Of a DNA stretch of 64,000 nt, positions 1 through 64,000 are shown in pieces. Under the pieces are notes generated by a model. That model worked only from the letters and a program-made list of their open reading frames with translations, did not search any database and was not told where the DNA came from. Position 1 is the first letter of the stretch, and each line of letters opens with the position of its first letter. Source of the stretch: Acidobacteria bacterium RIFCSPLOWO2_12_FULL_68_19 (GTDB lineage: Bacteria > Acidobacteriota > Vicinamibacteria > Vicinamibacterales > UBA2999); contig MELF01000033.1 of the NCBI GenBank assembly GCA_001767525.1, positions 15,641 to 79,640 of the forward strand, given 5' to 3'. The position numbers and the translations under genes were made by a program.

Positions 1-848
1 TTCGCGCCCTTCGCCCGCCACTCCGGATACGTCGTCTCGGCGCCGCCCCGCGCCCCTTCCTGCGGCATCCGGTACTTGACGGCCGACTCGGTGAGGTACG
101 GATTCTCCCCGGCGAGGTAGTGCGGCACGCGGTACCGCTCGCCCGGCTGGTACTCCTCGGGCTGGCAGGGGTACAACGGGAGCTGCAGCGTGGGCGCGCG
201 GACGTAGGTCGCGCTGCGGACGAGCGGCTCCGTCAGATAGTCGGGATCGACGACCGTGAACGTCCACTCGAGGAACGGCTCCTCCAGCGAGACGTGCTCG
301 ATGACGGTGGCGCGGTCGCTGGCGGGCACGCCGTTGCGGCGCACGTAGCTCTCCTTGAGGTGCGTCGTCGTGATCTCGAGCGTGTCGCCGATGAACCGCC
401 CTGTCGAAAAGCCGTCCCAGGCGTGCAGCGCGTACGGCGAGGGGCGGGGACGGCCGTCGAGCCAGATCATCCGGTCGCCCGGCGTCTTCTCGTACACGAT
501 GCGCAGCGCGACGAGCTGTCTGCTGACCGGATCGACCACCTGGTCGATCCGCATCGGGTCGAGGCCCTTCGCCTGATAGGAGGGACCGCGGGGACGGCAC
601 TGCAGGAGCAGCGAGGTGGCGTTCACCTCCTCGTCGTACGTGTCGGCGCGCATGCGCGCCGCGTCGTTCAGCGGGAGGCCGCGGTAGTCGCCGGGATAGG
701 CGCCGGGGGTGCGGTCGCGCTCGTCCTCGTACGGCAGCCAGCGCCACGTGCCGGTGAGGTCGATCGGCGAGTTCTCCTGCACGGAGACCGGCCGCGCGGC
801 CGGCACCGCCAGCAGCAGGAGCACCGCCGCGGCACGCAATCGACTCAT
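1..848 (-). CDS. Secreted paralogous-family protein, 3' end outside window
   Basis: The reading frame starts at ATG 848 and runs off the left edge, so the C-terminus is missing. The first ~23 residues form a signal peptide (MSRLRAAAVLLLLAVPAA), so export is expected. The body contains 'IDLTGTWRW' near the N-terminus and 'GRFIGDTLEITT...IEHVSLEEPFLEWTFTVVDPDYLTEPLVRS', which matches the core pattern (GRWxGDTLVV, then ERxT, then YExTIEDPxVxTRPW) of seven genes between 38.3 and 46.3 kb. Its function is unknown. It is divergent from the DUF6152-type gene at 1008, the same partnership seen at 37.9-39.3 kb, which suggests a recurring association. I infer family membership from the shared motifs only; the match is more distant than between the other members. 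Confidence 0.7.
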   Translation of the reverse strand, partial: MSRLRAAAVLLLLAVPAARPVSVQENSPIDLTGTWRWLPYEDERDRTPGAYPGDYRGLPLNDAARMRADTYDEEVNATSLLLQCRPRGPSYQAKGLDPMRIDQVVDPVSRQLVALRIVYEKTPGDRMIWLDGRPRPSPYALHAWDGFSTGRFIGDTLEITTTHLKESYVRRNGVPASDRATVIEHVSLEEPFLEWTFTVVDPDYLTEPLVRSATYVRAPTLQLPLYPCQPEEYQPGERYRVPHYLAGENPYLTESAVKYRMPQEGARGGAETTYPEWRAKGA

Positions 849-1007
849 CGTGTCCCTCCGGCCAGCCGAAAGATACTACTCGGGCGTCAGTGCTTCAAGA
901 ACGACCGGGCTCTCTGGTCCCTCTGACGCCGGACGTCCCGTGCGCCTCTGGTCCCTGGCGCATGGACACGACGGGCGGATTGTGCTGCAATCTGCCAGGG
1001 GGCGCTC

Positions 1008-1406
1008 ATGAAGGGATTCCCGCTCGTCGCCGCGGCCGTCGTCGTGGCGGTCCTTGGCGCGCCGGCGCGCGCGCATCATTCGTTTGCCGCGACCTACGAC
1101 CAGAGCAAGACGGTGACGCTCGAGGGCAAGCTCGTCCAGTTCCTCTACCGGAACCCGCACGCGTTCGTCCACGTGCTCGCGCGCGACGACAAGGGCCAGG
1201 AGCAGCGGTGGGCGGTGGAATGGGGCGGCGCCGGCCAGCTCCAGGGTCAAGGCATTACCCGCGAGACGCTCAAGCCTGGCGATGTCGTCGTCATCACCGG
1301 CAACCCCGCGCGCAGCCCCGGCGAATACCGGCTCCGCATGCTGACGCTGCGGCGCCCCGCCGACGGGTTCGGCTGGGGCACCCGCGAAGGCGAGATCGTC
1401 GAGTAG
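1008..1406 (+). CDS. DUF6152-type small secreted protein
   Basis: This 132-residue protein has a signal peptide of about 22 residues ending ...GAPARA, followed at once by the hallmark 'HHSFAATYD' motif. It continues as a small beta-rich domain with 'VTLEGKLVQFLYRNPHAFVHV' type strands and 'GITRETLKPGDVVVITGNPA', the arrangement seen in DUF6152 proteins, which are abundant in Acidobacteriota and some Proteobacteria and have no known function. A second copy lies at 37898-38329. Both copies neighbour genes of the GRWxGDTLVV secreted family, so a joint periplasmic role is likely but undefined. The start is the only ATG that gives a complete signal peptide. Confidence 0.8.
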   Translation: MKGFPLVAAAVVVAVLGAPARAHHSFAATYDQSKTVTLEGKLVQFLYRNPHAFVHVLARDDKGQEQRWAVEWGGAGQLQGQGITRETLKPGDVVVITGNPARSPGEYRLRMLTLRRPADGFGWGTREGEIVE

Positions 1407-1407
1407 G

Positions 1408-3231
1408 TCACGGTCTCAGCACGTACTCCGGCGCCGACGTGTTCTGCCCCTTGTAGCAGCAGCTCCCCAGGAAGTTCGGCCGGTAGGGGTTGCTGGCGCT
1501 GTTGTTCCCCGGCGGCAGCGCACCCGCTTTGGCCGGTCCGTTGATCCGGGCGAGCACCCGGTCGCGCGCCTGCTCGAGTTGACCGAGCAGCCGATCGACG
1601 TCCCACCCGACGAGCGCGCCCTTCCAGACGACGACTCTTCCGGCGACGAGCACGTCCCGCACGTGCCGCGGGTTCATCATCGTGACGATCGTGCCGGGCA
1701 CGTTGTTCATCGGCCACGTGCTGATGCTCCGCGCCTCGAGCACGACGATGTCGGCCTCCTTGCCCGGCGTCAGCGTGCCGGCCTTGTCCAGGATCCGGTT
1801 GGCCGCCGCGCCCGCGATCGTGGCCATCTCGATGCACTGTCGCGACGTGAGGAGCTGCGGCATCGGCAGGTTCCCGGGGTTCGTCTCGGCGAACGCCAGG
1901 TTGTTGGCCAGCGCGCGCTGCAGACAGAACGCCCCGCGCATCAGCGAGAAAGGGTCGGTCGTCATGTTCGAATCGACGTCGGGGCTCAGGCTGGGCAGGA
2001 TGCCGTGCTCGAGCGCCTCCTGGAACGGCGGCATCCCGTGGCGCATCTGCATCTCGATCAGGTTCGCAATCGAGACGTGCGCGCCACGGTCGCGGAGGAT
2101 CTCCCACACCCGGGAGCGGCCGCCGTTCGGATAACCGCTCCGACCGGCCCCCATCTGCGCCAGAGGGTCGTCGTGCCACCGCGTGCCGTGGATCAAGGTG
2201 AGGTCGGACCAGTCGGCGCCGTTCCTCGGGTCGGCGGCAATGGCGAGCATGGCGTTCACGTTGCCGAACGAATGGTTGCTGATGAGCGCCCCGAACGAGC
2301 GGCCGAGCTGCCAGCCGGTGTAGGGCGCACCCGGGAACGCCGGTCCGCCGCCGCCGCCGAAGCCGAGCGTCACGAGCTGGTCCCGCGAGCTGAAATACGT
2401 CTTCGCGAGCCGGCCGATCCCCCTCGTCGTGTCGTTCATCGCGCCCGGCACCTCGTACGCGTAGCCGTCGGCCCGGCGATCAATCCCGCCGCTGTAGGCG
2501 AACACCATGCGGCGTCCCGAGTCCATCAGCCCCTTGATGATGGCGTCGGTGTGCTCGGGCGTGTGGTTCGCCTGCGAGGTATCGGTGCCGCACGTCACGC
2601 CCTGCGTCAACTGGCTGAGGCAGGTGACGAGCTCCGAGATGTAGCAGTCCTCGGGATCGTACGGCACGCGGCCCAGATCCCAGATCACCCGATTCGGATC
2701 GGCCGGATCGACGATCCGTCCCGCCGTCCAGATGGCCTGCACCACCGACTGGTAGCTCTCCATCGGCCACGCCTGGGAGAGCACGCCGTCGGGGATGATG
2801 CTGCGCTGGATCGTCTCGTACTGGTGGTGGTGCGTCGTGATGAAGCCGGGCATGACGATCGTCCCCGCGCAGTCGACGACTTCCGCATCAGGAGCGGTCA
2901 GCGCCGGTCCGACCGCGGCGATGCGCGCGCCGTCGACCAGGACGTCGGCGTGCTCGAAATCGCCGACCTTCGGGTCGAGGCTGAGCACGACGCCCCCGCG
3001 CAGCAGGATCCGGCGCTTCCGCCCGTCACCCACCAGGTTCTGCAGCGCGCCGGGCGCCGTGCGTCGGACTCCGGCAAGCGGCCCGGCCGATTGCGGTCCG
3101 CCCGTGCCCGCCGCGCTGCGGCAGGCGGCGGCGCCGAGCGCCGACGTCGCAAGGCCCGCCGCGCCGGTACGAAGGAAGTCGCGCCGGGACGGCGTCGGTC
3201 CCGGTCGTTCCGCGGGAGTTCGTGTTGACAT
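1408..3231 (-). CDS. Tat-exported amidohydrolase (TrzA/SsnA-like)
   Basis: The 607-residue product begins with a twin-arginine signal (SRRDFLRTGAAGLA at residues 16-29) followed by a lipobox-like LGAAAC, so it is probably exported folded and perhaps lipid-anchored. The metal-binding barrel then follows: a composite N-terminal beta domain (LSLDPKVGDFEHADVLVDG), the HxH-type 'GFITTHHHQYE', a His in 'LIHGTRW', and 'LSPDVDSNMT' providing the catalytic Asp region. The C-terminal 'ILDKAGTLTPGKEADIVVLE' closes the beta domain. This is the layout of cytosine deaminase/chlorohydrolase-like enzymes that act on ring or exocyclic amino/chloro groups; the substrate cannot be told. It is convergent with the DUF6152 gene and next to an MFS carrier on the same strand. 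Confidence 0.82.
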   Translation of the reverse strand: MSTRTPAERPGPTPSRRDFLRTGAAGLATSALGAAACRSAAGTGGPQSAGPLAGVRRTAPGALQNLVGDGRKRRILLRGGVVLSLDPKVGDFEHADVLVDGARIAAVGPALTAPDAEVVDCAGTIVMPGFITTHHHQYETIQRSIIPDGVLSQAWPMESYQSVVQAIWTAGRIVDPADPNRVIWDLGRVPYDPEDCYISELVTCLSQLTQGVTCGTDTSQANHTPEHTDAIIKGLMDSGRRMVFAYSGGIDRRADGYAYEVPGAMNDTTRGIGRLAKTYFSSRDQLVTLGFGGGGGPAFPGAPYTGWQLGRSFGALISNHSFGNVNAMLAIAADPRNGADWSDLTLIHGTRWHDDPLAQMGAGRSGYPNGGRSRVWEILRDRGAHVSIANLIEMQMRHGMPPFQEALEHGILPSLSPDVDSNMTTDPFSLMRGAFCLQRALANNLAFAETNPGNLPMPQLLTSRQCIEMATIAGAAANRILDKAGTLTPGKEADIVVLEARSISTWPMNNVPGTIVTMMNPRHVRDVLVAGRVVVWKGALVGWDVDRLLGQLEQARDRVLARINGPAKAGALPPGNNSASNPYRPNFLGSCCYKGQNTSAPEYVLRP

Positions 3232-3294
3232 GGCGGCTACTGTAGCCCAACGACCGGCGTCCCGGGCGCGCGTCCCCGGCGCGCCGGGGTGGAG

Positions 3295-4605
3295 TCACGC
3301 CAGCTCCTGGCCGCGGGTTTCTCTCGCGAAGATCAGCGTCACCGGCCCCAGCAGGTACACGAGGCTCAGGGCGCTAATCGCGTATGCGAACGAGCCGGTG
3401 TAGAGCACCATGAGACCGGTGAGGAACGGACCCGCGGCCGAGACGACGCGGCCGATATTGAAGCAGAAGCCGGCGCCGGTCGTCCGCAGCGGCGTGGGAA
3501 AGAGCTCCGGCAGATAGATCGGGAAGGCCGCATAGATGCCGAGGGTGAAGAAGCCGAGAAGCGGGAGCAGGACGAGCATCTGGCCGATCGTCCAGGGCCC
3601 GAGGAAGATGAGCGGCGCCGCGAACGCGCCCCCGACGAAGAACACCAGGAACGCCGGCTTGCGTCCGAAGCGATCCGCCAGCGCCGCCACACCGGCGTAG
3701 CCGGGCAGCGAGCCGAGCGTCAGGATCATGATCGCGTAGCTCACGTAGGAGCTGGCGCTCACGCCGGCGGCGAGCGACGGATCGTCGGCGATCCGGTTCT
3801 GGATGAGCGCCGGCACCCACGCCGACACGCCCCAGAAGCCGAAGTTCGCGACGCTCGCCAGCATCGAGCCGACGATCGTGTCGCGCCGCAGATCGCGGCC
3901 GAAAATCTGCGCGAGGGTGAACCGTCGCACCTTCGCACCGTCGAACGCACCGTCGCACCCTCGCACCGTCGCACCTTCGCACCGTTCCTCCAGCCACCGC
4001 TCCGACTCCCGCATCGACTTCCGGATCATGAAGACGAGCACGGCGGGAAGCGCGCCGACCAGGAAGACGAGCCGCCAGCTGTAGCCGCCCACCATCAGAT
4101 AGATGAACGCCGCCGCGAAGTACCCCATGCCCGCGGACGTCTGGAGGATGGCCGCGCCTTTCGCCCGCGCCCGCTCCGGCCACGTCTCGGCCAGCAGCGC
4201 CGCGCCGGCCGCCCATTCCCCGCCAACGCCCAGACCGGTGAGGAACCGATAGGCGCCGAGCTCCCACCATGAGCCCGCCGTCGCCGCCAGCCCGGTGCAC
4301 AGCGCGTAGACGAGGATGGTGAGCATCAGCGTGGGCTTCCGTCCGACGTAGTCGGCGACCACGCCGAACACGATGCCGCCCAGGGCCCAGCCGACGAGGA
4401 ACACCGAGAAGATCAGGCCGCCGTACCAGCCGATGTTCTGGACGGTCCCCGCCCGGCCGAGCAGATCGCCGAGCGCCGGTCCCATCACCATGGTGTAGAG
4501 CGTGGAGTCCATCAGGTCGAACAGGAAGCCGAGCCACGTCATCAGCAGCACCGTCCACTGGTACCGCTCGATCTGCCTCCACCACGGCTGCGCCGCATTT
4601 GACAT
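3295..4605 (-). CDS. MFS transporter (metabolite:H+ symporter type)
   Basis: The 436-residue integral membrane protein has about twelve hydrophobic segments and the MFS signature in loop 2-3 (GVVADYVGRKPTLM), repeated in the second half (ALADRFGRKPAFLV). The N-terminus 'DLMDSTLYTMV' resembles aromatic-acid/metabolite symporters. The central loop contains an odd Arg/Cys-rich stretch (EERCEGATVRGCDGAFDGAKVRRF, about residues 207-230) encoded exactly by a short-period DNA repeat at 3921-3985, so repeat DNA has expanded the cytoplasmic loop without breaking the frame. It follows no close partner on its strand except the downstream amidohydrolase, whose substrate or product it may carry. Its start lies only 32 bases from the divergent TAXI gene. 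Confidence 0.88.
   Translation of the reverse strand: MSNAAQPWWRQIERYQWTVLLMTWLGFLFDLMDSTLYTMVMGPALGDLLGRAGTVQNIGWYGGLIFSVFLVGWALGGIVFGVVADYVGRKPTLMLTILVYALCTGLAATAGSWWELGAYRFLTGLGVGGEWAAGAALLAETWPERARAKGAAILQTSAGMGYFAAAFIYLMVGGYSWRLVFLVGALPAVLVFMIRKSMRESERWLEERCEGATVRGCDGAFDGAKVRRFTLAQIFGRDLRRDTIVGSMLASVANFGFWGVSAWVPALIQNRIADDPSLAAGVSASSYVSYAIMILTLGSLPGYAGVAALADRFGRKPAFLVFFVGGAFAAPLIFLGPWTIGQMLVLLPLLGFFTLGIYAAFPIYLPELFPTPLRTTGAGFCFNIGRVVSAAGPFLTGLMVLYTGSFAYAISALSLVYLLGPVTLIFARETRGQELA
3921..3985. repeat. Short-period (TCGCACC)n degenerate repeat inside a gene
   Basis: About eight imperfect copies of the unit CGCACCGT / CGCACCTT stand in tandem with a period of about eight bases. The array is in frame within the MFS gene, where it encodes an Arg/Cys/Gly-rich loop. 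It is one of several low-complexity families in the window (compare 11649-11720, 24088-24167 and 37578-37638). Confidence 0.8.
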
Positions 4606-4637
4606 GCGTTCCCACTCCTCGACAAGATGGCTCGAGG

Positions 4638-5633
4638 ATGTCGAGCCCCCTTCGCGCGTTCCCGCTCCTCTGTGCCGCGCTCGGCCTGCTCGCCGCCGCC
4701 GCGTGCGGCCGCGACAGCGGATCGACCCGCGTCATCAACATCGTCACCGCGCCGCCCGGCGGCAGTTGGTACGTGATGGGCGGCGCGCTCGCCAGCGTGA
4801 TCAACGACGCCGTGCCGGGCGTTCAGGCCGTGGCGGAGGTCAGCGGCGGTGCGGAGGAAAACGTCCGCCTGGTTGGCACCGGACAGTCGAACCTCGGGTT
4901 CGTGATCAGCAAGACGGCGCTGCAAGGGTATCAGGGGCTGGAACCGTTCGCCCAGCCGTTCTCGAACCTGCGGATGCTGCTCGGCAACCTCGACGTCGGA
5001 CAGATCCACGTGGTCGTGCTCGACGGATCGCCGCTCGACGACGTCTGCGATCTGCGGGAGCGGCGGGTCGGGGTCGGCCCGTCCGGCCACGGCAGCCTCG
5101 CCAACCTCCGCGAAATCTTCTCGGCGGGCTGCGGCTTCACCTTCGACGACATCACGCCGGTGTACCTGCCGTACGACCAGGCGCTCGGGGCGCTCGGCGA
5201 CGGCCGGCTCGACGCGGCCGTGCTGTACGTCTCGCCGCCGATTCCGGCGATCAGCGAGTTCGGGGCGACCCACCGCTTCCGCCTGCTGCCGCTGACCGAG
5301 GCCGCGCGCGACGGCGTGGTGGCGAAGTACCGCTACTACTTGAAGACGGCGATTCCCGCCGACGCCTACTCCGGCCTCGGCGCGGACGTGCCGGTCGTCG
5401 GCACGTCGAACGGCCTGATGACGAGCGCCGACGTGCCGGAGGATCTCGTCTACGGGATCACCAAAGCCACTTTCGAGAACATCGACCGCTTCCGCAGCAG
5501 CTACCCCACGATTGCCGACTTCTCGCTGGAGGTGGCGCCGAAGGACGGACTCATCCCCTACCACGAGGGGGCGATTCGCTACTACCGCGAGCGGGGCGTC
5601 TGGCCCGAGAGGGGGTCAGACCCCGGTGATTGA
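4638..5633 (+). CDS. TAXI-family TRAP solute-binding lipoprotein
   Basis: The mature start is chosen at ATG 4638 because it gives a clean lipoprotein signal (LGLLAAAAC), whereas an upstream ATG at 4599 would overlap the divergent MFS start and add hydrophilic residues before the signal. The 331-residue product contains the TAXI pattern 'IVTAPPGGSWYVMGGALASVIN' for the first strand-helix, 'AVAEVSGGAEENVRLV' and 'GPSGHGSLANLREI'. TAXI proteins bind organic acids such as glutamate, 2-oxoglutarate or aromatic acids and hand them to a fused DctQM permease; that permease is the next gene, overlapping by 8 bases. A perfect palindrome overlaps its last codons. Confidence 0.9.
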   Translation: MSSPLRAFPLLCAALGLLAAAACGRDSGSTRVINIVTAPPGGSWYVMGGALASVINDAVPGVQAVAEVSGGAEENVRLVGTGQSNLGFVISKTALQGYQGLEPFAQPFSNLRMLLGNLDVGQIHVVVLDGSPLDDVCDLRERRVGVGPSGHGSLANLREIFSAGCGFTFDDITPVYLPYDQALGALGDGRLDAAVLYVSPPIPAISEFGATHRFRLLPLTEAARDGVVAKYRYYLKTAIPADAYSGLGADVPVVGTSNGLMTSADVPEDLVYGITKATFENIDRFRSSYPTIADFSLEVAPKDGLIPYHEGAIRYYRERGVWPERGSDPGD

Positions 5634-5649
5634 CCGGGGTCTGACCCCC
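5611..5649. repeat. Perfect GGGGTCAGACCCC-type palindrome at a gene junction
   Basis: Two perfect 17-base arms (GGGGGTCAGACCCCGGT and its complement) flank a 5-base loop. The hairpin covers the last codons and stop of the TAXI gene (TGA at 5631) and the likely GTG start (5626) of the permease. The same GGGGGTCAGACCCC core recurs at 16628-16740. Confidence 0.92.
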
Positions 5650-7365
5650 GTCCGGATCCTCCTGATTGCGACGTCGGCGTTCGCGCTCTATGCGAACGCC
5701 ACGACGCTCCTCGCGCCGGAATACAACCGGATGGTCCACTGGGGCCTGATGGGCGCCGTGGCGCTGCTGACATACGGGCGGAGCCGCACCAGTCCCGGTG
5801 CACTTCGGGCCGTCGATCTGGGACTCGCGGCCCTCGTCGCCGCCTCCACCGTCTTTCTCATCGTCGACTACCCCGACTACATCCAGCGCACGGGCATCGT
5901 CACGGCGGCCGAGCTCGCTTTCGGCGTCCTGATGATTGCGCTCGTGCTCGAAGCCACGCGCCGGGTCGTCGGCTGGTTCCTCGTGCTGATGGTGGTGGCG
6001 GCGCTCGCCTACGCCCTGGCCGGCCAGCACCTGCCGGGGCTCTTCGCGCACCGCGGGTACGACCTGTCGCGGCTGGTCGGAGCGCTCTATCTCGGCAGCA
6101 ACGGCATCTACGGGCTGCCGATGGAGATCTCGGCAACCTTCGTGATCATGTTCGTGATCTTCGGCGCCCTGCTGACACAGTCGGGCGGCGACCGCTGGTT
6201 CATGGATCTCGCCCTGGCGCTGACCGGCCGGCTGCGCGGCGGCGCAGCGATGAGCGCGGTGACGTCGAGCGCGCTCATGGGGATGATCTCCGGCTCGCCG
6301 GTCGCCTGCGTGGTGACGGTCGGAAACTTCACCGTGCCGCTGATGACCCGGACCGGCTTCGGCCGCGAGTTCGCCGGCGCCACCGTCGCGGTCGCCTCCA
6401 CGGCCTCGATGTTCACGCCGCCGCTCATGGGCGCCGGGGCGTTCCTCATCGCGGAGTACCTGCAGGTCCCGTACAGCGAGGTCGCCAAGGCCGCCATCCT
6501 GCCGGCGGCGCTCTTCTACCTCGCGCTCATCATCACCGTGTACCTGTGGGCCGTTGAGCGAGGCATCGGGCCGGACACCGAGCAGCCGCTGCCGGAGGTG
6601 GGCCGCACGCTCGCGCGCTACGGCCACATGATGCCGCCCGTCGTGGCGCTGGTCGGGCTGATCTACACCGGGCGGAGCTTGATGCAGGCGGCCTTCTGGT
6701 CGATCGTGCTGACGTTCGCGTGCTCGCTCCTCCGCTCGCACACACGGGTCGGCCTCGCGCGACTGATCGGCACGCTCGAGGAAGGGGCCCGGGGCGTGAT
6801 CGCCATCGCGGTCGCCTGCGCCGCCGCCGGCATCATCGTCGGCGTCATCAATCTCACCGGGATCGGATTCACGCTGTCGGCGACGCTCACCGGCCTGGCA
6901 CAAGGGCAGCCGCTGCTGCTGCTCACGCTCATCATGGCGGCGGCGCTCCTGCTCGGGATGGCGATTCCGCCCACCGCGGTCTATCTGGTGCTGGCCGGCC
7001 TGAGCGTGCCGGCGATGACGACCGCCGGCTTCGAGCCGATGGCGGCGCACTTCTTCATCTTCTTCTTCAGCTCGATGGGGGCGGTCACGCCGCCGGTGGC
7101 GCTGGCGGCCTACGCGGCGGCCGCCCTCTCGGGCGCCGACGTCACTCGGACCGGCTGGCTCGCATTCCGCCTGGGGATCACGGGTTACATCATCCCGTTC
7201 CTCTGCATGTATTACAGCGGCCTGCTCCTGGCCGGCGGACCGGCGAACGTCTTGTGGGAGCTGACGGTCGCGGTCGCGCTCATCGTCGCCGTGTCGGTGG
7301 CCGTGCACCTGGTCAACCGGCTCACCGACCGGACGCCTCACGGCGAACCGCTGTCGCAGCCGTGA
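5626..7365 (+). CDS. TRAP transporter fused permease (DctQ-DctM, 4TM/12TM)
   Basis: The 579-residue protein is hydrophobic throughout. The first ~150 residues form a four-helix small-permease module and the rest the large ion-transporter-superfamily module, with the conserved 'SSALMGMISGSPVACVVTVG', 'TASMFTPPLMGAGAFLIAEYL', 'MAIPPTAVYLVL' and 'SSMGAVTPPVALAAYAAAALSGAD' segments. Its length and layout match fused DctQM permeases that work with TAXI receptors, powered by a Na+ or H+ gradient. I chose GTG 5626, which overlaps the TAXI stop; the upstream extension of this frame is only the shadow of the TAXI gene. Because the start lies in one arm of a perfect hairpin, translation initiation may be limited by that structure. 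Its stop abuts the convergent gene at 7366 with no spacer. Confidence 0.88.
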   Translation: MIDRGLTPVRILLIATSAFALYANATTLLAPEYNRMVHWGLMGAVALLTYGRSRTSPGALRAVDLGLAALVAASTVFLIVDYPDYIQRTGIVTAAELAFGVLMIALVLEATRRVVGWFLVLMVVAALAYALAGQHLPGLFAHRGYDLSRLVGALYLGSNGIYGLPMEISATFVIMFVIFGALLTQSGGDRWFMDLALALTGRLRGGAAMSAVTSSALMGMISGSPVACVVTVGNFTVPLMTRTGFGREFAGATVAVASTASMFTPPLMGAGAFLIAEYLQVPYSEVAKAAILPAALFYLALIITVYLWAVERGIGPDTEQPLPEVGRTLARYGHMMPPVVALVGLIYTGRSLMQAAFWSIVLTFACSLLRSHTRVGLARLIGTLEEGARGVIAIAVACAAAGIIVGVINLTGIGFTLSATLTGLAQGQPLLLLTLIMAAALLLGMAIPPTAVYLVLAGLSVPAMTTAGFEPMAAHFFIFFFSSMGAVTPPVALAAYAAAALSGADVTRTGWLAFRLGITGYIIPFLCMYYSGLLLAGGPANVLWELTVAVALIVAVSVAVHLVNRLTDRTPHGEPLSQP

Positions 7366-7851
7366 TTACTCGCGCAGCTCGGCGATGACGCGCTCGGCGC
7401 GCGCCCGCTCCGCGGCCCGCTGCGGATTGACGTAGCGGATGCCGGTGGCGATGTGCGCGCCCGGCTCGTGGACCGGATCCGGCGCGTCGCGCAGTACTTC
7501 GACGACCTGAAGATCGAGCTTCGCGTTGTACGGCGTCGCCCGCATCGCGGGAGCGAGCTGCCGGACGACGCCCTTGACGTAGTAGACGAACTCCGCGTCC
7601 ACGAAGACGAGGGTGAGCTTCCCGTCCCGCCGCGCGTTGCCCGTGGTGCGGCTCTCGGCGTAGGTCGCCAGGCGGATCGTCCGGCGATTCAGCGCGACCA
7701 CCTCGAAATAGCTCAGCAGCGCCTGGTGGGGAAACCCGCGCTCGTCCACCGTGCTCACCACGACGACGCGGTCGGCGACGCCGGCGAGATCGTCACCGCC
7801 GAGCGCGCGGAACAGGTCGTCCGGCAATTGGTCGCCAACGTGCGTCGACAT
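7366..7851 (-). CDS. Pyridoxamine 5'-phosphate oxidase-like FMN-binding protein
   Basis: The 161-residue soluble protein reads like a split-barrel flavin-binding domain: 'RVVVVSTVDERGFPHQALLSYFEVVAL' for the first strands, then 'TIRLATYAESRTTGNARRDGKLTLVFVDAEFVYYVKGVV'. Members bind FMN or F420 and reduce diverse small molecules or heme. No substrate can be assigned. It is convergent with the TRAP permease (stop codons adjacent) and divergent from the coxG-like gene with about 32 bases between the two starts, so its promoter must overlap the hydroxylase operon's start region. Confidence 0.75.
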   Translation of the reverse strand: MSTHVGDQLPDDLFRALGGDDLAGVADRVVVVSTVDERGFPHQALLSYFEVVALNRRTIRLATYAESRTTGNARRDGKLTLVFVDAEFVYYVKGVVRQLAPAMRATPYNAKLDLQVVEVLRDAPDPVHEPGAHIATGIRYVNPQRAAERARAERVIAELRE

Positions 7852-7883
7852 ACGTCCTTATGATGTACGATTTACGGCGGTCC

Positions 7884-8357
7884 ATGGGTCTCCAGACCTC
7901 CGGTGACATCTCCGTTGACGTGCCGCGGAGCGCGGCGTTCACGTTCCTGCAGGACCCCCGTCGTCTCGCCGCCTGCATTCCCGGCTGCCGGGACCTCCGC
8001 GAAATCGGTCCGAACCGCTACTCGGCGACGCTCTCGAGCCGCGTCGCCTTCATGACCGTCAGCTTCAATGTCACCATCGACGTCGAACGGGTCGATCCAC
8101 CGCACGCAATTCACGCGACGATTACCGGCGACGCGGTCGGTCTGGCGGGACACGTGGCCGCGACGGCCACCGTGCAACTGGTCGAGCAGGGCCAGGACCG
8201 AACGACCATCCGCCACACGACCGACATCGCGCTAACGGGCAAGCTGGGCGGCCTCGGCCAGCCGGTCTTCCGCGCGACCAGCGCGCAACTGGCGCGCGAG
8301 TTCGGCGCCAATCTGAAGACCGCGCTCGAAAGGCAGCGGACCGGAACGCCCGCGTGA
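7884..8357 (+). CDS. coxG: CoxG-like SRPBCC protein, first gene of hydroxylase operon
   Basis: From ATG 7884 the protein is 157 residues and begins like other CoxG proteins (GDISVDVPRSAAFTFLQDPRRLAACIPGC). It has the START/SRPBCC helix-grip fold pattern and the family's ending 'LGGLGQPVFRATSAQLAREFGANL'. CoxG recruits or matures Cox-type MoCo hydroxylases at the membrane in CO dehydrogenase systems; here the role is inferred from position. Upstream ATGs at 7860 and 7863 exist but add a non-family extension. Its stop overlaps the GTG start of the next gene (GTGA). Confidence 0.85.
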   Translation: MGLQTSGDISVDVPRSAAFTFLQDPRRLAACIPGCRDLREIGPNRYSATLSSRVAFMTVSFNVTIDVERVDPPHAIHATITGDAVGLAGHVAATATVQLVEQGQDRTTIRHTTDIALTGKLGGLGQPVFRATSAQLAREFGANLKTALERQRTGTPA

Positions 8358-9238
8358 CGCCCTTCGAGCTGCTGGAACCGGCCACGCTCGACGAAGCGAT
8401 CGGGCTGCTCGATCCCGACGACCCGGGCGTGCGGGTCATCGCAGGCGCGACGGCGCTCGTCCCGATGATGAAGGCGCGCCTGTTCCGGCCGACGCGGCTC
8501 GTCAGCCTGCGCCGCCTCGACGGCGCCCTGCGGGGCGTCCGGGCCGAGACCGGCGGCCTTCGCATCGGCGCACTGACGACGCTGACCGAGCTGGAGCAGT
8601 CGGCACAGGTCCGGGCGGCGGCGCCCGTGGTAAGCCGCACCCTGCGAACGCTGTCGAACGTCCGCATCCGGAACATTGCCACCCTCGGCGGCCACCTCGC
8701 CCACGGCGACCCGCACATGGACCTGCCGCCCGTGCTGATGACGCTGGGCGCGCGCGTCCGCGCGGTCGGCCGCCGCGGCGAGCGCTGGATCACGGTGGAC
8801 GACCTCATCCTCGGCTACTACCGGACGGCACTCGCCGCCGACGAGCTCGTCGCCGACCTGCACGTACCGACGCAGCCTGCCGATGCGCGTGCCTGGTACG
8901 AGAAGTTCACGGCGCTGTCGGCCGACGACTGGCCGGCCGTCGGCGTCGCGGTCTGGTACCGCACGGCAGGCAGCCGGATTACCGAGGCCCGCGTGGCCGT
9001 CGGCGCCGCGACGGAACGCCCCGTTCGAATTGCCGCCGCCGAGGCGATCCTGACCGGAGAGGCGGTCGGGAACGAGACGTTCCGGAGGGCGGCCGACGCC
9101 GCCGCCGAAGGCGTCGACCCGCTGGCCGACATCCGCGGCAGCGCCGCCTACAAGCGCGAGATGGTGCGCGTGCACGTCCGCCGCGCGCTGACGAATGCAC
9201 AACGTGGGGCGGGTCCTCTTGAACCCGCCGCCGAATAA
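8354..9238 (+). CDS. coxM: MoCo hydroxylase FAD subunit (CoxM/XdhB-like)
   Basis: The 294-residue protein carries the FAD-binding PCMH motifs of the medium subunit: 'VIAGATALVPMMKARL' for the AGGTxLxPxxK loop and 'NVRIRNIATLGGHLAHGDPHMDLPP' for the second FAD loop, then the C-terminal CO_deh_flav_C domain ending 'DIRGSAAYKREMVRVHVRRAL'. It transfers electrons from the iron-sulfur subunit to an acceptor. The start is a GTG that overlaps the coxG stop by four bases, so translation is probably coupled. The catalytic subunit starts three bases after its stop. Confidence 0.92.
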   Translation: MTPFELLEPATLDEAIGLLDPDDPGVRVIAGATALVPMMKARLFRPTRLVSLRRLDGALRGVRAETGGLRIGALTTLTELEQSAQVRAAAPVVSRTLRTLSNVRIRNIATLGGHLAHGDPHMDLPPVLMTLGARVRAVGRRGERWITVDDLILGYYRTALAADELVADLHVPTQPADARAWYEKFTALSADDWPAVGVAVWYRTAGSRITEARVAVGAATERPVRIAAAEAILTGEAVGNETFRRAADAAAEGVDPLADIRGSAAYKREMVRVHVRRALTNAQRGAGPLEPAAE

Positions 9239-9241
9239 CCC

Positions 9242-11626
9242 ATGGCCGACACGATCGTGGTCCCACCGGAGACCCCGGGCACCGACACCGAGGTCCGCCC
9301 GCAGTTGCGCGAGATCGGGCGCTCGATGCCCCGGCTCGAAAGCACCGCCAAGGTGGACGGCAGCGCCGAGTACATCCACAACCTCCGGCTGCCGGGGATG
9401 CTGTACGGCAGGATTCACCGCAGCGCCATCGCGCACGGGCGGATCGTCCGGATCGATGCGAGCGCCGCCCTCGCCGTCGATGGCGTGCACGCGGTCGTCA
9501 CGGCGGACGAGGTCGCGACGCTCGTTCCCGACCCCTATTACGGGCCGGCGCTCCACGACCAGCCGATCCTCGCCACCGGCAAGGTCCGCCACGTGGGCGA
9601 GCCGGTCGCGGTCGTGCTCGCCTCCGACCCGCACGTCGCCGAGGAAGCGGCCGACCTGGTGTCGGTCGAGTACGCGCCGCTCGAGGCGGTGTTCGACGAG
9701 GTGGCGGCCGCCGCGCCGGGCGCGCCGATCCTGCACGACGAGCTGAAGCCGGCGGGCACCTTCACAGATCTCGAGCACCTGGCCGGCCGGCGGGGCACCA
9801 ACGTGGCGCTCGACGCCCGCCTGCGCTGCGGGGATGTCGAGGAGGGCTTTGCCCGGGCGGATCACCTGTTCGAGCACACCTTCCGCACCGGCAAGGTGAC
9901 GCACACGACCTTCGAGCCGATGGTGTCGGTCGCCGAGCCCCACGGCACGAACGGCCTCACGATTCACACCTCGTCGCAGAGCCCGTCGTTCGTGCGGACC
10001 GAGATCAGCCGGCTGCTCGGCTGGCCCGAGAACCGTGTCCGCGTCCGCACGGCGTTCCTGGGCGGCGGCTTCGGCGCCAAGCTCTACATCAAGCTCGAGG
10101 CGATGGCCGCCGTCTGCGCCCTGCTCGTCGGCAAGCCGGTGCGGATTGCGCTCACGATGGACGAGCAGTTCTCCACGATTACCAAGCACGGGGCGACGGT
10201 GCGAATCAAGACGGGCGTGACCCGGGACGGCCGCATGATCGCGCGGCAGGTCGAGACGTTCTGGAACGGCGGCGCCTACGCCGACATCGGCCCGCGGGTG
10301 ACGCAGAAGTCGGGCTTCACGGCCGCCGGGCCCTACGACATCGAACATATCAAGCTCGACAACTACGCCGTCTACACCAACGACCCGCCGGCGGGCGCGC
10401 TGCGCGGCTTCGGCATCTCGCAGCTCGTCTGGGCGTACGAGCGGCAGTCGGACATCATCGCGCGAACCCTCGGCATCGACCCGCTGGAGTTCCGCCGGCG
10501 CAACGCGCTCCGGAACGGAGGGAGGCACGCGACCGGCACGATCGTCTACGGCATGGAGATCGACGCGGTGCTCGATCGGCTCGCCGAGGAGATGGAGTGG
10601 CACCGGCCGATCGACCGCGGGTCGGGGACGGTCCGCCGGGGCCGCGGCATCGCGATTGGCGTCAAGGCGTGCGTGTCGCCGACGACCTCGACCGCCGCAG
10701 TGCACGTGAACGGCGACGGGAGCTGCGCGGTCCATGCGAGCACGGTGGACATGGGGCAGGCGTCGGACACGACGCTCGCGCAGATTGCGGCGGAGGTCCT
10801 CGGCCTGCCGACCGCCGCCATCCGGGTCGTCCACCCGGACACCGACGTCACGCCCTACGACATGGCGACGCTCGGATCGCGATCGACCTTCCACATGGGG
10901 AACGCCGTGCGCGGAGCGGCCGAGGACGCGCGCGGGCAGCTCCTGCGGATCGCCGCCGGCGCGCTCGGCGTCGTCATCGACGATCTCGAGTGCACGGACG
11001 GCGCGATCGTCTCACGCACCGGCACGCGCATGACGTTTCGCGACGTCATGCGCGCGCGCTTTGCGATGCAGGCGGGGACGATCGTCGGCCTGGGCGCCTA
11101 CACGCCGTCCTACAAGAAGCCGGACCTCGAGACCGGCCGATCGCCCGACATCACGCCGTTCTGGATGCTTGGCGGCGCGGGCGCGGAGATCGAAGTCGAT
11201 TGCGAGACCGGACGCATCAGCGTGGCCAGGCTCGTGAACGTGGCCGACGTCGGGCGCGCGATCAATCCGGCCTCCGTCGAACGCCAGCTCACGAGCGCCG
11301 CGATCATGCAGACGGGGTTCACGCTGTTCGAGGAGATGGCCTTGAGCGACGGCCAGGTGCTCAACGCGAGCCTCGCCGACTACAAGATCCCCGGGCTGCT
11401 CGACCTGCCGCGGGAGCTGACCGGGTCGTTCGTGGAGATTCCGCACCGGGACGGCCCGTTCGGCGCCAAGGGCGTCGGCGAGACCGGCGTCTTCAGCCCC
11501 TCCCCCGCCATTGCCAACGCGCTCTACGACGCCACCGGCGTGATGGTCTACGAGACGCCGCTCACGCCCGAACGCGTCCTGCGGGCGATCCGCGAGGCCG
11601 AGGGACGGCCGCTGGAGAGACAGTGA
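9242..11626 (+). CDS. coxL: MoCo hydroxylase catalytic subunit (xanthine dehydrogenase family)
   Basis: The 794-residue protein has the N-terminal aldehyde-oxidase a/b hammerhead domain ('TAKVDGSAEYIHNLRLPGMLYG') and the two molybdopterin-binding domains. The cofactor loop 'LGGGFGAKLY' and the catalytic Glu in 'GAKGVGETG' (about residue 747) are present. The active-site loop reads GALRGFGISQ (residues 385-394), which resembles the RGFG loop of xanthine dehydrogenases and lacks the AYxCSFR motif of form I CO dehydrogenase. I therefore expect hydroxylation of an organic, perhaps N-heterocyclic or aromatic, substrate rather than CO. No signal peptide is seen. The order here is G-M-L-S. Confidence 0.93.
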   Translation: MADTIVVPPETPGTDTEVRPQLREIGRSMPRLESTAKVDGSAEYIHNLRLPGMLYGRIHRSAIAHGRIVRIDASAALAVDGVHAVVTADEVATLVPDPYYGPALHDQPILATGKVRHVGEPVAVVLASDPHVAEEAADLVSVEYAPLEAVFDEVAAAAPGAPILHDELKPAGTFTDLEHLAGRRGTNVALDARLRCGDVEEGFARADHLFEHTFRTGKVTHTTFEPMVSVAEPHGTNGLTIHTSSQSPSFVRTEISRLLGWPENRVRVRTAFLGGGFGAKLYIKLEAMAAVCALLVGKPVRIALTMDEQFSTITKHGATVRIKTGVTRDGRMIARQVETFWNGGAYADIGPRVTQKSGFTAAGPYDIEHIKLDNYAVYTNDPPAGALRGFGISQLVWAYERQSDIIARTLGIDPLEFRRRNALRNGGRHATGTIVYGMEIDAVLDRLAEEMEWHRPIDRGSGTVRRGRGIAIGVKACVSPTTSTAAVHVNGDGSCAVHASTVDMGQASDTTLAQIAAEVLGLPTAAIRVVHPDTDVTPYDMATLGSRSTFHMGNAVRGAAEDARGQLLRIAAGALGVVIDDLECTDGAIVSRTGTRMTFRDVMRARFAMQAGTIVGLGAYTPSYKKPDLETGRSPDITPFWMLGGAGAEIEVDCETGRISVARLVNVADVGRAINPASVERQLTSAAIMQTGFTLFEEMALSDGQVLNASLADYKIPGLLDLPRELTGSFVEIPHRDGPFGAKGVGETGVFSPSPAIANALYDATGVMVYETPLTPERVLRAIREAEGRPLERQ

Positions 11627-11648
11627 TGGCCTTGACGGCATTCACGTA

Positions 11649-11720
11649 CCACCGAGGCACCGAGGCACCGAGAACCTCTCCTCAAGAACACTCTGTGGCT
11701 CGGCGGCTCGGTGTTCCGTG
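11649..11720. repeat. Degenerate (GGCACCGA)n inverted repeat between coxL and coxS
   Basis: The stretch starts with ACCGAGGCACCGAGGCACCG and ends with a complementary GGCTCGGCGGCTCGGTGTTCC, so it can form an imperfect stem. Related sequence occurs at 13059-13092 (CCTCGGTGCCTCGGTGCCTC) and, more diverged, at 18594-18630. It separates coxL from coxS by more than 100 bases, unusual for this operon type. Confidence 0.75.
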
Positions 11721-11738
11721 GACGCTGAGCACGGGACG

Positions 11739-12215
11739 ATGAGACACACGCGACCCATCTCGTTCACCCTCAACGGCCGTCTCGTGACAGTGACGGCTGC
11801 GACGCACGAGACGATTCTCGAGATCCTCCAGCGCGACTTCGGCCTCTTCGGCGCGCGCGAGAGCTGCGGGCAGGGGCTGTGCGGCTGCTGCACGCTGCTC
11901 GTCAACGGGACGGCTGTCTCGGGCTGCCTCTATCTGGCGGCGTTTGCCGACGGCGCGGAGCTGACGACGGTCGAAGGGCTCGCGCACAGGGGCACGCTGC
12001 ACCCGATTCAGCGCGCGTTCGTCGAGAAGAGCGGGTTCCAGTGCGGCTTCTGCACGCCCGGGTTCATCCTGATGACGAAGGAGCTCCTCAGCCGTCATCC
12101 GCACCCGACCGAGGACGAGATCCGGCACTACCTGTCGGGCAACTTGTGCCGCTGCGCCGCCTATCCGGACATCATCGCCGCCGTCAAGCGCGCGGCCGAG
12201 CTCGTCGCGGAGTGA
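11739..12215 (+). CDS. coxS: MoCo hydroxylase [2Fe-2S] subunit (CoxS-like)
   Basis: From ATG 11739 the protein has 158 residues. It shows the plant-type ferredoxin cluster motif 'CGQGLCGCCTLLVNG' and the second helical-domain cluster 'CGFCTPGF' with 'NLCRCAAYPDI', the full four-plus-four cysteine set of CoxS/XdhC-type subunits. It relays electrons from the Mo site to FAD. I prefer 11739 over the in-frame 11718 because 'AGCACGGGACG' just upstream is a plausible ribosome site and the shorter N-terminus (MRHTRPISFTLNG) matches family length. It sits last in the operon after an inserted repeat. Confidence 0.92.
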   Translation: MRHTRPISFTLNGRLVTVTAATHETILEILQRDFGLFGARESCGQGLCGCCTLLVNGTAVSGCLYLAAFADGAELTTVEGLAHRGTLHPIQRAFVEKSGFQCGFCTPGFILMTKELLSRHPHPTEDEIRHYLSGNLCRCAAYPDIIAAVKRAAELVAE

Positions 12216-12240
12216 GTCCGACGCCGTAGAGGCGTCGCGT

Positions 12241-12300
12241 CCGAACGCCGACCGCGGCGCTGCTACCAGCGCACGCGCGCCCGAACGCCGACTGCGGCGC
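12241..12300. repeat. 20-bp direct repeat
   Basis: CCGAACGCCGACCGCGGCGC at 12241-12260 recurs with one change at 12281-12300. The copies lie just beyond the end of the hydroxylase operon and overlap the C-terminal codons of a small minus-strand ORF. A 7-bp hairpin (CGACGCC-GTAGA-GGCGTCG, 12219-12237) directly after the coxS stop could act as a weak terminator but has no T-tract. Confidence 0.7.
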
Positions 12301-12391
12301 GTTGGATCACCGGCAGAAACAGCTTGAGCGTGCGTTTGTCTCGATCTTCGGTCGAGCCACTCGTGGGAATCCACGTGACTGCACACAGCAT
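12263..12391 (-). CDS. Small ORF with consensus ribosome site, possible truncated DUF3303-like gene
   Basis: The 42-residue ORF (MLCAVTWIPTSGSTEDRDKR...) has a perfect AAGGAGG placed seven bases before its ATG. Its first half, MLCAVTWIPTSGSTEDRDKRTLKLF, resembles the start of small proteins of the DUF3303 kind (usually 90-110 residues), but after KLF it runs into unrelated Arg-rich residues encoded by the 20-bp direct repeat and stops. The best reading is a gene truncated by repeat insertion or deletion that keeps its translation signal. The family resemblance is from memory of the pattern and is tentative. Confidence 0.4.
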   Translation of the reverse strand: MLCAVTWIPTSGSTEDRDKRTLKLFLPVIQRAAVGVRARVRW

Positions 12392-12418
12392 CGCTGTTCC
12401 TCCTTATTGGGCGACACG

Positions 12419-13024
12419 TCATTTCAATCCCAGCTTCTTGCCCGCTTCGAGCAGGCGGATGGCCTCCTGCAACCGCCTCATCTTCGTTTCTTGTTGCTTG
12501 GCCGAATCGATCCAACCGACGAACAGACGCCGGTACGATGGTGCAAGGCTCTCGAAGTACGTCCAGGCCCTCGGGCTCTTTCTGAGCGCTTGTTGAATGT
12601 ACTGTGGAACCTTCGAAAGCGATGGCCTCGGCGCATCACCGCTTCGCTCAGTTGGCGCTCGGCTCAGCCCAGCCGGCTCGAGCCGCCCTCTTGCCTTCAG
12701 CCGCGCATAGCGTTTGCGATTCGCGGTCGACCACCTGCTGTCAGGCTTCCGCGGCGTGAACTTGCGGGCATAACGTGCATCATCGAAGCGCTTAATGAGG
12801 CTATCGATCCAGCCGAAGCATAGGGCCTCATCGACAGCATCATCGTAGCCGATCGACGCCAGACCGGTGTGGCGCTTGTGGAAGATCAGCCACACCTCGG
12901 ACTCCGAGTCGTGATGATCGGCGAGCCACCTCCGCCACTTCTCAGTGGTCCGTGCGTCAAGTGTCTTCACAGTCTTCGGGCGCACGTTACGATTTCCCTC
13001 TGCAGCTCGATGGCGTGTCGACAC
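12419..13024 (-). CDS. YdeI/OmpD-associated family protein
   Basis: The protein (up to 201 residues) shows the typical features of the YdeI family: 'WRRWLADHHDSESEVWLIFHKRHTG', 'YDDAVDEALCFGWIDSLIKRFDDARYARKFTPRKPDSRWSTANRKRYARL', and the C-terminal 'SPRAWTYFESLAPSYRRLFVGWIDSAKQQETKMRRLQEAIRLLEAGKKLG'. The family is widespread and soluble; links to peptide or stress resistance have been reported for some members, but no reaction is known. The first ~14 residues look non-conserved and the true start may be an internal GTG near 12985. Just upstream lies one of the GGCACCGA-type repeats. Its G+C content seems somewhat lower than that of its neighbours, which may indicate a separate history. Confidence 0.85.
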   Translation of the reverse strand: MSTRHRAAEGNRNVRPKTVKTLDARTTEKWRRWLADHHDSESEVWLIFHKRHTGLASIGYDDAVDEALCFGWIDSLIKRFDDARYARKFTPRKPDSRWSTANRKRYARLKARGRLEPAGLSRAPTERSGDAPRPSLSKVPQYIQQALRKSPRAWTYFESLAPSYRRLFVGWIDSAKQQETKMRRLQEAIRLLEAGKKLGLK

Positions 13025-13186
13025 CCGTGACGCCCACAGAAGAACGTCCAGCCAGATCGCCTCGGTGCCTCGGTGCCTCTGTGTTCCGTGATCGCCAACC
13101 TGGCAACTCGCGGCTCCGAGCGGGACGCGCGGCAGGATGCCCCAGGGGCCGCGCCCTGGTCCGGCCGGACCCCGCGTCCGTTGCAG

Positions 13187-14599
13187 TTACTCGGGCAACT
13201 GCTGAAGGTCTGTGATCCCAGCGACGTTCGCCGCATCAACGGCGGCCGCAGGGACGATGGCTCGCGGCGGATACGCCGCCGGCGGCAGCGGCTTGGTGGC
13301 GTCGATCACGGTCGCGGTGATCATTCGCGGCGTGCGCGTGCCGTCGGGGTGATAGTCCCACCCGACGGGCAGCAGTCCGCCCGGCCCTGACCAGCGCGGG
13401 ATCACCAGCAGATCGCGGGCGGCGTCGAAGCGCGTGCCGATCGCCCACATCACGTCGCCGTCGTTGAACACGTTGATGTCGTCGTCGACGACGACGATCA
13501 TCTTGAGGTTCTCGGGCTCGGTGTTGAGGGCGGCGAAGGCGGCCTTCTTCACCTCGGCGTCGCGCGTCTTGGCGATCGCGAGATAGCAGTGCATCCGGCT
13601 GTGCGCCGGCACGTTGACCGCCGCCAGCCCCGGGACGACCTGCTTGACGTTGCGGTAGATGCTCCCCATCCGCGGGAGGCTCCCGAGCACCAGGTGCTCG
13701 CGGTTGGCCGAGAAGACGTCGTAGTAGATCGGCTTCCGCCGCATCGTGATCGTCTTCACGCGAATGACCGGCTTCGGCCCGTCCGCCGTGTAATGCCCCG
13801 GCCACTCGCCAAACGGCCCCTCGTGCCGCCGCTCGTGCGGGATGACTTCCCCTTCGATGACGATCTCGGCGCGCCCGGGCACCGGCACGTCGCACGTCTC
13901 GGCGCGCGTCAGCTCGACAGCCTCCCCGAGCAGGCCGCCGGCGGCGTCGAACTCGCCGCCGATGCCGGGCAGGCGGGACACCGCGCCCATGACCACCGCC
14001 GGGTGATGGCCGATGGCAATCGCGATCGGCGCGGGCTGCCCGCGCTCCTCGTAGCGCCGGTAGATGTAGGAGCCGTGATGCCCGTCGATGAACCAGACGC
14101 CCAGCTCGTTGCGGCCGTACACCTGGTGCCGGTACAGGCCCGCGTTCACCTGCCCCGACTCGGGATCGCGCATGATGCCGATGCCGCTCGTGATGTACGG
14201 GCCGCCGTCCAGCTCGTTGTGCGTCAGGAGCGGCAGCTTCCCGAGATCGACACCGTCGCCGCTCCACACCTGCTCCTTGACCGGTGCGGACTCGCGCGGC
14301 ACCTCGCGCGCCGGCACCGGCCGCGTCATCCGCTCCCCGAACACCGGCACCAGCTCCCGGAGCGTCGTTTCGAGCGCGACGGCGAGGCGGTCGTAGGTCG
14401 CCGTCAGGTTGAGCACGAGCGGAATGGAGCTCGCGCCGACCTTCTCGAAATAGAGCGCCGGGTACTGGTTATCGCGGGCGAAGCGCTCGGCGATGGCGGT
14501 GGCGCCGAACCGCGGATCGACCGCCGTCGTGACGCGCTTCACCTCGCCCGGACGGGCGGCGATGAGGTCGCGGAGGAACGAACGAAGGTCCTTCGGCAT
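13187..14599 (-). CDS. UbiD-family (de)carboxylase
   Basis: I place the start at ATG 14599 (MPKDLRSFLRDL), two bases after the stop of the upstream [2Fe-2S] gene; the long extension in this frame is the shadow of that gene. The 470-residue enzyme has the UbiD layout: the N-terminal prFMN-binding domain ('YITSGIGIMRDPESGQVNAGLYRHQV'), the diagnostic 'HEGPFGEWPGHYT', and the C-terminal domain with 'MIVVVDDDINVFNDGDVMWAIGTRFDAARDLLVI'. UbiD enzymes use prenylated FMN to (de)carboxylate aromatic or unsaturated acids. No ubiX is visible in the window, so the cofactor must be supplied from elsewhere. It is the last gene of a tightly coupled operon. Confidence 0.92.
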   Translation of the reverse strand: MPKDLRSFLRDLIAARPGEVKRVTTAVDPRFGATAIAERFARDNQYPALYFEKVGASSIPLVLNLTATYDRLAVALETTLRELVPVFGERMTRPVPAREVPRESAPVKEQVWSGDGVDLGKLPLLTHNELDGGPYITSGIGIMRDPESGQVNAGLYRHQVYGRNELGVWFIDGHHGSYIYRRYEERGQPAPIAIAIGHHPAVVMGAVSRLPGIGGEFDAAGGLLGEAVELTRAETCDVPVPGRAEIVIEGEVIPHERRHEGPFGEWPGHYTADGPKPVIRVKTITMRRKPIYYDVFSANREHLVLGSLPRMGSIYRNVKQVVPGLAAVNVPAHSRMHCYLAIAKTRDAEVKKAAFAALNTEPENLKMIVVVDDDINVFNDGDVMWAIGTRFDAARDLLVIPRWSGPGGLLPVGWDYHPDGTRTPRMITATVIDATKPLPPAAYPPRAIVPAAAVDAANVAGITDLQQLPE

Positions 14600-14601
14600 G
14601 C

Positions 14602-14955
14602 TCAGGCCAGCTTCTCCTCGGCCGGCATCGTGTCGGTCACCAGATCGCGGATGACCGTCCGCTTCGGGAGCGGCGCCACCCTCGCCCCGGCGGCGGACAG
14701 CCGCGCCGTGCACATGTACTCGACGCGGCCGTCGACGAGCGCCATGCACGTGTGGCAGGCGTTGGCGTTGATGCAACTGTAGCGAATGGCCAGGCTCGAG
14801 TCGGCATGCGTGCGGATCCAGCGCAACGCGTCGAGCACCGACATCCCCTCTTCGAACGGCACCTCGTAGGTCTGGAACCGTCCCTCGTCCGGGCCGGTGC
14901 CGCGCCACACCGTCAGGGCAGCCACGCCGTGGGCGCCGGCCACGCGGTTGCTCAC
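14602..14955 (-). CDS. Short [2Fe-2S] protein, SdhB/FrdB N-terminal domain only
   Basis: The 117-residue protein matches the ferredoxin half of succinate dehydrogenase/fumarate reductase iron-sulfur subunits: 'YEVPFEEGMSVLDALRWIRTHADSSLAIRYSC' followed by a CX5CX2C cluster loop (C-INANA-C-HT-C) and a fourth Cys in 'VEYMCTARL'. It stops where the C-terminal [4Fe-4S]/[3Fe-4S] domain should begin, so it carries a single [2Fe-2S] cluster. Its GTG start overlaps the flavoprotein stop (GTGA) and its own stop is two bases before ubiD. It probably delivers electrons to, or takes them from, the adjacent flavoprotein. Confidence 0.85.
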   Translation of the reverse strand: MSNRVAGAHGVAALTVWRGTGPDEGRFQTYEVPFEEGMSVLDALRWIRTHADSSLAIRYSCINANACHTCMALVDGRVEYMCTARLSAAGARVAPLPKRTVIRDLVTDTMPAEEKLA

Positions 14956-16712
14956 GCCGAACGGACCCCCGACCGTACGACCGGCGTCCAGCGGCTCGTC
15001 AGCGCGTCGCCGGAGAGCGACAGGCGCTGATTCTTCTCGAAGGTCGGCGACGGCTGCGGCGCGTCGAGGCGCTGGTGGGCGCCGCGGCTCTCGGTGCGGT
15101 TCGTCGCCGAGACGACCACCGCCTCCGCGCTCCGGAGCATCGCCTTCAGCTCGTACCAGTCCTGCAGGTCGAGGTTGAAGACGTCACCCTCGGCCAGCGC
15201 GAGGTCCGGAAGACCGCGGCGGAACCGGTGAATCGCGTCGAGCGCGCGCGCCAGCCCCTCCCCCGTCCGGAACGGCCCCGCGCGCTCCCACATCACGTCC
15301 TGCAGCTCGGTCTGGACGACGCCCGGCGCCGGACCCTCCCCCGTTCGCGCGCGGAGCCCCGCGAGTTCCGCCCGCGCCCGTTCCGCGTACGCCGGCAGCC
15401 AGCCTGGATCCGCTCCGCCGGCGGCCTCCGCGGCGACGTGTCCCGCCCGTTCGCCGAAGACGAGCGCCTCGCTGATGGCGTTGCCCGACAGGCGATTGGC
15501 GCCGCCGGGGCCGCCCACCGCCTCGCCCGCCGCGAACAGCCCGGCCACGCGCGTCTCGAGCCGCTCGTCCACCGCAACGCCCCCCATGTGATAGTGCGCC
15601 GTCGGCGCCACCTCCACCGGCATGCGCGTCAGATCGATGCCGTTTCTGAGCAGCCGGTCGATCACCGGACCGAATGCCTGCCGGAGACGGTCCTCGGGAA
15701 TGTGGCGGAAATCGAGGTAGGCGCCGCCGTGCGGAGAACCGCGCCCCGCCTCCGCCTCCTTGAGAATCGCGTAGGAGGCGAGATCCCGCGGCGCCGTGTA
15801 GCGCCCCTCGTCTTCGCCCCCGTAGCGGTTGATGAACTCCTCGAAGCTCCCGTTCAGCAGCCGGCCGCCGAGCTTGTAGCGGAACGGGTCCCACATGATC
15901 GGGTCCATGCCGACGAGCCTCGGCGCCAGGTGGGCGATCGGAAAGAACTGCACGAACTCCATGTCGACGAGCTCGGCGCCGGCTTCGAGCGCCAGCCAGT
16001 ACGCCTCGCCGCCCATGTTGGCCGACGCGCTGTTGCGCCGGAAGATCTTGGTGAGTCCCCCGGCGGCGAGAATGACCGCCCGTGCCGCGATCGTCACGAG
16101 CGATCCGGCCGACAGATCCAGCGCCACGGCGCCGCGGGCGCGTCCGCCGGCGACGCACACCTCGATGGCGGCGACGTTGCTGAGGCGGCGGATGCGGTCC
16201 GTACTTGCCACCTGGTGCCGGAGCGTGGCCGCCACGGCGGGACCGGTGCCGAGGAAGTCGATGTAGCAGCAGCGCCTGCGGCGGTGCCCCGGCGCCGTCA
16301 CCTGCTTGATGTGGCCGTGCTCGCGCGCCCACCGGGTGCCCCAGCCGTCCATTTCGAGGATGCGCTCCGGCGCGCGCTCGCAGAGCAGCGACGAGAGCGG
16401 CTCGTGGCAGATACCGCGCCCGGCCTCGAGCGTGTCCTCGAGGTGGAGCGTCCAGTGGTCCGGCTCCTCCTGGGCGATCGCCGCCGCCACCGTCATCTGC
16501 GCCATGACCGTGGCGCCGCCGCGGCCCACGAGCCCCTTGTCGAGCAGCAGCACCGAGCGCCCGTCGCGCGCCGCAGCAATCGCGGCGTACATCCCGGCGC
16601 CCCCGGCGCCCACGACGAGCACGTCGGTCGCCTGGTGGGTGGGGGTCAGACCCCGATGATGGGGCGACTCACGGTTGCCGGTTCGCTGCATGACCTTGAC
16701 TCGCCCCATCAT
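14952..16712 (-). CDS. FAD-dependent oxidoreductase, fumarate reductase/APS reductase-like flavoprotein
   Basis: The protein (586 residues from ATG 16712, 579 from ATG 16691) carries the dinucleotide fold 'DVLVVGAGGAGMYAAIAAARDGRSVLLLDKG', the covalent-FAD-type region 'GRGGATVMAQ', the 'ILAAGGLTKIFRRN' and 'YHMGGVAVDERLETRVAGLFAAGEAVGG.GGANRLSGNAISEALVFGERAG' segments, and the C-terminal helical domain with 'DWYELKAMLRSAE'. This is the SdhA/FrdA/AprA scaffold; there is no transmembrane partner nearby, so it is likely soluble. The ATG at 16712 overlaps the creatininase stop (ATGA). The first ~20 residues are encoded by one arm of a large inverted repeat, so the native N-terminus has been replaced or extended by repeat DNA. 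Confidence 0.88.
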   Translation of the reverse strand: MMGRVKVMQRTGNRESPHHRGLTPTHQATDVLVVGAGGAGMYAAIAAARDGRSVLLLDKGLVGRGGATVMAQMTVAAAIAQEEPDHWTLHLEDTLEAGRGICHEPLSSLLCERAPERILEMDGWGTRWAREHGHIKQVTAPGHRRRRCCYIDFLGTGPAVAATLRHQVASTDRIRRLSNVAAIEVCVAGGRARGAVALDLSAGSLVTIAARAVILAAGGLTKIFRRNSASANMGGEAYWLALEAGAELVDMEFVQFFPIAHLAPRLVGMDPIMWDPFRYKLGGRLLNGSFEEFINRYGGEDEGRYTAPRDLASYAILKEAEAGRGSPHGGAYLDFRHIPEDRLRQAFGPVIDRLLRNGIDLTRMPVEVAPTAHYHMGGVAVDERLETRVAGLFAAGEAVGGPGGANRLSGNAISEALVFGERAGHVAAEAAGGADPGWLPAYAERARAELAGLRARTGEGPAPGVVQTELQDVMWERAGPFRTGEGLARALDAIHRFRRGLPDLALAEGDVFNLDLQDWYELKAMLRSAEAVVVSATNRTESRGAHQRLDAPQPSPTFEKNQRLSLSGDALTSRWTPVVRSGVRSA

Positions 16713-16740
16713 CGGGGTCTGACCCCCACCCACCAGGCGA
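16628..16740. repeat. Large perfect inverted repeat with GGGGTCAGACCCC core
   Basis: Arms 16628-16667 and 16701-16740 are perfectly complementary over 40 bases and enclose a 33-base loop. Each arm contains the palindromic GGGGGTCAGACCCC core that also makes the hairpin at 5611-5649. The structure covers the last codons of the creatininase gene and the first codons of the flavoprotein gene, and it encodes ...WVGVRPR at one end and HHRGLTPTHQ at the other. Confidence 0.93.
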
Positions 16741-17560
16741 GGAACTCGACCAGCCGCTCCACCATGTAGTCGTGGTACTGCCGGCCAGTCTCGGCCGAGG
16801 CGGCCCGGTTCGACGAGAACTGCCCCGTCGGCGCGCGCTGTTTCTGCTCGCTCGAGGTCCACGGCTGGTCGATCGTGTCGCGCCCGCCGGCGCCAAACAG
16901 ATCCCGCGTCCCGAACGGACCGACCAGCCGGTCGAAATCGCACCCAGCGTCGGAGAGCCTCTCGGTCCGGATCGTGTGCGGGAACTTGTGGAGCACGTGG
17001 GAGATCTCGAGCTCGCCCGCGTGGTGCTCGTCGGCATGCTTGAGCCGGCCGGCGATGCCGCGCGCCAGGTACACCGGATCCGCCACCGCCGTGCGCACGC
17101 CGGGCAGCTCGAACTCCCGGATGTTGCGGGCGGCGCTCGTGAGCGCCGCCAGGTTCGTCCACTTGTGGCCGTTGACGAGCAGGATCCGCCTGAACCCGTG
17201 GCGCGCGAGCGACCGGACGATGTCGGAGACAACCTGCATGAGCGTCTCGGTGCGCAGCGAGACGGTGCCGGGAAAGCCCAGATGGTGACTCGAATCGCCG
17301 TACCAGACCGGCGGCGCCGCCAGCACACCCGCCCGCCGCGCGGCGTCCTCCGCCAGCGCGATGGCCACGTAGCTGTCGAGGCCGAGCGGACCCGCGGGTC
17401 CGTGCTGCTCGGTCGTGCCGAACGGCACGAGGATCGTGTCGCGCTCGCGGAGGTAGGCCGCCACCTCCTCCCACGTCAGCTCGTGCAGCCAGACGGACGG
17501 CAGCGTGCCGGAAGCCGGGAGCCGGGAGCCGGGGTCGGATCGACGGGCGTCGTCAGTCAT
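16709..17560 (-). CDS. Creatininase-family amidohydrolase
   Basis: The 283-residue protein shows the creatininase motifs in order: 'ILVPFGTTEQHGPAGPLGLDSYVA' (metal-binding Glu and His), 'DSSHHLGFPGTVSL', 'RILLVNGHKWTNLAAL' and 'DEHHAGELEISHVL'. Family members are Zn/Mn amidohydrolases acting on cyclic amides (creatinine, formamides, mycofactocin or FAPy-type steps). Its N-terminal ~18 residues are encoded by a GCCGGGA-type tandem repeat and its last seven by the large inverted repeat, so both ends have been remodelled by repeats. Overlap (ATGA) with the flavoprotein start implies coupled translation. Confidence 0.88.
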   Translation of the reverse strand: MTDDARRSDPGSRLPASGTLPSVWLHELTWEEVAAYLRERDTILVPFGTTEQHGPAGPLGLDSYVAIALAEDAARRAGVLAAPPVWYGDSSHHLGFPGTVSLRTETLMQVVSDIVRSLARHGFRRILLVNGHKWTNLAALTSAARNIREFELPGVRTAVADPVYLARGIAGRLKHADEHHAGELEISHVLHKFPHTIRTERLSDAGCDFDRLVGPFGTRDLFGAGGRDTIDQPWTSSEQKQRAPTGQFSSNRAASAETGRQYHDYMVERLVEFLAWWVGVRPR

Positions 17561-17650
17561 CTCCGGTCGATGGCCGGCAGATCGAGGACCGGACTATTCG
17601 GCGCGATCCGCGCGATTGGCCTGTCGTGACCCATGGAAACGTCTCCAAGT

Positions 17651-18565
17651 CTACGTCCAGAGGGGCGCGAACTGCGCCGCCACCACCGCCTCGAACGGCG
17701 CGTCGCCCTGCAGGATCCCCATGCGCCGGGCAAACCGGTTCAATGACTCGACGGTCGCCGGGGCGACCGCGGCGCTGTAGTAGGGCGCGTCGCGCCGCAC
17801 CAGCTCCGCGATGAGCTCGGCCTCCTCGGGCGGAAACAGCCGGCGGCCGACCTCCGCCGCGCGGGCCGGCTGCGCGGCGAGCGCCCGCTGCGCCGCCGCC
17901 ACGGCCCGCACCGCCGCGGCCGCTCGTTCCGGCGAGCGCGCGATCAGCCTGTCGCTGGCGGCGAGGGCGGCAAACGTGTACCGGCGGGCGGTGGCCGAGA
18001 CGTCGCGCCGCGCGTCGAGCACCAAGGTGCCAAAGCCGCGCCGGACGGCGATCTCGGCGGCCATCCCGTTCGCCCAGAACCCGTCGATGGCGCGTTCCTC
18101 GAGTCGTCTCGCGGCGGTCACGCCGAAGTTCACCTCGCCGGGACGACGCTCGACCGGCGCGATCGCCACGTGGTCTCGTGCAGTGTCGATTCCGGCGTCC
18201 TCCAACAGAGCCCGCAGTCCCATGTCGACCCAGCGCGATGCGCCGATCCGCCGGCCCCTGACCGCGCCCAGGTCGCCGCGGCCGATGCCGAGGTCGGCGC
18301 GCATCACCAGAAACCAGTACATGCCCTGCGACTGCGCGCCGAGCAGCTTCACGCCGTCCCACTCGGGAAACGCCGACAGCGCCGCGTGCGCCGATCCGCC
18401 CACGAAGTCAACGGCCCCCTCGCGGAGCGCGCGGTAGGCCGCATCGATCGGGAACAGCAGCTCCAGCTCGACGTCGAGCCCCTCGGCCTTGAAGAAGCCG
18501 AGCTCCACGGCGGCGACCACCGGGAAATACGACGGCGAGACCATGTCGGGAACCGCGAGCTTCAC
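17651..18565 (-). CDS. NMT1/SsuA-like solute-binding protein without obvious signal peptide
   Basis: From the GTG at 18565 the product is about 304 residues and begins directly in the fold (VKLAVPDMVSPSYFPVVAAVELGFFKAEGLDVELELLFPIDAA). It continues with 'ALREGAVDFVGGSAHAALSAF', the pattern of NMT1/THI5-like periplasmic binding proteins for pyrimidine, sulfonate or aromatic compounds. I see no signal peptide in any upstream extension, which is mainly Arg/Asp-rich, and no ABC permease or ATPase next to it. It may be a cytoplasmic ligand-binding protein or an exported one with a misjudged start. It heads the creatininase-flavoprotein-UbiD operon with a spacer of about 90 bases. Confidence 0.75.
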   Translation of the reverse strand: MKLAVPDMVSPSYFPVVAAVELGFFKAEGLDVELELLFPIDAAYRALREGAVDFVGGSAHAALSAFPEWDGVKLLGAQSQGMYWFLVMRADLGIGRGDLGAVRGRRIGASRWVDMGLRALLEDAGIDTARDHVAIAPVERRPGEVNFGVTAARRLEERAIDGFWANGMAAEIAVRRGFGTLVLDARRDVSATARRYTFAALAASDRLIARSPERAAAAVRAVAAAQRALAAQPARAAEVGRRLFPPEEAELIAELVRRDAPYYSAAVAPATVESLNRFARRMGILQGDAPFEAVVAAQFAPLWT

Positions 18566-18758
18566 TTCGTCCTCCGCTGTGCACCGCCCGCGGGGCACAG
18601 AGGCGCAGAGACACAGTGGAATCTGATCGCAGTGACCTCCGTGGCGCTGTGGCTCGTCGCAACGCGGCCGAAGAGTAGCGCCGCGAAGCGCCCGACGGGT
18701 CCGCCACCGGCCACCGGCTCGCGCGTCGTCTCGCCGGGCATTGCGATACGCTATACCG

Positions 18759-19637
18759 ATGCAGACCGTCGTTCAAAGCGATCGAAGCATCGTGCTCTCC
18801 GACGGCGCGCGTCTCGCCTATACGCTCCACGTCCCTCGCCCAGGCGCGCCGCCGGTGCGCAAAGGCGGACGACTCGTGCTCATTCACTCGCTCGCGCTCG
18901 ACCGCACTGTCTGGGACGAGGTCGTGGCCGCGCTCGGCGACGAGGCCGAGATCCTCACCTACGACTGCCGCGGACACGGCCGGTCGGATCGACGGGGTTC
19001 CGACCCGGCGGGGTCCCCAGCGCACACGCCTGCGCGCTGGGGTGCTTTCACCGCCGATTCGTTCGCGCGCGACCTGGCGGAACTGCTCGATTGGGTCGGC
19101 TGGCAGAAGGCCGCGATTGTCGGCTGCTCCATGGGCGGCTCGGTCGCGCTGGCGTTTGCCGGTCTCTTTCCCGCACGTACGGCCGCGCTCGGCCTCATCG
19201 ACACGACCGCCTGGTACGGGCCCGACGCCGCCGCGCAGTTCCGGCAGCGCGCCGAGGCGGCCCGGGCGAAGGGGCTGTCCGGGATGATCGACTTCCAACT
19301 GACGCGCTGGTTCTCCGACGCCTTTCGCTCCGCCCATCCCGACGTGCTCCAGCGGCTGTCGGCCGTCTATGTCGCGAACGACTTCGACTGCTACGCGAGC
19401 AGTTGCGCGCTGCTCGGCGACGCCGACCTCCGCGCCCATCTACCCGCCCTCCGCATGCCGGTCGGCATCGTGGTTGGCGAGGAGGACTACGCCACCCCCA
19501 TCGAGATGGCGCGGCAGCTCCATGCGGCCATCACGCACTCGACGCTCACCGTGCTGCCGAAGGCCCGGCATCTGACGCCGGTCGAGCGCCCCGACGCGAT
19601 TGCCGAGATGCTGCGCGGGCTGCTCGGGAAGACCTAG
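18759..19637 (+). CDS. Alpha/beta hydrolase (enol-lactone hydrolase-like)
   Basis: The 292-residue protein has the oxyanion-hole strand 'LVLIHSLALDRTVWDEV', 'ILTYDCRGHGRSD', a nucleophile elbow GCSMGG with Ser about residue 124, the acid in 'VVGEEDYATP' and the catalytic His about residue 271 in 'PKARHLTPVERPD'. This order and the RGHGxSD motif are typical of 3-oxoadipate enol-lactone hydrolases and related C-C or ester hydrolases. A ~20-residue Pro/Ser/Gly insertion after RGHGRSD is encoded by DNA containing a 9-bp inverted repeat (CCCCAGCGC...GCGCTGGGG), another apparent in-frame insertion. Start chosen at 18759; an ATG at 18741 is possible. Confidence 0.85.
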   Translation: MQTVVQSDRSIVLSDGARLAYTLHVPRPGAPPVRKGGRLVLIHSLALDRTVWDEVVAALGDEAEILTYDCRGHGRSDRRGSDPAGSPAHTPARWGAFTADSFARDLAELLDWVGWQKAAIVGCSMGGSVALAFAGLFPARTAALGLIDTTAWYGPDAAAQFRQRAEAARAKGLSGMIDFQLTRWFSDAFRSAHPDVLQRLSAVYVANDFDCYASSCALLGDADLRAHLPALRMPVGIVVGEEDYATPIEMARQLHAAITHSTLTVLPKARHLTPVERPDAIAEMLRGLLGKT

Positions 19638-19712
19638 CGGGATCTGGCTGTTCCTGGTGACCTCGGTCCCCTTCGTGGTTTACACTTTCCGCCAACACTT
19701 GGAGGAGGCGCG

Positions 19713-21659
19713 ATGAGCAGGAAGCGTTCCGTGGATCGGCGGGACTTTCTGAAGGGTGCGGCGGTGACGGGCGCGGCGGCGCTCGTGCCCGATGCGGTGG
19801 CGGCCGCGGCGCCCCAGGCCCCCCCGGCGGAGGCGGCCGGCCAGGCGGCGCGCCCGGCGGCGGCAGGCGCGGTCCGCGAGGCGGACCCCCTTGTCGAGGT
19901 CAGCGAGACGACCGACCGGCCAGGCGGCGACTTCATGGTCGACGTCCTCAAGTCGCTCAACATCGAGTACGTCGCGTCGAACCCCGGCTCGAGCTTCCGG
20001 GGCATTCACGAGTCGATTATCAACTACGGCGGCAACGCGATGCCGGAGTTCCTCACCTGCTGCCATGAGGAATCGTCTGTGGCGATGGCCCACGCCTACT
20101 TCAAGGCGGAAGGCAAACCCATGGCGGTGCTTTGCCACGGCACCGTCGGCCTCCAGCACGCGGCCATGGCGATCTACAACGCCTACTGCGACCGCGTGCC
20201 GGTGTACCTGCTCGCGGGCAACTCGCTCGACGCGACAATGCGGCGGCCGGGCGTGGAATGGGCGCACAGCGTGCAGGACGCGGCCTCGATGCTGCGCGAC
20301 TTCATCAAGTGGGACGACAACCCGATCTCGCTGCCCCACTTCGCCGAATCGGCCGTACGGGCCTACAAGATCGCCATGACGCCGCCGATGATGCCGGTCC
20401 TCATCGTGCTGGACGGCGGCCTCCAGGAGGATCCGATTCCGCCGGACGTCGCCTCACGGCTCCGCGTGCCGAAGCTGACGCTGGCCGCGCCGCCGCAGGG
20501 GGACTCGGGCGCGGTGGCGGAAGCGGCACGGCTGCTCGTTGACGCGCAGAACCCGGTCGTCGTCGCCGACCGCCTCGCCCGCACGCCCGCCGGGATCACG
20601 CGCCTCGTGGAGCTGGCCGAGGCGCTCCAGGCGCCGGTCGTCGATCAGCACGGCCGCATGAACTTCCCGTCGCGCCACCCGCTGAACCAGAGCGAGAACG
20701 CCGGGCAGCTCATTGCCAACGCGGACGTCATCCTCGGACTGGAGCTGACCGACTTCTGGGGAACGGTGCACGCGTTCCGCGACGCACAGCACCGCACCTC
20801 GCGCTCCCGCATCAGGCCGGGTACGCGGCTCATCAGCATCAACGCCGTCGACCTGTTCGTGAAGAGCAACTTCCAGGACTTCCAGCGCTATCCGGAAGTC
20901 GACGTGGCGATGGCGGCCGACGCCGAGGCGACGCTGCCGGCGCTGACCGAGGCGGTCAAGCGACTCGCGACCGACGACCGCCGCCGCGCGTTCCAGGAGC
21001 GCCGCGCCCGCCTCGAGGAGGCGCACGGACGCGCCCGGCAGGCGGCGCGCAACGAGGCGGCCCATGCCTGGGAGGCGTCGCCCATCAGCACGGGCCGGCT
21101 GGCCGCGGAACTGTGGGCGCAAATCCGGAACGACGACTGGGCGCTCGTCTCCGAGAGCGGCAACACGAGCGGCTGGGCGTTCCGCCTCTGGGACTTCGAC
21201 AAGCACTACCAGCACCTGGGCGACTCGGGCGGCGCTGGCGTGGGCTACGGCGCGCCGGCCGCGGTCGGCGGGGCCCTCGCCAACAAGAAGCACGGACGCC
21301 TCTCGGTCAACATCCAGGGCGACGGCGACTTCCTCTACGCGCCGGGCGTGTGGTGGACGGCGGCGCACCACCGCATTCCGCTGCTGACGGTGATGCACAA
21401 CAACCGCGCGTATCACCAGGAAGTGATGCACATCCAGCGGATGGCGAACCGCCATCAGCGCGGCATCACCCGGGCGAACATCGGGACGACCATCGAGGAT
21501 CCGAACGTCGATTTCGCGAAGATCGCCCAGGGCATGGGGGTCCACGCCGAAGGGCCGATTACCAATCCGCGGGATCTGGCGCCGGCCTTCCAGCGCGCGC
21601 TCGCCGTCGTCAGGAAGGGCGAGCCGGCGCTCGTCGACGTGGTCACGCAGCCGCGGTAG
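19713..21659 (+). CDS. Tat-exported ThDP-dependent enzyme (acetolactate synthase/benzoylformate decarboxylase fold)
   Basis: The 648-residue protein begins with a twin-arginine signal (VDRRDFLKGAAVTGAAALV, residues 7-25) and an Ala/Pro-rich linker to about residue 60. A three-domain ThDP enzyme follows: the activating Glu in 'CCHEESSVAMAHAYFKAEGKP' (Glu119/120), a central domain ('LVDAQNPVVVADRLARTP') and the cofactor motif 'IQGDGDFLY' (GDG at 536-538) with downstream 'VMHNNRAYHQEV'. ThDP 2-oxoacid enzymes are normally cytoplasmic, so folded export is striking. The strong ribosome site GGAGGAGGCGCG precedes the ATG. A single-heme cytochrome c starts nine bases after its stop, suggesting that oxidation of the ThDP intermediate is coupled to a periplasmic electron acceptor. 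Confidence 0.9.
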   Translation: MSRKRSVDRRDFLKGAAVTGAAALVPDAVAAAAPQAPPAEAAGQAARPAAAGAVREADPLVEVSETTDRPGGDFMVDVLKSLNIEYVASNPGSSFRGIHESIINYGGNAMPEFLTCCHEESSVAMAHAYFKAEGKPMAVLCHGTVGLQHAAMAIYNAYCDRVPVYLLAGNSLDATMRRPGVEWAHSVQDAASMLRDFIKWDDNPISLPHFAESAVRAYKIAMTPPMMPVLIVLDGGLQEDPIPPDVASRLRVPKLTLAAPPQGDSGAVAEAARLLVDAQNPVVVADRLARTPAGITRLVELAEALQAPVVDQHGRMNFPSRHPLNQSENAGQLIANADVILGLELTDFWGTVHAFRDAQHRTSRSRIRPGTRLISINAVDLFVKSNFQDFQRYPEVDVAMAADAEATLPALTEAVKRLATDDRRRAFQERRARLEEAHGRARQAARNEAAHAWEASPISTGRLAAELWAQIRNDDWALVSESGNTSGWAFRLWDFDKHYQHLGDSGGAGVGYGAPAAVGGALANKKHGRLSVNIQGDGDFLYAPGVWWTAAHHRIPLLTVMHNNRAYHQEVMHIQRMANRHQRGITRANIGTTIEDPNVDFAKIAQGMGVHAEGPITNPRDLAPAFQRALAVVRKGEPALVDVVTQPR

Positions 21660-21667
21660 GCACGATC

Positions 21668-22030
21668 ATGAAGACGATGATGGCTGCTGCCGCCGTGTTG
21701 TTCCTGGTCACCGCCGTGGCGGGCGCGCAGACGCCGGCCCCGGCGCAGCAGACCGCCCCTGCCGGCAACGCCGACAGCGGCGCGAAGGTCTGGAAGAGCG
21801 TCGGCTGCTGGCAGTGTCACGGCTACGAGGCGCAGGGGGGCGCGGCGGGACCGCGTCTGGCTGCGCGCAATCTGCCGTGGACCGGATTTTCCGCCTACGT
21901 GCGGCGGCCGGCCAACCAGATGCCGCTCTACACGGAGAAGGCGCTCCCGACGGCCGACCTCGCGCACATCTACGCGTACGTCCAGTCGCGTCCCGCGCCT
22001 CCGCAGAATATTCCGTTGCTGTTGAAATAG
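21668..22030 (+). CDS. Small single-heme cytochrome c
   Basis: The 120-residue protein starts at ATG 21668 with a signal peptide ending ...AVAGAQ. It carries one heme-c site (CWQCH) in 'KSVGCWQCHGYEAQGG' and the class I ending 'YVRRPANQMPLYTEKALPTADLAHIYAYVQS' in which Met (NQMP) would be the axial ligand. It is co-directional with the Tat-exported ThDP enzyme and nine bases away, so it is the likely electron acceptor for that enzyme in the periplasm. Confidence 0.92.
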   Translation: MKTMMAAAAVLFLVTAVAGAQTPAPAQQTAPAGNADSGAKVWKSVGCWQCHGYEAQGGAAGPRLAARNLPWTGFSAYVRRPANQMPLYTEKALPTADLAHIYAYVQSRPAPPQNIPLLLK

Positions 22031-22093
22031 GGCCTCCCGACGCCCGATTCCACAACTCCCAAGCAGCGTGAGTTCGGTCCCGATCGGCGCTCT

Positions 22094-22501
22094 TCAGAGT
22101 AGCAGGCGGAGGCGGCGACCCCCGGGCAATCGGTACACGGCGAAACCGGCGCGATCGACGGTGAAGACCGTGTGGAGGCCCTCTCTGGCCGCAGCGTGGA
22201 CGAGAGCCGCATCGGCGAGATCCATTGGACGATCGGCGTACTTCTTCATGAGCGCTCGAATGCCGTGAATGTCCGCCGCCTCCAGCGCCAGCAGCCGCAC
22301 GGGCGCCTCTTCGAGCACATCCCACAACCTGTCCTGAGCGCCGAACGACCCGACCAGGTGCATCGCCTCGGCAATCACCGGCCAGACCGTGAACAGCGGC
22401 TCGCGGATCTTCTCGAGCGCCCGAACGCAGGAATCGTGGAAGGCGTCGCCGGCGTCGAGAATGGCGACGAGCGGCCCGGTGTCAACGAGCACGCCGCGCA
22501 C
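22094..22501 (-). CDS. vapC: PIN-domain toxin, VapC-like
   Basis: The 135-residue PIN protein has the acidic residues in order: 'VLVDTGPLVAILDAGDAFHD' (Asp7), 'VWPVIAEAMHLVG' (Glu), 'DLADAALVHAA' (Asp pair) and 'VFTVDRAGFAVYR' (Asp). VapC toxins are Mg-dependent RNases that cleave tRNA or rRNA. It begins with GTG 22501 inside the remnant of an antitoxin frame (22482-22661), with which it overlaps. No complete antitoxin gene is nearby, so the toxin is either inactive, weak or silenced, or is restrained by an antitoxin from another locus. Confidence 0.87.
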   Translation of the reverse strand: MRGVLVDTGPLVAILDAGDAFHDSCVRALEKIREPLFTVWPVIAEAMHLVGSFGAQDRLWDVLEEAPVRLLALEAADIHGIRALMKKYADRPMDLADAALVHAAAREGLHTVFTVDRAGFAVYRLPGGRRLRLLL

Positions 22502-22661
22502 GTGCCGCCCGCTTCCTCTTCAGCAGCTCGGTGAATGTCCGGCCGGTGTGCTGCGAGAGATCGGACCGACCCGACCGAACGGTACCGAGGAACGGCGCCA
22601 ATCGCTCGTAGGCGGTCGTCCCGGCCTCTTCGCCGGACGCATACCGCCGCCTGTCGTCGGG
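22482..22661 (-). pseudogene. Remnant of a CopG/ribbon-helix-helix antitoxin (C-terminal part only)
   Basis: Reading directly after the TAG of the coxG-like gene, the same frame is open for 59 codons and ends at TGA 22482-22484, overlapping vapC in the usual antitoxin-toxin manner. The translation (...GEEAGTTAYERLAPFLGTV, then SDLSQHTGRTFTELLKRKR) matches the C-terminal toxin-binding tail of CopG-type antitoxins. There is no ATG or GTG in the frame and the DNA-binding ribbon-helix-helix half is absent, so a deletion has fused the antitoxin tail behind the coxG stop codon. Confidence 0.6.
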
Positions 22662-23138
22662 CTACGCCCGCGTCTCAGCCCGCAGCCCCGCGTGAATGCC
22701 GTCGACGAACGCGTCGACATTCTTGCGGGCGATCCGGTCGAGCAGTCCCTGGGGTCCGAACGCGGCCAGCCTGCCGGAGATCGTCACGTCGGCCCGCCAG
22801 CCAACGGTGGTCGGCCGGGGCAGGCCCGTTCCTTCCGAGCCGGACGCGGGTTCGAGCGTGAAGCTCGTCACCATGTCGACAACGCTCCCCAGCCCGCTCC
22901 CCTTGCCGACGAGGGTCGTGCTGACGGGCGGCTGCCGGTCCCGAATCTCCAGCTTCACGACCATCGTCCCCTTGATGTGCGACACGCCGACCCGCGCGGT
23001 GACGGTGAAGTGGTCGGCGTCCGCAATCACCACGTCGGTCACGTCCGGCAGGTGGCGGCCGACCTTGGCCGGCTCCGTCAGGAATCGGTAGACGTCGGCC
23101 TGCGGCGCGGCGACGGTGAACTGTCCTTCAAGGTGCAT
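22662..23138 (-). CDS. coxG: CoxG-like SRPBCC protein, last gene of second hydroxylase operon
   Basis: The 158-residue protein begins 'MHLEGQFTVAAPQADVYRFLTEPAKVGRHLPDVTDV' and has the CoxG-type SRPBCC pattern, including 'GTMVVKLEIRDRQPP', 'ADVTISGRLAAFGPQGLLDRIARKNVDAFVDGIHAGL'. It lies 36 bases after coxM. Its TAG stop is followed directly by the antitoxin remnant in the same frame, so the native 3' flank of the operon has been lost. Confidence 0.87.
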   Translation of the reverse strand: MHLEGQFTVAAPQADVYRFLTEPAKVGRHLPDVTDVVIADADHFTVTARVGVSHIKGTMVVKLEIRDRQPPVSTTLVGKGSGLGSVVDMVTSFTLEPASGSEGTGLPRPTTVGWRADVTISGRLAAFGPQGLLDRIARKNVDAFVDGIHAGLRAETRA

Positions 23139-23174
23139 CGGTTCCTCGTGCGGGTGCGCGTCGCGGCGTCTCCC

Positions 23175-24077
23175 CTACAGATGAATGGTCTCGACCTGAC
23201 GGCCGCGCGCGCGGTCGAGCGCGGCGGCGAAGGCGCGGCGGAACAGCACGCCGGCCAGATGTCGCTTGTACTCGACCGACCCGCGCGTGTCGGCAAAGGG
23301 CTGCGCCGCCTCGCGCACGAGTTCGGCGGCCCGGTCCACACGATCGGCCGACGGCGCCGCCTCCCGCACGACGTCCTCGGCGGCGCGCGCGCGGATCGGC
23401 GTCGGACCGAGCGCGCCCAGGCTCACCGCCACACTCCGGCAACGGTCGCCCTCGAGGTCGATCTGCACCCCGACGCTGGCAACCGCGAAATCACCGGCGC
23501 GCTTCTCGAACTTCACGTAGGCGCCGCCGCTCGGCTTCGCGGGGATGCCGATCGACACACCGACGACCATCTCCGCTGCGTCGAGACGCGTGGAGTACGC
23601 ATCGACGATGAACTCGTGGAGCGGCATCGTCCGCCTGCCGCCCAGACCGGCGATGCGCACCACCGCGTCGAGCGCCATCAGGGCCGCGGGCCAGTCGCCG
23701 GCCGGGTCGGCGTGCGCAAGACTCCCGGCCACGGTCCCGCGATGGCGCACCTGCACGTCGGCGGTCTGCCGTGCCGCGTCGGTCATGATCGGCAGGAGAT
23801 CCCGGACGAGCGGCGACTCGACCATGTCGGCGTGCCGGCAGAGCGCGCCAATCTCGAGCCGGTCGCCCTCGCGCCGCAGGAGGTCCAAGCCGGCAATCCG
23901 ATTCACGTCGACCAGGCAGCGCGGCCCTGCGATGCGCAGCTTCATCATCGGCAGCAGACTCTGGCCGCCGGCGAGGATCTTCGCTTCGTCGCCGTAGCGC
24001 CCGAGCAGCTCGAGCGCCTCGTCGACGGTGCGCGGCGCGAAGTATTCAAACGCTGCGGGATACACTCGGTACTCCAC
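23175..24077 (-). CDS. coxM: MoCo hydroxylase FAD subunit (CoxM-like), second operon
   Basis: From GTG 24077 (VEYRVYPAAFEYFAPRTVDEALELL) the protein is 300 residues. It has the FAD motifs 'ILAGGQSLLPMMKLRI' and 'QVRHRGTVAGSLAHADPAGDWPAAL' and the flavoprotein C-domain ending 'DTRGSVEYKRHLAGVLFRRAF'. An upstream in-frame extension to 24188 translates repeat DNA (residues rich in Gln, Arg, Pro, Gly) and is unlikely to be native. The gene is separated from coxL by a fossil amidohydrolase gene on the other strand, so an insertion has split the usual L-M pair. Confidence 0.9.
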   Translation of the reverse strand: MEYRVYPAAFEYFAPRTVDEALELLGRYGDEAKILAGGQSLLPMMKLRIAGPRCLVDVNRIAGLDLLRREGDRLEIGALCRHADMVESPLVRDLLPIMTDAARQTADVQVRHRGTVAGSLAHADPAGDWPAALMALDAVVRIAGLGGRRTMPLHEFIVDAYSTRLDAAEMVVGVSIGIPAKPSGGAYVKFEKRAGDFAVASVGVQIDLEGDRCRSVAVSLGALGPTPIRARAAEDVVREAAPSADRVDRAAELVREAAQPFADTRGSVEYKRHLAGVLFRRAFAAALDRARGRQVETIHL

Positions 24078-24087
24078 TGCCACGAAT

Positions 24088-24167
24088 GTCCAACGCCCAA
24101 CTCCACAACGCCCAACGGTTGGGAGTTGCCGTCCTGGACGTTGGAGCCTTGGGAGTTGGGAGTTGTT
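24088..24167. repeat. Degenerate (TTGGGAG/CCAACGC)n inverted repeat
   Basis: One half reads CCAACGCCCAACTCC with CAACGCCCAACGG, the other TTGGGAGTTG and TTGGGAGTTGGGAG, so two sets of seven-base units face each other and can fold. It lies between the coxM start and the amidohydrolase remnant. The same unit family (GGGCGTT)n occurs at 37578-37638. Confidence 0.8.
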
Positions 24168-24168
24168 C

Positions 24169-24465
24169 GTGACAATCGACGTCTTCAATCACATCGTGAC
24201 GCCGCGCTACCGCGACGCCCGGCTCCGGGTCGCGCCGCGCCTCGCCGCGCAGGAGCGCGTCGTGCCGGCGCTCCGCTGCGGCCTCGAGTTCTTCGGCGTC
24301 GACCGGGTGATGTTCGCCACCGACATGCCGTTCGACACCCGGGGCGGGCGCACGTTGGTCGAGGTGGCGCTCCAGGCGATGCAGGCGCTCGACGCCCCCG
24401 CCGGCGACAAGGCGCAGATCTTCGAAGGCAACGCGCGCCGGGTGTTCAGGCTCGCGCACGGATGA
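24169..24465 (+). pseudogene. Internally deleted amidohydrolase (COG2159-like) remnant
   Basis: A GTG at 24169 opens a 98-residue frame. It begins like a full amidohydrolase (TIDVFNHIVTPRYRDAR) and ends with the true C-terminal part (LEFFGVDRVMFATDMPFDTRGGRTLVEVALQAM...IFEGNARRVFRL). The ~200-residue middle with the metal-binding His residues is missing without a frameshift, so the product cannot be catalytic. Full-length relatives are about 300-350 residues (ACMSD/decarboxylase-type amidohydrolases). Its last 20 bases overlap the convergent end of coxL. Confidence 0.8.
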
Positions 24466-26863
24466 GCTCCCAGACGCGCTCGGGCGAGAGCGGCAGCTCC
24501 CGCACTTCGACGCCGAACGGCGCCAGCGCGTCCTCGACGGCGCTGGCAATCGCCGCGGGCGACGGGATGGCCGCGCCCTCTCCGGCCGCCTTCTGTCCCA
24601 GTGTGGTGAACGGATCCGGCACCGGGCAGTGCTCCACCTCGATCCTCGGCGTCTCGAGCGTCGTCGACTTGCCGTAGTCGAGCAGCGTCAGCGTCAGCAG
24701 CTGGCCGTCGGCGCCATAGACGAATCCCTCGCCCAGCGCCACCGAAATACCGTGCGCCGCCGACCCGTAGATCTGGCCATCGACGACCGCCGGATTGATG
24801 AGCGTCCCGTTGTCGCTGACGATGACGTAGCGGACGACGCGGACGCGTCCCGTCTCCACGTCGACCTCGACGACTGCGGCGTGCGCGGCGGACGAGAACG
24901 TGTACTGGGCCCGCACGCGCCCCTGCATGTCCGGGAGCATCAGCGGATCGGCATGCGGATGGCTGTGGTAGTAGGTCGCCTGCAGGCCAGGCTCGAAGCC
25001 CGGCGGCAGCAACGCCTGGTTCGTGTAGGCGATCTTCCCCAGTTCGGCGAAGGTGACGCTCTCGACGGGTCCACGAGGACCCGTCCCACGAGGGATGACG
25101 ACACCGTCTTCGATCCGCAGCAACGACGGATCGGCCCGCAGGACGGAGGCGGCGAGCGTGAGGACCTTGTCGCGCAGCCGTGTCGCCGCACCGTGGACCG
25201 CGCCGACGTCGTAGAGGTGAAAATTGTTGCCGCTGTTCGAGGACGAGATGCCCCACGGCGAGGACACCGAATCGAACGTGCCGGCCGCCGACACCCGCTC
25301 GAGCGCGACGCCGAGCACGTCGGCCACGATCTGCGCGGCCGTCGTCTCGTGCGATTGACCGCAGCTCGGCGACCCCAGCGTGAAGACGACCGAGCCGTTC
25401 TTCTCGATCTTGACCGTCGCGCCCTCCACGCCGCCTGAGCCCGGCATCTGCGCCGACTGCGGGAAGATCGCCATGTCGCGCGCGGCGTTCCGCCCCCCGG
25501 GCTCGACGCCGATGACAACGCCGATGCCAAGGAGCGTCGAACCGCCCCGCCGTTCCGCCTGCCGGCGCCGCACCTCCGCGTACTCGACGTTCACCAGCAC
25601 CCTGTCGAGCAGCGCCTCGTAGTCGCCGCTGCCGTGAATATTGCCGTTGGGCGTGGTGTAGGGGAACTGCTCCTTCCGGACGAGATTGCTGCGCCGCACC
25701 TCGATCGCATCGAGTCCGAGCTCCCGCGCGACGAGGTCCATCGTGCGCTCCCACACGAAGCACATGCCGGGCTTGCCGATTCCGCGGTTGGGCACCACCG
25801 GGCATTTGTTCGTGAGCACCGAGCGGCCGTCGAGCCGGAGGTGCTGCACCTTGTAGGTGTTGAACAGGTTGTTCAGCTTGTTGGTGAAGTGGATCGTCAG
25901 CGTGCTCACCGACCCGCCCACGTCGTCGGTGTCGCGAATCTTGAGCCCGAGCACTTCTCCCTCTGCCGTGACGGCCGCCTCGACGTCGAACTCCTGCTCG
26001 CACGAGTGCCCGCCGGCCGTCATGTGCTCGCTCCGGTCCTCGATCCACTTGACGGGGCGGCCGGCCTCCACCGCCAGGAGCGCCGTCAGCACGGCGTACT
26101 TGCGAATGAGGTGGATCTTCTGCCCGAACCCGCCGCCGACGTCGGGCACGATCACCCGCACGGCGTCGATCCCGAGCGCCTCCGAGAGCGCTTCGTAGAT
26201 CACATCGGGAGACTGGGAGTTGCACCAGATCGTCAGCCGCTCCGGGGCGGCCTCCGCCAGACACGCGAACGGCTCGAGCGGCGTGGAGCTGTAGCGGTGC
26301 ATCGTCAGATGCTGCCGGACGATCCGGTCCGCTCGCGCGAACGCCGCGTCGGGGTCGCCGTAGGCGACGTGCCCCTCCCAGGCGACGTTGCCGCCGAGTT
26401 CCTCGTACAGCACCGGCGCCGACGGCAGTGCCGCCTCTTCGGTCGAGACAACGGATGGAAGCGGATCGTATTCGACGTCGATCAGCTCGAGCGCGTCTTC
26501 CGCTCCCGCGCGCGTCTCGGCGGCGACGATCGCGACGGGCTCGCCGACGTACCGGACCTTGTCGATCGCCCCGGCGTATTCCGGAATGGGCACGCGCAGG
26601 CCGGCGGCGTAGCGCCCGGGCTTGAACGGCCGGGACAGTCGCTTCACCGCCTCCGGCGTGACGACCGCCTTCACGCCCGGGAGCGCCTCGGCTCGTCTGC
26701 CGTCGACCGCCACGATGCGCGCGTGCGCGTAGGGACTGCGCAGGATGCAGGCGTGCAGCATGCGCGGGAGCGCCAGGTCGTCGACGTACCGGCCCCGCCC
26801 CGTGACGTACCGCGGCGCTTCCTTGCTTCGGGCGCTCCGGCCTATGTACTTCCGCGATTCCAT
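24446..26863 (-). CDS. coxL: MoCo hydroxylase catalytic subunit (CoxL-like), second operon
   Basis: From ATG 26863 (MESRKYIGRSARSKEAPRYV) the protein is 805 residues. It has the hammerhead domain ('YVTGRGRYVDDLALPRMLHACILRSPYAHARI'), the cofactor loop 'VGGGFGQKIHL' and the catalytic-Glu segment 'GQKAAGEGAAIPSPAAI'. The active-site loop reads PNRGIGKPG, closest to form II/aldehyde-oxidase types and unlike the CO dehydrogenase AYxCSFR motif. An organic substrate (aromatic, aldehyde or heterocycle) is therefore expected. It overlaps coxS by 22 bases. The long N-terminal extension of this frame is the shadow of coxS. Confidence 0.92.
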   Translation of the reverse strand: MESRKYIGRSARSKEAPRYVTGRGRYVDDLALPRMLHACILRSPYAHARIVAVDGRRAEALPGVKAVVTPEAVKRLSRPFKPGRYAAGLRVPIPEYAGAIDKVRYVGEPVAIVAAETRAGAEDALELIDVEYDPLPSVVSTEEAALPSAPVLYEELGGNVAWEGHVAYGDPDAAFARADRIVRQHLTMHRYSSTPLEPFACLAEAAPERLTIWCNSQSPDVIYEALSEALGIDAVRVIVPDVGGGFGQKIHLIRKYAVLTALLAVEAGRPVKWIEDRSEHMTAGGHSCEQEFDVEAAVTAEGEVLGLKIRDTDDVGGSVSTLTIHFTNKLNNLFNTYKVQHLRLDGRSVLTNKCPVVPNRGIGKPGMCFVWERTMDLVARELGLDAIEVRRSNLVRKEQFPYTTPNGNIHGSGDYEALLDRVLVNVEYAEVRRRQAERRGGSTLLGIGVVIGVEPGGRNAARDMAIFPQSAQMPGSGGVEGATVKIEKNGSVVFTLGSPSCGQSHETTAAQIVADVLGVALERVSAAGTFDSVSSPWGISSSNSGNNFHLYDVGAVHGAATRLRDKVLTLAASVLRADPSLLRIEDGVVIPRGTGPRGPVESVTFAELGKIAYTNQALLPPGFEPGLQATYYHSHPHADPLMLPDMQGRVRAQYTFSSAAHAAVVEVDVETGRVRVVRYVIVSDNGTLINPAVVDGQIYGSAAHGISVALGEGFVYGADGQLLTLTLLDYGKSTTLETPRIEVEHCPVPDPFTTLGQKAAGEGAAIPSPAAIASAVEDALAPFGVEVRELPLSPERVWELIRARA

Positions 26864-27330
26864 GACTTCAGCCGCGAGGCCGCGTCCTTGACTGCCTCGA
26901 TAATCTGTACGTATCCCGTGCACATGCAGAGGTTGCTCGAGAGCTCCTCTCGAATCTGCTCTTCCGTCGGGTCGGGAGTGCGGGCGAGCAGCGCGTGCAC
27001 CGCCATCACGAAGCCGGGCGTGCAGAAGCCGCACTGGAGCGCGAAGCCGTCTACCAGTGCCTGCTGGACGGGATGCAGGGCGCCCCGGGTGCTCAGCCCC
27101 TCGACGGTCGTCACCTCGCACCCGTCCGCCTGCACGGCCAGCATCAGGCACGCCTTCACGAGCGCGCCGTTGACGAGCACCGAGCAGGCGCCGCATTCCC
27201 CCACGACGCAGCCGACGTGCGTCCCGGTCAATCCGATCTGCTCCCGGAGGAAGTGGACGAGCAGCGTTCGAGCCTCGACCTCGCGTTCGTACGTCTCTCC
27301 GTTCACCGTGAGGCGGATCGAATGCGTCAT
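26842..27330 (-). CDS. coxS: MoCo hydroxylase [2Fe-2S] subunit (CoxS-like), second operon
   Basis: The 162-residue protein starts at ATG 27330, overlapping the TctAB stop (ATGA). It has 'GCVVGECGACSVLVNG' for the plant-type cluster, 'CGFCTPGFVMAVHALL' and 'SNLCMCTGYVQII' for the second cluster. It precedes coxL in the more usual S-L order. Overlap at both ends implies translational coupling from the transporter gene into the hydroxylase. Confidence 0.93.
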   Translation of the reverse strand: MTHSIRLTVNGETYEREVEARTLLVHFLREQIGLTGTHVGCVVGECGACSVLVNGALVKACLMLAVQADGCEVTTVEGLSTRGALHPVQQALVDGFALQCGFCTPGFVMAVHALLARTPDPTEEQIREELSSNLCMCTGYVQIIEAVKDAASRLKSWNRGST

Positions 27331-29354
27331 GACACGAACAGCACGCCCGGCGGCAGCGGCACACGCAGCGCGCGGTCGAACAATCCGTAGATGAACAGCC
27401 ACGACGCGAGCGCGTAGGTGCCGGCGAGCACCACCGACTGCCGCGCGACCGCCAGCAGGTACGCCAACGCGAAGAGCGGCACCGCCACGAGCGCCCCAGC
27501 CAGCCACAGCAGCAGGAAGAACGCCGCCATCCACGCCAGGGCCGACACCCACTCTGCGCGTGAGGCGGTGGCGAACACGTCAGGGAGATCGTTCTCGTCG
27601 GCGGGTCCGTTCGGCATTTCCTCGACGGGTCCGGCCGGCCCCTCCTTCGCGTCGCCCCGCGCTCCTCGACTCGGGCCCGGGGCGCCCCGAGGAAGGCCGG
27701 CGGGCGAACCCCGTCCGGCGAGCGACTGGAGGAGCCGGGCAGCCGCGAACGCCAGCAGCAGAACGCCCGTGGTCACGGGAAACACCGCGGTCCGGAACGG
27801 CCAGCCGGCGGCCTGGTACAGCACCCACGCGGCCGCCAGCAGGAAGCCGGCCGCGATCGGCACGTCGGCGCCGTGCGCGGGCAGGGCCTGGGCGCCGGGC
27901 CGCCCACGCAGGAGCGGCCACACCAGCCCGGCCGCGATCACCACCGCGAACGCCAACACGAGCGGTCGCGTCATCCAGCGCCACTCGTAGAGCGAGTACG
28001 AGAGGAAGAGATAGCGCTCCGCAATGTCCCCCAGCACGAGCGCCAGCAGGAGCGGCGCGCGCGGCCAGTCCCACCGGACCGCCGCAACGCCCAGGACGGT
28101 CGCGCCGAGCATCAGCAGGATGTCGGCGAAGCTGTTGTGCGCCGTGTACGCGCCGAACGCGGTCAACACCATCAGAAACGGCACGAGGAGCACCGCCCGC
28201 ACGTAGGTCAGCCGGACGAGCTGATTGAGGAACAGGAACGACACCGCCACCGCGATGACGTTCGACAAGACGATGATCCAGACCATCGCGTAGGTCACGT
28301 CCAGGTGCGTGGTCAGCATCGCCGGCCCCGGCACGAGCCCCTTCAGCAGGAACACGCTCAGCAGGATCGCCATGGAAATGCTGCCTGGAATGCCGAACGC
28401 CACGGTGGGGATGAGGTTGCCGCCCTCGCGCGAATTGTTCACCGCGCCGGTCGCGATCACCCCCTCGACGTTGCCGCGCCCGAACGTCTCCGGGTGGCGC
28501 GACGAGTGCTGCGCGTGCGCGTAGGCGATGAACTGCGACACGGCGCCGCCCATCCCGGGAATCACGCCGATGCCAAGACCGATCGCGCTCGCGCGGAGCG
28601 TCAGCCACCGGTGCTCGAGTGTGTCGCGCACGCCCTGGAAGACGCGCGACAGCCGCTCGTCGCCGCGCCTGGAGGCGATGCTCTGCTTGGTCATCATGAG
28701 CTGCAGCACCTCGGCGCCGCCGAAGAGCCCCACGACGACCGGCACGACGTTGATCCCGTCCCAGAGATAGAGCTGGCCGAAGGTGAAGCGCTGAATGCTG
28801 CTCTGCGGATCGAGACCGACCATCGCCAGCAGGAATCCGAACGCCGCCATGATGAAGCCCTTGACGAGGTTCCGCCCGGAGAGCGACACGATGAAGCTCA
28901 AGCCGAGCACCGTCAGCATCAGGAACTCCGGCGGCCCGAGCTGCAGCACGACGGGCCGAACGACCGGCACCGAGATCGCCAGCACCGCCGCGCCGACGAG
29001 CGCGCCGATGAGCGAGCTGAAGAGCACGGCGCCCAGCGCGCGGCCTCCTTCGCCGCGCCGCGTCATCGGATAGCCGTCGAGGACGGTGGCGGCCGAGGTC
29101 GCCTCGCCGGGAATCCCGAAGAGCACCGACGTGATGTCGCCCGTCGTCGCGGTCACCGCGTGCATGCCGAGGAGGAACGCAAACGCCGAGATCGCGTCCA
29201 TCGGATAGACGAACGGCAGCATCATCGCGAGCGTGGCGGCGCCGCCGAGCCCGGGAAGGATGCCGACCAGCAGGCCGACGGCGATCCCCACCAGCATGAC
29301 GGCGAAGGTCTGCGGCGCCAGCACCTGCAGGAGGGCGGAGAAAAAGACGTCCAC
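27327..29354 (-). CDS. tctA: Tripartite tricarboxylate transporter permease, TctA-TctB fusion
   Basis: The 675-residue membrane protein combines TctA (about residues 1-500) with a TctB-like four-helix domain (about 555-675). The TctA signatures 'GILPGLGGAATLAMMLPFVYPMDAISAFAFLLGMHAVT', 'TSVLFGIPGEATSAATVLDGYPM' and 'GVIPGMGGAVSQFIAYAHA' are present, as is 'WPFRTAVFPVTTGVLLL' of TctB. The two modules are joined by a Gly/Pro/Arg-rich linker (near 27640-27705) that looks like another in-frame palindromic element. TTT systems take up citrate, tartrate or aromatic carboxylates using a TctC-type receptor, which heads this operon. Confidence 0.88.
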   Translation of the reverse strand: MDVFFSALLQVLAPQTFAVMLVGIAVGLLVGILPGLGGAATLAMMLPFVYPMDAISAFAFLLGMHAVTATTGDITSVLFGIPGEATSAATVLDGYPMTRRGEGGRALGAVLFSSLIGALVGAAVLAISVPVVRPVVLQLGPPEFLMLTVLGLSFIVSLSGRNLVKGFIMAAFGFLLAMVGLDPQSSIQRFTFGQLYLWDGINVVPVVVGLFGGAEVLQLMMTKQSIASRRGDERLSRVFQGVRDTLEHRWLTLRASAIGLGIGVIPGMGGAVSQFIAYAHAQHSSRHPETFGRGNVEGVIATGAVNNSREGGNLIPTVAFGIPGSISMAILLSVFLLKGLVPGPAMLTTHLDVTYAMVWIIVLSNVIAVAVSFLFLNQLVRLTYVRAVLLVPFLMVLTAFGAYTAHNSFADILLMLGATVLGVAAVRWDWPRAPLLLALVLGDIAERYLFLSYSLYEWRWMTRPLVLAFAVVIAAGLVWPLLRGRPGAQALPAHGADVPIAAGFLLAAAWVLYQAAGWPFRTAVFPVTTGVLLLAFAAARLLQSLAGRGSPAGLPRGAPGPSRGARGDAKEGPAGPVEEMPNGPADENDLPDVFATASRAEWVSALAWMAAFFLLLWLAGALVAVPLFALAYLLAVARQSVVLAGTYALASWLFIYGLFDRALRVPLPPGVLFVS

Positions 29355-29366
29355 CGCCGGCGCCCG

Positions 29367-30992
29367 TCAGTCCTTCTTGTCCACGGCCGTGAGGCCGCTC
29401 CCGGGCGCGTCTTGGTCGACGGCGCCGGAGGGAATCACCGATTCGGGCAGCGGAAACCGGGGATCCGAGAACAGCTCCTTCCACTTCGCGACCGTCTCGC
29501 GCACCCGACTCGGGCTCGACTGCGCCACGCGCGGAAACGCGGCGAGCTTCTCGAACGGGCGGCACGCGTCGATCACGGCGCGGGTGTTGTACGGGGCGGC
29601 GGGGTCGGCCAGCAGCGGGTCCACCCGACTCCCCCACGACTTGCGGAGAATCTCGATGTCGTCCGACGGATCGCACCGCGTGCTGACCGCCCACATCACT
29701 TCCTCGAGATTCATCGGATCCACGTCGTCATCGACGACGACGACGAAGCGGTTCATGTAGGCGGCCGCCGGACACTGGGCCGCCAGGTACCCGGCCTGGC
29801 GGGAGTGGCCGCAGAACCGCTGCGTGATCGACACGACGACGAGCAGCCGGCCGCCGCAGGCCTCGTGCGCCCAGACGCCGCGGACGTCGCGCACGCCGAT
29901 TTTCGCCAGATCGTCCTGGATCATCGCCGACTTGAGCAGCGCGCGCATGTAGGAGTAGTCGTTCGGCGGCTTGCCTGGCGGCGTGCCGAGGATGATCGGA
30001 TCGGTCCTGAAATACAGGCGCTCGATGTCCATCGTCGGCACCGGCCGCAGCGAGCCCGAGTAGTAGCCGGTCCACTCGCCGAAGGGGCCTTCCCGCAGCA
30101 CACGCTCGGGGCGAAGCCATCCTTCGACGACGATCTCCGCCGCCGCGGGCATCGGCAGGCCCGTCACCTCGCCGCGGACGACGCACAGCTGCTCGCCGAT
30201 CATCGCGCCGGCGTACGCGTACTCGCTGATCGTGTCCGGCACCTCGGTGCCGGCCACCATCAGGAGCAGGGGATCGTGGCCGAACGACGCTAGGACGGGC
30301 GCCCTGCCGTGCCTGGCGAACCAGCGGTCGTACTGCGCGCGCCCCTGCTTGCCCGCCTCGGCGTTGATCGTCGCGGACCGGCCGTCCTCCTGAATCATCA
30401 TGCGGTAGGCGCCGACGTTGATCCGGCCGGTGTCCGGATCGCTCGTCACCACCGCCACGCCGGTCCCGATATAGCGGCCGCCGTCGTGCTCGTGCCAGCG
30501 CGGCGCCGGAAAGCGCGTGAGGTCCACGTCGCGCCCGGCGACGACGTTCTCGAGAATCGGCCCGCTCGTGACGACGTGCGGCTCGTAGCGCGGCGCCGCC
30601 GCCGCCCACGCGAGCGGCCTGCCGCGGAGCGCCTGGACGAGCCCAGGCGTGTCGAGATTCGGATCGAGCCCGAGCGTCGCCGCCATACGCCGCGCGTTGC
30701 TGAGGGCGCCGGTCAGCACTCGATAGCCCCGGGGGTACCCGACGATGTCGTCGAAGAGGAGCGCGGCGGGCGGCCTGCGGCGGTAGTTGATCTCCGAGAT
30801 CGTGCCGATCTCCAGGTCCCAGTGGGCGCCGGAGACGCGCTGCAGCTCCCCCAGCTGGTCCGCCCGCGCAAGCCAGCCGCGCAGGTCGCCCATTGACTGC
30901 GCTCGGGGCGACCCCGAGGCGCTCGAAGGGTCGGCGGGGTGCCCCTCGACGTGCTCGGGGCGTCCCTGGCTCTTCTCGGAGGGGTGGGACAT
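29367..30992 (-). CDS. UbiD-family (de)carboxylase, second operon
   Basis: The product is 541 residues from ATG 30992 (TGATG overlap with tctC) or 508 from ATG 30893 (MGDLRGWLARADQLGELQRV), where family similarity begins. It has 'GGRYIGTGVAVVTSDPDTGRINVGAYRMMI', the diagnostic 'REGPFGEWTGYYSG' and 'RFVVVVDDDVDPMNLEEVMWAVSTRCDPSDD'. The substrate is unknown, but the operon with a TTT transporter and a MoCo hydroxylase suggests aromatic or heteroaromatic acids. The first 33 residues (containing GRPEHVEGHPAD) are encoded by a palindromic repeat element, so the coupled start has been built from inserted DNA. Confidence 0.92.
   Translation of the reverse strand: MSHPSEKSQGRPEHVEGHPADPSSASGSPRAQSMGDLRGWLARADQLGELQRVSGAHWDLEIGTISEINYRRRPPAALLFDDIVGYPRGYRVLTGALSNARRMAATLGLDPNLDTPGLVQALRGRPLAWAAAAPRYEPHVVTSGPILENVVAGRDVDLTRFPAPRWHEHDGGRYIGTGVAVVTSDPDTGRINVGAYRMMIQEDGRSATINAEAGKQGRAQYDRWFARHGRAPVLASFGHDPLLLMVAGTEVPDTISEYAYAGAMIGEQLCVVRGEVTGLPMPAAAEIVVEGWLRPERVLREGPFGEWTGYYSGSLRPVPTMDIERLYFRTDPIILGTPPGKPPNDYSYMRALLKSAMIQDDLAKIGVRDVRGVWAHEACGGRLLVVVSITQRFCGHSRQAGYLAAQCPAAAYMNRFVVVVDDDVDPMNLEEVMWAVSTRCDPSDDIEILRKSWGSRVDPLLADPAAPYNTRAVIDACRPFEKLAAFPRVAQSSPSRVRETVAKWKELFSDPRFPLPESVIPSGAVDQDAPGSGLTAVDKKD
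30903..30972. repeat. Pair of inverted PE(R/H)VEG-type palindromic elements in a coding region
   Basis: CTCGGGGCGACCCCGAGG plus CGCTCGAAGGG on one side faces GTGCCCCTCGACGTGCTCGGGG on the other. Read as protein the second unit gives GRPEHVEGHP. A related unit at 39175-39200 gives RPERVEGRP in a different gene. Comparable PEPVEG/LSLSKG peptides from dispersed palindromes are known in other bacterial groups; the family assignment here is by resemblance. Confidence 0.7.
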
Positions 30993-32041
30993 CAGGGCTG
31001 AATGATCTCGCGGTACTTCGCCGCCACCTCGGGCGGCGTGGCGAGCACGTCGCTCAAGATCCGCTGAATCCCGGCCGCGTCCTTCGGCTGGAACTCGAGA
31101 TTCATGCGCTTGGCTTCCTCAACGAAGGCCGGGTCGCGGTACGTGGCCGCCAGCGCAGCGCGCAGCGCCTCGACCCGTACGGGCGCGACGCCGGGCGGGA
31201 GCGCGAACGGCTTGGCCATCGCCCCCGGTGCATCCACGAGACGCAGCAGCGTGCGGCTCACCTCGTCCCGGGCGAACTCCATCGCGAGCGGCACGTCCGG
31301 CAGGTCGCCGTGGCGCGTCGTGCCGTTCTGGACGAATACCACGGCGTAGCCGTCCGTCAGCCACTGTCCCGACGCCGACTTCACCGACTCCCAGCCGAGG
31401 CACATCCCGTGAATCTCGCCCCGCTCGACGCCAATCCGCACGTCGTTCGTCGTCGGGTAGCCGGACACGGCTTTCAGGCTGGCGCCGGTGGCGGCGGCGA
31501 GCACCCGCGGGGCGTCGTAAGTGTTCGACCCCGGTCCGGTGCCGCCGACCGCAATCGGCGTCCCGCGGCCGATCATCGCCTTCAAGGTGGTGACCGGGGC
31601 GTCGCCGCGCAGGATGCAGACGTTCGGGTCGTCGTAGGAGCTGCCGAGCCAGTTGAACTGCCGCAGGTCGAAGTTCACGCCCTCGCCGCCCGTCAACTGG
31701 TTCATCATCTGCGCTTCGTGGAACAGGCCGATCACGGTCCCGTCCTTCGGCGCCGCGCTGAAGACGTGGTTGGCCGCCACGAGCCCGCCGCCGCCGGGCA
31801 TGTTGACGACGATGACGGTGGGAGTCCCAGGAATGTGCCTGCCGATGTGCCGCGCGACCAGACGCGCGGTCGTGTCGAAGCCACCGCCCGCACCAGACCC
31901 GACGATGATGCTGACCGTCCTGCCGCGGTAGAACTCCGCCGGCGGAAGGTCGACGTCCGCGCCGGAGTCCGGTCCCGCGCACGCCGACACGACGAGCGCA
32001 GCGACCAGGCCGGCGAGGATGCGTGGTGGCGCGGGAGGCAC
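30992..32041 (-). CDS. tctC: TctC/Bug-family solute-binding lipoprotein
   Basis: The 349-residue protein starts with a lipoprotein signal (ILAGLVAALVVSAC, Cys21). It has the Bug-family features 'VSIIVGSGAGGGFDTTARLVARHIGRHIPGTPTVIVVNMPGGGGLVAANHVFSAAPKDGTVIG' and 'IAVGGTGPGSNTYDAPRVLAAATGASLKAVSGYPTTNDVRIGVERGEI'. Bug proteins bind carboxylates, including aromatic ones, for TTT transport. It is the first gene of a seven-gene minus-strand operon with UbiD, TctAB and a MoCo hydroxylase. Its stop overlaps the downstream UbiD start (TGATG). Confidence 0.92.
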   Translation of the reverse strand: MPPAPPRILAGLVAALVVSACAGPDSGADVDLPPAEFYRGRTVSIIVGSGAGGGFDTTARLVARHIGRHIPGTPTVIVVNMPGGGGLVAANHVFSAAPKDGTVIGLFHEAQMMNQLTGGEGVNFDLRQFNWLGSSYDDPNVCILRGDAPVTTLKAMIGRGTPIAVGGTGPGSNTYDAPRVLAAATGASLKAVSGYPTTNDVRIGVERGEIHGMCLGWESVKSASGQWLTDGYAVVFVQNGTTRHGDLPDVPLAMEFARDEVSRTLLRLVDAPGAMAKPFALPPGVAPVRVEALRAALAATYRDPAFVEEAKRMNLEFQPKDAAGIQRILSDVLATPPEVAAKYREIIQP

Positions 32042-32061
32042 GCGAGCTAGCGTACCTCAGA

Positions 32062-32229
32062 TCATGCGTCCTTGCGCCGATCGCGGCCTCTGCGGCGCTC
32101 GCCTCTGCGGCGCTCGATGCCGGGCGGCGTCGGTGGACCGAGGTTCATCGTCCGGCGTTCTCCTCCCGCTCGGCGGTCGGCCACCTTGCGCTGGTCCTCG
32201 CGACGGCCCGCAGTCGTCTTGTTGGCCAT
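32062..32229 (-). CDS. Small basic Arg-rich protein
   Basis: A 55-residue ORF from ATG 32229 reads MANKTTAGRREDQRKVADRRAGGERR and ends IERRRGERRRGRDRRKDA. Repeated RR-G-x-RR blocks make it strongly basic. Similar short RRxGxRR proteins occur in many high-GC bacteria, without known function. It lies 21 bases upstream of tctC on the same strand and could be a leader gene. Coding status is uncertain because Arg-rich ORFs arise easily in GC-rich DNA. Confidence 0.4.
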   Translation of the reverse strand: MANKTTAGRREDQRKVADRRAGGERRTMNLGPPTPPGIERRRGERRRGRDRRKDA

Positions 32230-32372
32230 GGGAATGGGCTCACTCTGTCCCCAGACGCCCGAACGCGTCAAGTGCCTCCGCGCTCGGCGGGTCGGCGCCC
32301 GGGGCCGCCCGCGTGTCGCGCGTGGGCGAGCCTCGGCATGGTATAAGAGAGCCCCGAAAGCGAGGGTCGATC

Positions 32373-32948
32373 ATGAAGCGTACATATGTGACTGCACTGG
32401 CACTGCTCCTCGGGAGCGCCGTGCTCGCGCCCACTGTCTCGGGTCAGGGCGGCTTTACGAATCTGATGAGCATGAGCCACTGGACGCCGGTCGGCAAGGT
32501 GGACTGGAAGACGATCGGGCGGGAGCTCTGGTCCACCAACGGCAACGGCTTCCTCCTCTCGAAGCAGTCGTACGGCGACTTCGAGATCCGTGCCGAGTTC
32601 TGGGTGTCGCCCGACGCCAACAGCGGCATCTTCATCCGCTGCCAGGACCCGAACAAGGTCGGTGCGGCGACGTGCTACGAAGTGAACATCTACGACACTC
32701 GGCCCGATCCGGCCTTCCGCACCGGCGCGATCGTCGACGTGGCCAAGCCGAGCAACCTGTCGATCAACACGGGGAACAAGTGGAACACGTATCAGATCAC
32801 CGCCAAGGGCCCTCGGCTGATCGTCCGGCTCAACGGCGAGACGACGGCTGACGTGGAGGACCGGAAGTTCGCCCGCGGCCCGTTCGCGCTGCAAGGAGGG
32901 CTCGGGGTCGTCCGATTCCGCAACGTCCAGATCCGCGAGCTCAAGTAA
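32373..32948 (+). CDS. Secreted DUF1080 (3-keto-disaccharide hydrolase domain) protein
   Basis: The 191-residue protein begins at ATG 32373 with a signal peptide (ALALLLGSAVLAPTVSGQ). It then shows the DUF1080 concanavalin-like jelly roll: 'SKQSYGDFEIRAEFWVSPDANSGIFIRCQDPNKVGAATCYEVNIYDTRPDPAFRTGAIVDV' and 'KWNTYQITAKGPRLIVRLNGETTADV'. Many DUF1080 proteins are glycoside-processing or 3-keto-glycoside hydrolases; others have no known activity. It stands alone with the tctC operon diverging upstream and a strong hairpin 24 bases after its stop. Confidence 0.9.
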   Translation: MKRTYVTALALLLGSAVLAPTVSGQGGFTNLMSMSHWTPVGKVDWKTIGRELWSTNGNGFLLSKQSYGDFEIRAEFWVSPDANSGIFIRCQDPNKVGAATCYEVNIYDTRPDPAFRTGAIVDVAKPSNLSINTGNKWNTYQITAKGPRLIVRLNGETTADVEDRKFARGPFALQGGLGVVRFRNVQIRELK

Positions 32949-32971
32949 CCGCCCCGGTCGACGTGTCCCTT

Positions 32972-33007
32972 GATGCATGGCGCCCTGGAACGAGGGCGCC
33001 ATGCATC
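32972..33007. terminator. Strong hairpin, possible terminator without T-tract
   Basis: Perfect 15-base arms (GATGCATGGCGCCCT and its complement) enclose a 6-base loop (GGAACG). It lies 24 bases after the DUF1080 stop and upstream of the next gene's ribosome site. No run of T follows, so it may be a Rho-assisted terminator, an mRNA-stabilising stem or a dispersed palindrome. Confidence 0.5.
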
Positions 33008-33114
33008 GACGGATTCCGCCCCTGTTCCGACCGTGGCTTCACCCTTGCACCACGCACACGCATAGCCGCCAGCCATCGGTCCAGAGGCTGACGACCTTCG
33101 GAAGGGAGGGTGCC

Positions 33115-33957
33115 ATGCGCGTGCGCACAGGCCTTCATCCGGTCGTCTCAGCGCGGTGTGGGTGGGTGTTCGTCTGCGTGTTCAGCGTCGCGTATCTTTC
33201 ACCAGCCAGCGCGGAAATTTCCAAGCCGGCCAAAGGCCATGTGGCCGACGTCATGGCGGTCTCGGGCTCGGCCTCGAGCGCCAGATTGTGCGTGTCCGGA
33301 ACCGCCGCCAACGTCCACGGGCTCGGCTGGATCAGGGCGAACAGCAGGGTCACGGTCAGGTTCGAATCGGACTTCGATCCGATCGCCGGAATCACCCTGC
33401 TGGCGATCGACACGGCAGACGGTCGTGCCAGCTATATCAGCGACGACGATTCGGGAGGCAACCTCGAACCGGAGATTCAGTTCACCGCGTCGTTCTCGGG
33501 CAATGCCGCCTTGCACGTCGGCGGTTACCACGGCACATCCGGCTGCTACCGGTATCAGTTGGAGATCGTGCCGTCGGTCCTCTCCACGCCGCTCGTGCCG
33601 CCCCCAGCGCCGAAGGACGCCGCGATACAGCCACGCGCCATCGTGGGCCAGGCGTCGAGCGCCGAGCACTGCGTGGCTGGGGAAGCGGTCACCAACATTC
33701 ACGGCATCGGCTACATCGGTGCTGGCAGGGGCGTGACGGTCACGTTCGCAACCGACTTCGACGCCGTGGCGGGCGTGACGACGCTCGACTTACAGGCCGC
33801 ATCGCCGACGGGGAGATACCTGTTCGATGACGATTCGGGAGGCAATCTCGCCCCGGAGCTTCGTTTCACGACGGCGCAAGCCGGTACGCTCGCGCTGTTC
33901 GTGGGCGGCTGGCGCGGCACCGCCGGCTGCTACCGCTACAAGGTGGAGGTCCAGTAG
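33115..33957 (+). CDS. Secreted protein with two tandem beta-sandwich-like repeats
   Basis: ATG 33115 follows an excellent GGAAGGGAGG ribosome site; upstream in-frame ATGs are not supported. The 280-residue product has a signal peptide (~1-35) and two homologous ~95-residue repeats. Each repeat begins with SSA-x2-C-V, contains 'NIHGIGYI'/'NVHGLGWI' and 'DDDSGGNL.PE', and ends GGxxGTxGCYRY. One Cys starts and one Cys ends each repeat, suggesting a disulfide-closed domain. The pattern is reminiscent of bacterial pre-peptidase C-terminal type domains, but I do not recognise the family. It is convergent with the alcohol dehydrogenase gene. Confidence 0.8.
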   Translation: MRVRTGLHPVVSARCGWVFVCVFSVAYLSPASAEISKPAKGHVADVMAVSGSASSARLCVSGTAANVHGLGWIRANSRVTVRFESDFDPIAGITLLAIDTADGRASYISDDDSGGNLEPEIQFTASFSGNAALHVGGYHGTSGCYRYQLEIVPSVLSTPLVPPPAPKDAAIQPRAIVGQASSAEHCVAGEAVTNIHGIGYIGAGRGVTVTFATDFDAVAGVTTLDLQAASPTGRYLFDDDSGGNLAPELRFTTAQAGTLALFVGGWRGTAGCYRYKVEVQ

Positions 33958-33967
33958 CCGCCCTCTC

Positions 33968-35254
33968 TCACCACGCGGTCATCGCCTCTTCGAAGAGCGC
34001 CGCGAACTCGTCGGGCCCGGCGGGCCGCGGCGAGAGCTTCGTGACGCGGTGCTGGGGGAGCGTTCCCTCCACCAGCGCGGGCACGTCGGCGGGCGTGTAG
34101 CCGACCGCGCGCAGCCCGTTCGGCATCTTCAGGCGGTGCATGAACCACGTGATTCGATCTGCGAGGATCCGTCCCGCGTCCTCGGCGCGGGCGTGTGACA
34201 CGTCGGCGCCGAGCGCTTCGGCCGCAAGGAGGTGCCGCTCGGGGCTCGCCCCCGCCGTGAACCTGAACACGGCGGGGGCATTGAGGACGACCGACATCCC
34301 GTGCGGCACGAGCGGATGGTCGGCGGCGTAGCCCGACGGCCGGAAGCTCTTCACGCCGCCCGATACCGCGTACGACATGCCGTGCGGCAGGTGCACGCCG
34401 GCGTTGCCGAATCCGACGCCCGCGTACGAGGCTGCCAGCAGCATGCTTGCGCGCGCCTCGTCGTCGGACGGGTCGTCGACGACCCGCACGAGGCAGCGCG
34501 CGACGATGCGCATCGCCGCCAGCGCCCAGATGTCGCTGATGGGGTTCGAACCCTGGTACGCCGGCCGCAGCGCGGGCCGCTCCGGCCGCGGGCGGCTGGT
34601 GAACGGCGCCGCCGTGAACGACTCGACCGCGTGGCTGAGGATGTCGAGCCCGCTGGATGCGGCAACCGCCGGCGGGAGCGTGCGCGTGTTCTCCGGGTCG
34701 AGATAGCCGAGCGTCGGCTTGAGGCGCCGATTCGCGATGCCGGTCTTCGCGTGCAGCCGCTTCAAGTCGAAGATCGCCACGCCGGTCGTCTCGCTCCCGG
34801 TGCCTGCTGTCGTCGGCACGGCCAGGAGCGGCTTGAGCGGGCCCGGGACCGGCAGCCCCCTGCCGATCGGCGGGTTCACGTAATCGAGGAAGTCCGCCGG
34901 CGGATGCGCCGTGTAGAGATTGACCGCCTTCGCGGTGTCGAGCGTCGAGCCGCCGCCGACCGCCACGAAGGCGTCGAACGGCTGCAGACGCGCGAACGCA
35001 ATGGCGTCGAGGAACGACTCGTCGGTCGGCTCGACGCGCACGCGGTCGTAGAGCGCGAACGCGATCCGGCAGGCGTCGAGCGATTCGAGGACCGTCCGAA
35101 CGGGTTGGAGACGGCTGACTCCGGGATCGGCCAGCACCAGGACGCGCCGGGCGCCCAGCTCGGCCAGGTCCATCCCCACTTCCCGGGTGACGCCGGCGCC
35201 GAAGCGGACCGCCGAGGCGGCCATCTCGAACGCGTAGTCGAAGTTGTCTTGCAT
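33968..35254 (-). CDS. Iron-containing alcohol dehydrogenase, hydroxyacid-oxoacid transhydrogenase type
   Basis: From ATG 35254 the protein is 428 residues (MQDNFDYAFEMAASAVRFGAG), a start typical of ADHFE1/HOT proteins. It has the NAD-binding 'FVAVGGGSTLDTAKAVNLY', the 'LLAVPTTAGTGSETTGVAIF' loop and metal-ligand histidines in 'LDILSHAVESF', 'HLPHGMSYAVSGG' and 'PLVPHGMSVVL'. HOT enzymes couple oxidation of 4-hydroxybutyrate (or similar) to reduction of 2-oxoglutarate. The downstream partner relation with the amidohydrolase gene (four bases upstream on the same strand) suggests both act on one catabolic route. The frame upstream of 35254 is a shadow. Confidence 0.9.
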   Translation of the reverse strand: MQDNFDYAFEMAASAVRFGAGVTREVGMDLAELGARRVLVLADPGVSRLQPVRTVLESLDACRIAFALYDRVRVEPTDESFLDAIAFARLQPFDAFVAVGGGSTLDTAKAVNLYTAHPPADFLDYVNPPIGRGLPVPGPLKPLLAVPTTAGTGSETTGVAIFDLKRLHAKTGIANRRLKPTLGYLDPENTRTLPPAVAASSGLDILSHAVESFTAAPFTSRPRPERPALRPAYQGSNPISDIWALAAMRIVARCLVRVVDDPSDDEARASMLLAASYAGVGFGNAGVHLPHGMSYAVSGGVKSFRPSGYAADHPLVPHGMSVVLNAPAVFRFTAGASPERHLLAAEALGADVSHARAEDAGRILADRITWFMHRLKMPNGLRAVGYTPADVPALVEGTLPQHRVTKLSPRPAGPDEFAALFEEAMTAW

Positions 35255-35258
35255 CGGG

Positions 35259-36635
35259 CTACTCTCCAGGGTGCACACGCGCGCGAATCGCCGATCGATC
35301 GAGCCTCCGGCCGTCGAAGTAGACTGCCTCGATGCGCCGCGTGTGGCGGATGTCGTCGAGCGGGTTGGCGCCGAGCACGAGGAAGTCGGCGCGCCTGCCC
35401 GGCACGATCGCACCCATGTCGCGCAGGCCGAGATACTCCGCCGTCCGGCTCGTCGCCGCGGCGACGACCTGCGCCGGTGTCATGCCGGCGTCCACCATCG
35501 CCTCCAGCTCGCGCTGCTCCGCGTGGCCGAAGACGTGGTCCTCCAGGCCGGTGTCCGAGCCAAGGATGATCCGGGCACCAGCCGCGCTCAGCCTGCGGAG
35601 GCTGCGCTGCAGCACCGCGTAGCGCTCCCGCGCGGCGGCGGCAGCGGCCGGCTCGCGCGAGGTGAACGCCGCGCGCATGCGAGCCACGACCGGGGCCGAC
35701 ACGGTGTCGCGGAGCAGGGCGCCGAGGCCCGGCTCCTCGAACCACGGCGGCAGCCCGGCATGCGTGCCGCGCTCGCTCCCGCTCAAGTTCGGCATCACGT
35801 ATACGCCGCGCCGGACGATGGAGGCCACCAGCGGCCCGTCCATCTCCCGGTCGCGCACCAGGTGCGCGAGCCCGTCGATTCCGGCCTCCACCAGATCGAC
35901 CGCATCGTCGTGGTAGAAGACGTGCGCGTTGACCTTCAGGCCGCGCCGGTGCGACTCGTCGATGATCGCCCGGTAGACCGGCGGCGCCAGCCTGACCGCG
36001 CGGCCGCCGCGGTCGTCCACCCAGATCTTCACGACATCGACGTTCCTCGCGGCGAGCTCGCGGACCGCCGCCCTCCCGGTCTCGGGAGTCGTGACCTCGT
36101 ACGCAATCCCCTGAAACGCCGCTGCGCCCGGACCGGCATTCGGCGCACCGATGCCGCGTCCCGCCGTCAGCAGCCGCGCCGCGCTGGCGCCGGCCCGCTG
36201 CCGGTCGCGGCGAATCTCGAACGCGAGGTCGCCGGCGTCAATCCCCTGCGACAGCACGACACGGACGCCGAAATACGCGGCACGATACAGGTCGTCGAGA
36301 TAGGTGTCGCGCGTGTAGTTGTCGCGGCTGAAGGTCAGCCCTCTCTGGAATCCCGGGTGGCCGTGCGCATTGATGAGCGCCGGCATGACGACCTTGCCCG
36401 CCAGATCGACGCGCCCTGCACCCGCGGGCGCCTGTACTTCTCCCCTCCTTCCGACGCGCCGGATCGTGCCGTCTTCGACGAGAAACGCGGAGTTGACGAT
36501 CGGCGCGCTGAGGTCGCCGGCGACGACCAGCGCCCCCTCGAACAGCACCGGCCCTGCCTGCGGCGCGGCAAGCCGCGCGGCAGGACCCATCGCCAGCAGC
36601 GTGACGAACCCGAGCGCGATCGTGCGACGCAGCAT
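35259..36635 (-). CDS. Exported amidohydrolase (imidazolonepropionase-like)
   Basis: ATG 36635 follows GAGGAACCTACG, a good ribosome site, and opens with a signal peptide (ALGFVTLLAMGPAARLAAPQ). The 458-residue enzyme has the HxH 'ALINAHGHPGF', 'VDVVKIWVDD' with the bridging Lys, 'VNAHVFYHDDAVDLVEAGIDGLAHLVRD' and 'IILGSDTGLEDHVFGHAEQRELEAMVDAGMTPAQVVAAATSRTAEYLGL', the COG1228 pattern. Members hydrolyse cyclic amides or dipeptides. The substrate is unknown. It is followed within four bases by the HOT dehydrogenase gene. Confidence 0.9.
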   Translation of the reverse strand: MLRRTIALGFVTLLAMGPAARLAAPQAGPVLFEGALVVAGDLSAPIVNSAFLVEDGTIRRVGRRGEVQAPAGAGRVDLAGKVVMPALINAHGHPGFQRGLTFSRDNYTRDTYLDDLYRAAYFGVRVVLSQGIDAGDLAFEIRRDRQRAGASAARLLTAGRGIGAPNAGPGAAAFQGIAYEVTTPETGRAAVRELAARNVDVVKIWVDDRGGRAVRLAPPVYRAIIDESHRRGLKVNAHVFYHDDAVDLVEAGIDGLAHLVRDREMDGPLVASIVRRGVYVMPNLSGSERGTHAGLPPWFEEPGLGALLRDTVSAPVVARMRAAFTSREPAAAAAARERYAVLQRSLRRLSAAGARIILGSDTGLEDHVFGHAEQRELEAMVDAGMTPAQVVAAATSRTAEYLGLRDMGAIVPGRRADFLVLGANPLDDIRHTRRIEAVYFDGRRLDRSAIRARVHPGE

Positions 36636-36983
36636 CGTAGGTTCCTCGTCCTTCACACCCCAGATGGAATCCGGAGAGAAACGTGTGGGAACGACACAAT
36701 CGCGATAATGCAGTCCGGTCCCTGCGGCCCTGCGGGGTGAGACGACGGTCGTGACATGGGAGGAGCGCACGCGCGTCTGGTCGCAACGGGCTCCCCGGTC
36801 GCGGCACTCGTCGCGCCCTCGCACGGCGGCCTGACCGACCGCCATCTATTCGCCGGTAGTGCGGCAGTCGCCGCCCAGCCCCGCCCGTTCAGAGAACTCC
36901 CGTCCGTGCTCCAGCGCGTGGCGTCGGGCGAGCGGCAGTCGCGCTGGCCCGACACGTCGGTCGCGCAAACGGGAGAACCGGTC
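36636..36983. other. Intergenic region without recognised gene
   Basis: About 350 bases between the amidohydrolase start and the VOC-protein stop. Both strands are open in places because of high GC, but I find no ORF with family features, no RNA gene and no clear promoter. The amidohydrolase promoter should lie at its right end on the minus strand. Confidence 0.5.
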
Positions 36984-37466
36984 CTACGGCTTCCAGGCGT
37001 CGAGCGCCTTGCGGTGCAGCGAGTCGGGCGTGAGCTCGGCGAGCTCGATCCGTCCCATGTACGGGTCGGTGATATTCGCCAACATCGCGTTCGTGCTCGC
37101 GCTCTTGTTGACGTCGCTCACGGTCACGCCGTGCTGCCGGAACATGGCCACGGCGTTGTTGATGTTCTCGACGTGAAGGCCGTAATGGGTGAATCCCGTC
37201 GGCCGCTCGGCGTTGGCCTGGCCCAGCTCGAGAAACGTGTTGCGGCTGATGTACAGGTAGACGAGCGTCGGCTGCCCCTGCGGGTTGCTGGCGCGAAACG
37301 CCTCCCGGTACCCCATCTTCTGCGTGTAGTAGGTGATCGCCTCGGGAATGTTCGGCACGTTGATACCGACGTGATTCATCATCACCACGTTCGACGACTG
37401 CGCCAGCGGCACCTGCACGGCCGCCCCCACCATCAGACCGGCAGCAAACAACAGCATCCCTCGCAT
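36984..37466 (-). CDS. Exported VOC-superfamily (glyoxalase-like) protein
   Basis: ATG 37466 is preceded by a perfect AGGAGG. The 160-residue protein begins with a signal peptide (MRGMLLFAAGLMVGAAVQVPLAQ) followed by a single VOC domain: 'VVMMNHVGINVPNIPEAITYYTQKMGYREAF', 'YISRNTFLELGQAN' and 'GFTHYGLHVENINNAVAMFRQHGVTV'. His in NHVGI, Glu in FLELG and His in THYGLHV would be the metal ligands. VOC proteins include dioxygenases, epimerases and lyases and are normally cytoplasmic; export is unusual. No partner gene is evident. Confidence 0.87.
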   Translation of the reverse strand: MRGMLLFAAGLMVGAAVQVPLAQSSNVVMMNHVGINVPNIPEAITYYTQKMGYREAFRASNPQGQPTLVYLYISRNTFLELGQANAERPTGFTHYGLHVENINNAVAMFRQHGVTVSDVNKSASTNAMLANITDPYMGRIELAELTPDSLHRKALDAWKP

Positions 37467-37897
37467 ACGCGCCTCCTGTGTGCGGCAGAGTGTCGCACCG
37501 CTTCCGGGAAAACTCAAGCCGGTGTCAGCCGCCCTGTCAGCCGCCCGGGATCACTCGTCAGGCGTTCACCGAAGCTTCAGGCGTTGGGTCTTGGGCGTTG
37601 GGCGTTGGGTCTTGGGCGTTGGGTACTTGAGCGTTGAACGGCTCAGTTCAGATCGTCCCGAGCGCGCCGGGGATCACCGCGCGGAGCGCCGGGGCCTCAG
37701 GCGTCTCGATGCTCGGGAGCAATGCGACCTGCTGGCCGTGCCGGTCGGCCTGACGCCACGTTCGACGCCACCAGGGGGACGCGAAGGCGACGCACCATGG
37801 CTCGGGCGTGGCAGGAGGTCGTCGAGGGGCACGAGGCGTCCCCCCGTCAACTGCGCACCGGCCAGGGTGCCACCACGCCGGCCCCGCCCCGCAGGGC
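37467..37897. other. Intergenic region with tandem repeat, no gene seen
   Basis: About 430 bases upstream of the VOC gene and downstream of a DUF6152-type gene. The left part holds the (GGGCGTT)n repeat at 37578-37638. The remaining 250 bases show no convincing ORF, RNA gene or known regulatory motif. Confidence 0.6.
37578..37638. repeat. Tandem (GGGCGTT)n / (GGGTCTT)n short-period repeat
   Basis: About eight units of seven bases (GGGTCTT, GGGCGTT, GGGCGTT, GGGTCTT, GGGCGTT and variants) follow each other. The same unit family appears, partly inverted, at 24088-24167. Confidence 0.85.
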
Positions 37898-38329
37898 TTA
37901 CTGCTGGCTGCGGGGCCGCAGCTCGTACGGCGCGCCGGTGTCGGTCGAGCCGAGGAAGAGCTTCTTGCCGTCTGCGAGGGTCAAGTCGCGACCGTTGGCG
38001 CGGCGCGTGCCGTCCTTCGCCTGATAGCCGTCGACGACGATCTCGGTGCCCGGCGCGAGCGCCTGCTTGGTGACGCCGCGGCGGAACAGGACGTTGGGCG
38101 TGCCTCCCTCGATCGCCCACGGCTCGATCTTGCCGTCGGCCCGCTGCACCTCGACATGAATCCAGACGTGCGGATTCACCCACTCCACCTTGGTGACCTT
38201 CCCCTTGAAGGTGATCGGTCTCTTCGCGTCGAATTCGGCGGCGAAGGAGTGGTGGGCCGACGCCGGCGCGGGCGTGCCCGCCAGGAGCAGACTCGCACCG
38301 ACGACTACGGTGGCTAGCTGTGTTCGCAT
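37898..38329 (-). CDS. DUF6152-type small secreted protein, second copy
   Basis: The 143-residue protein has a signal peptide followed by the hallmark 'AHHSFAAEFDAKRPITFKGKVTKVEWVNPHVWIHVEV' and the central 'GVTKQALAPGTEIVVDGYQAKDGTRRANGRDLTLADGKKLFLGS'. This is a closer match to typical DUF6152 proteins than the copy at 1008. It starts ten bases after the stop of a GRWxGDTLVV-family gene on the same strand, so the two are probably co-transcribed and co-exported. No activity is known. Confidence 0.88.
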   Translation of the reverse strand: MRTQLATVVVGASLLLAGTPAPASAHHSFAAEFDAKRPITFKGKVTKVEWVNPHVWIHVEVQRADGKIEPWAIEGGTPNVLFRRGVTKQALAPGTEIVVDGYQAKDGTRRANGRDLTLADGKKLFLGSTDTGAPYELRPRSQQ

Positions 38330-38339
38330 TGGCAGTACC

Positions 38340-39314
38340 TCACTTGCGGAACCATTCGTAGAATCGGTCGCCGGGCGGCACCCTGCGCGTAATCTCGACG
38401 GTCATCGTCTCGCCTTCCCAGCGCTTCACCAGCGGCTCGCTCCGGACGTGCCCGTAGAGGAACTCTTCGGCGAACTCCGTGCACCGGTACTCGAGCAGCT
38501 GCATGTTCGGCTCCAGGCGGCGGTAGATCGGCATGGCGATGCGCCACGGGCGCGTGAACACCTTCGGGTCCTCGATCGTCACGTCGTACTGGATGACGTC
38601 TGGCGAGAGCAGCGTGAAACGCTCCGTCAGGTGCAGCGCGTCGCTGTGAAAGTTGCCTGCCCGGTCGAACCACGCCTTGTCGTTGAAGCTGCTCACGTCG
38701 ACGACGAGCGTGTCGCCCTCCCAGCGGCCGACCGAGTGCCCCATCCACGTCTCGGCGGGCGGCGGATCCACCGCGTCCAGGTGAATCGTCCGCGCGGTGC
38801 TGGCGAAGGCGTACGCCATGTGGATCTTGTTCGTACTCTGCGTGATCTCGAACGGATACGGCATGTACATGGCGCGCGGGATGCCAGGGAGATAGCACTT
38901 GAGCTCGGGATCGCGGTCGATCCAGTGCTCGGCGTTCTCCGTCCTGATGGTCCGCGCCTCCGGGGTGTACGGGATCTCGCCGTCCCCCTGCACCACGCCG
39001 AGCGACGCCGGCACCCCGGCGGCGGCGCCGAGCGCCACGACGGGCGCGGCGGCGACGCGGGCGTACTCGAACGGATAGACGCCGGGCTGCGTCACGGCGC
39101 CGGGCCGCGCCGCGTGCGCCTGCAGATCCCAGTGCGCCTCGTTGTTCGCCTGCCAGATGCCGCTGAGATTCGGCCGCCCCTCGACCCGCTCCGGACGCGC
39201 GTTCGTCCGCGGCGAGGGCCCTGGCGCCTGCGCGAGCGACCGGGACATGGCAGCGCCCCCCAGGGCGGCGACCACCGCCACCACGACGAACGCGCCGATC
39301 AATCGGATCCGCAT
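38340..39314 (-). CDS. Secreted paralogous-family protein, subtype A with in-frame repeat
   Basis: The 324-residue protein has a signal peptide (residues 1-29) and the subtype A order: 'RPNLSGIWQANNEAHWDLQAHAA', 'LKCYLPGIPRAMYMPYPFEITQ', 'GRWEGDTLVVDVSSF', 'WFDRAGNFHSDALHLTERFTL' and 'YDVTIEDPKVFTRPWRI'. An inserted RPERVEGRP peptide (about residues 40-48) between signal peptide and domain is encoded by a palindromic element. The family is large in Vicinamibacteria-like genomes and uncharacterised; the layered beta-strand pattern suggests a secreted beta-rich binding or scaffold protein. It is coupled to the DUF6152 gene ten bases downstream. Confidence 0.75.
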   Translation of the reverse strand: MRIRLIGAFVVVAVVAALGGAAMSRSLAQAPGPSPRTNARPERVEGRPNLSGIWQANNEAHWDLQAHAARPGAVTQPGVYPFEYARVAAAPVVALGAAAGVPASLGVVQGDGEIPYTPEARTIRTENAEHWIDRDPELKCYLPGIPRAMYMPYPFEITQSTNKIHMAYAFASTARTIHLDAVDPPPAETWMGHSVGRWEGDTLVVDVSSFNDKAWFDRAGNFHSDALHLTERFTLLSPDVIQYDVTIEDPKVFTRPWRIAMPIYRRLEPNMQLLEYRCTEFAEEFLYGHVRSEPLVKRWEGETMTVEITRRVPPGDRFYEWFRK

Positions 39315-39350
39315 GATGCGCTCCCGGCGGGTTCGCTGCGCCGCACCCGC

Positions 39351-40529
39351 CTACTGTCCCAGCGGGTTCTCCTCGACGCCCACGAAGTCGGTGGCATTGT
39401 CCATCAGCGCCGGATGCGGACCGCGCCGTTCGGCATACGCCTTGTCGGCCAGGCGCGCCGCCAGCAGCAGCGACGGGAAGGCGTAGTTCCCTTCGTGGCA
39501 ACGCGGCTCGTAGTAGATCCGATTCTCCTTGTCGTTCTGTCGCGTGAACTCCTCCACCACCGTCCAGGGACGCGTCCAGACCGTGGGGTCTTCGATCGTC
39601 ACACGGTATTCGAGCGTGTCCGACCCGGTCCGCGTCCATCGCTCGACCAGATGCAGGTTCTCACGCGACCCCCGGAAGTCGACCTTCGGGCTGAAGTTGG
39701 TCACGTCGATGACCAGCGTGTCGCCGTCCCACCGCCCGCGCGAGTCGCCGTGCCACTGGCGAACGCCGGGTGGCAGGTGCGGACTGCCGTTCATCACGAT
39801 GTTGCGCTGGAAGCCCTGGCCCTGGCCGACGTCGTAGAAGATCGTGACGCCGCCCGGCGTCTGCACGACGCGGCGGAAACTGCCACCGTACGCCGTGCCG
39901 AACTCCGGAATCGCCCCGGAGAGACACCGATCCGCCAGGCTCCCGTCTTCGGGGCCATTGTGTCGGTTCATCCGCGCCGTGTTGTAGCGCGCAAGCACGT
40001 CGTCCCGGCGTGGTGACGGCGTCGGATCGTAGACGCCCCCTGCACAGGCAGGCGACTTGTTCCTGCAGGTGGCCGTCGCACGGAGCAGGGCGAGACGAAA
40101 CGCCGAATCGGCGGCCGCCACCTTCTGCGCCTCCGGCGTGAGCGGCGGCACTCGGCCGTCGGTCGGATCGACGATGAGGGAGGTGCGGCGGCCGGTGCGC
40201 TTCATCGACATGAACACCGAGTTGTAGGCGCCGGCCACGTCGAGCTCCGTACCGCGCTCGACGCGGCGATCGCGCCCGAGCAGCGCCACGCGCTGGCGAT
40301 CCAGATCGGCGCGCTCCTCCTCGGTGAAGAACTCACGGGTGCCGTACTTCGCGAGCCGCTGCAGCGGCGTGTCGTACTCGTCGGTCCAGATTCCCTGCAG
40401 GTCCGGCTCACCCCACGGCGTCCGGGAGACGCCTTCCTGCGCCGCGGCGATGCCCCCCGGTCGGGCCAGCACGACGAGGGCCGCTGCCAGTGCCACGGCC
40501 CCGACGACGAGCAACAGGCGCGTACGCAT
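39351..40529 (-). CDS. Secreted paralogous-family protein, long divergent member
   Basis: The 392-residue protein begins with a signal peptide (LLLVVGAVALAAALVVLARPGGIAAAQ). It has 'PWGEPDLQGIWTDEYDTPLQR', a central 'SLADRCLSGAIPEFGTAYGG' and the family core 'GRWDGDTLVIDVTNFSPKVDF', 'LVERWTRTGSDTLEYRVTIEDPTVWTRPWTV'. It carries extra Cys (CRNKSPAC) and is longer at both ends than subtype A/B members. Function unknown. It is 36 bases upstream of the subtype A gene on the same strand, so both are likely in one transcript with DUF6152. Confidence 0.75.
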   Translation of the reverse strand: MRTRLLLVVGAVALAAALVVLARPGGIAAAQEGVSRTPWGEPDLQGIWTDEYDTPLQRLAKYGTREFFTEEERADLDRQRVALLGRDRRVERGTELDVAGAYNSVFMSMKRTGRRTSLIVDPTDGRVPPLTPEAQKVAAADSAFRLALLRATATCRNKSPACAGGVYDPTPSPRRDDVLARYNTARMNRHNGPEDGSLADRCLSGAIPEFGTAYGGSFRRVVQTPGGVTIFYDVGQGQGFQRNIVMNGSPHLPPGVRQWHGDSRGRWDGDTLVIDVTNFSPKVDFRGSRENLHLVERWTRTGSDTLEYRVTIEDPTVWTRPWTVVEEFTRQNDKENRIYYEPRCHEGNYAFPSLLLAARLADKAYAERRGPHPALMDNATDFVGVEENPLGQ

Positions 40530-40659
40530 GGATCCTCCCGGCTTGCTGGATTGTCTTGGCTGGCACAGGATACTCCCGGCCGGCCGCGTTTTGCTATTGC
40601 CAAGCTCTCGAGCGCGCGACGGCGCGGACGCGGTGACGCCCCGGAGCTCCAGTCTTGCG

Positions 40660-40989
40660 CTACTTCGCCGCGCTCATCGATTTCACCTGGATCATCTTCG
40701 TCTTCTCGTCCAGGGTGCCGACGACCGTCACCTTCCCCCCGGCGAACGTTTCGGGCGTCTGCTGATCGCTCAGCCCGTAGACGTTCTTCCCGTCGAGCAG
40801 GACGTACTGCGCGCCGTGGGCGCTGACGCAGGCCCGGGTGCACTCGGCGTCGGTCGGCCCCATGCGCATGCCGGCGTGCCCGGTGTACGCGCACATGCCG
40901 TCGGTGACGACGCCGGTGAACGTCCGCGCGTCCTGGGCCGCGGGCGAGACCGCGGCCAGGACGAGCAGACCGACAACGAGGGGCTTCAC
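40660..40989 (-). CDS. Small exported Cys-containing protein
   Basis: From GTG 40989, two bases after the stop of the upstream gene, the product is 109 residues. A signal peptide (PLVVGLLVLAAVSPAAQ) is followed by 'TFTGVVTDGMCAYTGHAGMRMGPTDAECTRACVSAHGAQYVLLDGKNVYGLSDQQTPETFAGGKVTVVGTLD'. Proteins with this 'TDxMC...C...C...YVLxDG...LSDQ..PE.FAG.KVxVxGTL' pattern are common small secreted proteins in Acidobacteriota, without known function. Tight spacing implies coupling with the upstream secreted protein. Confidence 0.8.
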   Translation of the reverse strand: MKPLVVGLLVLAAVSPAAQDARTFTGVVTDGMCAYTGHAGMRMGPTDAECTRACVSAHGAQYVLLDGKNVYGLSDQQTPETFAGGKVTVVGTLDEKTKMIQVKSMSAAK

Positions 40990-40991
40990 GA

Positions 40992-41579
40992 TCAGTGGCC
41001 GGGAACCATGATGTGGGCCGTGCTCGTGCCCGCGTTCATGATCCAGGCTCCGCCCATCTTGTTGTTGTCGGGAAGTCCCGTCGACTGGGTCGTCGCACCC
41101 GGGACCGCGACGGTCATGTGCCCCCGCGCGCGCTCCCGGTCGGGCCCCCCGAAGTTGTAGAAGATCGACCCGTACTCGGGCTTGACGCGCGTGCCGTCCT
41201 TTTCCGCTGCGTCGAGCATCGCCTGCCGCTTGTCGCCCGCCGCCTCGAAACGCATGTTCTGGGCCACGCGCTCCAGGTTGGCAATGCTGGTGCACTCGGC
41301 CGCGAACGGCTGCTGATTGGGTTGTCCGGATCGGTCGTAGCAGACCAGACGGTTCGTGCCCTTCCGCAACGTGTCGTAGGTGAAATCGGATTTCCACTTG
41401 ACGACCGTGGCCTGGGCCGCCAGGTTCGGCGGCGCGGCGAGGACCGCCAGGTCGACATCGGCCTGCGAGGCGCCCGGCTCGAGTGGCGGCGGCGGGGGCG
41501 GTGCGCCACGACCCTGCTGCGCCGCGGCGCTGGTCGCCAGGGCCAGCACACTCACCACCGTGACAAGGATCCGTTTCAT
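40992..41579 (-). CDS. Secreted hypothetical protein with poly-Pro N-terminus
   Basis: The 195-residue protein starts after a GGGAGG ribosome site and a signal peptide (ILVTVVSVLALATSAAAQ). A run of prolines follows, then 'ATVVKWKSDFTYDTLRKGTNRLVCYDRSGQ' with two Cys (CYDR...ECTS), 'SIFYNFGGPDRERARGHMTVAVPGATTQSTGLP' and 'GGAWIMNAGTSTAHIMVPG'. The C-terminal pattern recurs in hypothetical secreted proteins of acidobacteria and related groups. I cannot assign a function. It is followed two bases later by the small Cys-containing protein. Confidence 0.8.
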   Translation of the reverse strand: MKRILVTVVSVLALATSAAAQQGRGAPPPPPPLEPGASQADVDLAVLAAPPNLAAQATVVKWKSDFTYDTLRKGTNRLVCYDRSGQPNQQPFAAECTSIANLERVAQNMRFEAAGDKRQAMLDAAEKDGTRVKPEYGSIFYNFGGPDRERARGHMTVAVPGATTQSTGLPDNNKMGGAWIMNAGTSTAHIMVPGH

Positions 41580-41693
41580 GGTTGACCTCCCTAATTGTGG
41601 TTGACCGATCTGGCGCCGCCGGCGCCGCTGTCCCGCAATCGTACCGAGACGCTGCGCGTATTCTAGCTGACATTGCCACAGGTGGCGCGACTG

Positions 41694-42560
41694 CTATCTT
41701 TTATCGACGCTCCCGTCGATGCGCGTGCTGGAGTTGGCCGCGTCGCGTTCGCCTTCGTGGCACGCCCACTCCCAGAACTCTTCCTCCGGCATCCGCCTGT
41801 TGGCGACGCGCATCGTCCACGGCCGCGTAAAGACCCTCGGATCGGTGATGGTCGCCTCGTACCGCATCGTGTCGCCGTCGACGAAGATGAAGCGCTCCAC
41901 GATCCGTGCTGTATCGGTGAAGAAATCGCCGACGACGTCGAGGCGCGACTTCGCCTTCAGATTCGCCGTCTCCACGATCAGCGTATGTCCTTCCCAGCGG
42001 CCGCGTCCGTCGCCCATCCAGAGTCTGATGTTCGACCCGACGTGCGGGCGGCCGTCTACCGGAACGACGCGAAACGCGTGATACTCGTCCCAGACGAACA
42101 CGACGCTGCCGGGAGGCTGCAGGATCCGAAACGTCGGAAAGTAGTACAGGCGCGGGACGCCTGGCACCAGGCACCGCGTCTGGGTGTCGATGTGCTCCGG
42201 CCTGGTGGGGTTCTCGTACACGGCCTCGAGTCCCTTCTGCAGCGCCGCCGCCCACTCCTGATACGGGATGCGGCCGTCCGGCGGATCGACGATCCGGCTC
42301 GGGTTGTTCCGAACGACTCCGCCGATCCGCTCCTCGAAGTCCGACGCTCCGCTCTTGGCCGGATCGAGCGAATGGGTGCCCCCGATGACCGGACGCCACG
42401 ACCCCTGCACGTCGGGCTGGCCGTCGGGCCCGAGGGGCGGAGGCCACGGTCTGGTCGACGCCAGCGGTCGGGTCGGGGCTGACTGCCCGGCCAGCGACGC
42501 CGACAGCGCGACGAGCGCCACGCCAACCCCCAGCGTCCTCACCGCCCGGTGCACGCGCAT
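41694..42560 (-). CDS. Secreted paralogous-family protein
   Basis: The 288-residue protein from ATG 42560 has a signal peptide (LGVGVALVALSASLAGQ). It shows 'GPDGQPDVQGSWRPVIGG', 'RIVDPPDGRIPYQEWA' (shared with subtype B), 'TRCLVPGVPRLYYFPTFRILQ', 'GRWEGHTLIVETANL', 'RLDVVGDFFTDTARIVERF' and 'YEATITDPRVFTRPWTMRV'. It mixes subtype A and B features and ends with a distinct Cys-containing tail. It is 23 bases downstream of a subtype A gene, last in the run of five family genes read leftwards from 46264. Confidence 0.75.
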   Translation of the reverse strand: MRVHRAVRTLGVGVALVALSASLAGQSAPTRPLASTRPWPPPLGPDGQPDVQGSWRPVIGGTHSLDPAKSGASDFEERIGGVVRNNPSRIVDPPDGRIPYQEWAAALQKGLEAVYENPTRPEHIDTQTRCLVPGVPRLYYFPTFRILQPPGSVVFVWDEYHAFRVVPVDGRPHVGSNIRLWMGDGRGRWEGHTLIVETANLKAKSRLDVVGDFFTDTARIVERFIFVDGDTMRYEATITDPRVFTRPWTMRVANRRMPEEEFWEWACHEGERDAANSSTRIDGSVDKR

Positions 42561-42583
42561 CTGAACGCTCCGTTTCTCCCCGG

Positions 42584-43378
42584 TCAGAGTCCAGGATACG
42601 GATAGTACTGCTCCCACTCGAACGCGTAGCAGTCGTAGTCGAGCAACTGGATGTTCGGTTCCCTGCGGCGGTAGAGCACCATCCGGATCTTCCAGGGGCG
42701 CGTGAACACCTTCGGGTCCTCGATCGTCACCTCGTAGTTGATGTGATCGGCATCCATCAACGAGTACCGCTCGACGACGTGCAGCGCCTCGCTGTGGAAG
42801 TTGCCGGTCCGATCGAACCAGGTGTCGGCGCCGAAATGCACGACGTCGACGACGAGCGTGTCCCCCTCCCAGCGGCCGCGCGAATCGCCCATCCACCACT
42901 CGATGGGCCCCGGCGGATGCGGCGTCCCGTTCGTGTAGATGGTGCGCACCGCGTGCACGTACTCGTACAGGATCGTGGTGAGATCCGGCATCTGAACGAT
43001 CTGAAACGGGAACGGCATGTAGGTGATGCGCGGCACGCCCGGCAGGAAGCATTTCGCCTCGGTGTCCCGCACCGCCCGAGCGGCGAAGTTCTCCTGCTTC
43101 CTGGCGAGCGCCTCCGGCCGGTACGGGATCTCGTCGCCGTCGACGACGCCGAGACCGGCGGGCACGCCCTGGCTCGCGGAATGGGACAGGAGGTTGTCGT
43201 TGGCCGTGCCGAACGCCTGCCAGATGCCCGACAGGTCGGGTCTGCCGTCACGCGTGCGCGGAACGCCCGGCGCCGGGATCGCCGGCGTGCCGGTCGTCAC
43301 CGTCTGCGCCGCGGCAGGCACCGGGCCAAGCGACAGCGCCACGGCGAGACACAGGAGACAACCGCGCCCGGGCCTCAT
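42584..43378 (-). CDS. Secreted paralogous-family protein, subtype A
   Basis: The 264-residue protein begins with a signal peptide (LLCLAVALSLGPVPAAAQ). It then follows the subtype A order: 'TRDGRPDLSGIWQAFGTANDNLLSHSA', 'AKCFLPGVPRITYMPFPFQIVQMPDL', 'YEYVHAVRTIYTNG', 'GPIEWWMGDSRGRWEGDTLVVDVVHF', 'WFDRTGNFHSEALHVVERYSL' and 'YEVTIEDPKVFTRPWKI'. It is closely similar to 44467-45273. Position and similarity indicate it is the A half of a duplicated B-A gene pair. Function unknown. Confidence 0.78.
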   Translation of the reverse strand: MRPGRGCLLCLAVALSLGPVPAAAQTVTTGTPAIPAPGVPRTRDGRPDLSGIWQAFGTANDNLLSHSASQGVPAGLGVVDGDEIPYRPEALARKQENFAARAVRDTEAKCFLPGVPRITYMPFPFQIVQMPDLTTILYEYVHAVRTIYTNGTPHPPGPIEWWMGDSRGRWEGDTLVVDVVHFGADTWFDRTGNFHSEALHVVERYSLMDADHINYEVTIEDPKVFTRPWKIRMVLYRRREPNIQLLDYDCYAFEWEQYYPYPGL

Positions 43379-43473
43379 TGGACGGGCGGTAGTCTAGCGC
43401 AAACGTCGGGAGGTAAGGAGGCCGGAGACAGGAGGGACGCGACCTCGAACCCGTCGAGGCCGCGCCCCGGGCG

Positions 43474-44439
43474 TCACTGCACTGGCGCGCCCGACATGGC
43501 CCGCTCGTACGCCTCCTTGCGCATCTGCGCTTCCCTGGCCGAGATGCCCGGCGTCGTGCGGTACCCGAGACCGCGCATGTCTTCCGCGCTCGCCTCGCCT
43601 TCGTAGCACGCTTCTTCCCAGAGCTCGGGGTTCGGCCGCAGGTTGCGCCGCATCCCTGCCGCCATCGTGAACGGACGGGTGTAGACCAGCGGGTCGTCGA
43701 TTGTGATCTCCCAGAGGAGCGAGCTCTTGTCGAACATCGTGAAGCGCTCGGTCACGATCGCCGCCTCCGTCAGGAAGCGGCCCTTCTGGTCGATCCAGGC
43801 GCGCCCGTTCTGGTTCCTCGTTTCGATGACGAGCGTGTTGCCGTCCCACCGGCCGCGCGAGTCACCTTGCCAGAGCGGAATGTCGCGACCGACATGGGGG
43901 CGGCCGTCGAGGATCACGATCCGGTACGCGTTGGCCTCCTCCGAGAGCATCACGAACTTGGTCGGAGTCTGGATGAACTGGTGCGAATTCCCCGAATAGA
44001 GATGACGAGGCACGCCCGAGGGGAAGCACTGTACGTTGTGGTCGATATACCGCGCGTTCTTCTCGACCAGATGCGCCGCCGCCCACGGCCGGATCGGCAG
44101 CTTGCCGTCCGGCGGATCGACGATGAAGCTGGGGCCGCCGTTGTCGTTCCACGTGTTTGGATGCGCTTCCAGATTCTCGTACCACGGTTGCGTTCCATTC
44201 CAGTAGCCCGACAGGTCCGGCTTGCCCTCGGGCGTCCGCGGCGGCGTGAAGGTCTTCATCTGCTCGCGCGCGCAGGCCCGCAGCGGGACCGGGTCGCCCA
44301 TCGGGCAGGCGGACTGCTCGTATCGCCGTACGTTGGGAATCTTCCCTTCCTCCTGTCCCCACACGCGCGCCGTGCCCACACCAAGAGTGCAGGCAGCACC
44401 CGCCGCACCAACAACCAGCCAGAAACGTAGGTTCCTCAT
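43474..44439 (-). CDS. Secreted paralogous-family protein, subtype B
   Basis: ATG 44439 follows GGGAGGACGC, so I use it rather than an ATG four codons upstream. The 321-residue protein has a signal peptide and the subtype B features: 'SACPMGDPVPLRACAREQMKTFTPPRTPEGKPDLSGYWNGTQ', 'GGPSFIVDPPDGKLPIRPWA', 'VMLSEEANAYRIVILDGRPHVGRDIPLWQGDSRGRWDGNTLVIET' and 'WEITIDDPLVYTRPFTMA'. It is closely similar to 45314-46264. It is the B half of the second copy of a B-A pair. No activity is known. Confidence 0.78.
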   Translation of the reverse strand: MRNLRFWLVVGAAGAACTLGVGTARVWGQEEGKIPNVRRYEQSACPMGDPVPLRACAREQMKTFTPPRTPEGKPDLSGYWNGTQPWYENLEAHPNTWNDNGGPSFIVDPPDGKLPIRPWAAAHLVEKNARYIDHNVQCFPSGVPRHLYSGNSHQFIQTPTKFVMLSEEANAYRIVILDGRPHVGRDIPLWQGDSRGRWDGNTLVIETRNQNGRAWIDQKGRFLTEAAIVTERFTMFDKSSLLWEITIDDPLVYTRPFTMAAGMRRNLRPNPELWEEACYEGEASAEDMRGLGYRTTPGISAREAQMRKEAYERAMSGAPVQ

Positions 44440-44466
44440 GCGTCCTCCCACATGGATTCGAGATCG

Positions 44467-45273
44467 CTATCGATCGGTCGGCCTGAGGCCGTGCCGCTGA
44501 TCCTTTTCGAGCTCCAGGTAGGACGGGCACTCGTACTCGAGGAGCTGCGCGTTGGGCTCGATCCGGCGGTAGAGCGGAAAGCGGATCGTCCAGGGACGGG
44601 AGAAGACCGTCGGGTCCTCGATGGTCGCCTCGTACATCAGGTGGTCGGGGCCGATGCGCGTCCACCGTTCCACCAGGTGCATGTTCGCGCTATGGAAGTT
44701 GCCCGATCGATCCAGCCAGTTGGTGTCAGTGAAATGGACGACGTCGACCACGAGGGTGTCCCCCTCCCAGCGCGCGCGCGAATCCCCCATGTACCACTGA
44801 ATCGGGCCGGGCGGGTGCTTGCCGCCCAGGTAGATGTACCGCGTCGTGTGCACGTACTCGTAGAGCACGGTGACCTGCGTCGGCGTCTGCACGATCTCGA
44901 ACGGGTACGGCATGTAGTTGACGCGCGGCGTTCCCACCATGAAGCACTTCAATTCCGGATCGCCGGTCGCGCGGTTACGGTAGTTCTCGTATCGCTTCGC
45001 GAGGGCGCCGGGCAGATACGGAATCTCGTTCCCCTCCACGATGCTCAGTCCGGCGGGAATGCCGAGCGTGGCGGGATGATCCTGAATGTTCCAGACGGCA
45101 GTGTTCACCGCCTGCCAGATGCCTTGGAGGTCGGGGTGCCCGGCGAGCGTGCGCGGCGCCTTGTAGGTCGAGGTCGCGGGGGTCGTCTGTCCCGACCCGG
45201 CCGCCGGCGTCAACGCCATTGTGGCGGTCACGAGGCAGGCAACCGCCAATAACATGATGGTGCGCTTCTTCAC
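44467..45273 (-). CDS. Secreted paralogous-family protein, subtype A
   Basis: A GTG at 45273, nine bases after an AGAGGAG site, opens a 268-residue protein (VKKRTIMLLAVACLVTATMAL signal). It has 'LAGHPDLQGIWQAVNTAVWNIQDHPA', 'LKCFMVGTPRVNYMPYPFEIVQTPTQVTVLYEYVHTTRYIYLGG', 'GPIQWYMGDSRARWEGDTLVVDVVHF', 'WLDRSGNFHSANMHLVERWTRI' and 'YEATIEDPTVFSRPWTI'. It is the A half of the first copy of the B-A pair; close spacing (27-40 bases) to both neighbours implies one transcript. Confidence 0.78.
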   Translation of the reverse strand: MKKRTIMLLAVACLVTATMALTPAAGSGQTTPATSTYKAPRTLAGHPDLQGIWQAVNTAVWNIQDHPATLGIPAGLSIVEGNEIPYLPGALAKRYENYRNRATGDPELKCFMVGTPRVNYMPYPFEIVQTPTQVTVLYEYVHTTRYIYLGGKHPPGPIQWYMGDSRARWEGDTLVVDVVHFTDTNWLDRSGNFHSANMHLVERWTRIGPDHLMYEATIEDPTVFSRPWTIRFPLYRRIEPNAQLLEYECPSYLELEKDQRHGLRPTDR

Positions 45274-45313
45274 GTGTGAATTCTCCTCTGTGGGTTCTGA
45301 ATCTTGGAACTCG

Positions 45314-46264
45314 TTATCTGGCGCCCCGGCCCGAAATCGCCCGCTCGTACGCCTCCTTACGGAGCTGTGCCTCACTGGAGGAAATGCCCGGATGAGTGCC
45401 AAGCCCGAGGCCGCGCAGGTCGTTCCCGATGGTATCGCCCTCGTAGCATCCCTCTTCCCAGATTTCGAAGCCCTGGCGCATGTTGCGCCGCAGGACCGAC
45501 GCCATCGTGAAGGGACGGGTGTACACCAGCGGGTCGGTGATCGTGATCTCCCAGAAGATCGAGTCCTTCTCGAACAGCGTGAAGCGCTCCACGACGACCG
45601 ACGCATCCGTCAGGAACCGCCCGCGCTGATCGAGCCACGCCCGCCCGTTCTGGTTCGTCGTTTCCACCACGAGCGTGTTGCCGTCCCACCGGCCGCGTGA
45701 GTCTCCCTGCCACAGCACGATGTCGCGGCCGACATGCGGACGACCGTCGAGGATCACGTTCCTGAACGCGTTGGCCTCCTCCGAGAGCATCACCAGCCGC
45801 GTGGACGTCTGGAGGAACTGGTAGGTGCCCATGTAGAGGTGACGCGGCACGCCTGACTGGAAACACTGGCCGTTGTGGTCGATGTAGTTCGCGAAATTCC
45901 GGGCCCGGTGCGCCTCCGCCCACGGCTGCATCGGCACCTTGCCGTCCGGCGGGTCGATGACGAAGCTGGGGCCTCCGTTGTCGTCGAGCGTCCGCGGGTG
46001 CGCCTCGAGGCTTTCGTGCGGCACCTGCGTCCCACCCCAGTACCCCGACAGGTCCGGCCTGCCGTCGTGCGTACGGGGCGGGGAGAAGGACTTGACTTGT
46101 TGCCGAGCGCACGAGGCCAACGGGACCGGATTGCTGTCAGGACAGGCCGACTGCGGCGCGCCCGGGATGGACGGAATTTCCTGCCCCGACGCTGGCACTG
46201 CGATCACCCCGAGAGCACAGGCGGAAATCCCCGCGACGAGCAGCGTGTTACATCGAAATCCCAT
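45314..46264 (-). CDS. Secreted paralogous-family protein, subtype B
   Basis: From ATG 46264 the protein is 316 residues with a signal peptide (LLVAGISACALGVIAVPASG). It shows 'SACPDSNPVPLASCARQQVKSFSPPRTHDGRPDLSGYWGGTQ', 'GGPSFVIDPPDGKVPMQPWA', 'VMLSEEANAFRNVILDGRPHVGRDIVLWQGDSRGRWDGNTLVVET', 'WLDQRGRFLTDASVVVERFTL' and 'WEITITDPLVYTRPFTMA'. It is the first gene of the run. The upstream region contains a 14-bp inverted repeat but no clear -35/-10 pair. Function unknown. Confidence 0.78.
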   Translation of the reverse strand: MGFRCNTLLVAGISACALGVIAVPASGQEIPSIPGAPQSACPDSNPVPLASCARQQVKSFSPPRTHDGRPDLSGYWGGTQVPHESLEAHPRTLDDNGGPSFVIDPPDGKVPMQPWAEAHRARNFANYIDHNGQCFQSGVPRHLYMGTYQFLQTSTRLVMLSEEANAFRNVILDGRPHVGRDIVLWQGDSRGRWDGNTLVVETTNQNGRAWLDQRGRFLTDASVVVERFTLFEKDSIFWEITITDPLVYTRPFTMASVLRRNMRQGFEIWEEGCYEGDTIGNDLRGLGLGTHPGISSSEAQLRKEAYERAISGRGAR

Positions 46265-46610
46265 GCACTCTCCAGCGCGATAGCGCTCAACGGGTGCGTG
46301 GGCGAGCAACAAACATGCCCGCACAGGGCATTCACCGGCGCGCTCGCGCCTCGGTGAATGCCCTGACGCTGCGGAGCTTTCGGGGTTATAGGCCGCTGGG
46401 GATTTTTCCACGTACTTGGGGGACTTTTGCGGCCAAGTCGTGTGATTCGTGACGGACGGCCGTCGGCATAGAACTGGTGCATTTGCACCAGGCAATTGAG
46501 GCGACCGATGGATTTACAGGCCTTTCCCGTGATCGTACGCTGCAACTCAAGTAAGCGCGCCCTATACGTGCAGCACGCGCGGTAAGCGACTGGTACCTGG
46601 GTTGCAGCTT
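46265..46610. other. Divergent intergenic region
   Basis: About 345 bases separate the secreted-protein run (minus) from the regulatory island (plus). It contains the inverted repeat at 46324-46365, a short AT-richer patch around 46385-46435 and a perfect 18-bp palindrome CTGGTGCATTTGCACCAG at 46474-46491 that could be an operator. I could not identify a convincing promoter. Confidence 0.5.
46324..46365. repeat. Inverted repeat upstream of the secreted-protein run
   Basis: Perfect 14-base arms (CAGGGCATTCACCG and its complement) flank a 14-base GC-rich loop. It lies 60 bases upstream of the first subtype B gene. It may be a dispersed palindrome or a regulatory stem in the leader of that transcript. 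Confidence 0.7.
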
Positions 46611-46907
46611 ATGCGCGCGTCTCTGAGGGTTGAGAGCATGGGCAGTTGCCGTGTGAGTGGGGTCACCGCCGCGCGGATGCTCCAGGAGGGTTTCGCACGC
46701 GTAGGGCGCGCCGAAATGGTCCGACTCCGACGCAAGCTTGCCATGCTCGACGCGCAGCAGCGCGCGATTGTGGAGGGCGTGGTGGCGCATGTCGTGGAGG
46801 CGCTCGCGGCCGATGCCGTGCGCCTGCTCGCGACACAGCCCGAGCAGCATGTCGTGGACAGCGTTGTTCACGTGTTCGGGCTTTCGGCTGGGGACGGGGA
46901 GCGATGA
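46611..46907 (+). CDS. Lone domain resembling glutamyl-tRNA reductase C-terminus
   Basis: The 98-residue ORF (ATG 46611; ATG 46638 also possible) contains 'EMVRLRRKLAMLDAQQRAIVEGVVAHVVEALAADAVRLL', which resembles the helical dimerisation domain at the C-terminus of HemA (pattern R-L-x-L-x2-E/Q-Q-R-x2-V-E-x3-x2-V-x-K/A-L). No catalytic or NADPH domain precedes it. It could be a regulatory decoy for HemA, a degenerate copy or chance similarity. Its position seven kilobases before a heme d1 locus is suggestive but not proof. Confidence 0.42.
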   Translation: MRASLRVESMGSCRVSGVTAARMLQEGFARVGRAEMVRLRRKLAMLDAQQRAIVEGVVAHVVEALAADAVRLLATQPEQHVVDSVVHVFGLSAGDGER

Positions 46908-47041
46908 GATGGTGTGGTTTGGGGGGGCTTCCCTTATATCGACCTTTATCTGAGCCTCCCGCACCTGCGAGCTCAGACGCGCTCCGTCCCCTTTCTTCTT
47001 TCCAGCGACCCGTGCCGGCTTGACGTGAACAGAGGGACGAG

Positions 47042-47953
47042 ATGGCACAGACACGCAGCGGACCGCAGCGTTTGGCGCGAGGCCGATGGAAGAGCCGCGG
47101 GCAGCAGAGTGGGCCGCCCGAGGGCGAGCCGACGCCGCGCCAGGTCGACAAGCCGCAGCCCGAAAGTGCCGTCTCCTCCTCGCACAACACACTCCCGAGC
47201 GTTCCGCCCGCAGCCGAGCTGGCGGCCGTTGCCAAGCTCTTCGCCAATACAGCCGACGGCGTCTGGGTGAGCGGGAAAGAAGGGGAGATTCTCTTCTGGA
47301 ACCAGGCCGCCGAAACCATCATGGGCTATCCAGCCGAGCAGGTCGTGGGGCGGTGCTGCCGCGACGTGTTCGGCGGCTGCGACGCCAACGGCAACCGTGT
47401 GTGCGGCTGGCCGTGCCCGATCAAGACGCTGCTGCACGGCGGCGACCTGGTCGAGCATTTCGACATGGCCACCCAGACCAAGACGGGGCAGCCGCTCTGG
47501 ATTGACGTGAGCTGCGTCGCGGTTCCTTCAGCCGACAACGGCCCGCCGACGATCGTTCACCTCTTTCGCGACGTGACGGCGGCACACCAGATCGAGCTGT
47601 TGGTTCGCCAGCAACTGGCGCAGACGAAGCTGAAACTGACGACGAGCCAGGAGGTGCTGGCCCCGATCGGCGAGCTGAGTCAGCGGGAGCTGCAGGTCAT
47701 CACCGTCATGCGGACGGGCGCGAGCACGGCGGCCATTGCCGACCAGCTCTGCATCAGCAAGGCAACGGTGAGAAACCACATCCAGAACATCTTCAGCAAG
47801 CTCAAGGTGCACACGCGGCTCGAGGCCGTGGCCTGCGTGAACCGGATCGCGCGGCTGGAGCCGACCGGCAGCATCGACATTGGGTGGGCGGCCGACCCTA
47901 CGAAGGAAGACGACAAGGTGCCGGCGGAGGGCCGAACCCGACAGGCCCGCTGA
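47042..47953 (+). CDS. PAS-LuxR transcriptional regulator with Cys-rich PAS domain
   Basis: The 303-residue protein has a disordered basic N-terminus (~1-55), one PAS domain (~58-185, 'ANTADGVWVSGKEGEILFWNQAAETIMGYPAEQVVG') and a LuxR-type helix-turn-helix (~213-262, 'LSQRELQVITVMRTGASTAAIADQLCISKATVRNHIQNIFSKLKVHTRLEAV'). The PAS domain carries five Cys at about 105, 106, 113, 121 and 125 (pattern CC-x6-C-x7-C-x3-C), which could bind a metal, an Fe-S cluster or sense NO/redox. The ribosome site is AGAGGGACGAG. It has no receiver domain, so it is a one-component sensor-regulator. Confidence 0.88.
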   Translation: MAQTRSGPQRLARGRWKSRGQQSGPPEGEPTPRQVDKPQPESAVSSSHNTLPSVPPAAELAAVAKLFANTADGVWVSGKEGEILFWNQAAETIMGYPAEQVVGRCCRDVFGGCDANGNRVCGWPCPIKTLLHGGDLVEHFDMATQTKTGQPLWIDVSCVAVPSADNGPPTIVHLFRDVTAAHQIELLVRQQLAQTKLKLTTSQEVLAPIGELSQRELQVITVMRTGASTAAIADQLCISKATVRNHIQNIFSKLKVHTRLEAVACVNRIARLEPTGSIDIGWAADPTKEDDKVPAEGRTRQAR

Positions 47954-47997
47954 TTCGGACCGCCGGTGCGCCGGGCCCGGCATGACAGGAGCCGCCG

Positions 47998-48102
47998 ATG
48001 GACTTTGGGAGGAAAGTCATTATTCTGGTCGCGTGCGCCGAAGGACTCGTGATGGTCCTGGCGCTCGTGGGCATTCTCGCCTGGTATTACCTGGGCAGAT
48101 AG
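47998..48102 (+). CDS. 34-residue single-pass membrane peptide
   Basis: This very short ORF has an excellent AGGAG ribosome site eight bases before its ATG. The peptide has a short N-terminal charged segment (MDFGRK), one hydrophobic helix (VIILVACAEGLVMVLALVGILAWYY) and ends LGR. The hydrophobicity and signal make it likely to be real. It resembles other tiny membrane peptides in this region (48425, 59660). Function unknown. Confidence 0.6.
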   Translation: MDFGRKVIILVACAEGLVMVLALVGILAWYYLGR

Positions 48103-48117
48103 GTCGCGGTCGTCCCT

Positions 48118-48438
48118 TCACTCGTTGCAGACCGGCCGCCATTTCGCGACGAGGTCGATCTGTTCGGCGGCACGTCGCGACTCGCCAGTCGGTGTCGAGT
48201 GCACGTGCACGTGCGTAGCGCCGTTCTGCTTCGCGCACGCCTCCTTCTCGGGATCCACGAGCTGCTTCTGAAGACTGGCCGTGTGACCGATGTAGACCGC
48301 TTCCCACGACCCCGCCTCGACCTCTTTCGCCAGGATGTAGTTCCCCGGCTCGTCGTTGAAGAACGTCCCGATCCGGTGAATCCAGTACAAGTAGTCCTTT
48401 CCTGACTGCCCTTCCCAATAGATTTCAGTGTCTGTCAT
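48118..48438 (-). CDS. GIY-YIG-like domain protein
   Basis: The 106-residue protein contains 'GNYILAKEVEAGSWEAVYIGHTASLQKQL' (the YI-x-YIG arrangement), then 'CAKQNGATHVHVHSTPTGESRRAAEQIDLVAKWRPVCNE'. The final Glu-containing 'ESRRAAEQ-DL' followed by 'PxCNE' is typical of small GIY-YIG-like proteins, whose members are nucleases or nuclease-derived. The catalytic Arg position is not certain. Its start overlaps a 55-residue membrane ORF by 14 bases, suggesting coupled expression. Confidence 0.6.
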   Translation of the reverse strand: MTDTEIYWEGQSGKDYLYWIHRIGTFFNDEPGNYILAKEVEAGSWEAVYIGHTASLQKQLVDPEKEACAKQNGATHVHVHSTPTGESRRAAEQIDLVAKWRPVCNE

Positions 48439-48592
48439 TCTTGGTCTCCACGCCGGCTGCTGGGCTCCCCTTCTCTTTTGGTTTTCGTTGACGCATCCTG
48501 GAGGCGTATAACACGACGACCGAAAGCGGGATGGCGATGTACATGCCGATGAAGATCAGAACCGCGAGCACCATCCAGAAGCTGACTTCCAT
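48425..48592 (-). CDS. 55-residue single-pass membrane protein
   Basis: From ATG 48592 the ORF reads MEVSFWMVLAVLIFIGMYIAIPL and ends in a charged cytoplasmic tail rich in Lys and Arg (RMRQRKPKEKGSP...). One membrane helix is clear. Its stop codon overlaps the start region of the GIY-YIG-like gene in another frame. It was found by reading through a stretch with no longer ORF. Function unknown. Confidence 0.55.
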   Translation of the reverse strand: MEVSFWMVLAVLIFIGMYIAIPLSVVVLYASRMRQRKPKEKGSPAAGVETKNDRH

Positions 48593-48616
48593 CTCGTGAA
48601 TCCGATCAGGACGGGA

Positions 48617-49024
48617 TCAACGCCGGCTCGGCAGGCTGTCGAGCTGCGCCCCGCGCGCTTCGAGAATAAGTGATTCGAGCCCGTGCATGTCAAACGGCTT
48701 GTTCAACACCCGGCGCGCTCCGAGCGCCAGCGCCTTCTTGGTGAGCTCGGGGGTCCCGTACGCCGTCATCATCAACACCGCGCTCTGAGGCGTGATCCGC
48801 CGAATATCGGCCAGCAGGCCCAAATCGCTCGAATCGGGCAGGCGGATGTCCAGGAGCACGACATCGACCGGCGGGGACGCCTGACTGAGGGTCTCCACCG
48901 CGGCCGCTGCGCTGCCGGCCTCCATGACCGTGTGCCCTTTCTGGGTCAGCGTCGCGGCAATCGACCAGCGGATGAGGGTCTCGTCCTCGACGATAAGCAC
49001 ACGAAGATGAGGAGGTGGCGTCAT
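48617..49024 (-). CDS. Single-domain response regulator (CheY-like)
   Basis: From ATG 49024 the protein is 135 residues, a receiver domain only: 'LRVLIVEDETLIRWSIAATLTQKGHTVMEAG', the phospho-acceptor Asp in 'VDVVLLDIRLPDSSD', 'VLMMTAYGTPELTKKALALGARRVLNKPF' with the conserved Thr and Lys. It has no output domain. It is divergent from the histidine kinase operon and may act as a phosphate sink, or as a relay for that kinase. The upstream extension of this frame is not credible as coding. Confidence 0.88.
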   Translation of the reverse strand: MTPPPHLRVLIVEDETLIRWSIAATLTQKGHTVMEAGSAAAAVETLSQASPPVDVVLLDIRLPDSSDLGLLADIRRITPQSAVLMMTAYGTPELTKKALALGARRVLNKPFDMHGLESLILEARGAQLDSLPSRR

Positions 49025-49362
49025 GAACAATTCGCAGCCCCAGGGAAAATTCCCGGCACAACCGCCGCCTCGATTGCACCGATTCGGCTCGGTCTCTCGC
49101 ACCTTGGCCGGAGCAATCGACCGACGTTGCGCGGACCAGAGCATCAACCGTACCAGCGCCGTGGCGTCTGCGGCGCGCGGGCGCGCCTCTTCGCAAGGCG
49201 CACCGACGTCAACTGCGAACTATTTCGCAACGACCGCGATCTATTCCGACCATCGGTCCCGTCACGGCCAAGAACCCGAGATCGTCGTCCACAAGTGGAC
49301 CCCTTTGGTTCTGGCCTGCAATCTGCGTGTTTTCTGGTTTTGTGCATCCGCCTAGCCCGCAC
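49025..49362. other. Intergenic region left of the MITE-like element
   Basis: About 340 bases between the lone receiver gene and the MITE-like element. No supported gene is present. A weak -24/-12-like sequence (TGGCCTGCAATCTGC, 49312-49326) exists but scores poorly and is 300 bases from the kinase start. Confidence 0.5.
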
Positions 49363-49579
49363 TATTCATGAATCAGTCGTTCACGCTTCTCGGTGCGTGG
49401 TGCTCGGTTCGTGTTCACGTTCCCTTCGCGGGTTCGCGGTTCACTGGTCGGAGGTCTCTGGCTCGTCCTCGCCGGAACACCTCGAACCGGCTCGACGGGG
49501 ACCGAGGAACGGCAGCACCGAACCGGAACACGAACGGAGAAGGGAGAACCCAGCAGCGTGAACGACGCGTTCGTGAATA
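49363..49579. mobile_element. MITE-like element with 25-bp terminal inverted repeats
   Basis: The left end (49363-49387) and the complement of the right end (49555-49579) match at 21 of 25 positions, sharing GTCGTTCACGCT and TATTCA at the outside. The interior of about 167 bases is non-coding and itself has weaker complementarity (CGGTTCGTGTTC against GAACACGAACGG). The size, ends and lack of coding capacity fit a miniature inverted-repeat element or a long imperfect hairpin. It lies 54 bases upstream of the histidine kinase start. Confidence 0.6.
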
Positions 49580-49632
49580 ATCCAGGCTAGGATTCTGGGT
49601 CTGGCGTGAAGGCGCAGCAAGAGGCACCAACG

Positions 49633-51603
49633 ATGAACGAGCAGGGGCCGGGCAGCGGACCAATCGACACGGCACCACTCCTTGCGGGCCGCCTTGCGGT
49701 GGCCTTGCTCGTCTGGCTTGGCTCGGCGGCCATCATCTTCGCGGGCTACGGGATCATCGAGGGCCTCTGGCTCGGGCAGTACCCGCCCGAGACCCGCCGT
49801 CTCGCGCACATTGGCCGTGACCTCACGGCCGCCCTCCTGGGCGGCGTTGCCGCCGGCTTCTACCTCTTCGGACGTGTGGCGATATCGCTGGATCGAGGTC
49901 TCGAGACGCCGGCGCCTCCGGAGAGCGCCGCGGTCTCGCTCCGGGAAGCGCTCGCGGGCTGGCTCCTGGGCCTCAGGTGGGTGGCTGTGCTGGTCTCGGT
50001 CGCCGTCGTGGCGTTCGCGACCTGGTACGGCCCCCGGGTGGAGCCCGGCTCCGTCCCGTACTTGTGGGTTGGCGTCGTCCTCCTCTTTCTCTTCAACACG
50101 GTCCTGAGCCTCTATGGCACCAGGCTCATCGGTACCCAGCACGCCCTGGTGGGTCAGGTGGCCGTCGACGTCGCCATCCTCGCCTGGCTGGCTCACAACG
50201 CCGGCGGGCTCTCGAATCCGTTTGCCGGCTTCTTCGTGTTTCACGCCACCATCGCCGCCGTCGTGCTCGATCCGCCGTGGCCCCGGCGCGCCGCGGTCGG
50301 CCTTGCGCTGTTCGTCCTCGCGCTGGCCGTCGCCGAGGGCACCGGCTGGCTCCCGCCAGGGTGCGTGTTGGACGACAGCGGCGCCTGCGTCGCGCCACCG
50401 GACGACTGGATGCTGCAGGCGGCCACCGGTACGGCGATTGCTGTGATGGTCGTCGTCTGCGGTCTGATTGTCGCCAGTCTCGTACGGGTGCTTCACGCCG
50501 ACCGGGAACGCCTCGCGGCGGCGAGATCTCAGGTCTTCGAGGAACGCGAGAAGCTCCAAGCCATCATTGACTGCATGGCTGATGCGGTCGTCTACGTCAG
50601 GCCCACCGGCGCGGTGGAACTGCGCAACCGGGCGGCGCAGCGGTTCTGGCCAGACGCCGCGCCGCCAGGCGATAATCGGCAGGCGGTTAGCCTCCCCGGA
50701 CCATGGCGGGACTTGTTGAACACGCTGTCGGCGCCCGGATCCGCCGAAGTGCACCCGGTGTTCGAGGCTGACGGCCGCTTCTACGAGGGCAGTTACGCCC
50801 GCGTGGACGATGAGCGCGGCCGGATGCTGGGCGTTGTCATGGAGGCGCGTGACGTGACCGAGCGCCTCGAAACGCAGCGTTGGCGCATGCAGGAGGAACG
50901 GATGGCCGTCGTGGGCAAACTGGCCGCAGCGCTCGCCCACGAGCTCAACAACCCGCTGGGCGCCATCGCCCTCTTCGCGCAGCATGCGCTCGACAGCGTG
51001 CGGCCGCGGGATCCGCTGCACGAGCATCTCGGCACGGTCCTCAGGAACGCGATGCTGTGCAAGAAGATCGTGCGCGACCTGCTCGAGTACGCGCGGCAGC
51101 GGCCGCCCGAGCGGCGGGAGGTTCCGCTCGTCGAAATCGTCGCTGACGCCGAGCGGACGCTCATGCCTCAGGCGGAGGCGTGCCGCGTCACGCTGCATCG
51201 CGAAGACGTCACCGAGTCGGGCGCGCGCGTGTATGGCGACCCGGACCAGCTCCGGCAGGTGCTGGTGAACCTCGGCCTGAACGCCATCGAGGCGATGCCT
51301 GACGGCGGTCGGCTGACGTTCCGCCTCGACCGGACCGAGGACGGCCGGCTGCGCATCGCCGTGGTGGACACGGGCGTCGGCATCCTGCCGGAGGAGCAGG
51401 AGCGGATCTTCACCGCGTTCCACACGACGAAGTCCGAGGGAACTGGCCTCGGCCTCACCGTCGCGCGCGATCTCGTCGCCGCCCACGGCGGCGTGCTCGC
51501 GGTCGCGAGCGCCCCGGGGCGCGGCAGCACGTTCACCGTTGTGTTGCCCGCCTTCGAGGCGAGCGACACCAGCGCCGATGTTGTGGAGGTGTCCTCGTCA
51601 TGA
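49633..51603 (+). CDS. Membrane sensor histidine kinase with PAS-like domain
   Basis: ATG 49633 follows AAGAGG; an in-frame GTG at 49606 is less likely. The 656-residue kinase has six or seven membrane helices in its first ~310 residues, a PAS-like segment (~320-420, 'LQAIIDCMADAVVYVRPTGAVELRN'), the H-box 'LAAALAHELNNPLGAIALFAQ' (His about 436) and the catalytic domain with the N box 'VLVNLGLNAIEAMPDGG', 'VVDTGVGILPEEQERIF' and 'GTGLGLTVARDLVAAHGG'. It belongs to the NtrB-like group. It overlaps the sigma-54 activator gene by four bases and so is its cognate kinase. The signal sensed is unknown; a membrane redox or oxygen/NO cue is plausible from the downstream genes. Confidence 0.93.
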   Translation: MNEQGPGSGPIDTAPLLAGRLAVALLVWLGSAAIIFAGYGIIEGLWLGQYPPETRRLAHIGRDLTAALLGGVAAGFYLFGRVAISLDRGLETPAPPESAAVSLREALAGWLLGLRWVAVLVSVAVVAFATWYGPRVEPGSVPYLWVGVVLLFLFNTVLSLYGTRLIGTQHALVGQVAVDVAILAWLAHNAGGLSNPFAGFFVFHATIAAVVLDPPWPRRAAVGLALFVLALAVAEGTGWLPPGCVLDDSGACVAPPDDWMLQAATGTAIAVMVVVCGLIVASLVRVLHADRERLAAARSQVFEEREKLQAIIDCMADAVVYVRPTGAVELRNRAAQRFWPDAAPPGDNRQAVSLPGPWRDLLNTLSAPGSAEVHPVFEADGRFYEGSYARVDDERGRMLGVVMEARDVTERLETQRWRMQEERMAVVGKLAAALAHELNNPLGAIALFAQHALDSVRPRDPLHEHLGTVLRNAMLCKKIVRDLLEYARQRPPERREVPLVEIVADAERTLMPQAEACRVTLHREDVTESGARVYGDPDQLRQVLVNLGLNAIEAMPDGGRLTFRLDRTEDGRLRIAVVDTGVGILPEEQERIFTAFHTTKSEGTGLGLTVARDLVAAHGGVLAVASAPGRGSTFTVVLPAFEASDTSADVVEVSSS

Positions 51604-53024
51604 GCGCACGAATCCTCGTCGTCGACGACAAGCGTGACCTGGCTCGCGGCGTCGCGCTGGTCCTCAGCAAGCTCCAGGCGGAAATTGCCGTCGCTCATTC
51701 GGCTGAAGAAGCGCTCGAACTGCTCGAGCGCGAGCCCGCGGACGTGGTGCTCTCCGACATCCGCATGCCGGGTCGCGACGGCCTGTCGCTGCTCGACTGC
51801 GTGCGCGAGCGATGGCCCCAGGCGCACGTCATTCTGTTTACCGGCTACGGCACGATCGACTCGGCCGTCGACGCGATGAGGCGCGGGGCGTTCGACTACC
51901 TGACCAAGCCGTTCAACAACGACGAGCTGCTGGTGGTGACCGAACGGGCGCTCAACGAGATCCGGGACCAGCAGGAGATCGCCCGCCTCCGAGCGGAGCT
52001 CCGGGGCACCTACGATTTTCACGGGATTTACAGCCGCGACCGCCACATGCAGCCCGTCATCGAAGCGATCCGGCGCGTGGCGCCGACGAGCGCCACCGTG
52101 CTCATCTGGGGCGAGAGCGGCACGGGCAAGGAGCTCGTGGCGCGGGCGATCCACGCCGAGAGCCCGAGGGCGAACCGCCCGTTCGTCGCCTTCAACGCGG
52201 CGGCGCTGCCCGAGACGCTGGCCGAAGCGGAGCTCTTCGGCTGCAAGAAGGGCGCGTACACCAGCGCCGACCGCGATCGGAAAGGGCTCTTCCTCGAGGC
52301 CGACGGAGGGACGCTGCTCATCGACGAGGTCGCGTCGATGCCGATCGGGCTTCAGGGCAAGCTCCTGCGCACGCTGCAGGAACGAGAGGTGCTGCCGCTC
52401 GGCTCGGGGACTCCCATCCAGGTCGATGCCCGCGTGATTGCTACGACGAACGAGGAGGCGAGGCGCCTGCTCCGGGAGAACCGGCTGCGGCGCGATCTCT
52501 ACTATCGCCTCTCGGTCATGCGAATCGCCGTGCCGGCGCTGCGCCAGCGGATCGAAGACATCCCGCTGCTCGCGGAGTTGTTCCTCGAGCGTCTGACGTC
52601 GCCGGAAAAGGTTGCCAAGCGGTTGTCGCCCGGCGCCCTTCGGCTGCTCATCTCCCACGACTGGCCGGGCAACGTCCGGGAACTCCAGAACGTCGTCGAG
52701 CGCGCCGCGTTGATGGCGCGCGGCGAGGAAGTCAGCCCCGCCGACATGACCCTGGAAGACGACGACCTCGACTGGCAGCCCGAAGACGCCGAGTCGGTCC
52801 CCTACGAAGAAGCGAAGCGATCCGCCATCGAGCGCTTCCAGCGCCGCTACGTCGAACACCTGATGCATGAGGCCGAAGGCAATATCAGCGCCGCGGCGCG
52901 CAAGGCCAACATGACGCGCGCCGCACTCCACCGCATCCTCAAGCGGCTCGGGCTCGCCGCGGAAGGCGAGATCGACGCCGAGCTCGAAGAAGGACGCGAG
53001 GAGGAGCCCTCCTCGCTCGTATAG
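51600..53024 (+). CDS. NtrC-family sigma-54-dependent response regulator
   Basis: The 474-residue protein has a receiver domain with Asp53, an AAA+ domain with Walker A GESGTGKE (171-178) and Walker B LLIDE (239-243), and a Fis-type helix-turn-helix near 430-462 ('EGNISAAARKANMTRAALHRILKRLGL'). The sigma-54 contact loop reads GAYTSA (218-223) rather than the canonical GAFTGA: Phe to Tyr is tolerated, but Gly to Ser at the fifth position is unusual. Just downstream are two good -24/-12 promoters (53119 and 58863) in front of nirS and the c4/oxidase operon, which makes these its probable targets. ATGA overlap with the kinase gene. Confidence 0.95.
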   Translation: MSARILVVDDKRDLARGVALVLSKLQAEIAVAHSAEEALELLEREPADVVLSDIRMPGRDGLSLLDCVRERWPQAHVILFTGYGTIDSAVDAMRRGAFDYLTKPFNNDELLVVTERALNEIRDQQEIARLRAELRGTYDFHGIYSRDRHMQPVIEAIRRVAPTSATVLIWGESGTGKELVARAIHAESPRANRPFVAFNAAALPETLAEAELFGCKKGAYTSADRDRKGLFLEADGGTLLIDEVASMPIGLQGKLLRTLQEREVLPLGSGTPIQVDARVIATTNEEARRLLRENRLRRDLYYRLSVMRIAVPALRQRIEDIPLLAELFLERLTSPEKVAKRLSPGALRLLISHDWPGNVRELQNVVERAALMARGEEVSPADMTLEDDDLDWQPEDAESVPYEEAKRSAIERFQRRYVEHLMHEAEGNISAAARKANMTRAALHRILKRLGLAAEGEIDAELEEGREEEPSSLV

Positions 53025-53068
53025 AGCCCTATACAGGTCGAAACCGACACTAGCCAGGCCCGCAGCCG

Positions 53069-53081
53069 TTCCGATTCGGAA
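53069..53081. promoter_or_regulatory. Candidate activator-binding palindrome upstream of nirS
   Basis: TTCCGATTCGGAA is a perfect 13-bp palindrome centred about 70 bases before the predicted nirS transcription start. Sigma-54 activators usually bind dyads 80-150 bases upstream. No clear second copy is seen upstream of the 58863 promoter, so this is tentative. Confidence 0.3.
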
Positions 53082-53118
53082 ACCCTTGAATATCAACGGT
53101 TTTCGAGCGGCCACGGGC

Positions 53119-53133
53119 TGGCTCGCGCCTTGC
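53119..53133 (+). promoter_or_regulatory. Sigma-54 (-24/-12) promoter of the nirS operon
   Basis: TGGCTCGCGCCTTGC matches the consensus TGGCAC-G-N4-TTGC at all positions except one, with GG and GC exactly ten bases apart. Transcription would start near 53145, 36 bases before the nirS ATG and its GGAGG ribosome site. It lies between the end of the sigma-54 activator gene and nirS. Confidence 0.8.
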
Positions 53134-53180
53134 TCACTTGCCCGCGTGTGGACTGGCCGTGTGAGCAACGGAGGTTCGGT

Positions 53181-55253
53181 ATGAGGACGGATACAGTGTC
53201 GGTTCGGTGCGGTGGGCGGCGCCTCGTGCGCGTCGCCATCTTGATAGCGGCGTGTATTGCGCTGGTGGTTCTTGTCGCCGGTGAAGCGTCGGCCGCGGCC
53301 ACCACGGAAGACATCACGGCAGGTGGCACCATCTTCCAGAAGAAGTGTGTCAGTTGCCACACCATCGGCGAGGGAGCACTCCTCGGTCCCGACCTGGGCG
53401 ATGTACACAGACGCCGGGAGCGCACATGGCTCGTCCGGTGGCTGATGGATTCCGGCGCGATGGTGGAGAGCGATCCCGAGGCGCGCAAGCTCGTCGCCGA
53501 TCGAGGGCAGACGCGGATGAAGTCTCTCCGCCTGAACGATCTCGAAGCGCAGCAGGTGCTCGCGTACATCGAGACACAGAGCGGGAAGTCCGAAGGCGCA
53601 GCCGTGCAGATGGTCGTGGAGAGAACCGACGCGGCAGTTCCGCCGACGCCGAGCGCGGTGGCCGCCAAGCAGTTGGTCGCCTATGTCGCAGGTGAGAGCG
53701 CCAGGCCGCCGGGGGCGCCGGAGCCGGCGCAGGCCTCCCCAGCGTTGGCCGGGGAAGCGTTCGAAGAGGCCAAGGAGCTCTATTTCGACCGGTGTGCCGG
53801 CTGCCACGGACTGCTCCGGAAGGGCGCGACGGGCCCCAACATCGAGCCGAAACGCTCGGCCGAACTGGGCGTGAAGGCCATTCAGAACATCCTCACCAAC
53901 GGCACGCCCGGCGGGATGCCGGCCTTCGGTGTCGAGAAGATCCTGACACCCGACGACGTCCGGGTCATGGCGTCGTACCTGCAGCTGCCGGCACCCGATC
54001 CGCCTGCGGTGTCGTTCGAGGAGATCCGCGAGAGCTGGAAGCTGCTGGTGCCGGTCGCGCGCCGGCCGAAGGCTCCCGTGACGAAGCATCAGTGGGACAA
54101 CTACTTCGGCATCATCCTGCGCGACGCCGGCAAGGTCGCCATCGTCGATGGCGACACCAAGGAGATGGCGGCTGTCATCGACACCGGATTCGCCGTGCAC
54201 ATCCTGCGGTCTTCGTCCACCGGCCGCTACTTCTACGCCGTCGGCCGCGACGGCCGCGTGTCGATGATCGATCTCTGGACCGAGAAGCCGACGCTCGTCG
54301 CCCAGGTGAAAGGATGCGTCGACGCGCGGAGCATCGACGCCTCGAAGTACAAGGGGTACGAGGACAAGCTGCTCATCGAAGGGTGCTACTGGCCGCCGCA
54401 GTACGTCGTCTTCGACGGTCAGACGCTCGAGCCCAAGAAGGTCGTCGACATCACGACGCCGGCCTACGACACGGGCGAGGAACTGAAAGAGGTTCGCGTG
54501 GCCTCCATCGTGCCCTCGCATCACGGGCCGCAGTGGGTGATCAGCCTGAAGGAATCCGGGCACGTGGCGCTCGTCGACTACTCCAAGCCCGGTTTCCCCG
54601 TGACCAAGAAGATCGCCGCGGAGCGCTTCCTTCACGACGGGGGCTGGGACCGGACGAAGCAGTACTTCATGGTGGCAGCCAACATGCGCGATCAGATGGC
54701 GGTCATCGACGTGAAGAACGGCACCCTGGTCACGAAGTTCAAGACCGGCGTGCGTCCGCATCCCGGCAGGGGCGCCAACTGGGAGGATCCCGAGTTCGGC
54801 TGGGTGAACGGCACCACGCACCTGGGCGAGGGCAAGCTGGTGATCTACGGCGCCGACCCGGTGAAGAAGCCGCAGTACGCCTGGAAGGTCGTGCGAGAGG
54901 TGCCGCTCGGCGAGCCGGGAGGCCTTTTCATCAAGACGCATCCGAAGTCGCCGTGGGTGTGGCTCGACTCGCCGCTGTCCAACGACCCGAAGGGGACGCG
55001 GCAGATCTGCGTCTATTCGAAGAAGGCCGCGAAGATCGACCGCTGCTTCGTCGCCTCCGATCGCGGGCGCGCCGTCCATTTCGAGTACGACAAGGCGGGG
55101 AACGAGGTCTGGGTCTCCGTCTGGGACAAGGACGGCGAACTCATTGTCTATGACGACAAGACGCTGAAGGAGAAGACCCGGATCAAGGGCGACTGGCTCG
55201 TCACGCCCACGGGCAAGTTCAACGTCTTCAACACGGCTGGCGACGTCTACTGA
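53181..55253 (+). CDS. nirS: Cytochrome cd1 nitrite reductase with extra N-terminal cytochrome c domain
   Basis: ATG 53181 follows GGAGG. The 690-residue protein has a signal peptide (~1-39), a first cytochrome c domain (C56-H60, 'KKCVSCHTIGEGALLGPDLG'), a second (C205-H209, 'DRCAGCHGLLRKGATGPNI'), and a d1 beta-propeller from about 260 to the end. The propeller has the heme d1 ligand region 'GFAVHILR' (His340), 'YKGYEDKLLIEGCYWPPQYV', the two catalytic-site histidines in 'PSHHGPQW' (447) and 'RPHPGRGANW' (527), and the classic ending 'LVTPTGKFNVFNTAGDVY'. Presence of both histidines favours NirS (nitrite to NO) over NirN. Canonical NirS has one c domain (~560 residues), so the additional one is noteworthy. 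Confidence 0.88.
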   Translation: MRTDTVSVRCGGRRLVRVAILIAACIALVVLVAGEASAAATTEDITAGGTIFQKKCVSCHTIGEGALLGPDLGDVHRRRERTWLVRWLMDSGAMVESDPEARKLVADRGQTRMKSLRLNDLEAQQVLAYIETQSGKSEGAAVQMVVERTDAAVPPTPSAVAAKQLVAYVAGESARPPGAPEPAQASPALAGEAFEEAKELYFDRCAGCHGLLRKGATGPNIEPKRSAELGVKAIQNILTNGTPGGMPAFGVEKILTPDDVRVMASYLQLPAPDPPAVSFEEIRESWKLLVPVARRPKAPVTKHQWDNYFGIILRDAGKVAIVDGDTKEMAAVIDTGFAVHILRSSSTGRYFYAVGRDGRVSMIDLWTEKPTLVAQVKGCVDARSIDASKYKGYEDKLLIEGCYWPPQYVVFDGQTLEPKKVVDITTPAYDTGEELKEVRVASIVPSHHGPQWVISLKESGHVALVDYSKPGFPVTKKIAAERFLHDGGWDRTKQYFMVAANMRDQMAVIDVKNGTLVTKFKTGVRPHPGRGANWEDPEFGWVNGTTHLGEGKLVIYGADPVKKPQYAWKVVREVPLGEPGGLFIKTHPKSPWVWLDSPLSNDPKGTRQICVYSKKAAKIDRCFVASDRGRAVHFEYDKAGNEVWVSVWDKDGELIVYDDKTLKEKTRIKGDWLVTPTGKFNVFNTAGDVY

Positions 55254-55262
55254 CGGGGCGCC

Positions 55263-56483
55263 ATGCTCGACCTTTCCGGACTGCTCGACATCGCGCTGGG
55301 GCGCGCCGCACCCGACAGGGTCGCGGCGCGCGTCCCGGCGCGCTACGCGCCGCGCGCCGCCGCGCCGCCCGTCGTGGTCTGGAACGTCTGCCGCCACTGC
55401 ATCCTTCGCTGCCCGCACTGCTACGCGTCGGCCACCTCCACTCCTTCACCATACGACCTGACGACGGAGGAGGCGCGGGCGCTCATCGACAGGCTTGCAG
55501 CGGCGGGCGTCCGCGTCCTGATCCTGAGCGGCGGTGAGCCGCTGCTGCGCCACGACATCGTGGAGCTGGCCGCCCACGCGAGCGCGGCCGGTCTTCGACC
55601 GGTCGTCTCGACCAGTGGCGTGCCGCTCGACGCGCGCATGGCTGGCGCGCTCTCAGCCGCCGGGGTCGGGTACGTGGGCGTCAGCCTGGACGGCTTCGCG
55701 CCGTTCAACGACGCCTATCGCGGCATGCCGGGCGCGTTCGATCGCGCCTCCGCCGGCCTCGCCCACGCCCGGGCGGCCGGCATGTCCACGGGCGTCCGGC
55801 TGACCGTCACCCAGCGCAACGCCGGGGAGGTGGCGCCGCTCGTCGAGTGGGCCGACGCCCGCGGCGTGGATCGCTTCTACCTCTCCCATCTCCTGTACGC
55901 CGGGCGGGGGTTCAGGATGGCCGGCGACGACCTCCGGCCGGAGGAAAGCCGTGCCCTGCTCGAACGGCTGTTCGAGGCCGCGGAACGCCTGATTCATCGA
56001 GGCGCGGCGATTCGCCTCGTGACCGGCGGCAACGACTCGGACGGTCCCTGCCTGATCGCCTGGATCGAGGCGCGCCACGGCCGGCGCGCCGCCCGGCGGG
56101 TGGAGGCCGTGCTGCGGCGCCGCGGCGGCAACTCGGCGGGCGAGCGGATCCTTGCCATCGACCACCGCGGCCGCGTGCATCCCGACCAGTTCTTCACGGC
56201 GTGCGAGCTCGGCGACGTCCGGCGGCAGCCGCTCGCCGAGATCCTCGCCCACCCGCTCCGCGAGGCGCTCGCCCGCCGCGAGACGCTGCTGCAGGGACGA
56301 TGTGGGGTGTGCGCGTACAAGTCTCTCTGCCGCGGGTCGCATCGGGAGCGGGCGCTGGCCCGGTTCAAAGCACTCTGGGCGCCGGACCCGGCCTGCGTGA
56401 TGACCGACTCCGAAATCGGCGCCCCGCTCGAGGAACCGGATCTCGAATCGACTGAGGCCGGCACACGGGAGGCTGTCGTATGA
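55263..56483 (+). CDS. nirJ: Heme d1 biosynthesis radical SAM protein NirJ
   Basis: The 406-residue protein carries the radical SAM cluster CX3CX2C (Cys46, 50, 53 in 'CRHCILRCPHCYA'), 'VLILSGGEPLLR' and a Cys-rich C-terminal auxiliary cluster region ('LLQGRCGVCAYKSLCRGSHRERAL'). NirJ removes the propionate side chains during heme d1 synthesis. It starts nine bases after nirS and overlaps nirF (ATGA), so it belongs to the nirS transcript. In-frame placement and neighbours make the assignment firm even though related SPASM proteins are similar. Confidence 0.9.
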   Translation: MLDLSGLLDIALGRAAPDRVAARVPARYAPRAAAPPVVVWNVCRHCILRCPHCYASATSTPSPYDLTTEEARALIDRLAAAGVRVLILSGGEPLLRHDIVELAAHASAAGLRPVVSTSGVPLDARMAGALSAAGVGYVGVSLDGFAPFNDAYRGMPGAFDRASAGLAHARAAGMSTGVRLTVTQRNAGEVAPLVEWADARGVDRFYLSHLLYAGRGFRMAGDDLRPEESRALLERLFEAAERLIHRGAAIRLVTGGNDSDGPCLIAWIEARHGRRAARRVEAVLRRRGGNSAGERILAIDHRGRVHPDQFFTACELGDVRRQPLAEILAHPLREALARRETLLQGRCGVCAYKSLCRGSHRERALARFKALWAPDPACVMTDSEIGAPLEEPDLESTEAGTREAVV

Positions 56484-57691
56484 GCGTGAGACTGCTTGGA
56501 GCGGCGCTCGTCGCGGCGTGTCTTGCGGGAGTCGCAGACACGGGAATGGCGGCGGACTCGGAAGGCCGGCTGGGCGGCATCGGATCGCGCGTCTTCGTGG
56601 TCGAGCGGAACTCGGCCAGCCTGGCCGTCTACGACCTCATCCAGCGGCGCGTGCTGGGCCGGATCGAAGGTCTTGGCAACCTGCAGCATGCGCTGATGAC
56701 CTTCTCGCGGGAGCTCGACTACGGCTACGTCGCGAGCCGGAGCGGCCAGCTCACCCGCATCGACCTGCAGACGCTCGAGCGCGCCGGCGAAGTCCAGACG
56801 TCGAAGAGCTCCATCGACATCGCCATCAGCCAGGACGGCCGGTTCGTGGCCACGGCCGAATACGCGCCGGGCGGCGTCACGATCCTGGATGCGCGCACCC
56901 TCGACGTCGTGCGGCGGATTCCCGGACAGTTCGAGAGGAACGGCAGAACACTCCCGTCTCGCGTCACGGGCATCGTCGATGCGCCGGGTAACCGTTTCGT
57001 CTGCGTGCTCATCGAGGGGGCAGAAATCTGGATCATCGACGCCTCCGGCGCCGAGCCGGTGCTGGAGCGCCGCATCGCCACGCCGGTCCAGGAGCCCTAC
57101 GACGCCATGATCACGCCGGACGGCCGCTACTACGTCGTCGGACATCTCGACTCGGCGGACGTGACGGTGCTCGATTTGGACGCCCCCGAGCCGTCCCCAC
57201 GGATCGTGTCGCTGCGCGAACCCGGCCGCACCTACGACCAGAACGCGCCGAAGAAGCTCCCCCACCTCGCCTCGTGGGCCGTGGCACAGGGTTCCGTCTT
57301 CGTCCCGCTCGTCGGTGAGAAGCGCCTCGCCGTGCTCGACCGCTACACGTGGACGTTCAAGCGTTCGATCGAGCTGCGGGGCCATCCCGTGTACGCCGTC
57401 CGGGCACCGGGCGAGCGCTACGTGTGGGTGACCTTCTCCGGGGAGGCCGACGACGCCTTCGTGCAGGTGATCGACGTCGAGTCGCTGAACGTGGTCCACA
57501 CGTTCCGGGTCGGCGCCAGGATCTATCACGTCGAGTTCACGCCGCGCGGGAGCCACGCGCTCATCACGGCCAACGCGGACGACAAGCTCTATCTCGTCAA
57601 CGCCCGCACCTACGCCGTCGAGGATACCGAAGCGCTGCGTTCTCCCTCGGGTGTCTTTGGCCCGTGGCGGGCGTTCACGATAGGACTGTGA
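56480..57691 (+). CDS. nirF: Heme d1 biosynthesis protein NirF
   Basis: The 403-residue protein has a signal peptide (VAACLAGVADTGMAA) and a d1-type eight-bladed propeller: 'VFVVERNSASLAVYDLIQRRVLGRIEGLGNLQHALMTFSRELDYGYVASRSGQLTRIDLQT', 'RVTGIVDAPGNRFVCVLIEGAEIWIID', 'APKKLPHLASWAVAQGSVFVPLVGE' and 'VEFTPRGSHALITANADDKLYLVNA'. It has no heme c site. NirF is a periplasmic, often membrane-anchored, protein needed for a late step of d1 synthesis. ATGA overlap with nirJ and TGATG overlap with nirDL. Confidence 0.92.
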   Translation: MSVRLLGAALVAACLAGVADTGMAADSEGRLGGIGSRVFVVERNSASLAVYDLIQRRVLGRIEGLGNLQHALMTFSRELDYGYVASRSGQLTRIDLQTLERAGEVQTSKSSIDIAISQDGRFVATAEYAPGGVTILDARTLDVVRRIPGQFERNGRTLPSRVTGIVDAPGNRFVCVLIEGAEIWIIDASGAEPVLERRIATPVQEPYDAMITPDGRYYVVGHLDSADVTVLDLDAPEPSPRIVSLREPGRTYDQNAPKKLPHLASWAVAQGSVFVPLVGEKRLAVLDRYTWTFKRSIELRGHPVYAVRAPGERYVWVTFSGEADDAFVQVIDVESLNVVHTFRVGARIYHVEFTPRGSHALITANADDKLYLVNARTYAVEDTEALRSPSGVFGPWRAFTIGL

Positions 57692-58719
57692 TGCAACTGT
57701 CGGTGACGCTGTCGCCTTCGGAAGAGAACGCGCTGGCCAGGGCGACGCAGGACGGCGTCCCCTTCTGCGCCCGCCCGTTCGACGAACTGGGGCAGCGTCT
57801 CGAACTCCGGTCGAGCGACGTGCTGGGACAACTCCAGACGTGGAGCAGCGAAGGAAAGCTCCGGGAGATCTCGGCGGTGCTCGAAGGGAGCCTGCTCGGG
57901 TACGAGAGCGCGCTGTGCGCGGCAGCCGTACCCGAGCAGGAGCTGTCCCGTGTGACCGAGGTCGTCAATACCCATCCGACCGTCACCCACAATTACTTGC
58001 GCGACCACGCCTACAACCTCTGGTTCACCATCGCCGTTCCCCGGGCGATGGGGCTCGAGGAGACGCTCGCACGGCTCGAGCGCCGCGCCGGCGCGCGCTT
58101 CTTCCCGGCCCGGCGGACGCGAACTTACAAGGTGGGCGTCAACTTCGACCTGCTGTCCGGCGAGAATTCGACACGACTGCAAGAGCTGCCGGAGCTGCCC
58201 CCGATCAGTCTCTCGGCGCGCCAGGAGCACCTTTTCCGCGCGTTGCAGACTCCGCTTCCGTTGATCGACAGGCCTTTTGCCGCGCTGGCGAACCTCGCGG
58301 ACTGCGACGAGGAGGAGTTGCTCGAGTTCGCGCGCCGGCACCTGGGAGGCGCCATCCGGCGCTACGTGGCCACCTTCCGCCAGCGGCACCTCGGCGTGCG
58401 CGGCAACGCCATGGTCGTGTGGAACGTGCCCGGCGAGGAGTTGGATGCGGCAGGGCGCCGACTGGCAGCGGCGCCGCAGGTGAGCCACTGTTACGCGCGC
58501 GAGGCGCTTCCGGATTTTCCGTACACGCTCTACAGCATGATTCATGGTCCCGACGATGCGCGCTGCCGGGATCTGGTGGCTCGACTGGCTGCCGTCGTCG
58601 GCACCGAAGACTACGCGGTGCTGGTGACCACGCGCGAGATCAAGAAGTGTCGCCTTCGGTATTTCCTTCTCGAGTTGGACTCGTGGTGGAGGCAACACCA
58701 CGAGTCGTTTCCAGACTAA
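57691..58719 (+). CDS. nirD: Fused siroheme decarboxylase NirDL-type protein
   Basis: The 342-residue protein contains two tandem AsnC/Lrp-like decarboxylase modules (~20-165 and ~195-340). The halves share patterns such as 'RPFDELGQRLELRSSDVLGQLQTWSSEGKLREISAVLE' and 'RPFAALANLADCDEEELLEFARRHLGGAIRRYVATFRQ', with 'TVTHNYLRDHAYNLWFTI' and 'VSHCYAREALPDFPYTLYSM'. Fused NirDL proteins of about this length decarboxylate siroheme to 12,18-didecarboxysiroheme. It is TGATG-coupled to nirF. No separate nirG/nirH genes follow, so the fusion probably does the whole step. Confidence 0.9.
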   Translation: MQLSVTLSPSEENALARATQDGVPFCARPFDELGQRLELRSSDVLGQLQTWSSEGKLREISAVLEGSLLGYESALCAAAVPEQELSRVTEVVNTHPTVTHNYLRDHAYNLWFTIAVPRAMGLEETLARLERRAGARFFPARRTRTYKVGVNFDLLSGENSTRLQELPELPPISLSARQEHLFRALQTPLPLIDRPFAALANLADCDEEELLEFARRHLGGAIRRYVATFRQRHLGVRGNAMVVWNVPGEELDAAGRRLAAAPQVSHCYAREALPDFPYTLYSMIHGPDDARCRDLVARLAAVVGTEDYAVLVTTREIKKCRLRYFLLELDSWWRQHHESFPD

Positions 58720-58862
58720 ACAGTCGCTTCGCAACGGAACAGTGAAGCAAATTTACGCCGCGCCGATGAAAATCTTCGCAGCGTAGTGAGCCAAACGAAC
58801 TACGTTCTTGAGCTGAACTGCTTATTCTCGGCCAAATCGCAACCATCGCGACGCCGTCCCCT

Positions 58863-58877
58863 CGGCACTGTGTTTGC
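58863..58877 (+). promoter_or_regulatory. Sigma-54 (-24/-12) promoter of the cytochrome c4/oxidase operon
   Basis: CGGCACTGTGTTTGC followed by T matches TGGCAC-N5-TTGCT with one change at the first base; GG and GC are ten bases apart. Transcription would start near 58889, 80 bases before the cytochrome gene. It is in the 249-base gap after nirDL, which has no other gene. Confidence 0.78.
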
Positions 58878-58968
58878 TCAACGGGCACCCGATCGTTACC
58901 GACCGCATGAATTTCACCGCACGACAACTTCACGCTGGTAAGCGAACGCCGTTACCGGAGGTGCGAGT

Positions 58969-59640
58969 ATGATCCGCTGCTATTCGATCTCGGTGTTGGC
59001 GGGCTGCTGTGTGGTTGCCGCACTCGCAACCGCAGGATGTAACCACGTCAGTGCGCAGGCCAGTGACCCGGCACGCGAGCAGGTCAGCCTCACAGGTTCA
59101 GAGCTGTACGGCGCGTGCGCCGCGTGCCACGGCGCGTCGGGCGAGGGCAACGCGGCGGTCCGCGCACCGCGAATCGGCGGCCTGCCAAGCTGGTACATCG
59201 CGTCGGAGCTGCAGCGGTTCCAGCACAACCTGCGGGGCAAACACCCCGACGATGCCGACGGGCTGCGGATGCGCGCGATGGCGCGACAGCTCTTCTCCGA
59301 CGCCGAAGTGGCAGCCGTGGCGGAGTACGTGTCGCAGCTCGTGCCTGTCAGCACCGCGGCGTCGCTGACAGCGGGCGACATGGCGTCTGGAGAGGCCCTC
59401 TACGCGGAGTGCGCCTCGTGCCATGGAGCCCGTGGCGAAGGCGACGAACAGCTCCGGACGCCGCCGCTCGCGGGCCGTGACGATTGGTATATCGACAAGC
59501 AGATTCGGAAGTTCCGGGCCGGAGTCAGGGGCACCGCTGCCGGTGACGAGCTCGGCCGGCAGATGCAGGCCGTGGCCGCGACGATCGACGCGGACTCGAT
59601 CCAGCACGTGAGCGCCTACCTGCACACGCTTTCGCGTTGA
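58969..59640 (+). CDS. Diheme cytochrome c4-like lipoprotein
   Basis: The 223-residue protein has a signal peptide with a lipobox (ALATAGC). It has two similar cytochrome c domains with heme sites C50-H54 ('GACAACHGASGEG') and C148-H152 ('ECASCHGARGEG'), each followed by 'PxxGxxxWYI...L..F..G.RG' and 'MRAMARQLFSDAEVAAVAEYVSQL'-type ending with Met ligands. Cytochrome c4 proteins deliver electrons to terminal oxidases or reductases; here it is first in the oxidase operon and is the likely donor to its CuA subunit, and perhaps to NirS. Confidence 0.92.
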   Translation: MIRCYSISVLAGCCVVAALATAGCNHVSAQASDPAREQVSLTGSELYGACAACHGASGEGNAAVRAPRIGGLPSWYIASELQRFQHNLRGKHPDDADGLRMRAMARQLFSDAEVAAVAEYVSQLVPVSTAASLTAGDMASGEALYAECASCHGARGEGDEQLRTPPLAGRDDWYIDKQIRKFRAGVRGTAAGDELGRQMQAVAATIDADSIQHVSAYLHTLSR

Positions 59641-59659
59641 GCGGGATCGGGAGCGCGAC

Positions 59660-59767
59660 ATGACCCATGGCAACGCCGATTCAGACGCCATCGCCAGGAC
59701 GATCTTCGTGATGACCATCGCAGGCGCCATCGTCTTCGCGGCGGCGGCATTCTACTTCATCCGGTGA
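59660..59767 (+). CDS. 35-residue membrane peptide of the oxidase operon
   Basis: A short ORF between cytochrome c4 and subunit II. It has a 13-residue polar start (MTHGNADSDAIAR) and one hydrophobic helix (TIFVMTIAGAIVFAAAAFYFIR). Such tiny helices accompany heme-copper oxidases as accessory subunits (similar to CcoQ/CcoH or subunit IV-like peptides). Its stop is 12 bases before subunit II. Confidence 0.65.
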   Translation: MTHGNADSDAIARTIFVMTIAGAIVFAAAAFYFIR

Positions 59768-59779
59768 GGAGACGCGAAC

Positions 59780-60538
59780 ATGATCTCCTGGTTGCTGCCG
59801 CAGGCCTCCTCGTTCGCATCCACGGTCGACGGTCTCGTGCTGCTCATTTCCGTGATCGTCGGCGTCTGGTTCATCCTCGCAGAGGCTGTCCTGTTCGGAC
59901 TGATTGTCAAGTTCCAGGCGCGCGACGGCGTCCGCGGACGGTATGTGTCCGGCGAGGAGAAGACCGAGAAGCGCTGGGTGTCGTACCCGCACTACGCCGT
60001 GATTGTCTTCGACATCATCATCATCGCGGCGGCGCTCCGCGTCTGGAACGACGTGAAGGTCGTCGCCCCTCCGAGCGAAGAGCAGGTCCGAATCGTCGCT
60101 CAGCAGTGGTCGTGGACCTTCGTGCACGCCGGCCTCGACGGCAGGCTCGACACGGCGGACGACATCCGGACCGTCGATGACATGTACGTCCGGCGCGGCC
60201 GTGTCTACACCTTCGAGCTGCACTCGCGCGACGTCGTCCACAGCTTTTCGGTGCCGGCGTTCCGGTTGAAGCAGGACGCCGTTCCGGGCCGCATCATCCG
60301 CGGCTGGTTCAGGCCGACCCTGGAAGGGACGTTCGATATTCAATGTGCCGAGATGTGCGGCCTGGGCCACGGGCTGATGCCGGGACGTGTCCACATCGGC
60401 TCGCCGACGCAACACGAGGAGTGGATGCGCGGACTCACGAACCCCGGGGCCACGGCCCGCACGGTCACCCCTGCGACTCCGGTGACCCGCGTCGCGGCGA
60501 ACGATCCGGCGTACGCGCATCCAGGAGAGACGCGATGA
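59780..60538 (+). CDS. Heme-copper oxidase subunit II (CuA-containing)
   Basis: The 252-residue protein has two membrane helices (~17-40 and ~73-93). Its periplasmic cupredoxin domain has the full CuA site: His154 in 'VVHSF' and C189-x3-C193-x3-H197-x2-M200 in 'CAEMCGLGHGLM'. The conserved aromatic 'QQWSWTF' that accepts electrons from cytochrome c is present. There is no fused cytochrome c domain, consistent with the separate c4 gene. ATGA overlap with subunit I. Confidence 0.93.
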   Translation: MISWLLPQASSFASTVDGLVLLISVIVGVWFILAEAVLFGLIVKFQARDGVRGRYVSGEEKTEKRWVSYPHYAVIVFDIIIIAAALRVWNDVKVVAPPSEEQVRIVAQQWSWTFVHAGLDGRLDTADDIRTVDDMYVRRGRVYTFELHSRDVVHSFSVPAFRLKQDAVPGRIIRGWFRPTLEGTFDIQCAEMCGLGHGLMPGRVHIGSPTQHEEWMRGLTNPGATARTVTPATPVTRVAANDPAYAHPGETR

Positions 60539-62265
60539 GCGCGCACGACGCGGGCCGCGATCCCGGATTCGTCGAAAAGTACCTGTACTCCACCGACCAC
60601 AAGACCATCGGGCTCCAGTACATGCTCACGGGCATGGCGATGGCGCTCATCGGCGCGTTCACCGTCTACGTGTTCCGCATGCAGGCCGCGTATCCCGGAT
60701 CCAGCGTGCCGCTGTTCGGCCGCGTCGCCGCGGCCGACTACAACTATCTCGTCACGATGCACGGGACCATCATGATCTTCTGGGTCGCGATGCCGGTGCT
60801 CATCGGCGGGTTCGGGAACTACCTGATTCCGCTGATGCTCGGCTGCGACGACATGGTGTTCCCGAGGGTCAATCGGCTCTCGTACCAGATCTTCCTCCTC
60901 AGCTCCGTTGTGCTCGTCGCCTCGTTCTTCGTGCCGGGAGGGCCGTTCGGCGGCGCGTGGACGGCATATCCTCCGCTCTCGGCCAACAGCGCCTACAGCC
61001 TGACGCCCTACGGTTCCACGCTGTGGCTCCTGGCGGTGGCCCTGGAGTTCGTTGCGTTCCTCCTGGGGGGAATCAACTTCATCACGACGACGATGAACTC
61101 GCGCGCGCCGGGTATGAAGATGTTCGACATTCCGATCGTCGTCTGGATGATCGTGCTGGCGAGCGTCCTCTTCATGGGTTCGGTCGGCCCGCTCGTCGCC
61201 GGCGCCGTCATGCTGCTCCTCGACCAGGTGGTCGGCACGGGGTTCTACGACCCGTCGCGCGGTGGCGATCCGGTGCTCTGGCAACACCTCTTCTGGTTCT
61301 TCGGCCATCCCGAGGTCTACGTCCTCCTGCTGCCGGCCATGGGCATCGTCGCCGAAGTGATGACGGTGTTCGCCAGGAAGAAGCTCTTCGCCTACCGGAC
61401 GATCGTCTATTCGGCGGTCGGCACCGGCATCATCAGCTTCTTCGTCTGGGCGCACCATCAGTTCGTCGCCGGGATCGATCCGCGGATGGCGAGCCTCTTC
61501 AGCGTGACCACGCTCATCATCTCGATTCCCGTCGCCGAGATGTTCTTCGTCTACATCGCCACGCTGTACGGCGGCTCGATCCGGCTCACCACCCCGATGC
61601 TGTGGGCGCTGGCGTTCGTCGCCGAGTTCCTGCTCGGCGGCGTGACGGGCATCTTCCTCGGCTCGGCGGGGTCGGACATCTACTTCCACGACACGTACTT
61701 CATCGTCGCGCACTTCCACTATACGTTCTTCCCCATCGCGTTCATCGCAGCGTTCGCGGGCATCACCTTCTGGTTCCCGAAGATGTTCGGACGCATGATG
61801 GACGAGACGCTCGGCAAGGTGCACTTCTGGGGCACCATCATCACCTTCAACGTCTGTTTCCTCCCGCTCTTCGTGACCGGGACGGCCGGCGATCACCGGC
61901 GGGTCTTCGACTACTCGGGGTTTGCGGAGCTGGCGACGCCGCAGATGCAGAACCTGCGGATCCTGGCTACCTGGGCGCTGCTGGCGATGCTGGCCTTCCA
62001 GGTCGTGTTCCTCGTGAACTTCGTTTACAGCCTCTTCAAGGGCGAGGCGGCCGAGGCGAATCCTTGGAAGGCAAACACGCTGGAGTGGCTCGCTTCGTCG
62101 CCGCCGCCCCACGGCAACTTCGAGACGATGCCGGTCGTCTACCGCGGCCCGTACGAATACAGCGTGCCGAGCCGCGACGACGACTACTGGCCGCAGTACG
62201 AGCCGGGTGATACCGCCGATGACGGAGCGCCAAGCGGCCCCCGATCGGTCGAACAGGGCGCCTGA
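60535..62265 (+). CDS. Heme-copper oxidase subunit I lacking the canonical K-channel lysine
   Basis: The 576-residue protein has about twelve helices. The heme and CuB ligands are present: His76 ('TMHGT'), His258 ('FFGHPEVY', with Glu260 and the active-site Tyr262), His307-His308 ('WAHHQF'), His393 and His395 ('VAHFHYTFF'). D-channel residues are also kept ('GGFGNYLIPLMLGCDDMVFPRVNRLS'). However, the helix that normally reads P-T-G-I-K reads P-V-A-E-M here (332-336), so the K-channel lysine is replaced. Ordinary A-type O2 reductases keep this lysine. It may be a divergent low-oxygen oxidase or one of the non-canonical NO-reducing heme-copper enzymes; the nir context supports checking the second option. 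Confidence 0.9.
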   Translation: MSAHDAGRDPGFVEKYLYSTDHKTIGLQYMLTGMAMALIGAFTVYVFRMQAAYPGSSVPLFGRVAAADYNYLVTMHGTIMIFWVAMPVLIGGFGNYLIPLMLGCDDMVFPRVNRLSYQIFLLSSVVLVASFFVPGGPFGGAWTAYPPLSANSAYSLTPYGSTLWLLAVALEFVAFLLGGINFITTTMNSRAPGMKMFDIPIVVWMIVLASVLFMGSVGPLVAGAVMLLLDQVVGTGFYDPSRGGDPVLWQHLFWFFGHPEVYVLLLPAMGIVAEVMTVFARKKLFAYRTIVYSAVGTGIISFFVWAHHQFVAGIDPRMASLFSVTTLIISIPVAEMFFVYIATLYGGSIRLTTPMLWALAFVAEFLLGGVTGIFLGSAGSDIYFHDTYFIVAHFHYTFFPIAFIAAFAGITFWFPKMFGRMMDETLGKVHFWGTIITFNVCFLPLFVTGTAGDHRRVFDYSGFAELATPQMQNLRILATWALLAMLAFQVVFLVNFVYSLFKGEAAEANPWKANTLEWLASSPPPHGNFETMPVVYRGPYEYSVPSRDDDYWPQYEPGDTADDGAPSGPRSVEQGA

Positions 62266-62277
62266 GAGGAGCAGGAC

Positions 62278-62850
62278 GTGACGAGAACCGTGGCTGCGAC
62301 ACGAAACGTCACCGGAATCCCCACGGGCCGCCTGGGGGTCTGGTGGGTCCTCGCCTCCGAAACCGTCATCTTCGGCGGCCTGCTCGGCGCATACATCATG
62401 CACCGCGTCGGTCATCCCGAATGGGGGGACCAGGCGGTTCACACCAACGTCTGGGCCGGTGGGTTCAACACCTTGGTGCTGCTCTCCTCCAGCCTCTCCG
62501 CCGTCCTCGCACACCAGGCCGCCGAGCGCGGCAACGGCGCGCGGGCCGCGATCCTCCTGCGGCTGACGGCCGCCGGAGGCGCCACGTTCCTCCTCGTCAA
62601 GGCGTTCGAGTGGACGGCCGAGATCGGCAGCGGATTCACTATCGGATCGAATCTCTTCTGGTCGTTCTATTACACCGCGGCGGGCCTGCACGGGCTGCAC
62701 GTGCTCGCCGGCATGGTGATCATGCTGTTCGTGGCGGCGACGGCCGCGCGGAACGTGGAGCTGCACAGGGTCGAGAACGTCGGCATCTACTGGCATTTCG
62801 TCGATATCGTGTGGATCTTCCTCTTTCCGCTCCTCTACATCGCCAAGTGA
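62278..62850 (+). CDS. Heme-copper oxidase subunit III-like protein (NorE-like)
   Basis: The 190-residue protein starts at a GTG after GAGAGGAGCAGGAC. It has about five membrane helices and the COX III patterns 'GVWWVLASETVIFGGLLGAYIMHRVGHPEWG', 'NTLVLLSSSLSAVLAHQAAERGN', 'FYYTAAGLHGLHVLAGMVIMLFV' and 'WHFVDIVWIFLFPLLYI'. The short, five-helix form resembles the COX III relatives called NorE that accompany NO reductase genes. It is the first of two subunit III homologues in this operon. Confidence 0.88.
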   Translation: MTRTVAATRNVTGIPTGRLGVWWVLASETVIFGGLLGAYIMHRVGHPEWGDQAVHTNVWAGGFNTLVLLSSSLSAVLAHQAAERGNGARAAILLRLTAAGGATFLLVKAFEWTAEIGSGFTIGSNLFWSFYYTAAGLHGLHVLAGMVIMLFVAATAARNVELHRVENVGIYWHFVDIVWIFLFPLLYIAK

Positions 62851-62855
62851 GCGCC

Positions 62856-63203
62856 ATGACCGAACAGGTGCATCGGAACTACGTCCGAATCTGGGCCGTC
62901 CTCTGCGCCCTGCTCGGCGTGAGCATCCTGGGACCGATGATCGGCATCCGGATGCTCACGCTCATCACCGCCTTCGGGGTGGCGATCCTCAAGGCGTACC
63001 TCGTGGCCAAGCATTTCATGCACCTGGACATCGAGAAGCGATGGGTGGCGTACGTGCTCCTCGCGATGGTCGCCTTCATCGTGGTGATGTTCGCCGGCAT
63101 CGCACCCGACGTCATGAAGCACGACGGATTGCTCTGGGAGAACACGGCCGCCAAGGCGGCGGTCGAGCGCGGGAGGGACGCCGGTGCGGGCGGCAACCGG
63201 TAG
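62856..63203 (+). CDS. Cytochrome c oxidase subunit IV-like protein
   Basis: The 115-residue protein has about three hydrophobic helices in the prokaryotic COX IV arrangement ('YVRIWAVLCALLGVSIL', 'LITAFGVAILKAYLVAKHFMHLDIEKRWVAYVLLAMVAFIVVMF'). The 'KAYLVAKHFMHL' segment is typical of CtaF/CyoD/NorF-like small subunits. It starts five bases after the first subunit III gene and overlaps the second by 20 bases. Confidence 0.87.
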   Translation: MTEQVHRNYVRIWAVLCALLGVSILGPMIGIRMLTLITAFGVAILKAYLVAKHFMHLDIEKRWVAYVLLAMVAFIVVMFAGIAPDVMKHDGLLWENTAAKAAVERGRDAGAGGNR

Positions 63204-63798
63204 GCTGCCGGGGCCGATGGACGCCACAGCGCGTGCGCTGCCGGCGCCGCGCCGCGAGGTCGTGCCGACCAGCGTCCTCGGGATGCTGCTGTTGGTCGGC
63301 GCCGAGGTGATGTTCTTCGCCGGGCTGATCAGCGCGTTCACCATCACACAGGCGGGCGCCAGGCCGGGGACGTGGCGACTGCCGAGCGAGCCCGTGCTCC
63401 CGGCGGCGGCGACCGCGTTCAACACGACGGCGCTCCTGGCCAGCGGCCTGCTCCTCGTCCGGGCCGGCCGCCAGTACCGGCGCGAGCCGGCGTCGGCCAC
63501 CAATACGGTCCTGCTGGCATGGGTGCTCGGAGCCGTCTTCGTCGTGCTTCAGGGCCGGGAGTGGATCGGCTTGCTCGGCCAGGGCTTGACGATTCGATCG
63601 AGCACGCTGGGCTCGTTCTTCTATCTGATCGTCGGCGCCCACGGACTCCATGCCGCCGGCGCGCTCGTCGGTCTTGGCGTCGCATGGTGGCGCCTCCGCC
63701 AGGGGACGCTGTCGCCGGGCTTCCTCCTGGGCGCGCAGACGTTCTGGTACTTCGTCGTCGGCGTCTGGCCCGTCATCTACGGCCGCGTGTACTTCTAG
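63184..63798 (+). CDS. Second heme-copper oxidase subunit III homologue
   Basis: A GTG at 63184 is preceded by GGGAGGGACGCCG, a strong ribosome site lying inside the previous gene; ATG 63217 is an alternative. The 204-residue protein has 'SVLGMLLLVGAEVMFFAGLISAFTITQAG', 'AFNTTALLASGLLLV', 'GREWIGLLGQGLTIRSSTLGSFFYLIVGAHGLHAAGALVGL' and 'FWYFVVGVWPVIYGRVYF'. This is closer to CtaE-type subunit III than the 62278 gene. Two different subunit III homologues in one operon is unusual. Confidence 0.88.
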   Translation: MRAATGRLPGPMDATARALPAPRREVVPTSVLGMLLLVGAEVMFFAGLISAFTITQAGARPGTWRLPSEPVLPAAATAFNTTALLASGLLLVRAGRQYRREPASATNTVLLAWVLGAVFVVLQGREWIGLLGQGLTIRSSTLGSFFYLIVGAHGLHAAGALVGLGVAWWRLRQGTLSPGFLLGAQTFWYFVVGVWPVIYGRVYF

Positions 63799-63809
63799 AG
63801 GGAGCAGCG

Positions 63810-64000
63810 ATGCGCGTTGTTGTGGCTACCGCAATCCTTGGCCTGGCGCCCCGGGCGGCGCTTGCCTGTTCGGCGTGCGCGCTGGCGGGGATCTCGGACA
63901 ATGCGGCCGCGTACGTGAGCATGAGCCTGGTGCTCACGGCGCTTCCACTCGGCATGGTTCTCGGGGTCGCGACGTGGCTCTATCGCAATATCAGACGGGC
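63810..64000 (+). CDS. Small membrane/secreted protein, 3' end outside window
   Basis: The frame starts at ATG 63810 after GAGGGAGCAGCG, 12 bases past the second subunit III gene, and is open to the window edge (63 codons). It has a signal-like start (VVVATAILGLAPRAALA), two Cys (ACSACALAG) right after the predicted cleavage site, and a further hydrophobic helix (MSLVLTALPLGMVLGVATWLY). The CxxC could bind a metal or be redox-active, as in copper-insertion or assembly proteins, but the family is not recognised. Confidence 0.7.
   Translation, partial: MRVVVATAILGLAPRAALACSACALAGISDNAAAYVSMSLVLTALPLGMVLGVATWLYRNIRR

Follow-up and report, generated by a model that had tools for sequence, protein, structure and literature searches.

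The hairpin at the junction between the TAXI and TRAP permease genes is one of dozens of copies of a dispersed repeat. It is very likely a non-autonomous palindromic element of REPIN/TIR-like type, spread by a Y1 transposase, that settled at the overlap of the two genes and persists because the gene border tolerates it. The window, which is the whole 64,000-nt stretch of DNA analysed, contains this copy and a second, longer one, with the following features.

4638 to 5633, forward strand: gene of a TAXI-family TRAP solute-binding protein (TIGR02122, E 4.9e-68), with its last codons and TGA stop in the element
5611 to 5649, forward strand: focal hairpin, a short inverted pair of the GGGGTCAGACCCC repeat (from the fold z value and the inverted-repeat scan)
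5612 to 5624, forward strand: left core copy, GGGGTCAGACCCC (exact genome match, G000:C33:21252-21264)
5636 to 5648, reverse strand: right, inverted core copy (exact genome match, G000:C33:21276-21288)
5626 to 7365, forward strand: gene of a TRAP fused permease (TIGR02123, E 7.9e-163), with its probable GTG start and first codons in the element
14952 to 16712, reverse strand: FAD-binding oxidoreductase gene (gene call), with its called start in the second element
16642 to 16726, no strand assigned: second, long element copy, likewise over a stop/start junction (core match and gene calls)
16709 to 17560, reverse strand: creatininase-family gene (gene call), with its called stop in the second element

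The earlier note had described a perfect hairpin with 17-bp arms covering the TAXI stop and the TRAP start, and this geometry was reproduced. The arms, GGGGGTCAGACCCCGGT at 5611-5627 and ACCGGGGTCTGACCCCC at 5633-5649, were 100% complementary (17/17 bp) and enclosed a 5-nt loop, GATTG, at 5628-5632. This was the longest perfect inverted repeat between positions 4601 and 7400 with arms at most 60 apart, the runners-up having 10-nt arms. RNA folding of 5560-5700 yielded -82.9 kcal/mol against a mean of -61.3 kcal/mol (sd 4.14) for shuffled sequences, a z value of -5.22 that none of 200 shuffles equalled. The predicted RNA fold of the 39-mer hairpin by itself had an energy of -40.2 kcal/mol. The 8-nt overlap of the two genes was located within the hairpin, with the TAXI stop TGA at 5631-5633 and the putative TRAP start GTG at 5626-5628, of which the stem held two bases and the loop the third. 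In the permease frame, this GTG was the sole ATG, GTG or TTG between the TTG at 5512 and the ATG at 5731, so the element very probably supplies the TRAP start codon.

The core GGGGTCAGACCCC, a 13-mer palindromic around its central A, had 36 exact matches in the 4,212,118-base genome (17 forward, 19 reverse). Its reversed control had none, which excluded chance. The sequences read were the window and 25 further loci, 26 stretches in all, which held all 36 exact copies and part of the places elsewhere with one mismatch. An 11-mer scan of these stretches revealed 28 places, of which nine had a single core and 19 had two or three; a forward core was followed by an inverted core in 15 of the 19 multi-core places. 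The long copies measured about 75-85 bp, with arms that mostly extended as GGTGATGGGGCGACTC. The short copies, the focal one among them, appear to have lost the interior. The copy number, the inverted pairs and the bracketed transposase gene described below all support the dispersed element that the earlier note had offered as one of two readings. What it had named as contrary evidence, a rare core and a junction conserved in unrelated genomes, was not what we found.

A REP-type Y1 transposase had been suggested as a check on this origin, and the search of the genome gave one Y1_Tnp (PF01797) gene (G000:C5:36465-37109), with core pairs on either side. The repeat, usually an inverted pair of cores, was most likely spread by this Y1 (HuH/tyrosine) transposase, the gene of which it brackets. 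Mobilisation would proceed by single-strand transposition, as in IS200/IS605-type relatives of the enzyme. At L014:1960-1982, the repeat that brackets the transposase gene also provides its stop codon and last residues. The protein carried the NHVH and YIELNP motifs, and its score against the NCBI RAYT model NF047646 was 74.2 bits, under the curated cut-off of 80. A Pfam search at E values up to 1 returned Y1_Tnp and one match below its cut-off, and a C-terminal HTH was not detected.

We compared 71 transposase loci, comprising 30 from the focal gene and the best matches of 29 other genomes, 40 that were hand-chosen (most of them from genomes rich in cores, the rest from core-poor genomes as a contrast) and one more. 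The core was present on both sides at 12 loci, the focal one included, on one side at one locus and on neither side at 58. Identity of the core-bracketed transposases with the focal enzyme ranged from 100% down to 27%. Exact bracketing inverted repeats of at least 10 nt occurred at 48 of the 71 loci, a count made without a chance control, and many of them were G-rich and of the same style. At 11 of the 71, the longest bracketing repeat contained the strict GGGGWSAS motif. Close transposase homologues at L039, L041, L043, L044 and L045 were without the core; two of these, L041 and L043, are located at the ends of contigs. Other Y1 genes of the order, at L096 and L099, sat among GTAGTGTCCGGCTTTAGCCGGAC-like or GGGGGCCGGCTTTAGCCGGCCC repeats, and the GTAGTGTCCGGCTTTAGCCGGAC-like repeats near this pair looked like canonical GTAG-tagged REPs.

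The core was also common among relatives. It occurred in 58 of 148 relatives (59 of 149 with the focal genome), with a reversed control near zero, and reached a maximum of 87 copies in one relative. Phylum-wide, 60 of 396 genomes carried it, in a set that includes the focal genome and overlaps the 149. A transposase match was present in 25 of the 30 genomes with at least five cores versus 66 of the 119 with fewer (p 0.006, with the focal genome included and relatedness uncorrected). A strict one-to-one tie between core number and transposase was rejected, given core-rich genomes in which Y1 was not detectable and close homologues without the core. Four genomes with 9 to 16 cores (G048, G057, G058 and G115) gave no Y1_Tnp match. 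Another, G031, which is 78% complete, had 53 cores and a weak transposase match unsupported by the Pfam Y1_Tnp model. One-strand direct core arrays were noted on contigs C312 and C322 of G119, with irregular spacing in C312 and mostly 37-38-bp spacing in C322. On contig C4 of G345, a genome outside the order, nine forward cores were seen among the matches listed, within 53 kb (87918-140415).

Transposases bracketed by the same core were present in several relatives and also in a named distant lineage; in another such lineage, a transposase adjoined the core. The matches listed for a fused 25-mer of the repeat, which may omit near relatives, comprised 21 stretches from named genomes. The hosts were Marinobacter, Thermoleophilia, Elusimicrobia, Massilia, Fictibacillus, Blautia and Actinobacteria. 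The Thermoleophilia stretch (L147) had a transposase homologue between cores on both sides, and in Marinobacter (L161) a transposase homologue adjoined a core, its other side lying beyond the end of the stretch. In a Blautia MAG (L149), the fused core pair lay within AAAGGTG...CACCTTTTTCT and resembled the stem of an intrinsic terminator followed by a T run.

Gene positions were taken from a simple home-made gene caller. Among the 28 places, four were internal to a gene, nine held a stop codon, five a start codon and four both, which is the placement relative to gene ends that the earlier note had wished to see counted. The L014 transposase stop is missing from the nine stops because the caller missed the transposase gene. 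The four copies holding both codons were the focal site, the creatininase/FAD pair at 16642-16726, L011 and L024. The gene neighbours belonged to differing families at the first three, and were two ABC ATPase genes at L024. Survival at tolerant borders explains the border location in general, while target preference or later deletion may additionally be needed for the precise capture of stop and start.

A preference of insertion for tight stop/start overlaps, such as GTGA, ATGA or TGAC, would make the landing a matter of target choice and not of survival alone. Both codons were captured at 4 of 28 places, whereas in simulation this happened in 56 of 3000 insertions (Fisher p 0.002); the four among the 24 non-internal places compared with one of 848 simulations sparing gene interiors (p 2e-6). 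However, the simulation inserted the same elements cleanly, whereas native bases seem to be missing from the real sites, and the gene caller may be biased towards start codons within the GC-rich element. All four sites had a tight junction in at least one element-less relative, with GTGA in G001 (at two of them), ATGA in G014 and TGACCATG in G023. Nonetheless, at two of the four, L011 and L024, G013 had a long spacer with other palindromes, and at L016 and L028 no common tetranucleotide was visible by eye. With just four cases, we consider such a preference unlikely, but if the stop/start excess holds in larger samples, mobile palindromes would be a recurrent source of starts, stops and altered operon coupling. 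Slightly less probable still is that the repeat serves as a portable stop-start cassette, which would preferentially replace tight operon overlaps and bring its own TGA and GTG/ATG in a strong hairpin. If this were true, a mobile element would repeatedly rewire the translational coupling strength of neighbouring genes.

Clean insertion at one fixed target tetranucleotide was rejected, since no motif common to the sites was apparent by eye (L010, L016, L017, L019, L021, L022, L023, L024, L026, L028 and L033). The divergence of the junction sequences is too rapid for this comparison. L010 had no reliable alignment with relatives, and at L011 three of five relatives aligned on one side only. At L021, G001 had one core at the same place and G023 had none; G013 held a remnant-like GGGGTCTGAC at L017, and G010 a degenerate related element at L024. 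A solo core lay within a gene at L019 and L023, where the sequence of the relatives was equally long, suggesting substitution or chance instead of insertion.

The second copy in the window had a further peculiarity. Its inverted repeat ran about 14 bp further into the flanks (CGCCTGGTGGGTGG / CCACCCACCAGGCG), and, on this sequence, simple insertion is not an adequate account of the flanking inverted repeat. In the congener G001, a flank repeat of this type was present solely on the creatininase side. The flanks of a core cluster in an Actinobacteria MAG (L154, about 848-920) were likewise mutually inverted (GAACTGCTG / CAGCAGTTC).

The other reading of the earlier note was a translational gate, in which a purpose-evolved hairpin hides the TRAP start until TAXI is translated and so sets the ratio of binding protein to permease. 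The structure itself suits such a role, as the stem is very stable, two bases of the only plausible GTG are paired within it, and the gene overlap lies inside it. However, the same-genus genome G001, whose orthologous permease is 82% identical, has a junction, CGCGGTGATCCGCG, in which GTGA is common to the TAXI stop and the TRAP start, with no hairpin of the focal type and at most a 5-bp stem around the GTGA. The hairpin is thus absent from the closest relative examined, and seems to have settled at the junction by chance instead of being a conserved switch. G001 carried four cores elsewhere. The occurrence of the core at unrelated gene pairs also speaks against the gate.

We extended the comparison to 29 other TRAP loci, each from a different genome among the 68 relatives that had a match. 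The 11-mer core was present at none of the 29, and an oriented stem survey, which covered the 150 positions before the projected start and the 90 after it, revealed no stem longer than 12 bp; six loci had a stem of 8-12 bp, none of which was the core. These loci other than G001 are distant homologues (35-41% identity), so they make a weak argument. Conservation of the hairpin at orthologous junctions was not observed, in a comparison with one close orthologue. The conserved translational gate was rejected on the G001 junction and on the other TRAP loci, which had neither the core nor a comparable stem, and a gate evolved for the purpose is highly improbable. Of the two readings in the earlier note, the dispersed element therefore stood, while the gate was left without comparative support. 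An intrinsic transcription terminator or attenuator between TAXI and TRAP is extremely improbable in spite of the strong GC-rich stem, since GTCCGGATCC, the sequence after the right arm, has no T run and the TRAP gene begins within the stem.

Other palindromes were seen in relatives (L066:625; L218:1679; L176:2149 and 2213; L175:1070), with the sequences GTCCGGCTTCAGCCGGAC, GGGCCTGAAGGCCC, GGACCTGAAGGTCC and a variant. The one at L066:625, in G001, lay in the N-terminal region of TAXI. Those of L218, L176 and L175 were located at or near junctions that hold the GGGG core in the focal genome. From these sequences, the same gene borders seem to be used by different repeats.

Returning to the dispersed repeat, insertion would have occurred at the tight TAXI-TRAP stop/start overlap after the split from the nearest relative. 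We infer a gain in the focal genome and not a loss in the congener, although loss in G001 could also produce the difference, as there is a single close orthologue of the focal junction. The element would have replaced the last TAXI codons and the native TRAP start, so that its letters would now act as the TAXI stop and the TRAP start. The TAXI tails were similar in length, PERGSDPGD in the focal protein and ADGAPAAATR in G001, and the focal TRAP protein had additional residues after the first two relative to G001. The borders of the focal site were blurred, not those of a clean insertion, and the GGTGA at the loop may be native or element-derived.

In E. coli, intercistronic REPs affect mRNA decay, and REPs near stop codons affect translation. 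A local effect of the hairpin by start masking, translational coupling or mRNA stabilisation is predicted as possible. Speculatively, the hairpin could hide the TRAP GTG unless TAXI ribosomes open the stem, and it may protect the 3' end of the TAXI mRNA. Because the TAXI stop is at the loop, a ribosome terminating there would have opened the 5' arm beforehand, and it could re-initiate at the GTG that starts 5 nt before the stop. Overall, a striking hairpin at an operon junction need not be a regulator, and here the copy number and the empty site in a sister species point to its origin.

Several families of palindromic repeats invite comparison. REPINs or BIMEs are inverted pairs of GTAG-tagged REPs (Bertels and Rainey 2011, PMC3116915). 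Judged against the REP features given in the parts of PMC3733652 and PMC8266576 used here, our repeat is similar in its short dispersed palindromes, inverted pairs, bracketed transposase and position mostly outside gene interiors. It differs in the tag, since GTAG or GTGG (GT[AG]G) was found within 6 nt outside the 13-mer at none of 49 cores of the focal genome. The exact 13-bp self-complementary core or the 11-mer was not found in REP papers by a PMC text search judged by title and covering text other than figures and supplements. Among the matches listed, supplements aside, no title of a TIRYT/TIRtron or Acidobacteria RAYT paper named the repeat.

The TIRYT genes, or TIRtrons (Di Nocera et al. 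2013, PMC3733652), are Y1 transposase genes bracketed by inverted repeats, many but not all of which have GGGGWSAS. According to the portions of that paper drawn on, some of these TIRs are self-complementary, dispersed and arranged in dimers or clusters, and they are known from Acidobacteria among others. Our Y1 gene, bracketed by core pairs, agrees with this description, and GGGGTCAG fits GGGGWSAS (the motif holds for L035), whereas its abundance, with 36 core copies in the focal genome and 87 in one relative, sets our repeat apart from the TIRs as described there. Quentin et al. (2018, PMC6006769) tabulate NHVH and YIELNP, both present in our transposase, for TnpA_Y1 subclass 2.1, which they equate, with reserve, to the TIRYT genes. 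With regard to the C-terminal HTH of that subclass, as far as the source sections show, our protein displayed none in the Pfam search.

The closest known kind is therefore the TIR repeats of TIRYT / TnpA_Y1 subclass 2.1 transposases with the GGGGWSAS motif. We regard the focal repeat as a TIRYT-type self-complementary repeat of ordinary origin, with the stop/start excess as one statistic worth a larger test. In the sections of PMC6006769 drawn on, no REP-like sequences are reported near subclass 2.1 genes. In contrast, our gene sits between REP-like inverted pairs, and is a clear example of a Y1 gene of subclass-2.1 type that has a multicopy, self-complementary partner repeat.

Follow-up and report, generated by a model that had tools for sequence, protein, structure and literature searches.

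Pyruvate oxidase (PoxB) is a ThDP-dependent oxidoreductase that feeds the respiratory chain, and its electrons leave ThDP through FAD. To our knowledge, the ThDP oxidoreductases so far described rely on lipoate, FAD or iron-sulfur clusters, and the cytoplasm is taken to be where ThDP enzymes work. A different kind of system, p-cresol methylhydroxylase, is built of a flavoprotein and a small cytochrome c subunit, that is, of a periplasmic catabolic enzyme and a dedicated one-heme cytochrome. In the 2-oxoacid:ferredoxin oxidoreductases the ThDP intermediate is oxidized through a radical, and an iron-sulfur cluster is required as the electron acceptor (PMC5020499).

The locus described here lies in a 64,000 nt stretch of the genome of Acidobacteria bacterium RIFCSPLOWO2_12_FULL_68_19 (the whole of this stretch is referred to as the window), and couples the gene of a ThDP enzyme with that of a small c-type cytochrome. 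The features of the two genes are:

19713-21659, + strand: ThDP-dependent enzyme with a benzoylformate-decarboxylase (BFD) fold (Pfam TPP_enzyme N/M/C and TAT_signal; AlphaFold2)
19713-19805, + strand: Tat signal peptide, approximately residues 1-31, with RRDFLK, a hydrophobic h-region and an Ala-rich end (Pfam; R9, R10 and F12 invariant)
20067-20069, + strand: E119, the catalytic Glu of ThDP enzymes, aligned with BFD E47 (invariant, n = 74 sequences)
20136-20138, + strand: H142, aligned with the BFD catalytic His70 (invariant, n = 74)
20676-20678, + strand: H322, aligned with the BFD catalytic His281 (invariant, n = 74)
21321-21404, + strand: ThDP-Mg binding motif, D537-G538...N563-N564 (invariant, n = 74)
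21668-22030, + strand: c-type cytochrome of 120 aa with one heme and a Sec-like signal (Pfam Cytochrome_CBB3), co-conserved downstream of the enzyme
21806-21820, + strand: heme attachment motif CWQCH, residues 47-51 (C, C and H invariant in 79 partner cytochromes)
21920-21922, + strand: M85, putative axial heme ligand in a QMP motif (77 of 79 partner cytochromes)
22010-22021, + strand: C-terminal IPLL tail, conserved in partners, a candidate docking element

Pyruvate oxidase/PoxB differs from this arrangement in being cytoplasmic, in its FAD relay and quinone or O2 acceptor, and in having neither an export signal nor a partner cytochrome, while the 2-oxoacid:ferredoxin oxidoreductases are of another architecture, are likewise cytoplasmic, and use iron-sulfur clusters and CoA. 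p-Cresol methylhydroxylase is alike in organization, and the window cytochrome weakly matches its cytochrome (1dii_C, E 0.009), but its chemistry is flavin-based and its enzyme subunit is unrelated.

The enzyme gene is an intact ORF of 648 aa in which the three TPP_enzyme domains are all full, and it carries the catalytic Glu and the DG...NN metal motif of the ThDP decarboxylase superfamily. Alignment also revealed equivalents of both histidines of the BFD mechanism (His70 and His281). Since E119, H142, H322, D537-G538 and N563-N564 are invariant in 74 relatives, the enzyme should be catalytically competent. Its AlphaFold2 model (mean pLDDT 83.7) aligned with BFD at a Z of about 37 (VIA structural alignment); Foldseek matches of the model were a mixture of several ThDP enzymes, AHAS structures included, and the nearest solved structures by sequence and structural alignment were BFDs. 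A complete enzyme of acetolactate-synthase/benzoylformate-decarboxylase type had been described in the first-pass annotation, of which completeness and the BFD part stand, while the acetolactate-synthase label is less apt. Scores against the family models fell well below the cut-offs for BFD proper (NCBIfam PRK07092, 161 bits, equivalog cut-off 493), acetolactate synthase (TIGR00118, 112 bits, curated cut-off 538) and pyruvate oxidase (NCBIfam PRK08611, 95 bits, cut-off 742). The likeness to the Pseudomonas putida BFD (1bfd) covers fold, catalytic Glu, the two active-site His and the ThDP-Mg motif, and the aromatic or hydroxyacid catabolic neighborhoods are shared with BFD and with cytoplasmic ThDP relatives that lie beside an aldehyde dehydrogenase. 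The window enzyme is, however, only about 25% identical to BFD, has a Tat signal and a Pro/Ala-rich linker, is accompanied by a dedicated cytochrome c in place of the aldehyde dehydrogenase, and has clade-specific invariant residues (e.g., H568, E570, M572).

The RRDFLK sequence occupies residues 9-14, within a Pfam TAT_signal match to residues 7-26 (score 29.4 bits, cut-off 22.7; E 6.5e-7). The first-pass annotation was right in both coordinates and motif. R9, R10 and F12 are invariant in 51/51 aligned homologues, the twin-arginine motif is accompanied by a hydrophobic region, and the genome encodes TatC together with cytochrome c assembly proteins and a heme-copper oxidase.

The cytochrome has a Sec-like N-terminus, a single CWQCH, an axial Met and a match to Pfam Cytochrome_CBB3 (E 3.5e-10), which bears out its earlier description as a single-heme cytochrome c. 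It is directly downstream of the enzyme on the same strand, with 8 intervening bases (ATG at 21668) where nine had been given, a count off by one at most. Across the 79 partner cytochromes the IPLL tail is conserved to a degree comparable with much of the heme fold (I 80%, P 89%, L118 90%), and it was not found in the cytochromes inspected, from this and related genomes, that are not partners of ThDP enzymes. A structural model of the cytochrome by itself gave no further clue to docking. Partner cytochromes with two heme domains (loci L072, L078, L080, L081, L084, L088, L099, L106, L108 and L109) suggest a longer electron wire.

The first-pass annotation had asked whether the pair is conserved, and named a Tat signal absent from orthologues or a cytochrome not co-conserved as grounds for giving it up; neither was observed. 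A phylum sample of 297 genomes contained 15 homologues besides that of the window (at least about 40% identity), of which 14 carry the twin-arginine motif; a one-heme cytochrome is directly downstream in 12 of these 14, while the sole non-Tat homologue has none. The genome collection gave 463 relatives, and among the best 80 of these, a set that overlaps slightly with the phylum sample, the RR motif is found in 78, the two exceptions being one gene truncated where its contig ends and another apparently frameshifted. A same-strand CXXCH protein is directly downstream of the enzyme in 64 of the 80 loci. It is the only recurrent neighbor, forming a BLAST cluster of 57 loci against 9 for the next family (81 loci examined), and with other neighbor families in at most 9 loci, chance adjacency is ruled out. 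Enzyme stop and cytochrome start are typically about 10 nt apart (median), and the genes overlap in 15 of 77 pairs. Enzyme and cytochrome distances are correlated (r 0.72; maximum of 500 permutations 0.27), which partly reflects shared genome history. Natural ThDP-cytochrome fusions, sought as CXXCH within the enzyme ORFs of 96 loci, were not found. Two of the database records (L035 and L091) are titled Acidimicrobiia (offshore MAG) and have enzymes 65-77% identical; they are probably misbinned or misnamed.

Where the enzyme lacks an adjacent cytochrome, the same cytochrome is encoded elsewhere in the genome in 13/13 cases, and the argument from such orphans that adjacency is without function is thereby ruled out. 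The C-terminal IPLL-like tail is present in 30/30 cytochromes from these 13 genomes, and 22 of the 30 adjoin another copy of the ThDP enzyme, 20 of them on the same strand. Four loci of a clade that lacks the adjacent cytochrome (L043, L045, L048 and L061, at positions of about 1-4.2 kb) have genes for oxidase assembly (UbiA/CtaB type, SCO1 and DUF420; Pfam-checked in L045 only) just upstream of the Tat-ThDP gene.

The closest relatives that lack a Tat signal come from 16 loci, of which 15 are on proteobacterial plasmids and one is acidobacterial, and a cytochrome neighbor was found at 0/16 of them. In the same search, an NAD aldehyde dehydrogenase was nearby in 9/16 of these non-Tat loci but in only 1/82 Tat loci; 2-hydroxyacid dehydrogenase, alpha-hydroxyacid oxidase and hydroxyisobutyrate-dehydrogenase-like genes were further neighbors of the non-Tat enzymes. 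The simplest reading is that the cytoplasmic enzymes make an aldehyde for the NAD enzyme, while the exported enzymes would hand electrons to the cytochrome. Tat and non-Tat forms are the two sides of one branch of the tree, and since the Tat/cytochrome state thus changes once, the partner swap counts as one event. On this tree, Tat and cytochrome became associated once within the main family and the association has been kept since; independent support for the swap comes from the second lineage alone.

This second lineage of Tat-ThDP enzymes, 24% identical to the window enzyme, is represented in the same genome (C36; L023, 7336-9889; see also L126-L155). An (S/T/G/D)RR motif is found in 28/28 of its loci with an intact N-terminus, and 13 of the 28 have a cytochrome of a different type, often diheme, directly upstream or downstream. 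The lineage is large in Acidobacteriota (33 matches in 17 of 297 genomes), and a search for it on plasmids gave no match. That another type of cytochrome accompanies this lineage speaks for a general coupling of ThDP enzymes with cytochromes, not for a single fortunate operon. The genome's third Tat-ThDP protein (C27; L004, 1315-3165), which is PRK08327-like, was ruled out as a member of the pattern, as the Tat motif is found in 2/6 of its relatives and there is no cytochrome. Taken with the joint conservation of Tat signal and cytochrome and their joint absence from the cytoplasmic relatives, the recurrence in the second lineage strongly supports Tat-type export and a dedicated cytochrome partner. 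The first-pass interpretation is supported in this part, while the direct electron transfer that it proposed is an inference. Soil bacteria, mainly Acidobacteriota, thus keep a conserved two-gene set of a ThDP enzyme with an export signal and a dedicated small cytochrome.

The pair is embedded in a catabolic island; its genes, and the alpha/beta hydrolase gene just upstream of the enzyme, are:

13187-14908 and 29367-30992: UbiD-family decarboxylases flanking the region
16709-17560: creatininase-family protein
18741-19637, + strand: alpha/beta hydrolase (Pfam), accessory, upstream of the enzyme in 6 loci, close homologues only
23175-24188: molybdenum hydroxylase (xanthine-oxidase type), FAD subunit
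24446-27364: molybdenum hydroxylase, large subunit
27327-29354: TctA/B, tripartite tricarboxylate transporter

The closest loci combine genes for FAD monooxygenase, alpha/beta hydrolase, MFS transporter, amidohydrolase or molybdenum hydroxylase, and these neighbors, with the UbiD and Tct genes of the window, point to a role of the pair in the catabolism of aromatic or related organic acids. Immediately behind the pair, on the minus strand (22094-22501), is a small protein that by eye is PIN-toxin-like and has no Pfam match. A heme-copper oxidase subunit I (COX1) gene is located at about 60607-61974, and two more are found farther along the contig.

We consider it rather probable that the two proteins form a two-component periplasmic oxidoreductase, in which the ThDP intermediate of a 2-oxoacid (or aldehyde) is oxidized by the enzyme's own cytochrome c, the cytochrome replacing the aldehyde dehydrogenase. 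The enzyme would take up ThDP-Mg and fold in the cytoplasm and then be exported by Tat, a route that fits because ThDP-Mg must bind in the cytoplasm; the cytochrome would be exported via Sec and acquire heme after export. Once in the periplasm, the enzyme would attack a 2-oxo acid, probably of aryl-glyoxylate type or another catabolic one, or possibly an aldehyde directly. Decarboxylation would leave an enamine/carbanion on ThDP, and we infer that the docked cytochrome c oxidizes this species one electron at a time, with no release of aldehyde; hydrolysis of the acyl-ThDP would yield the carboxylic acid, and the electrons would pass from the cytochrome to a terminal oxidase. Precedent for direct ThDP-to-heme c transfer between natural partners was not found in the literature searched, and the search gave no description of an exported ThDP enzyme with a cytochrome, a weak negative given the many subscription journals outside its coverage. 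The position of the BFD active site, deep in the dimer interface, is a point against direct transfer.

The same gene pair could instead encode a periplasmic non-oxidative decarboxylase or carboligase that releases an aldehyde or acyloin, with the cytochrome serving a separate periplasmic dehydrogenase of molybdenum, PQQ or flavin type, by which this product is oxidized. BFD, matched in fold and in both catalytic His, is itself non-oxidative, xanthine-oxidase-type molybdenum subunits are encoded within the window, and PQQ-type proteins were noted by eye near 7 loci. However, the only conserved neighbor is the cytochrome, dehydrogenases do not extend beyond a few loci, and the pair travels as two genes at a spacing of 8-10 nt; we regard this alternative as unlikely. 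A pyruvate-oxidase-like flavoenzyme, in which a bound FAD would carry electrons between ThDP and the cytochrome, seems quite improbable: pyruvate oxidase and acetolactate synthase have the same fold and bind FAD, the fold matches include AHAS structures and Tat would export FAD along with the protein, but the closest structures are those of BFDs, which are not known to carry FAD, although fold by itself is not decisive on this point.

Co-transcription might also serve assembly or regulation, with the cytochrome acting as a general carrier that makes no specific contact with the enzyme. The Cytochrome_CBB3 type is indeed very common, but the C-terminal tail is shared by the partners and missing from the other cytochromes inspected, and the pair is retained in two phyla (Acidobacteriota; Alpha- and Betaproteobacteria), which makes such an arrangement very improbable. 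Beyond the two-component oxidoreductase proposed for this pair, a wider claim may be made, to which we give slightly less than an even chance: that these enzymes represent a new class of ThDP oxidoreductase that oxidizes 2-oxo acids or aldehydes in the periplasm, lets the ThDP intermediate reduce a dedicated heme c directly, without flavin, iron-sulfur cluster or lipoate, and has arisen at least twice with different cytochromes. If true, this would be a new electron route and would extend ThDP chemistry to the periplasm; the two-gene set suggests an undescribed route by which organic acids are burnt straight into the respiratory chain, and it would explain part of how Acidobacteriota, a dominant soil phylum that is poorly understood, oxidize organic acids.

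Proteobacterial plasmids carry further examples. On a plasmid of Caballeronia zhejiangensis, a Tat-ThDP enzyme beginning MTARRTFLKEA is followed 8 nt on by a diheme cytochrome, and the neighbors (Rieske dioxygenase, PdxA-type dehydrogenase and MHS transporter) are those of a catabolic plasmid; this copy, with the accessions WP_244808613 and WP_244808614, puts the pair in a cultured, testable host. On a Novosphingobium plasmid, a Tat-ThDP enzyme is paired with a tailed one-heme cytochrome, and behind the pair lies another cytochrome (L110, 9072-9431), which by eye is class I-like and possibly the next carrier.
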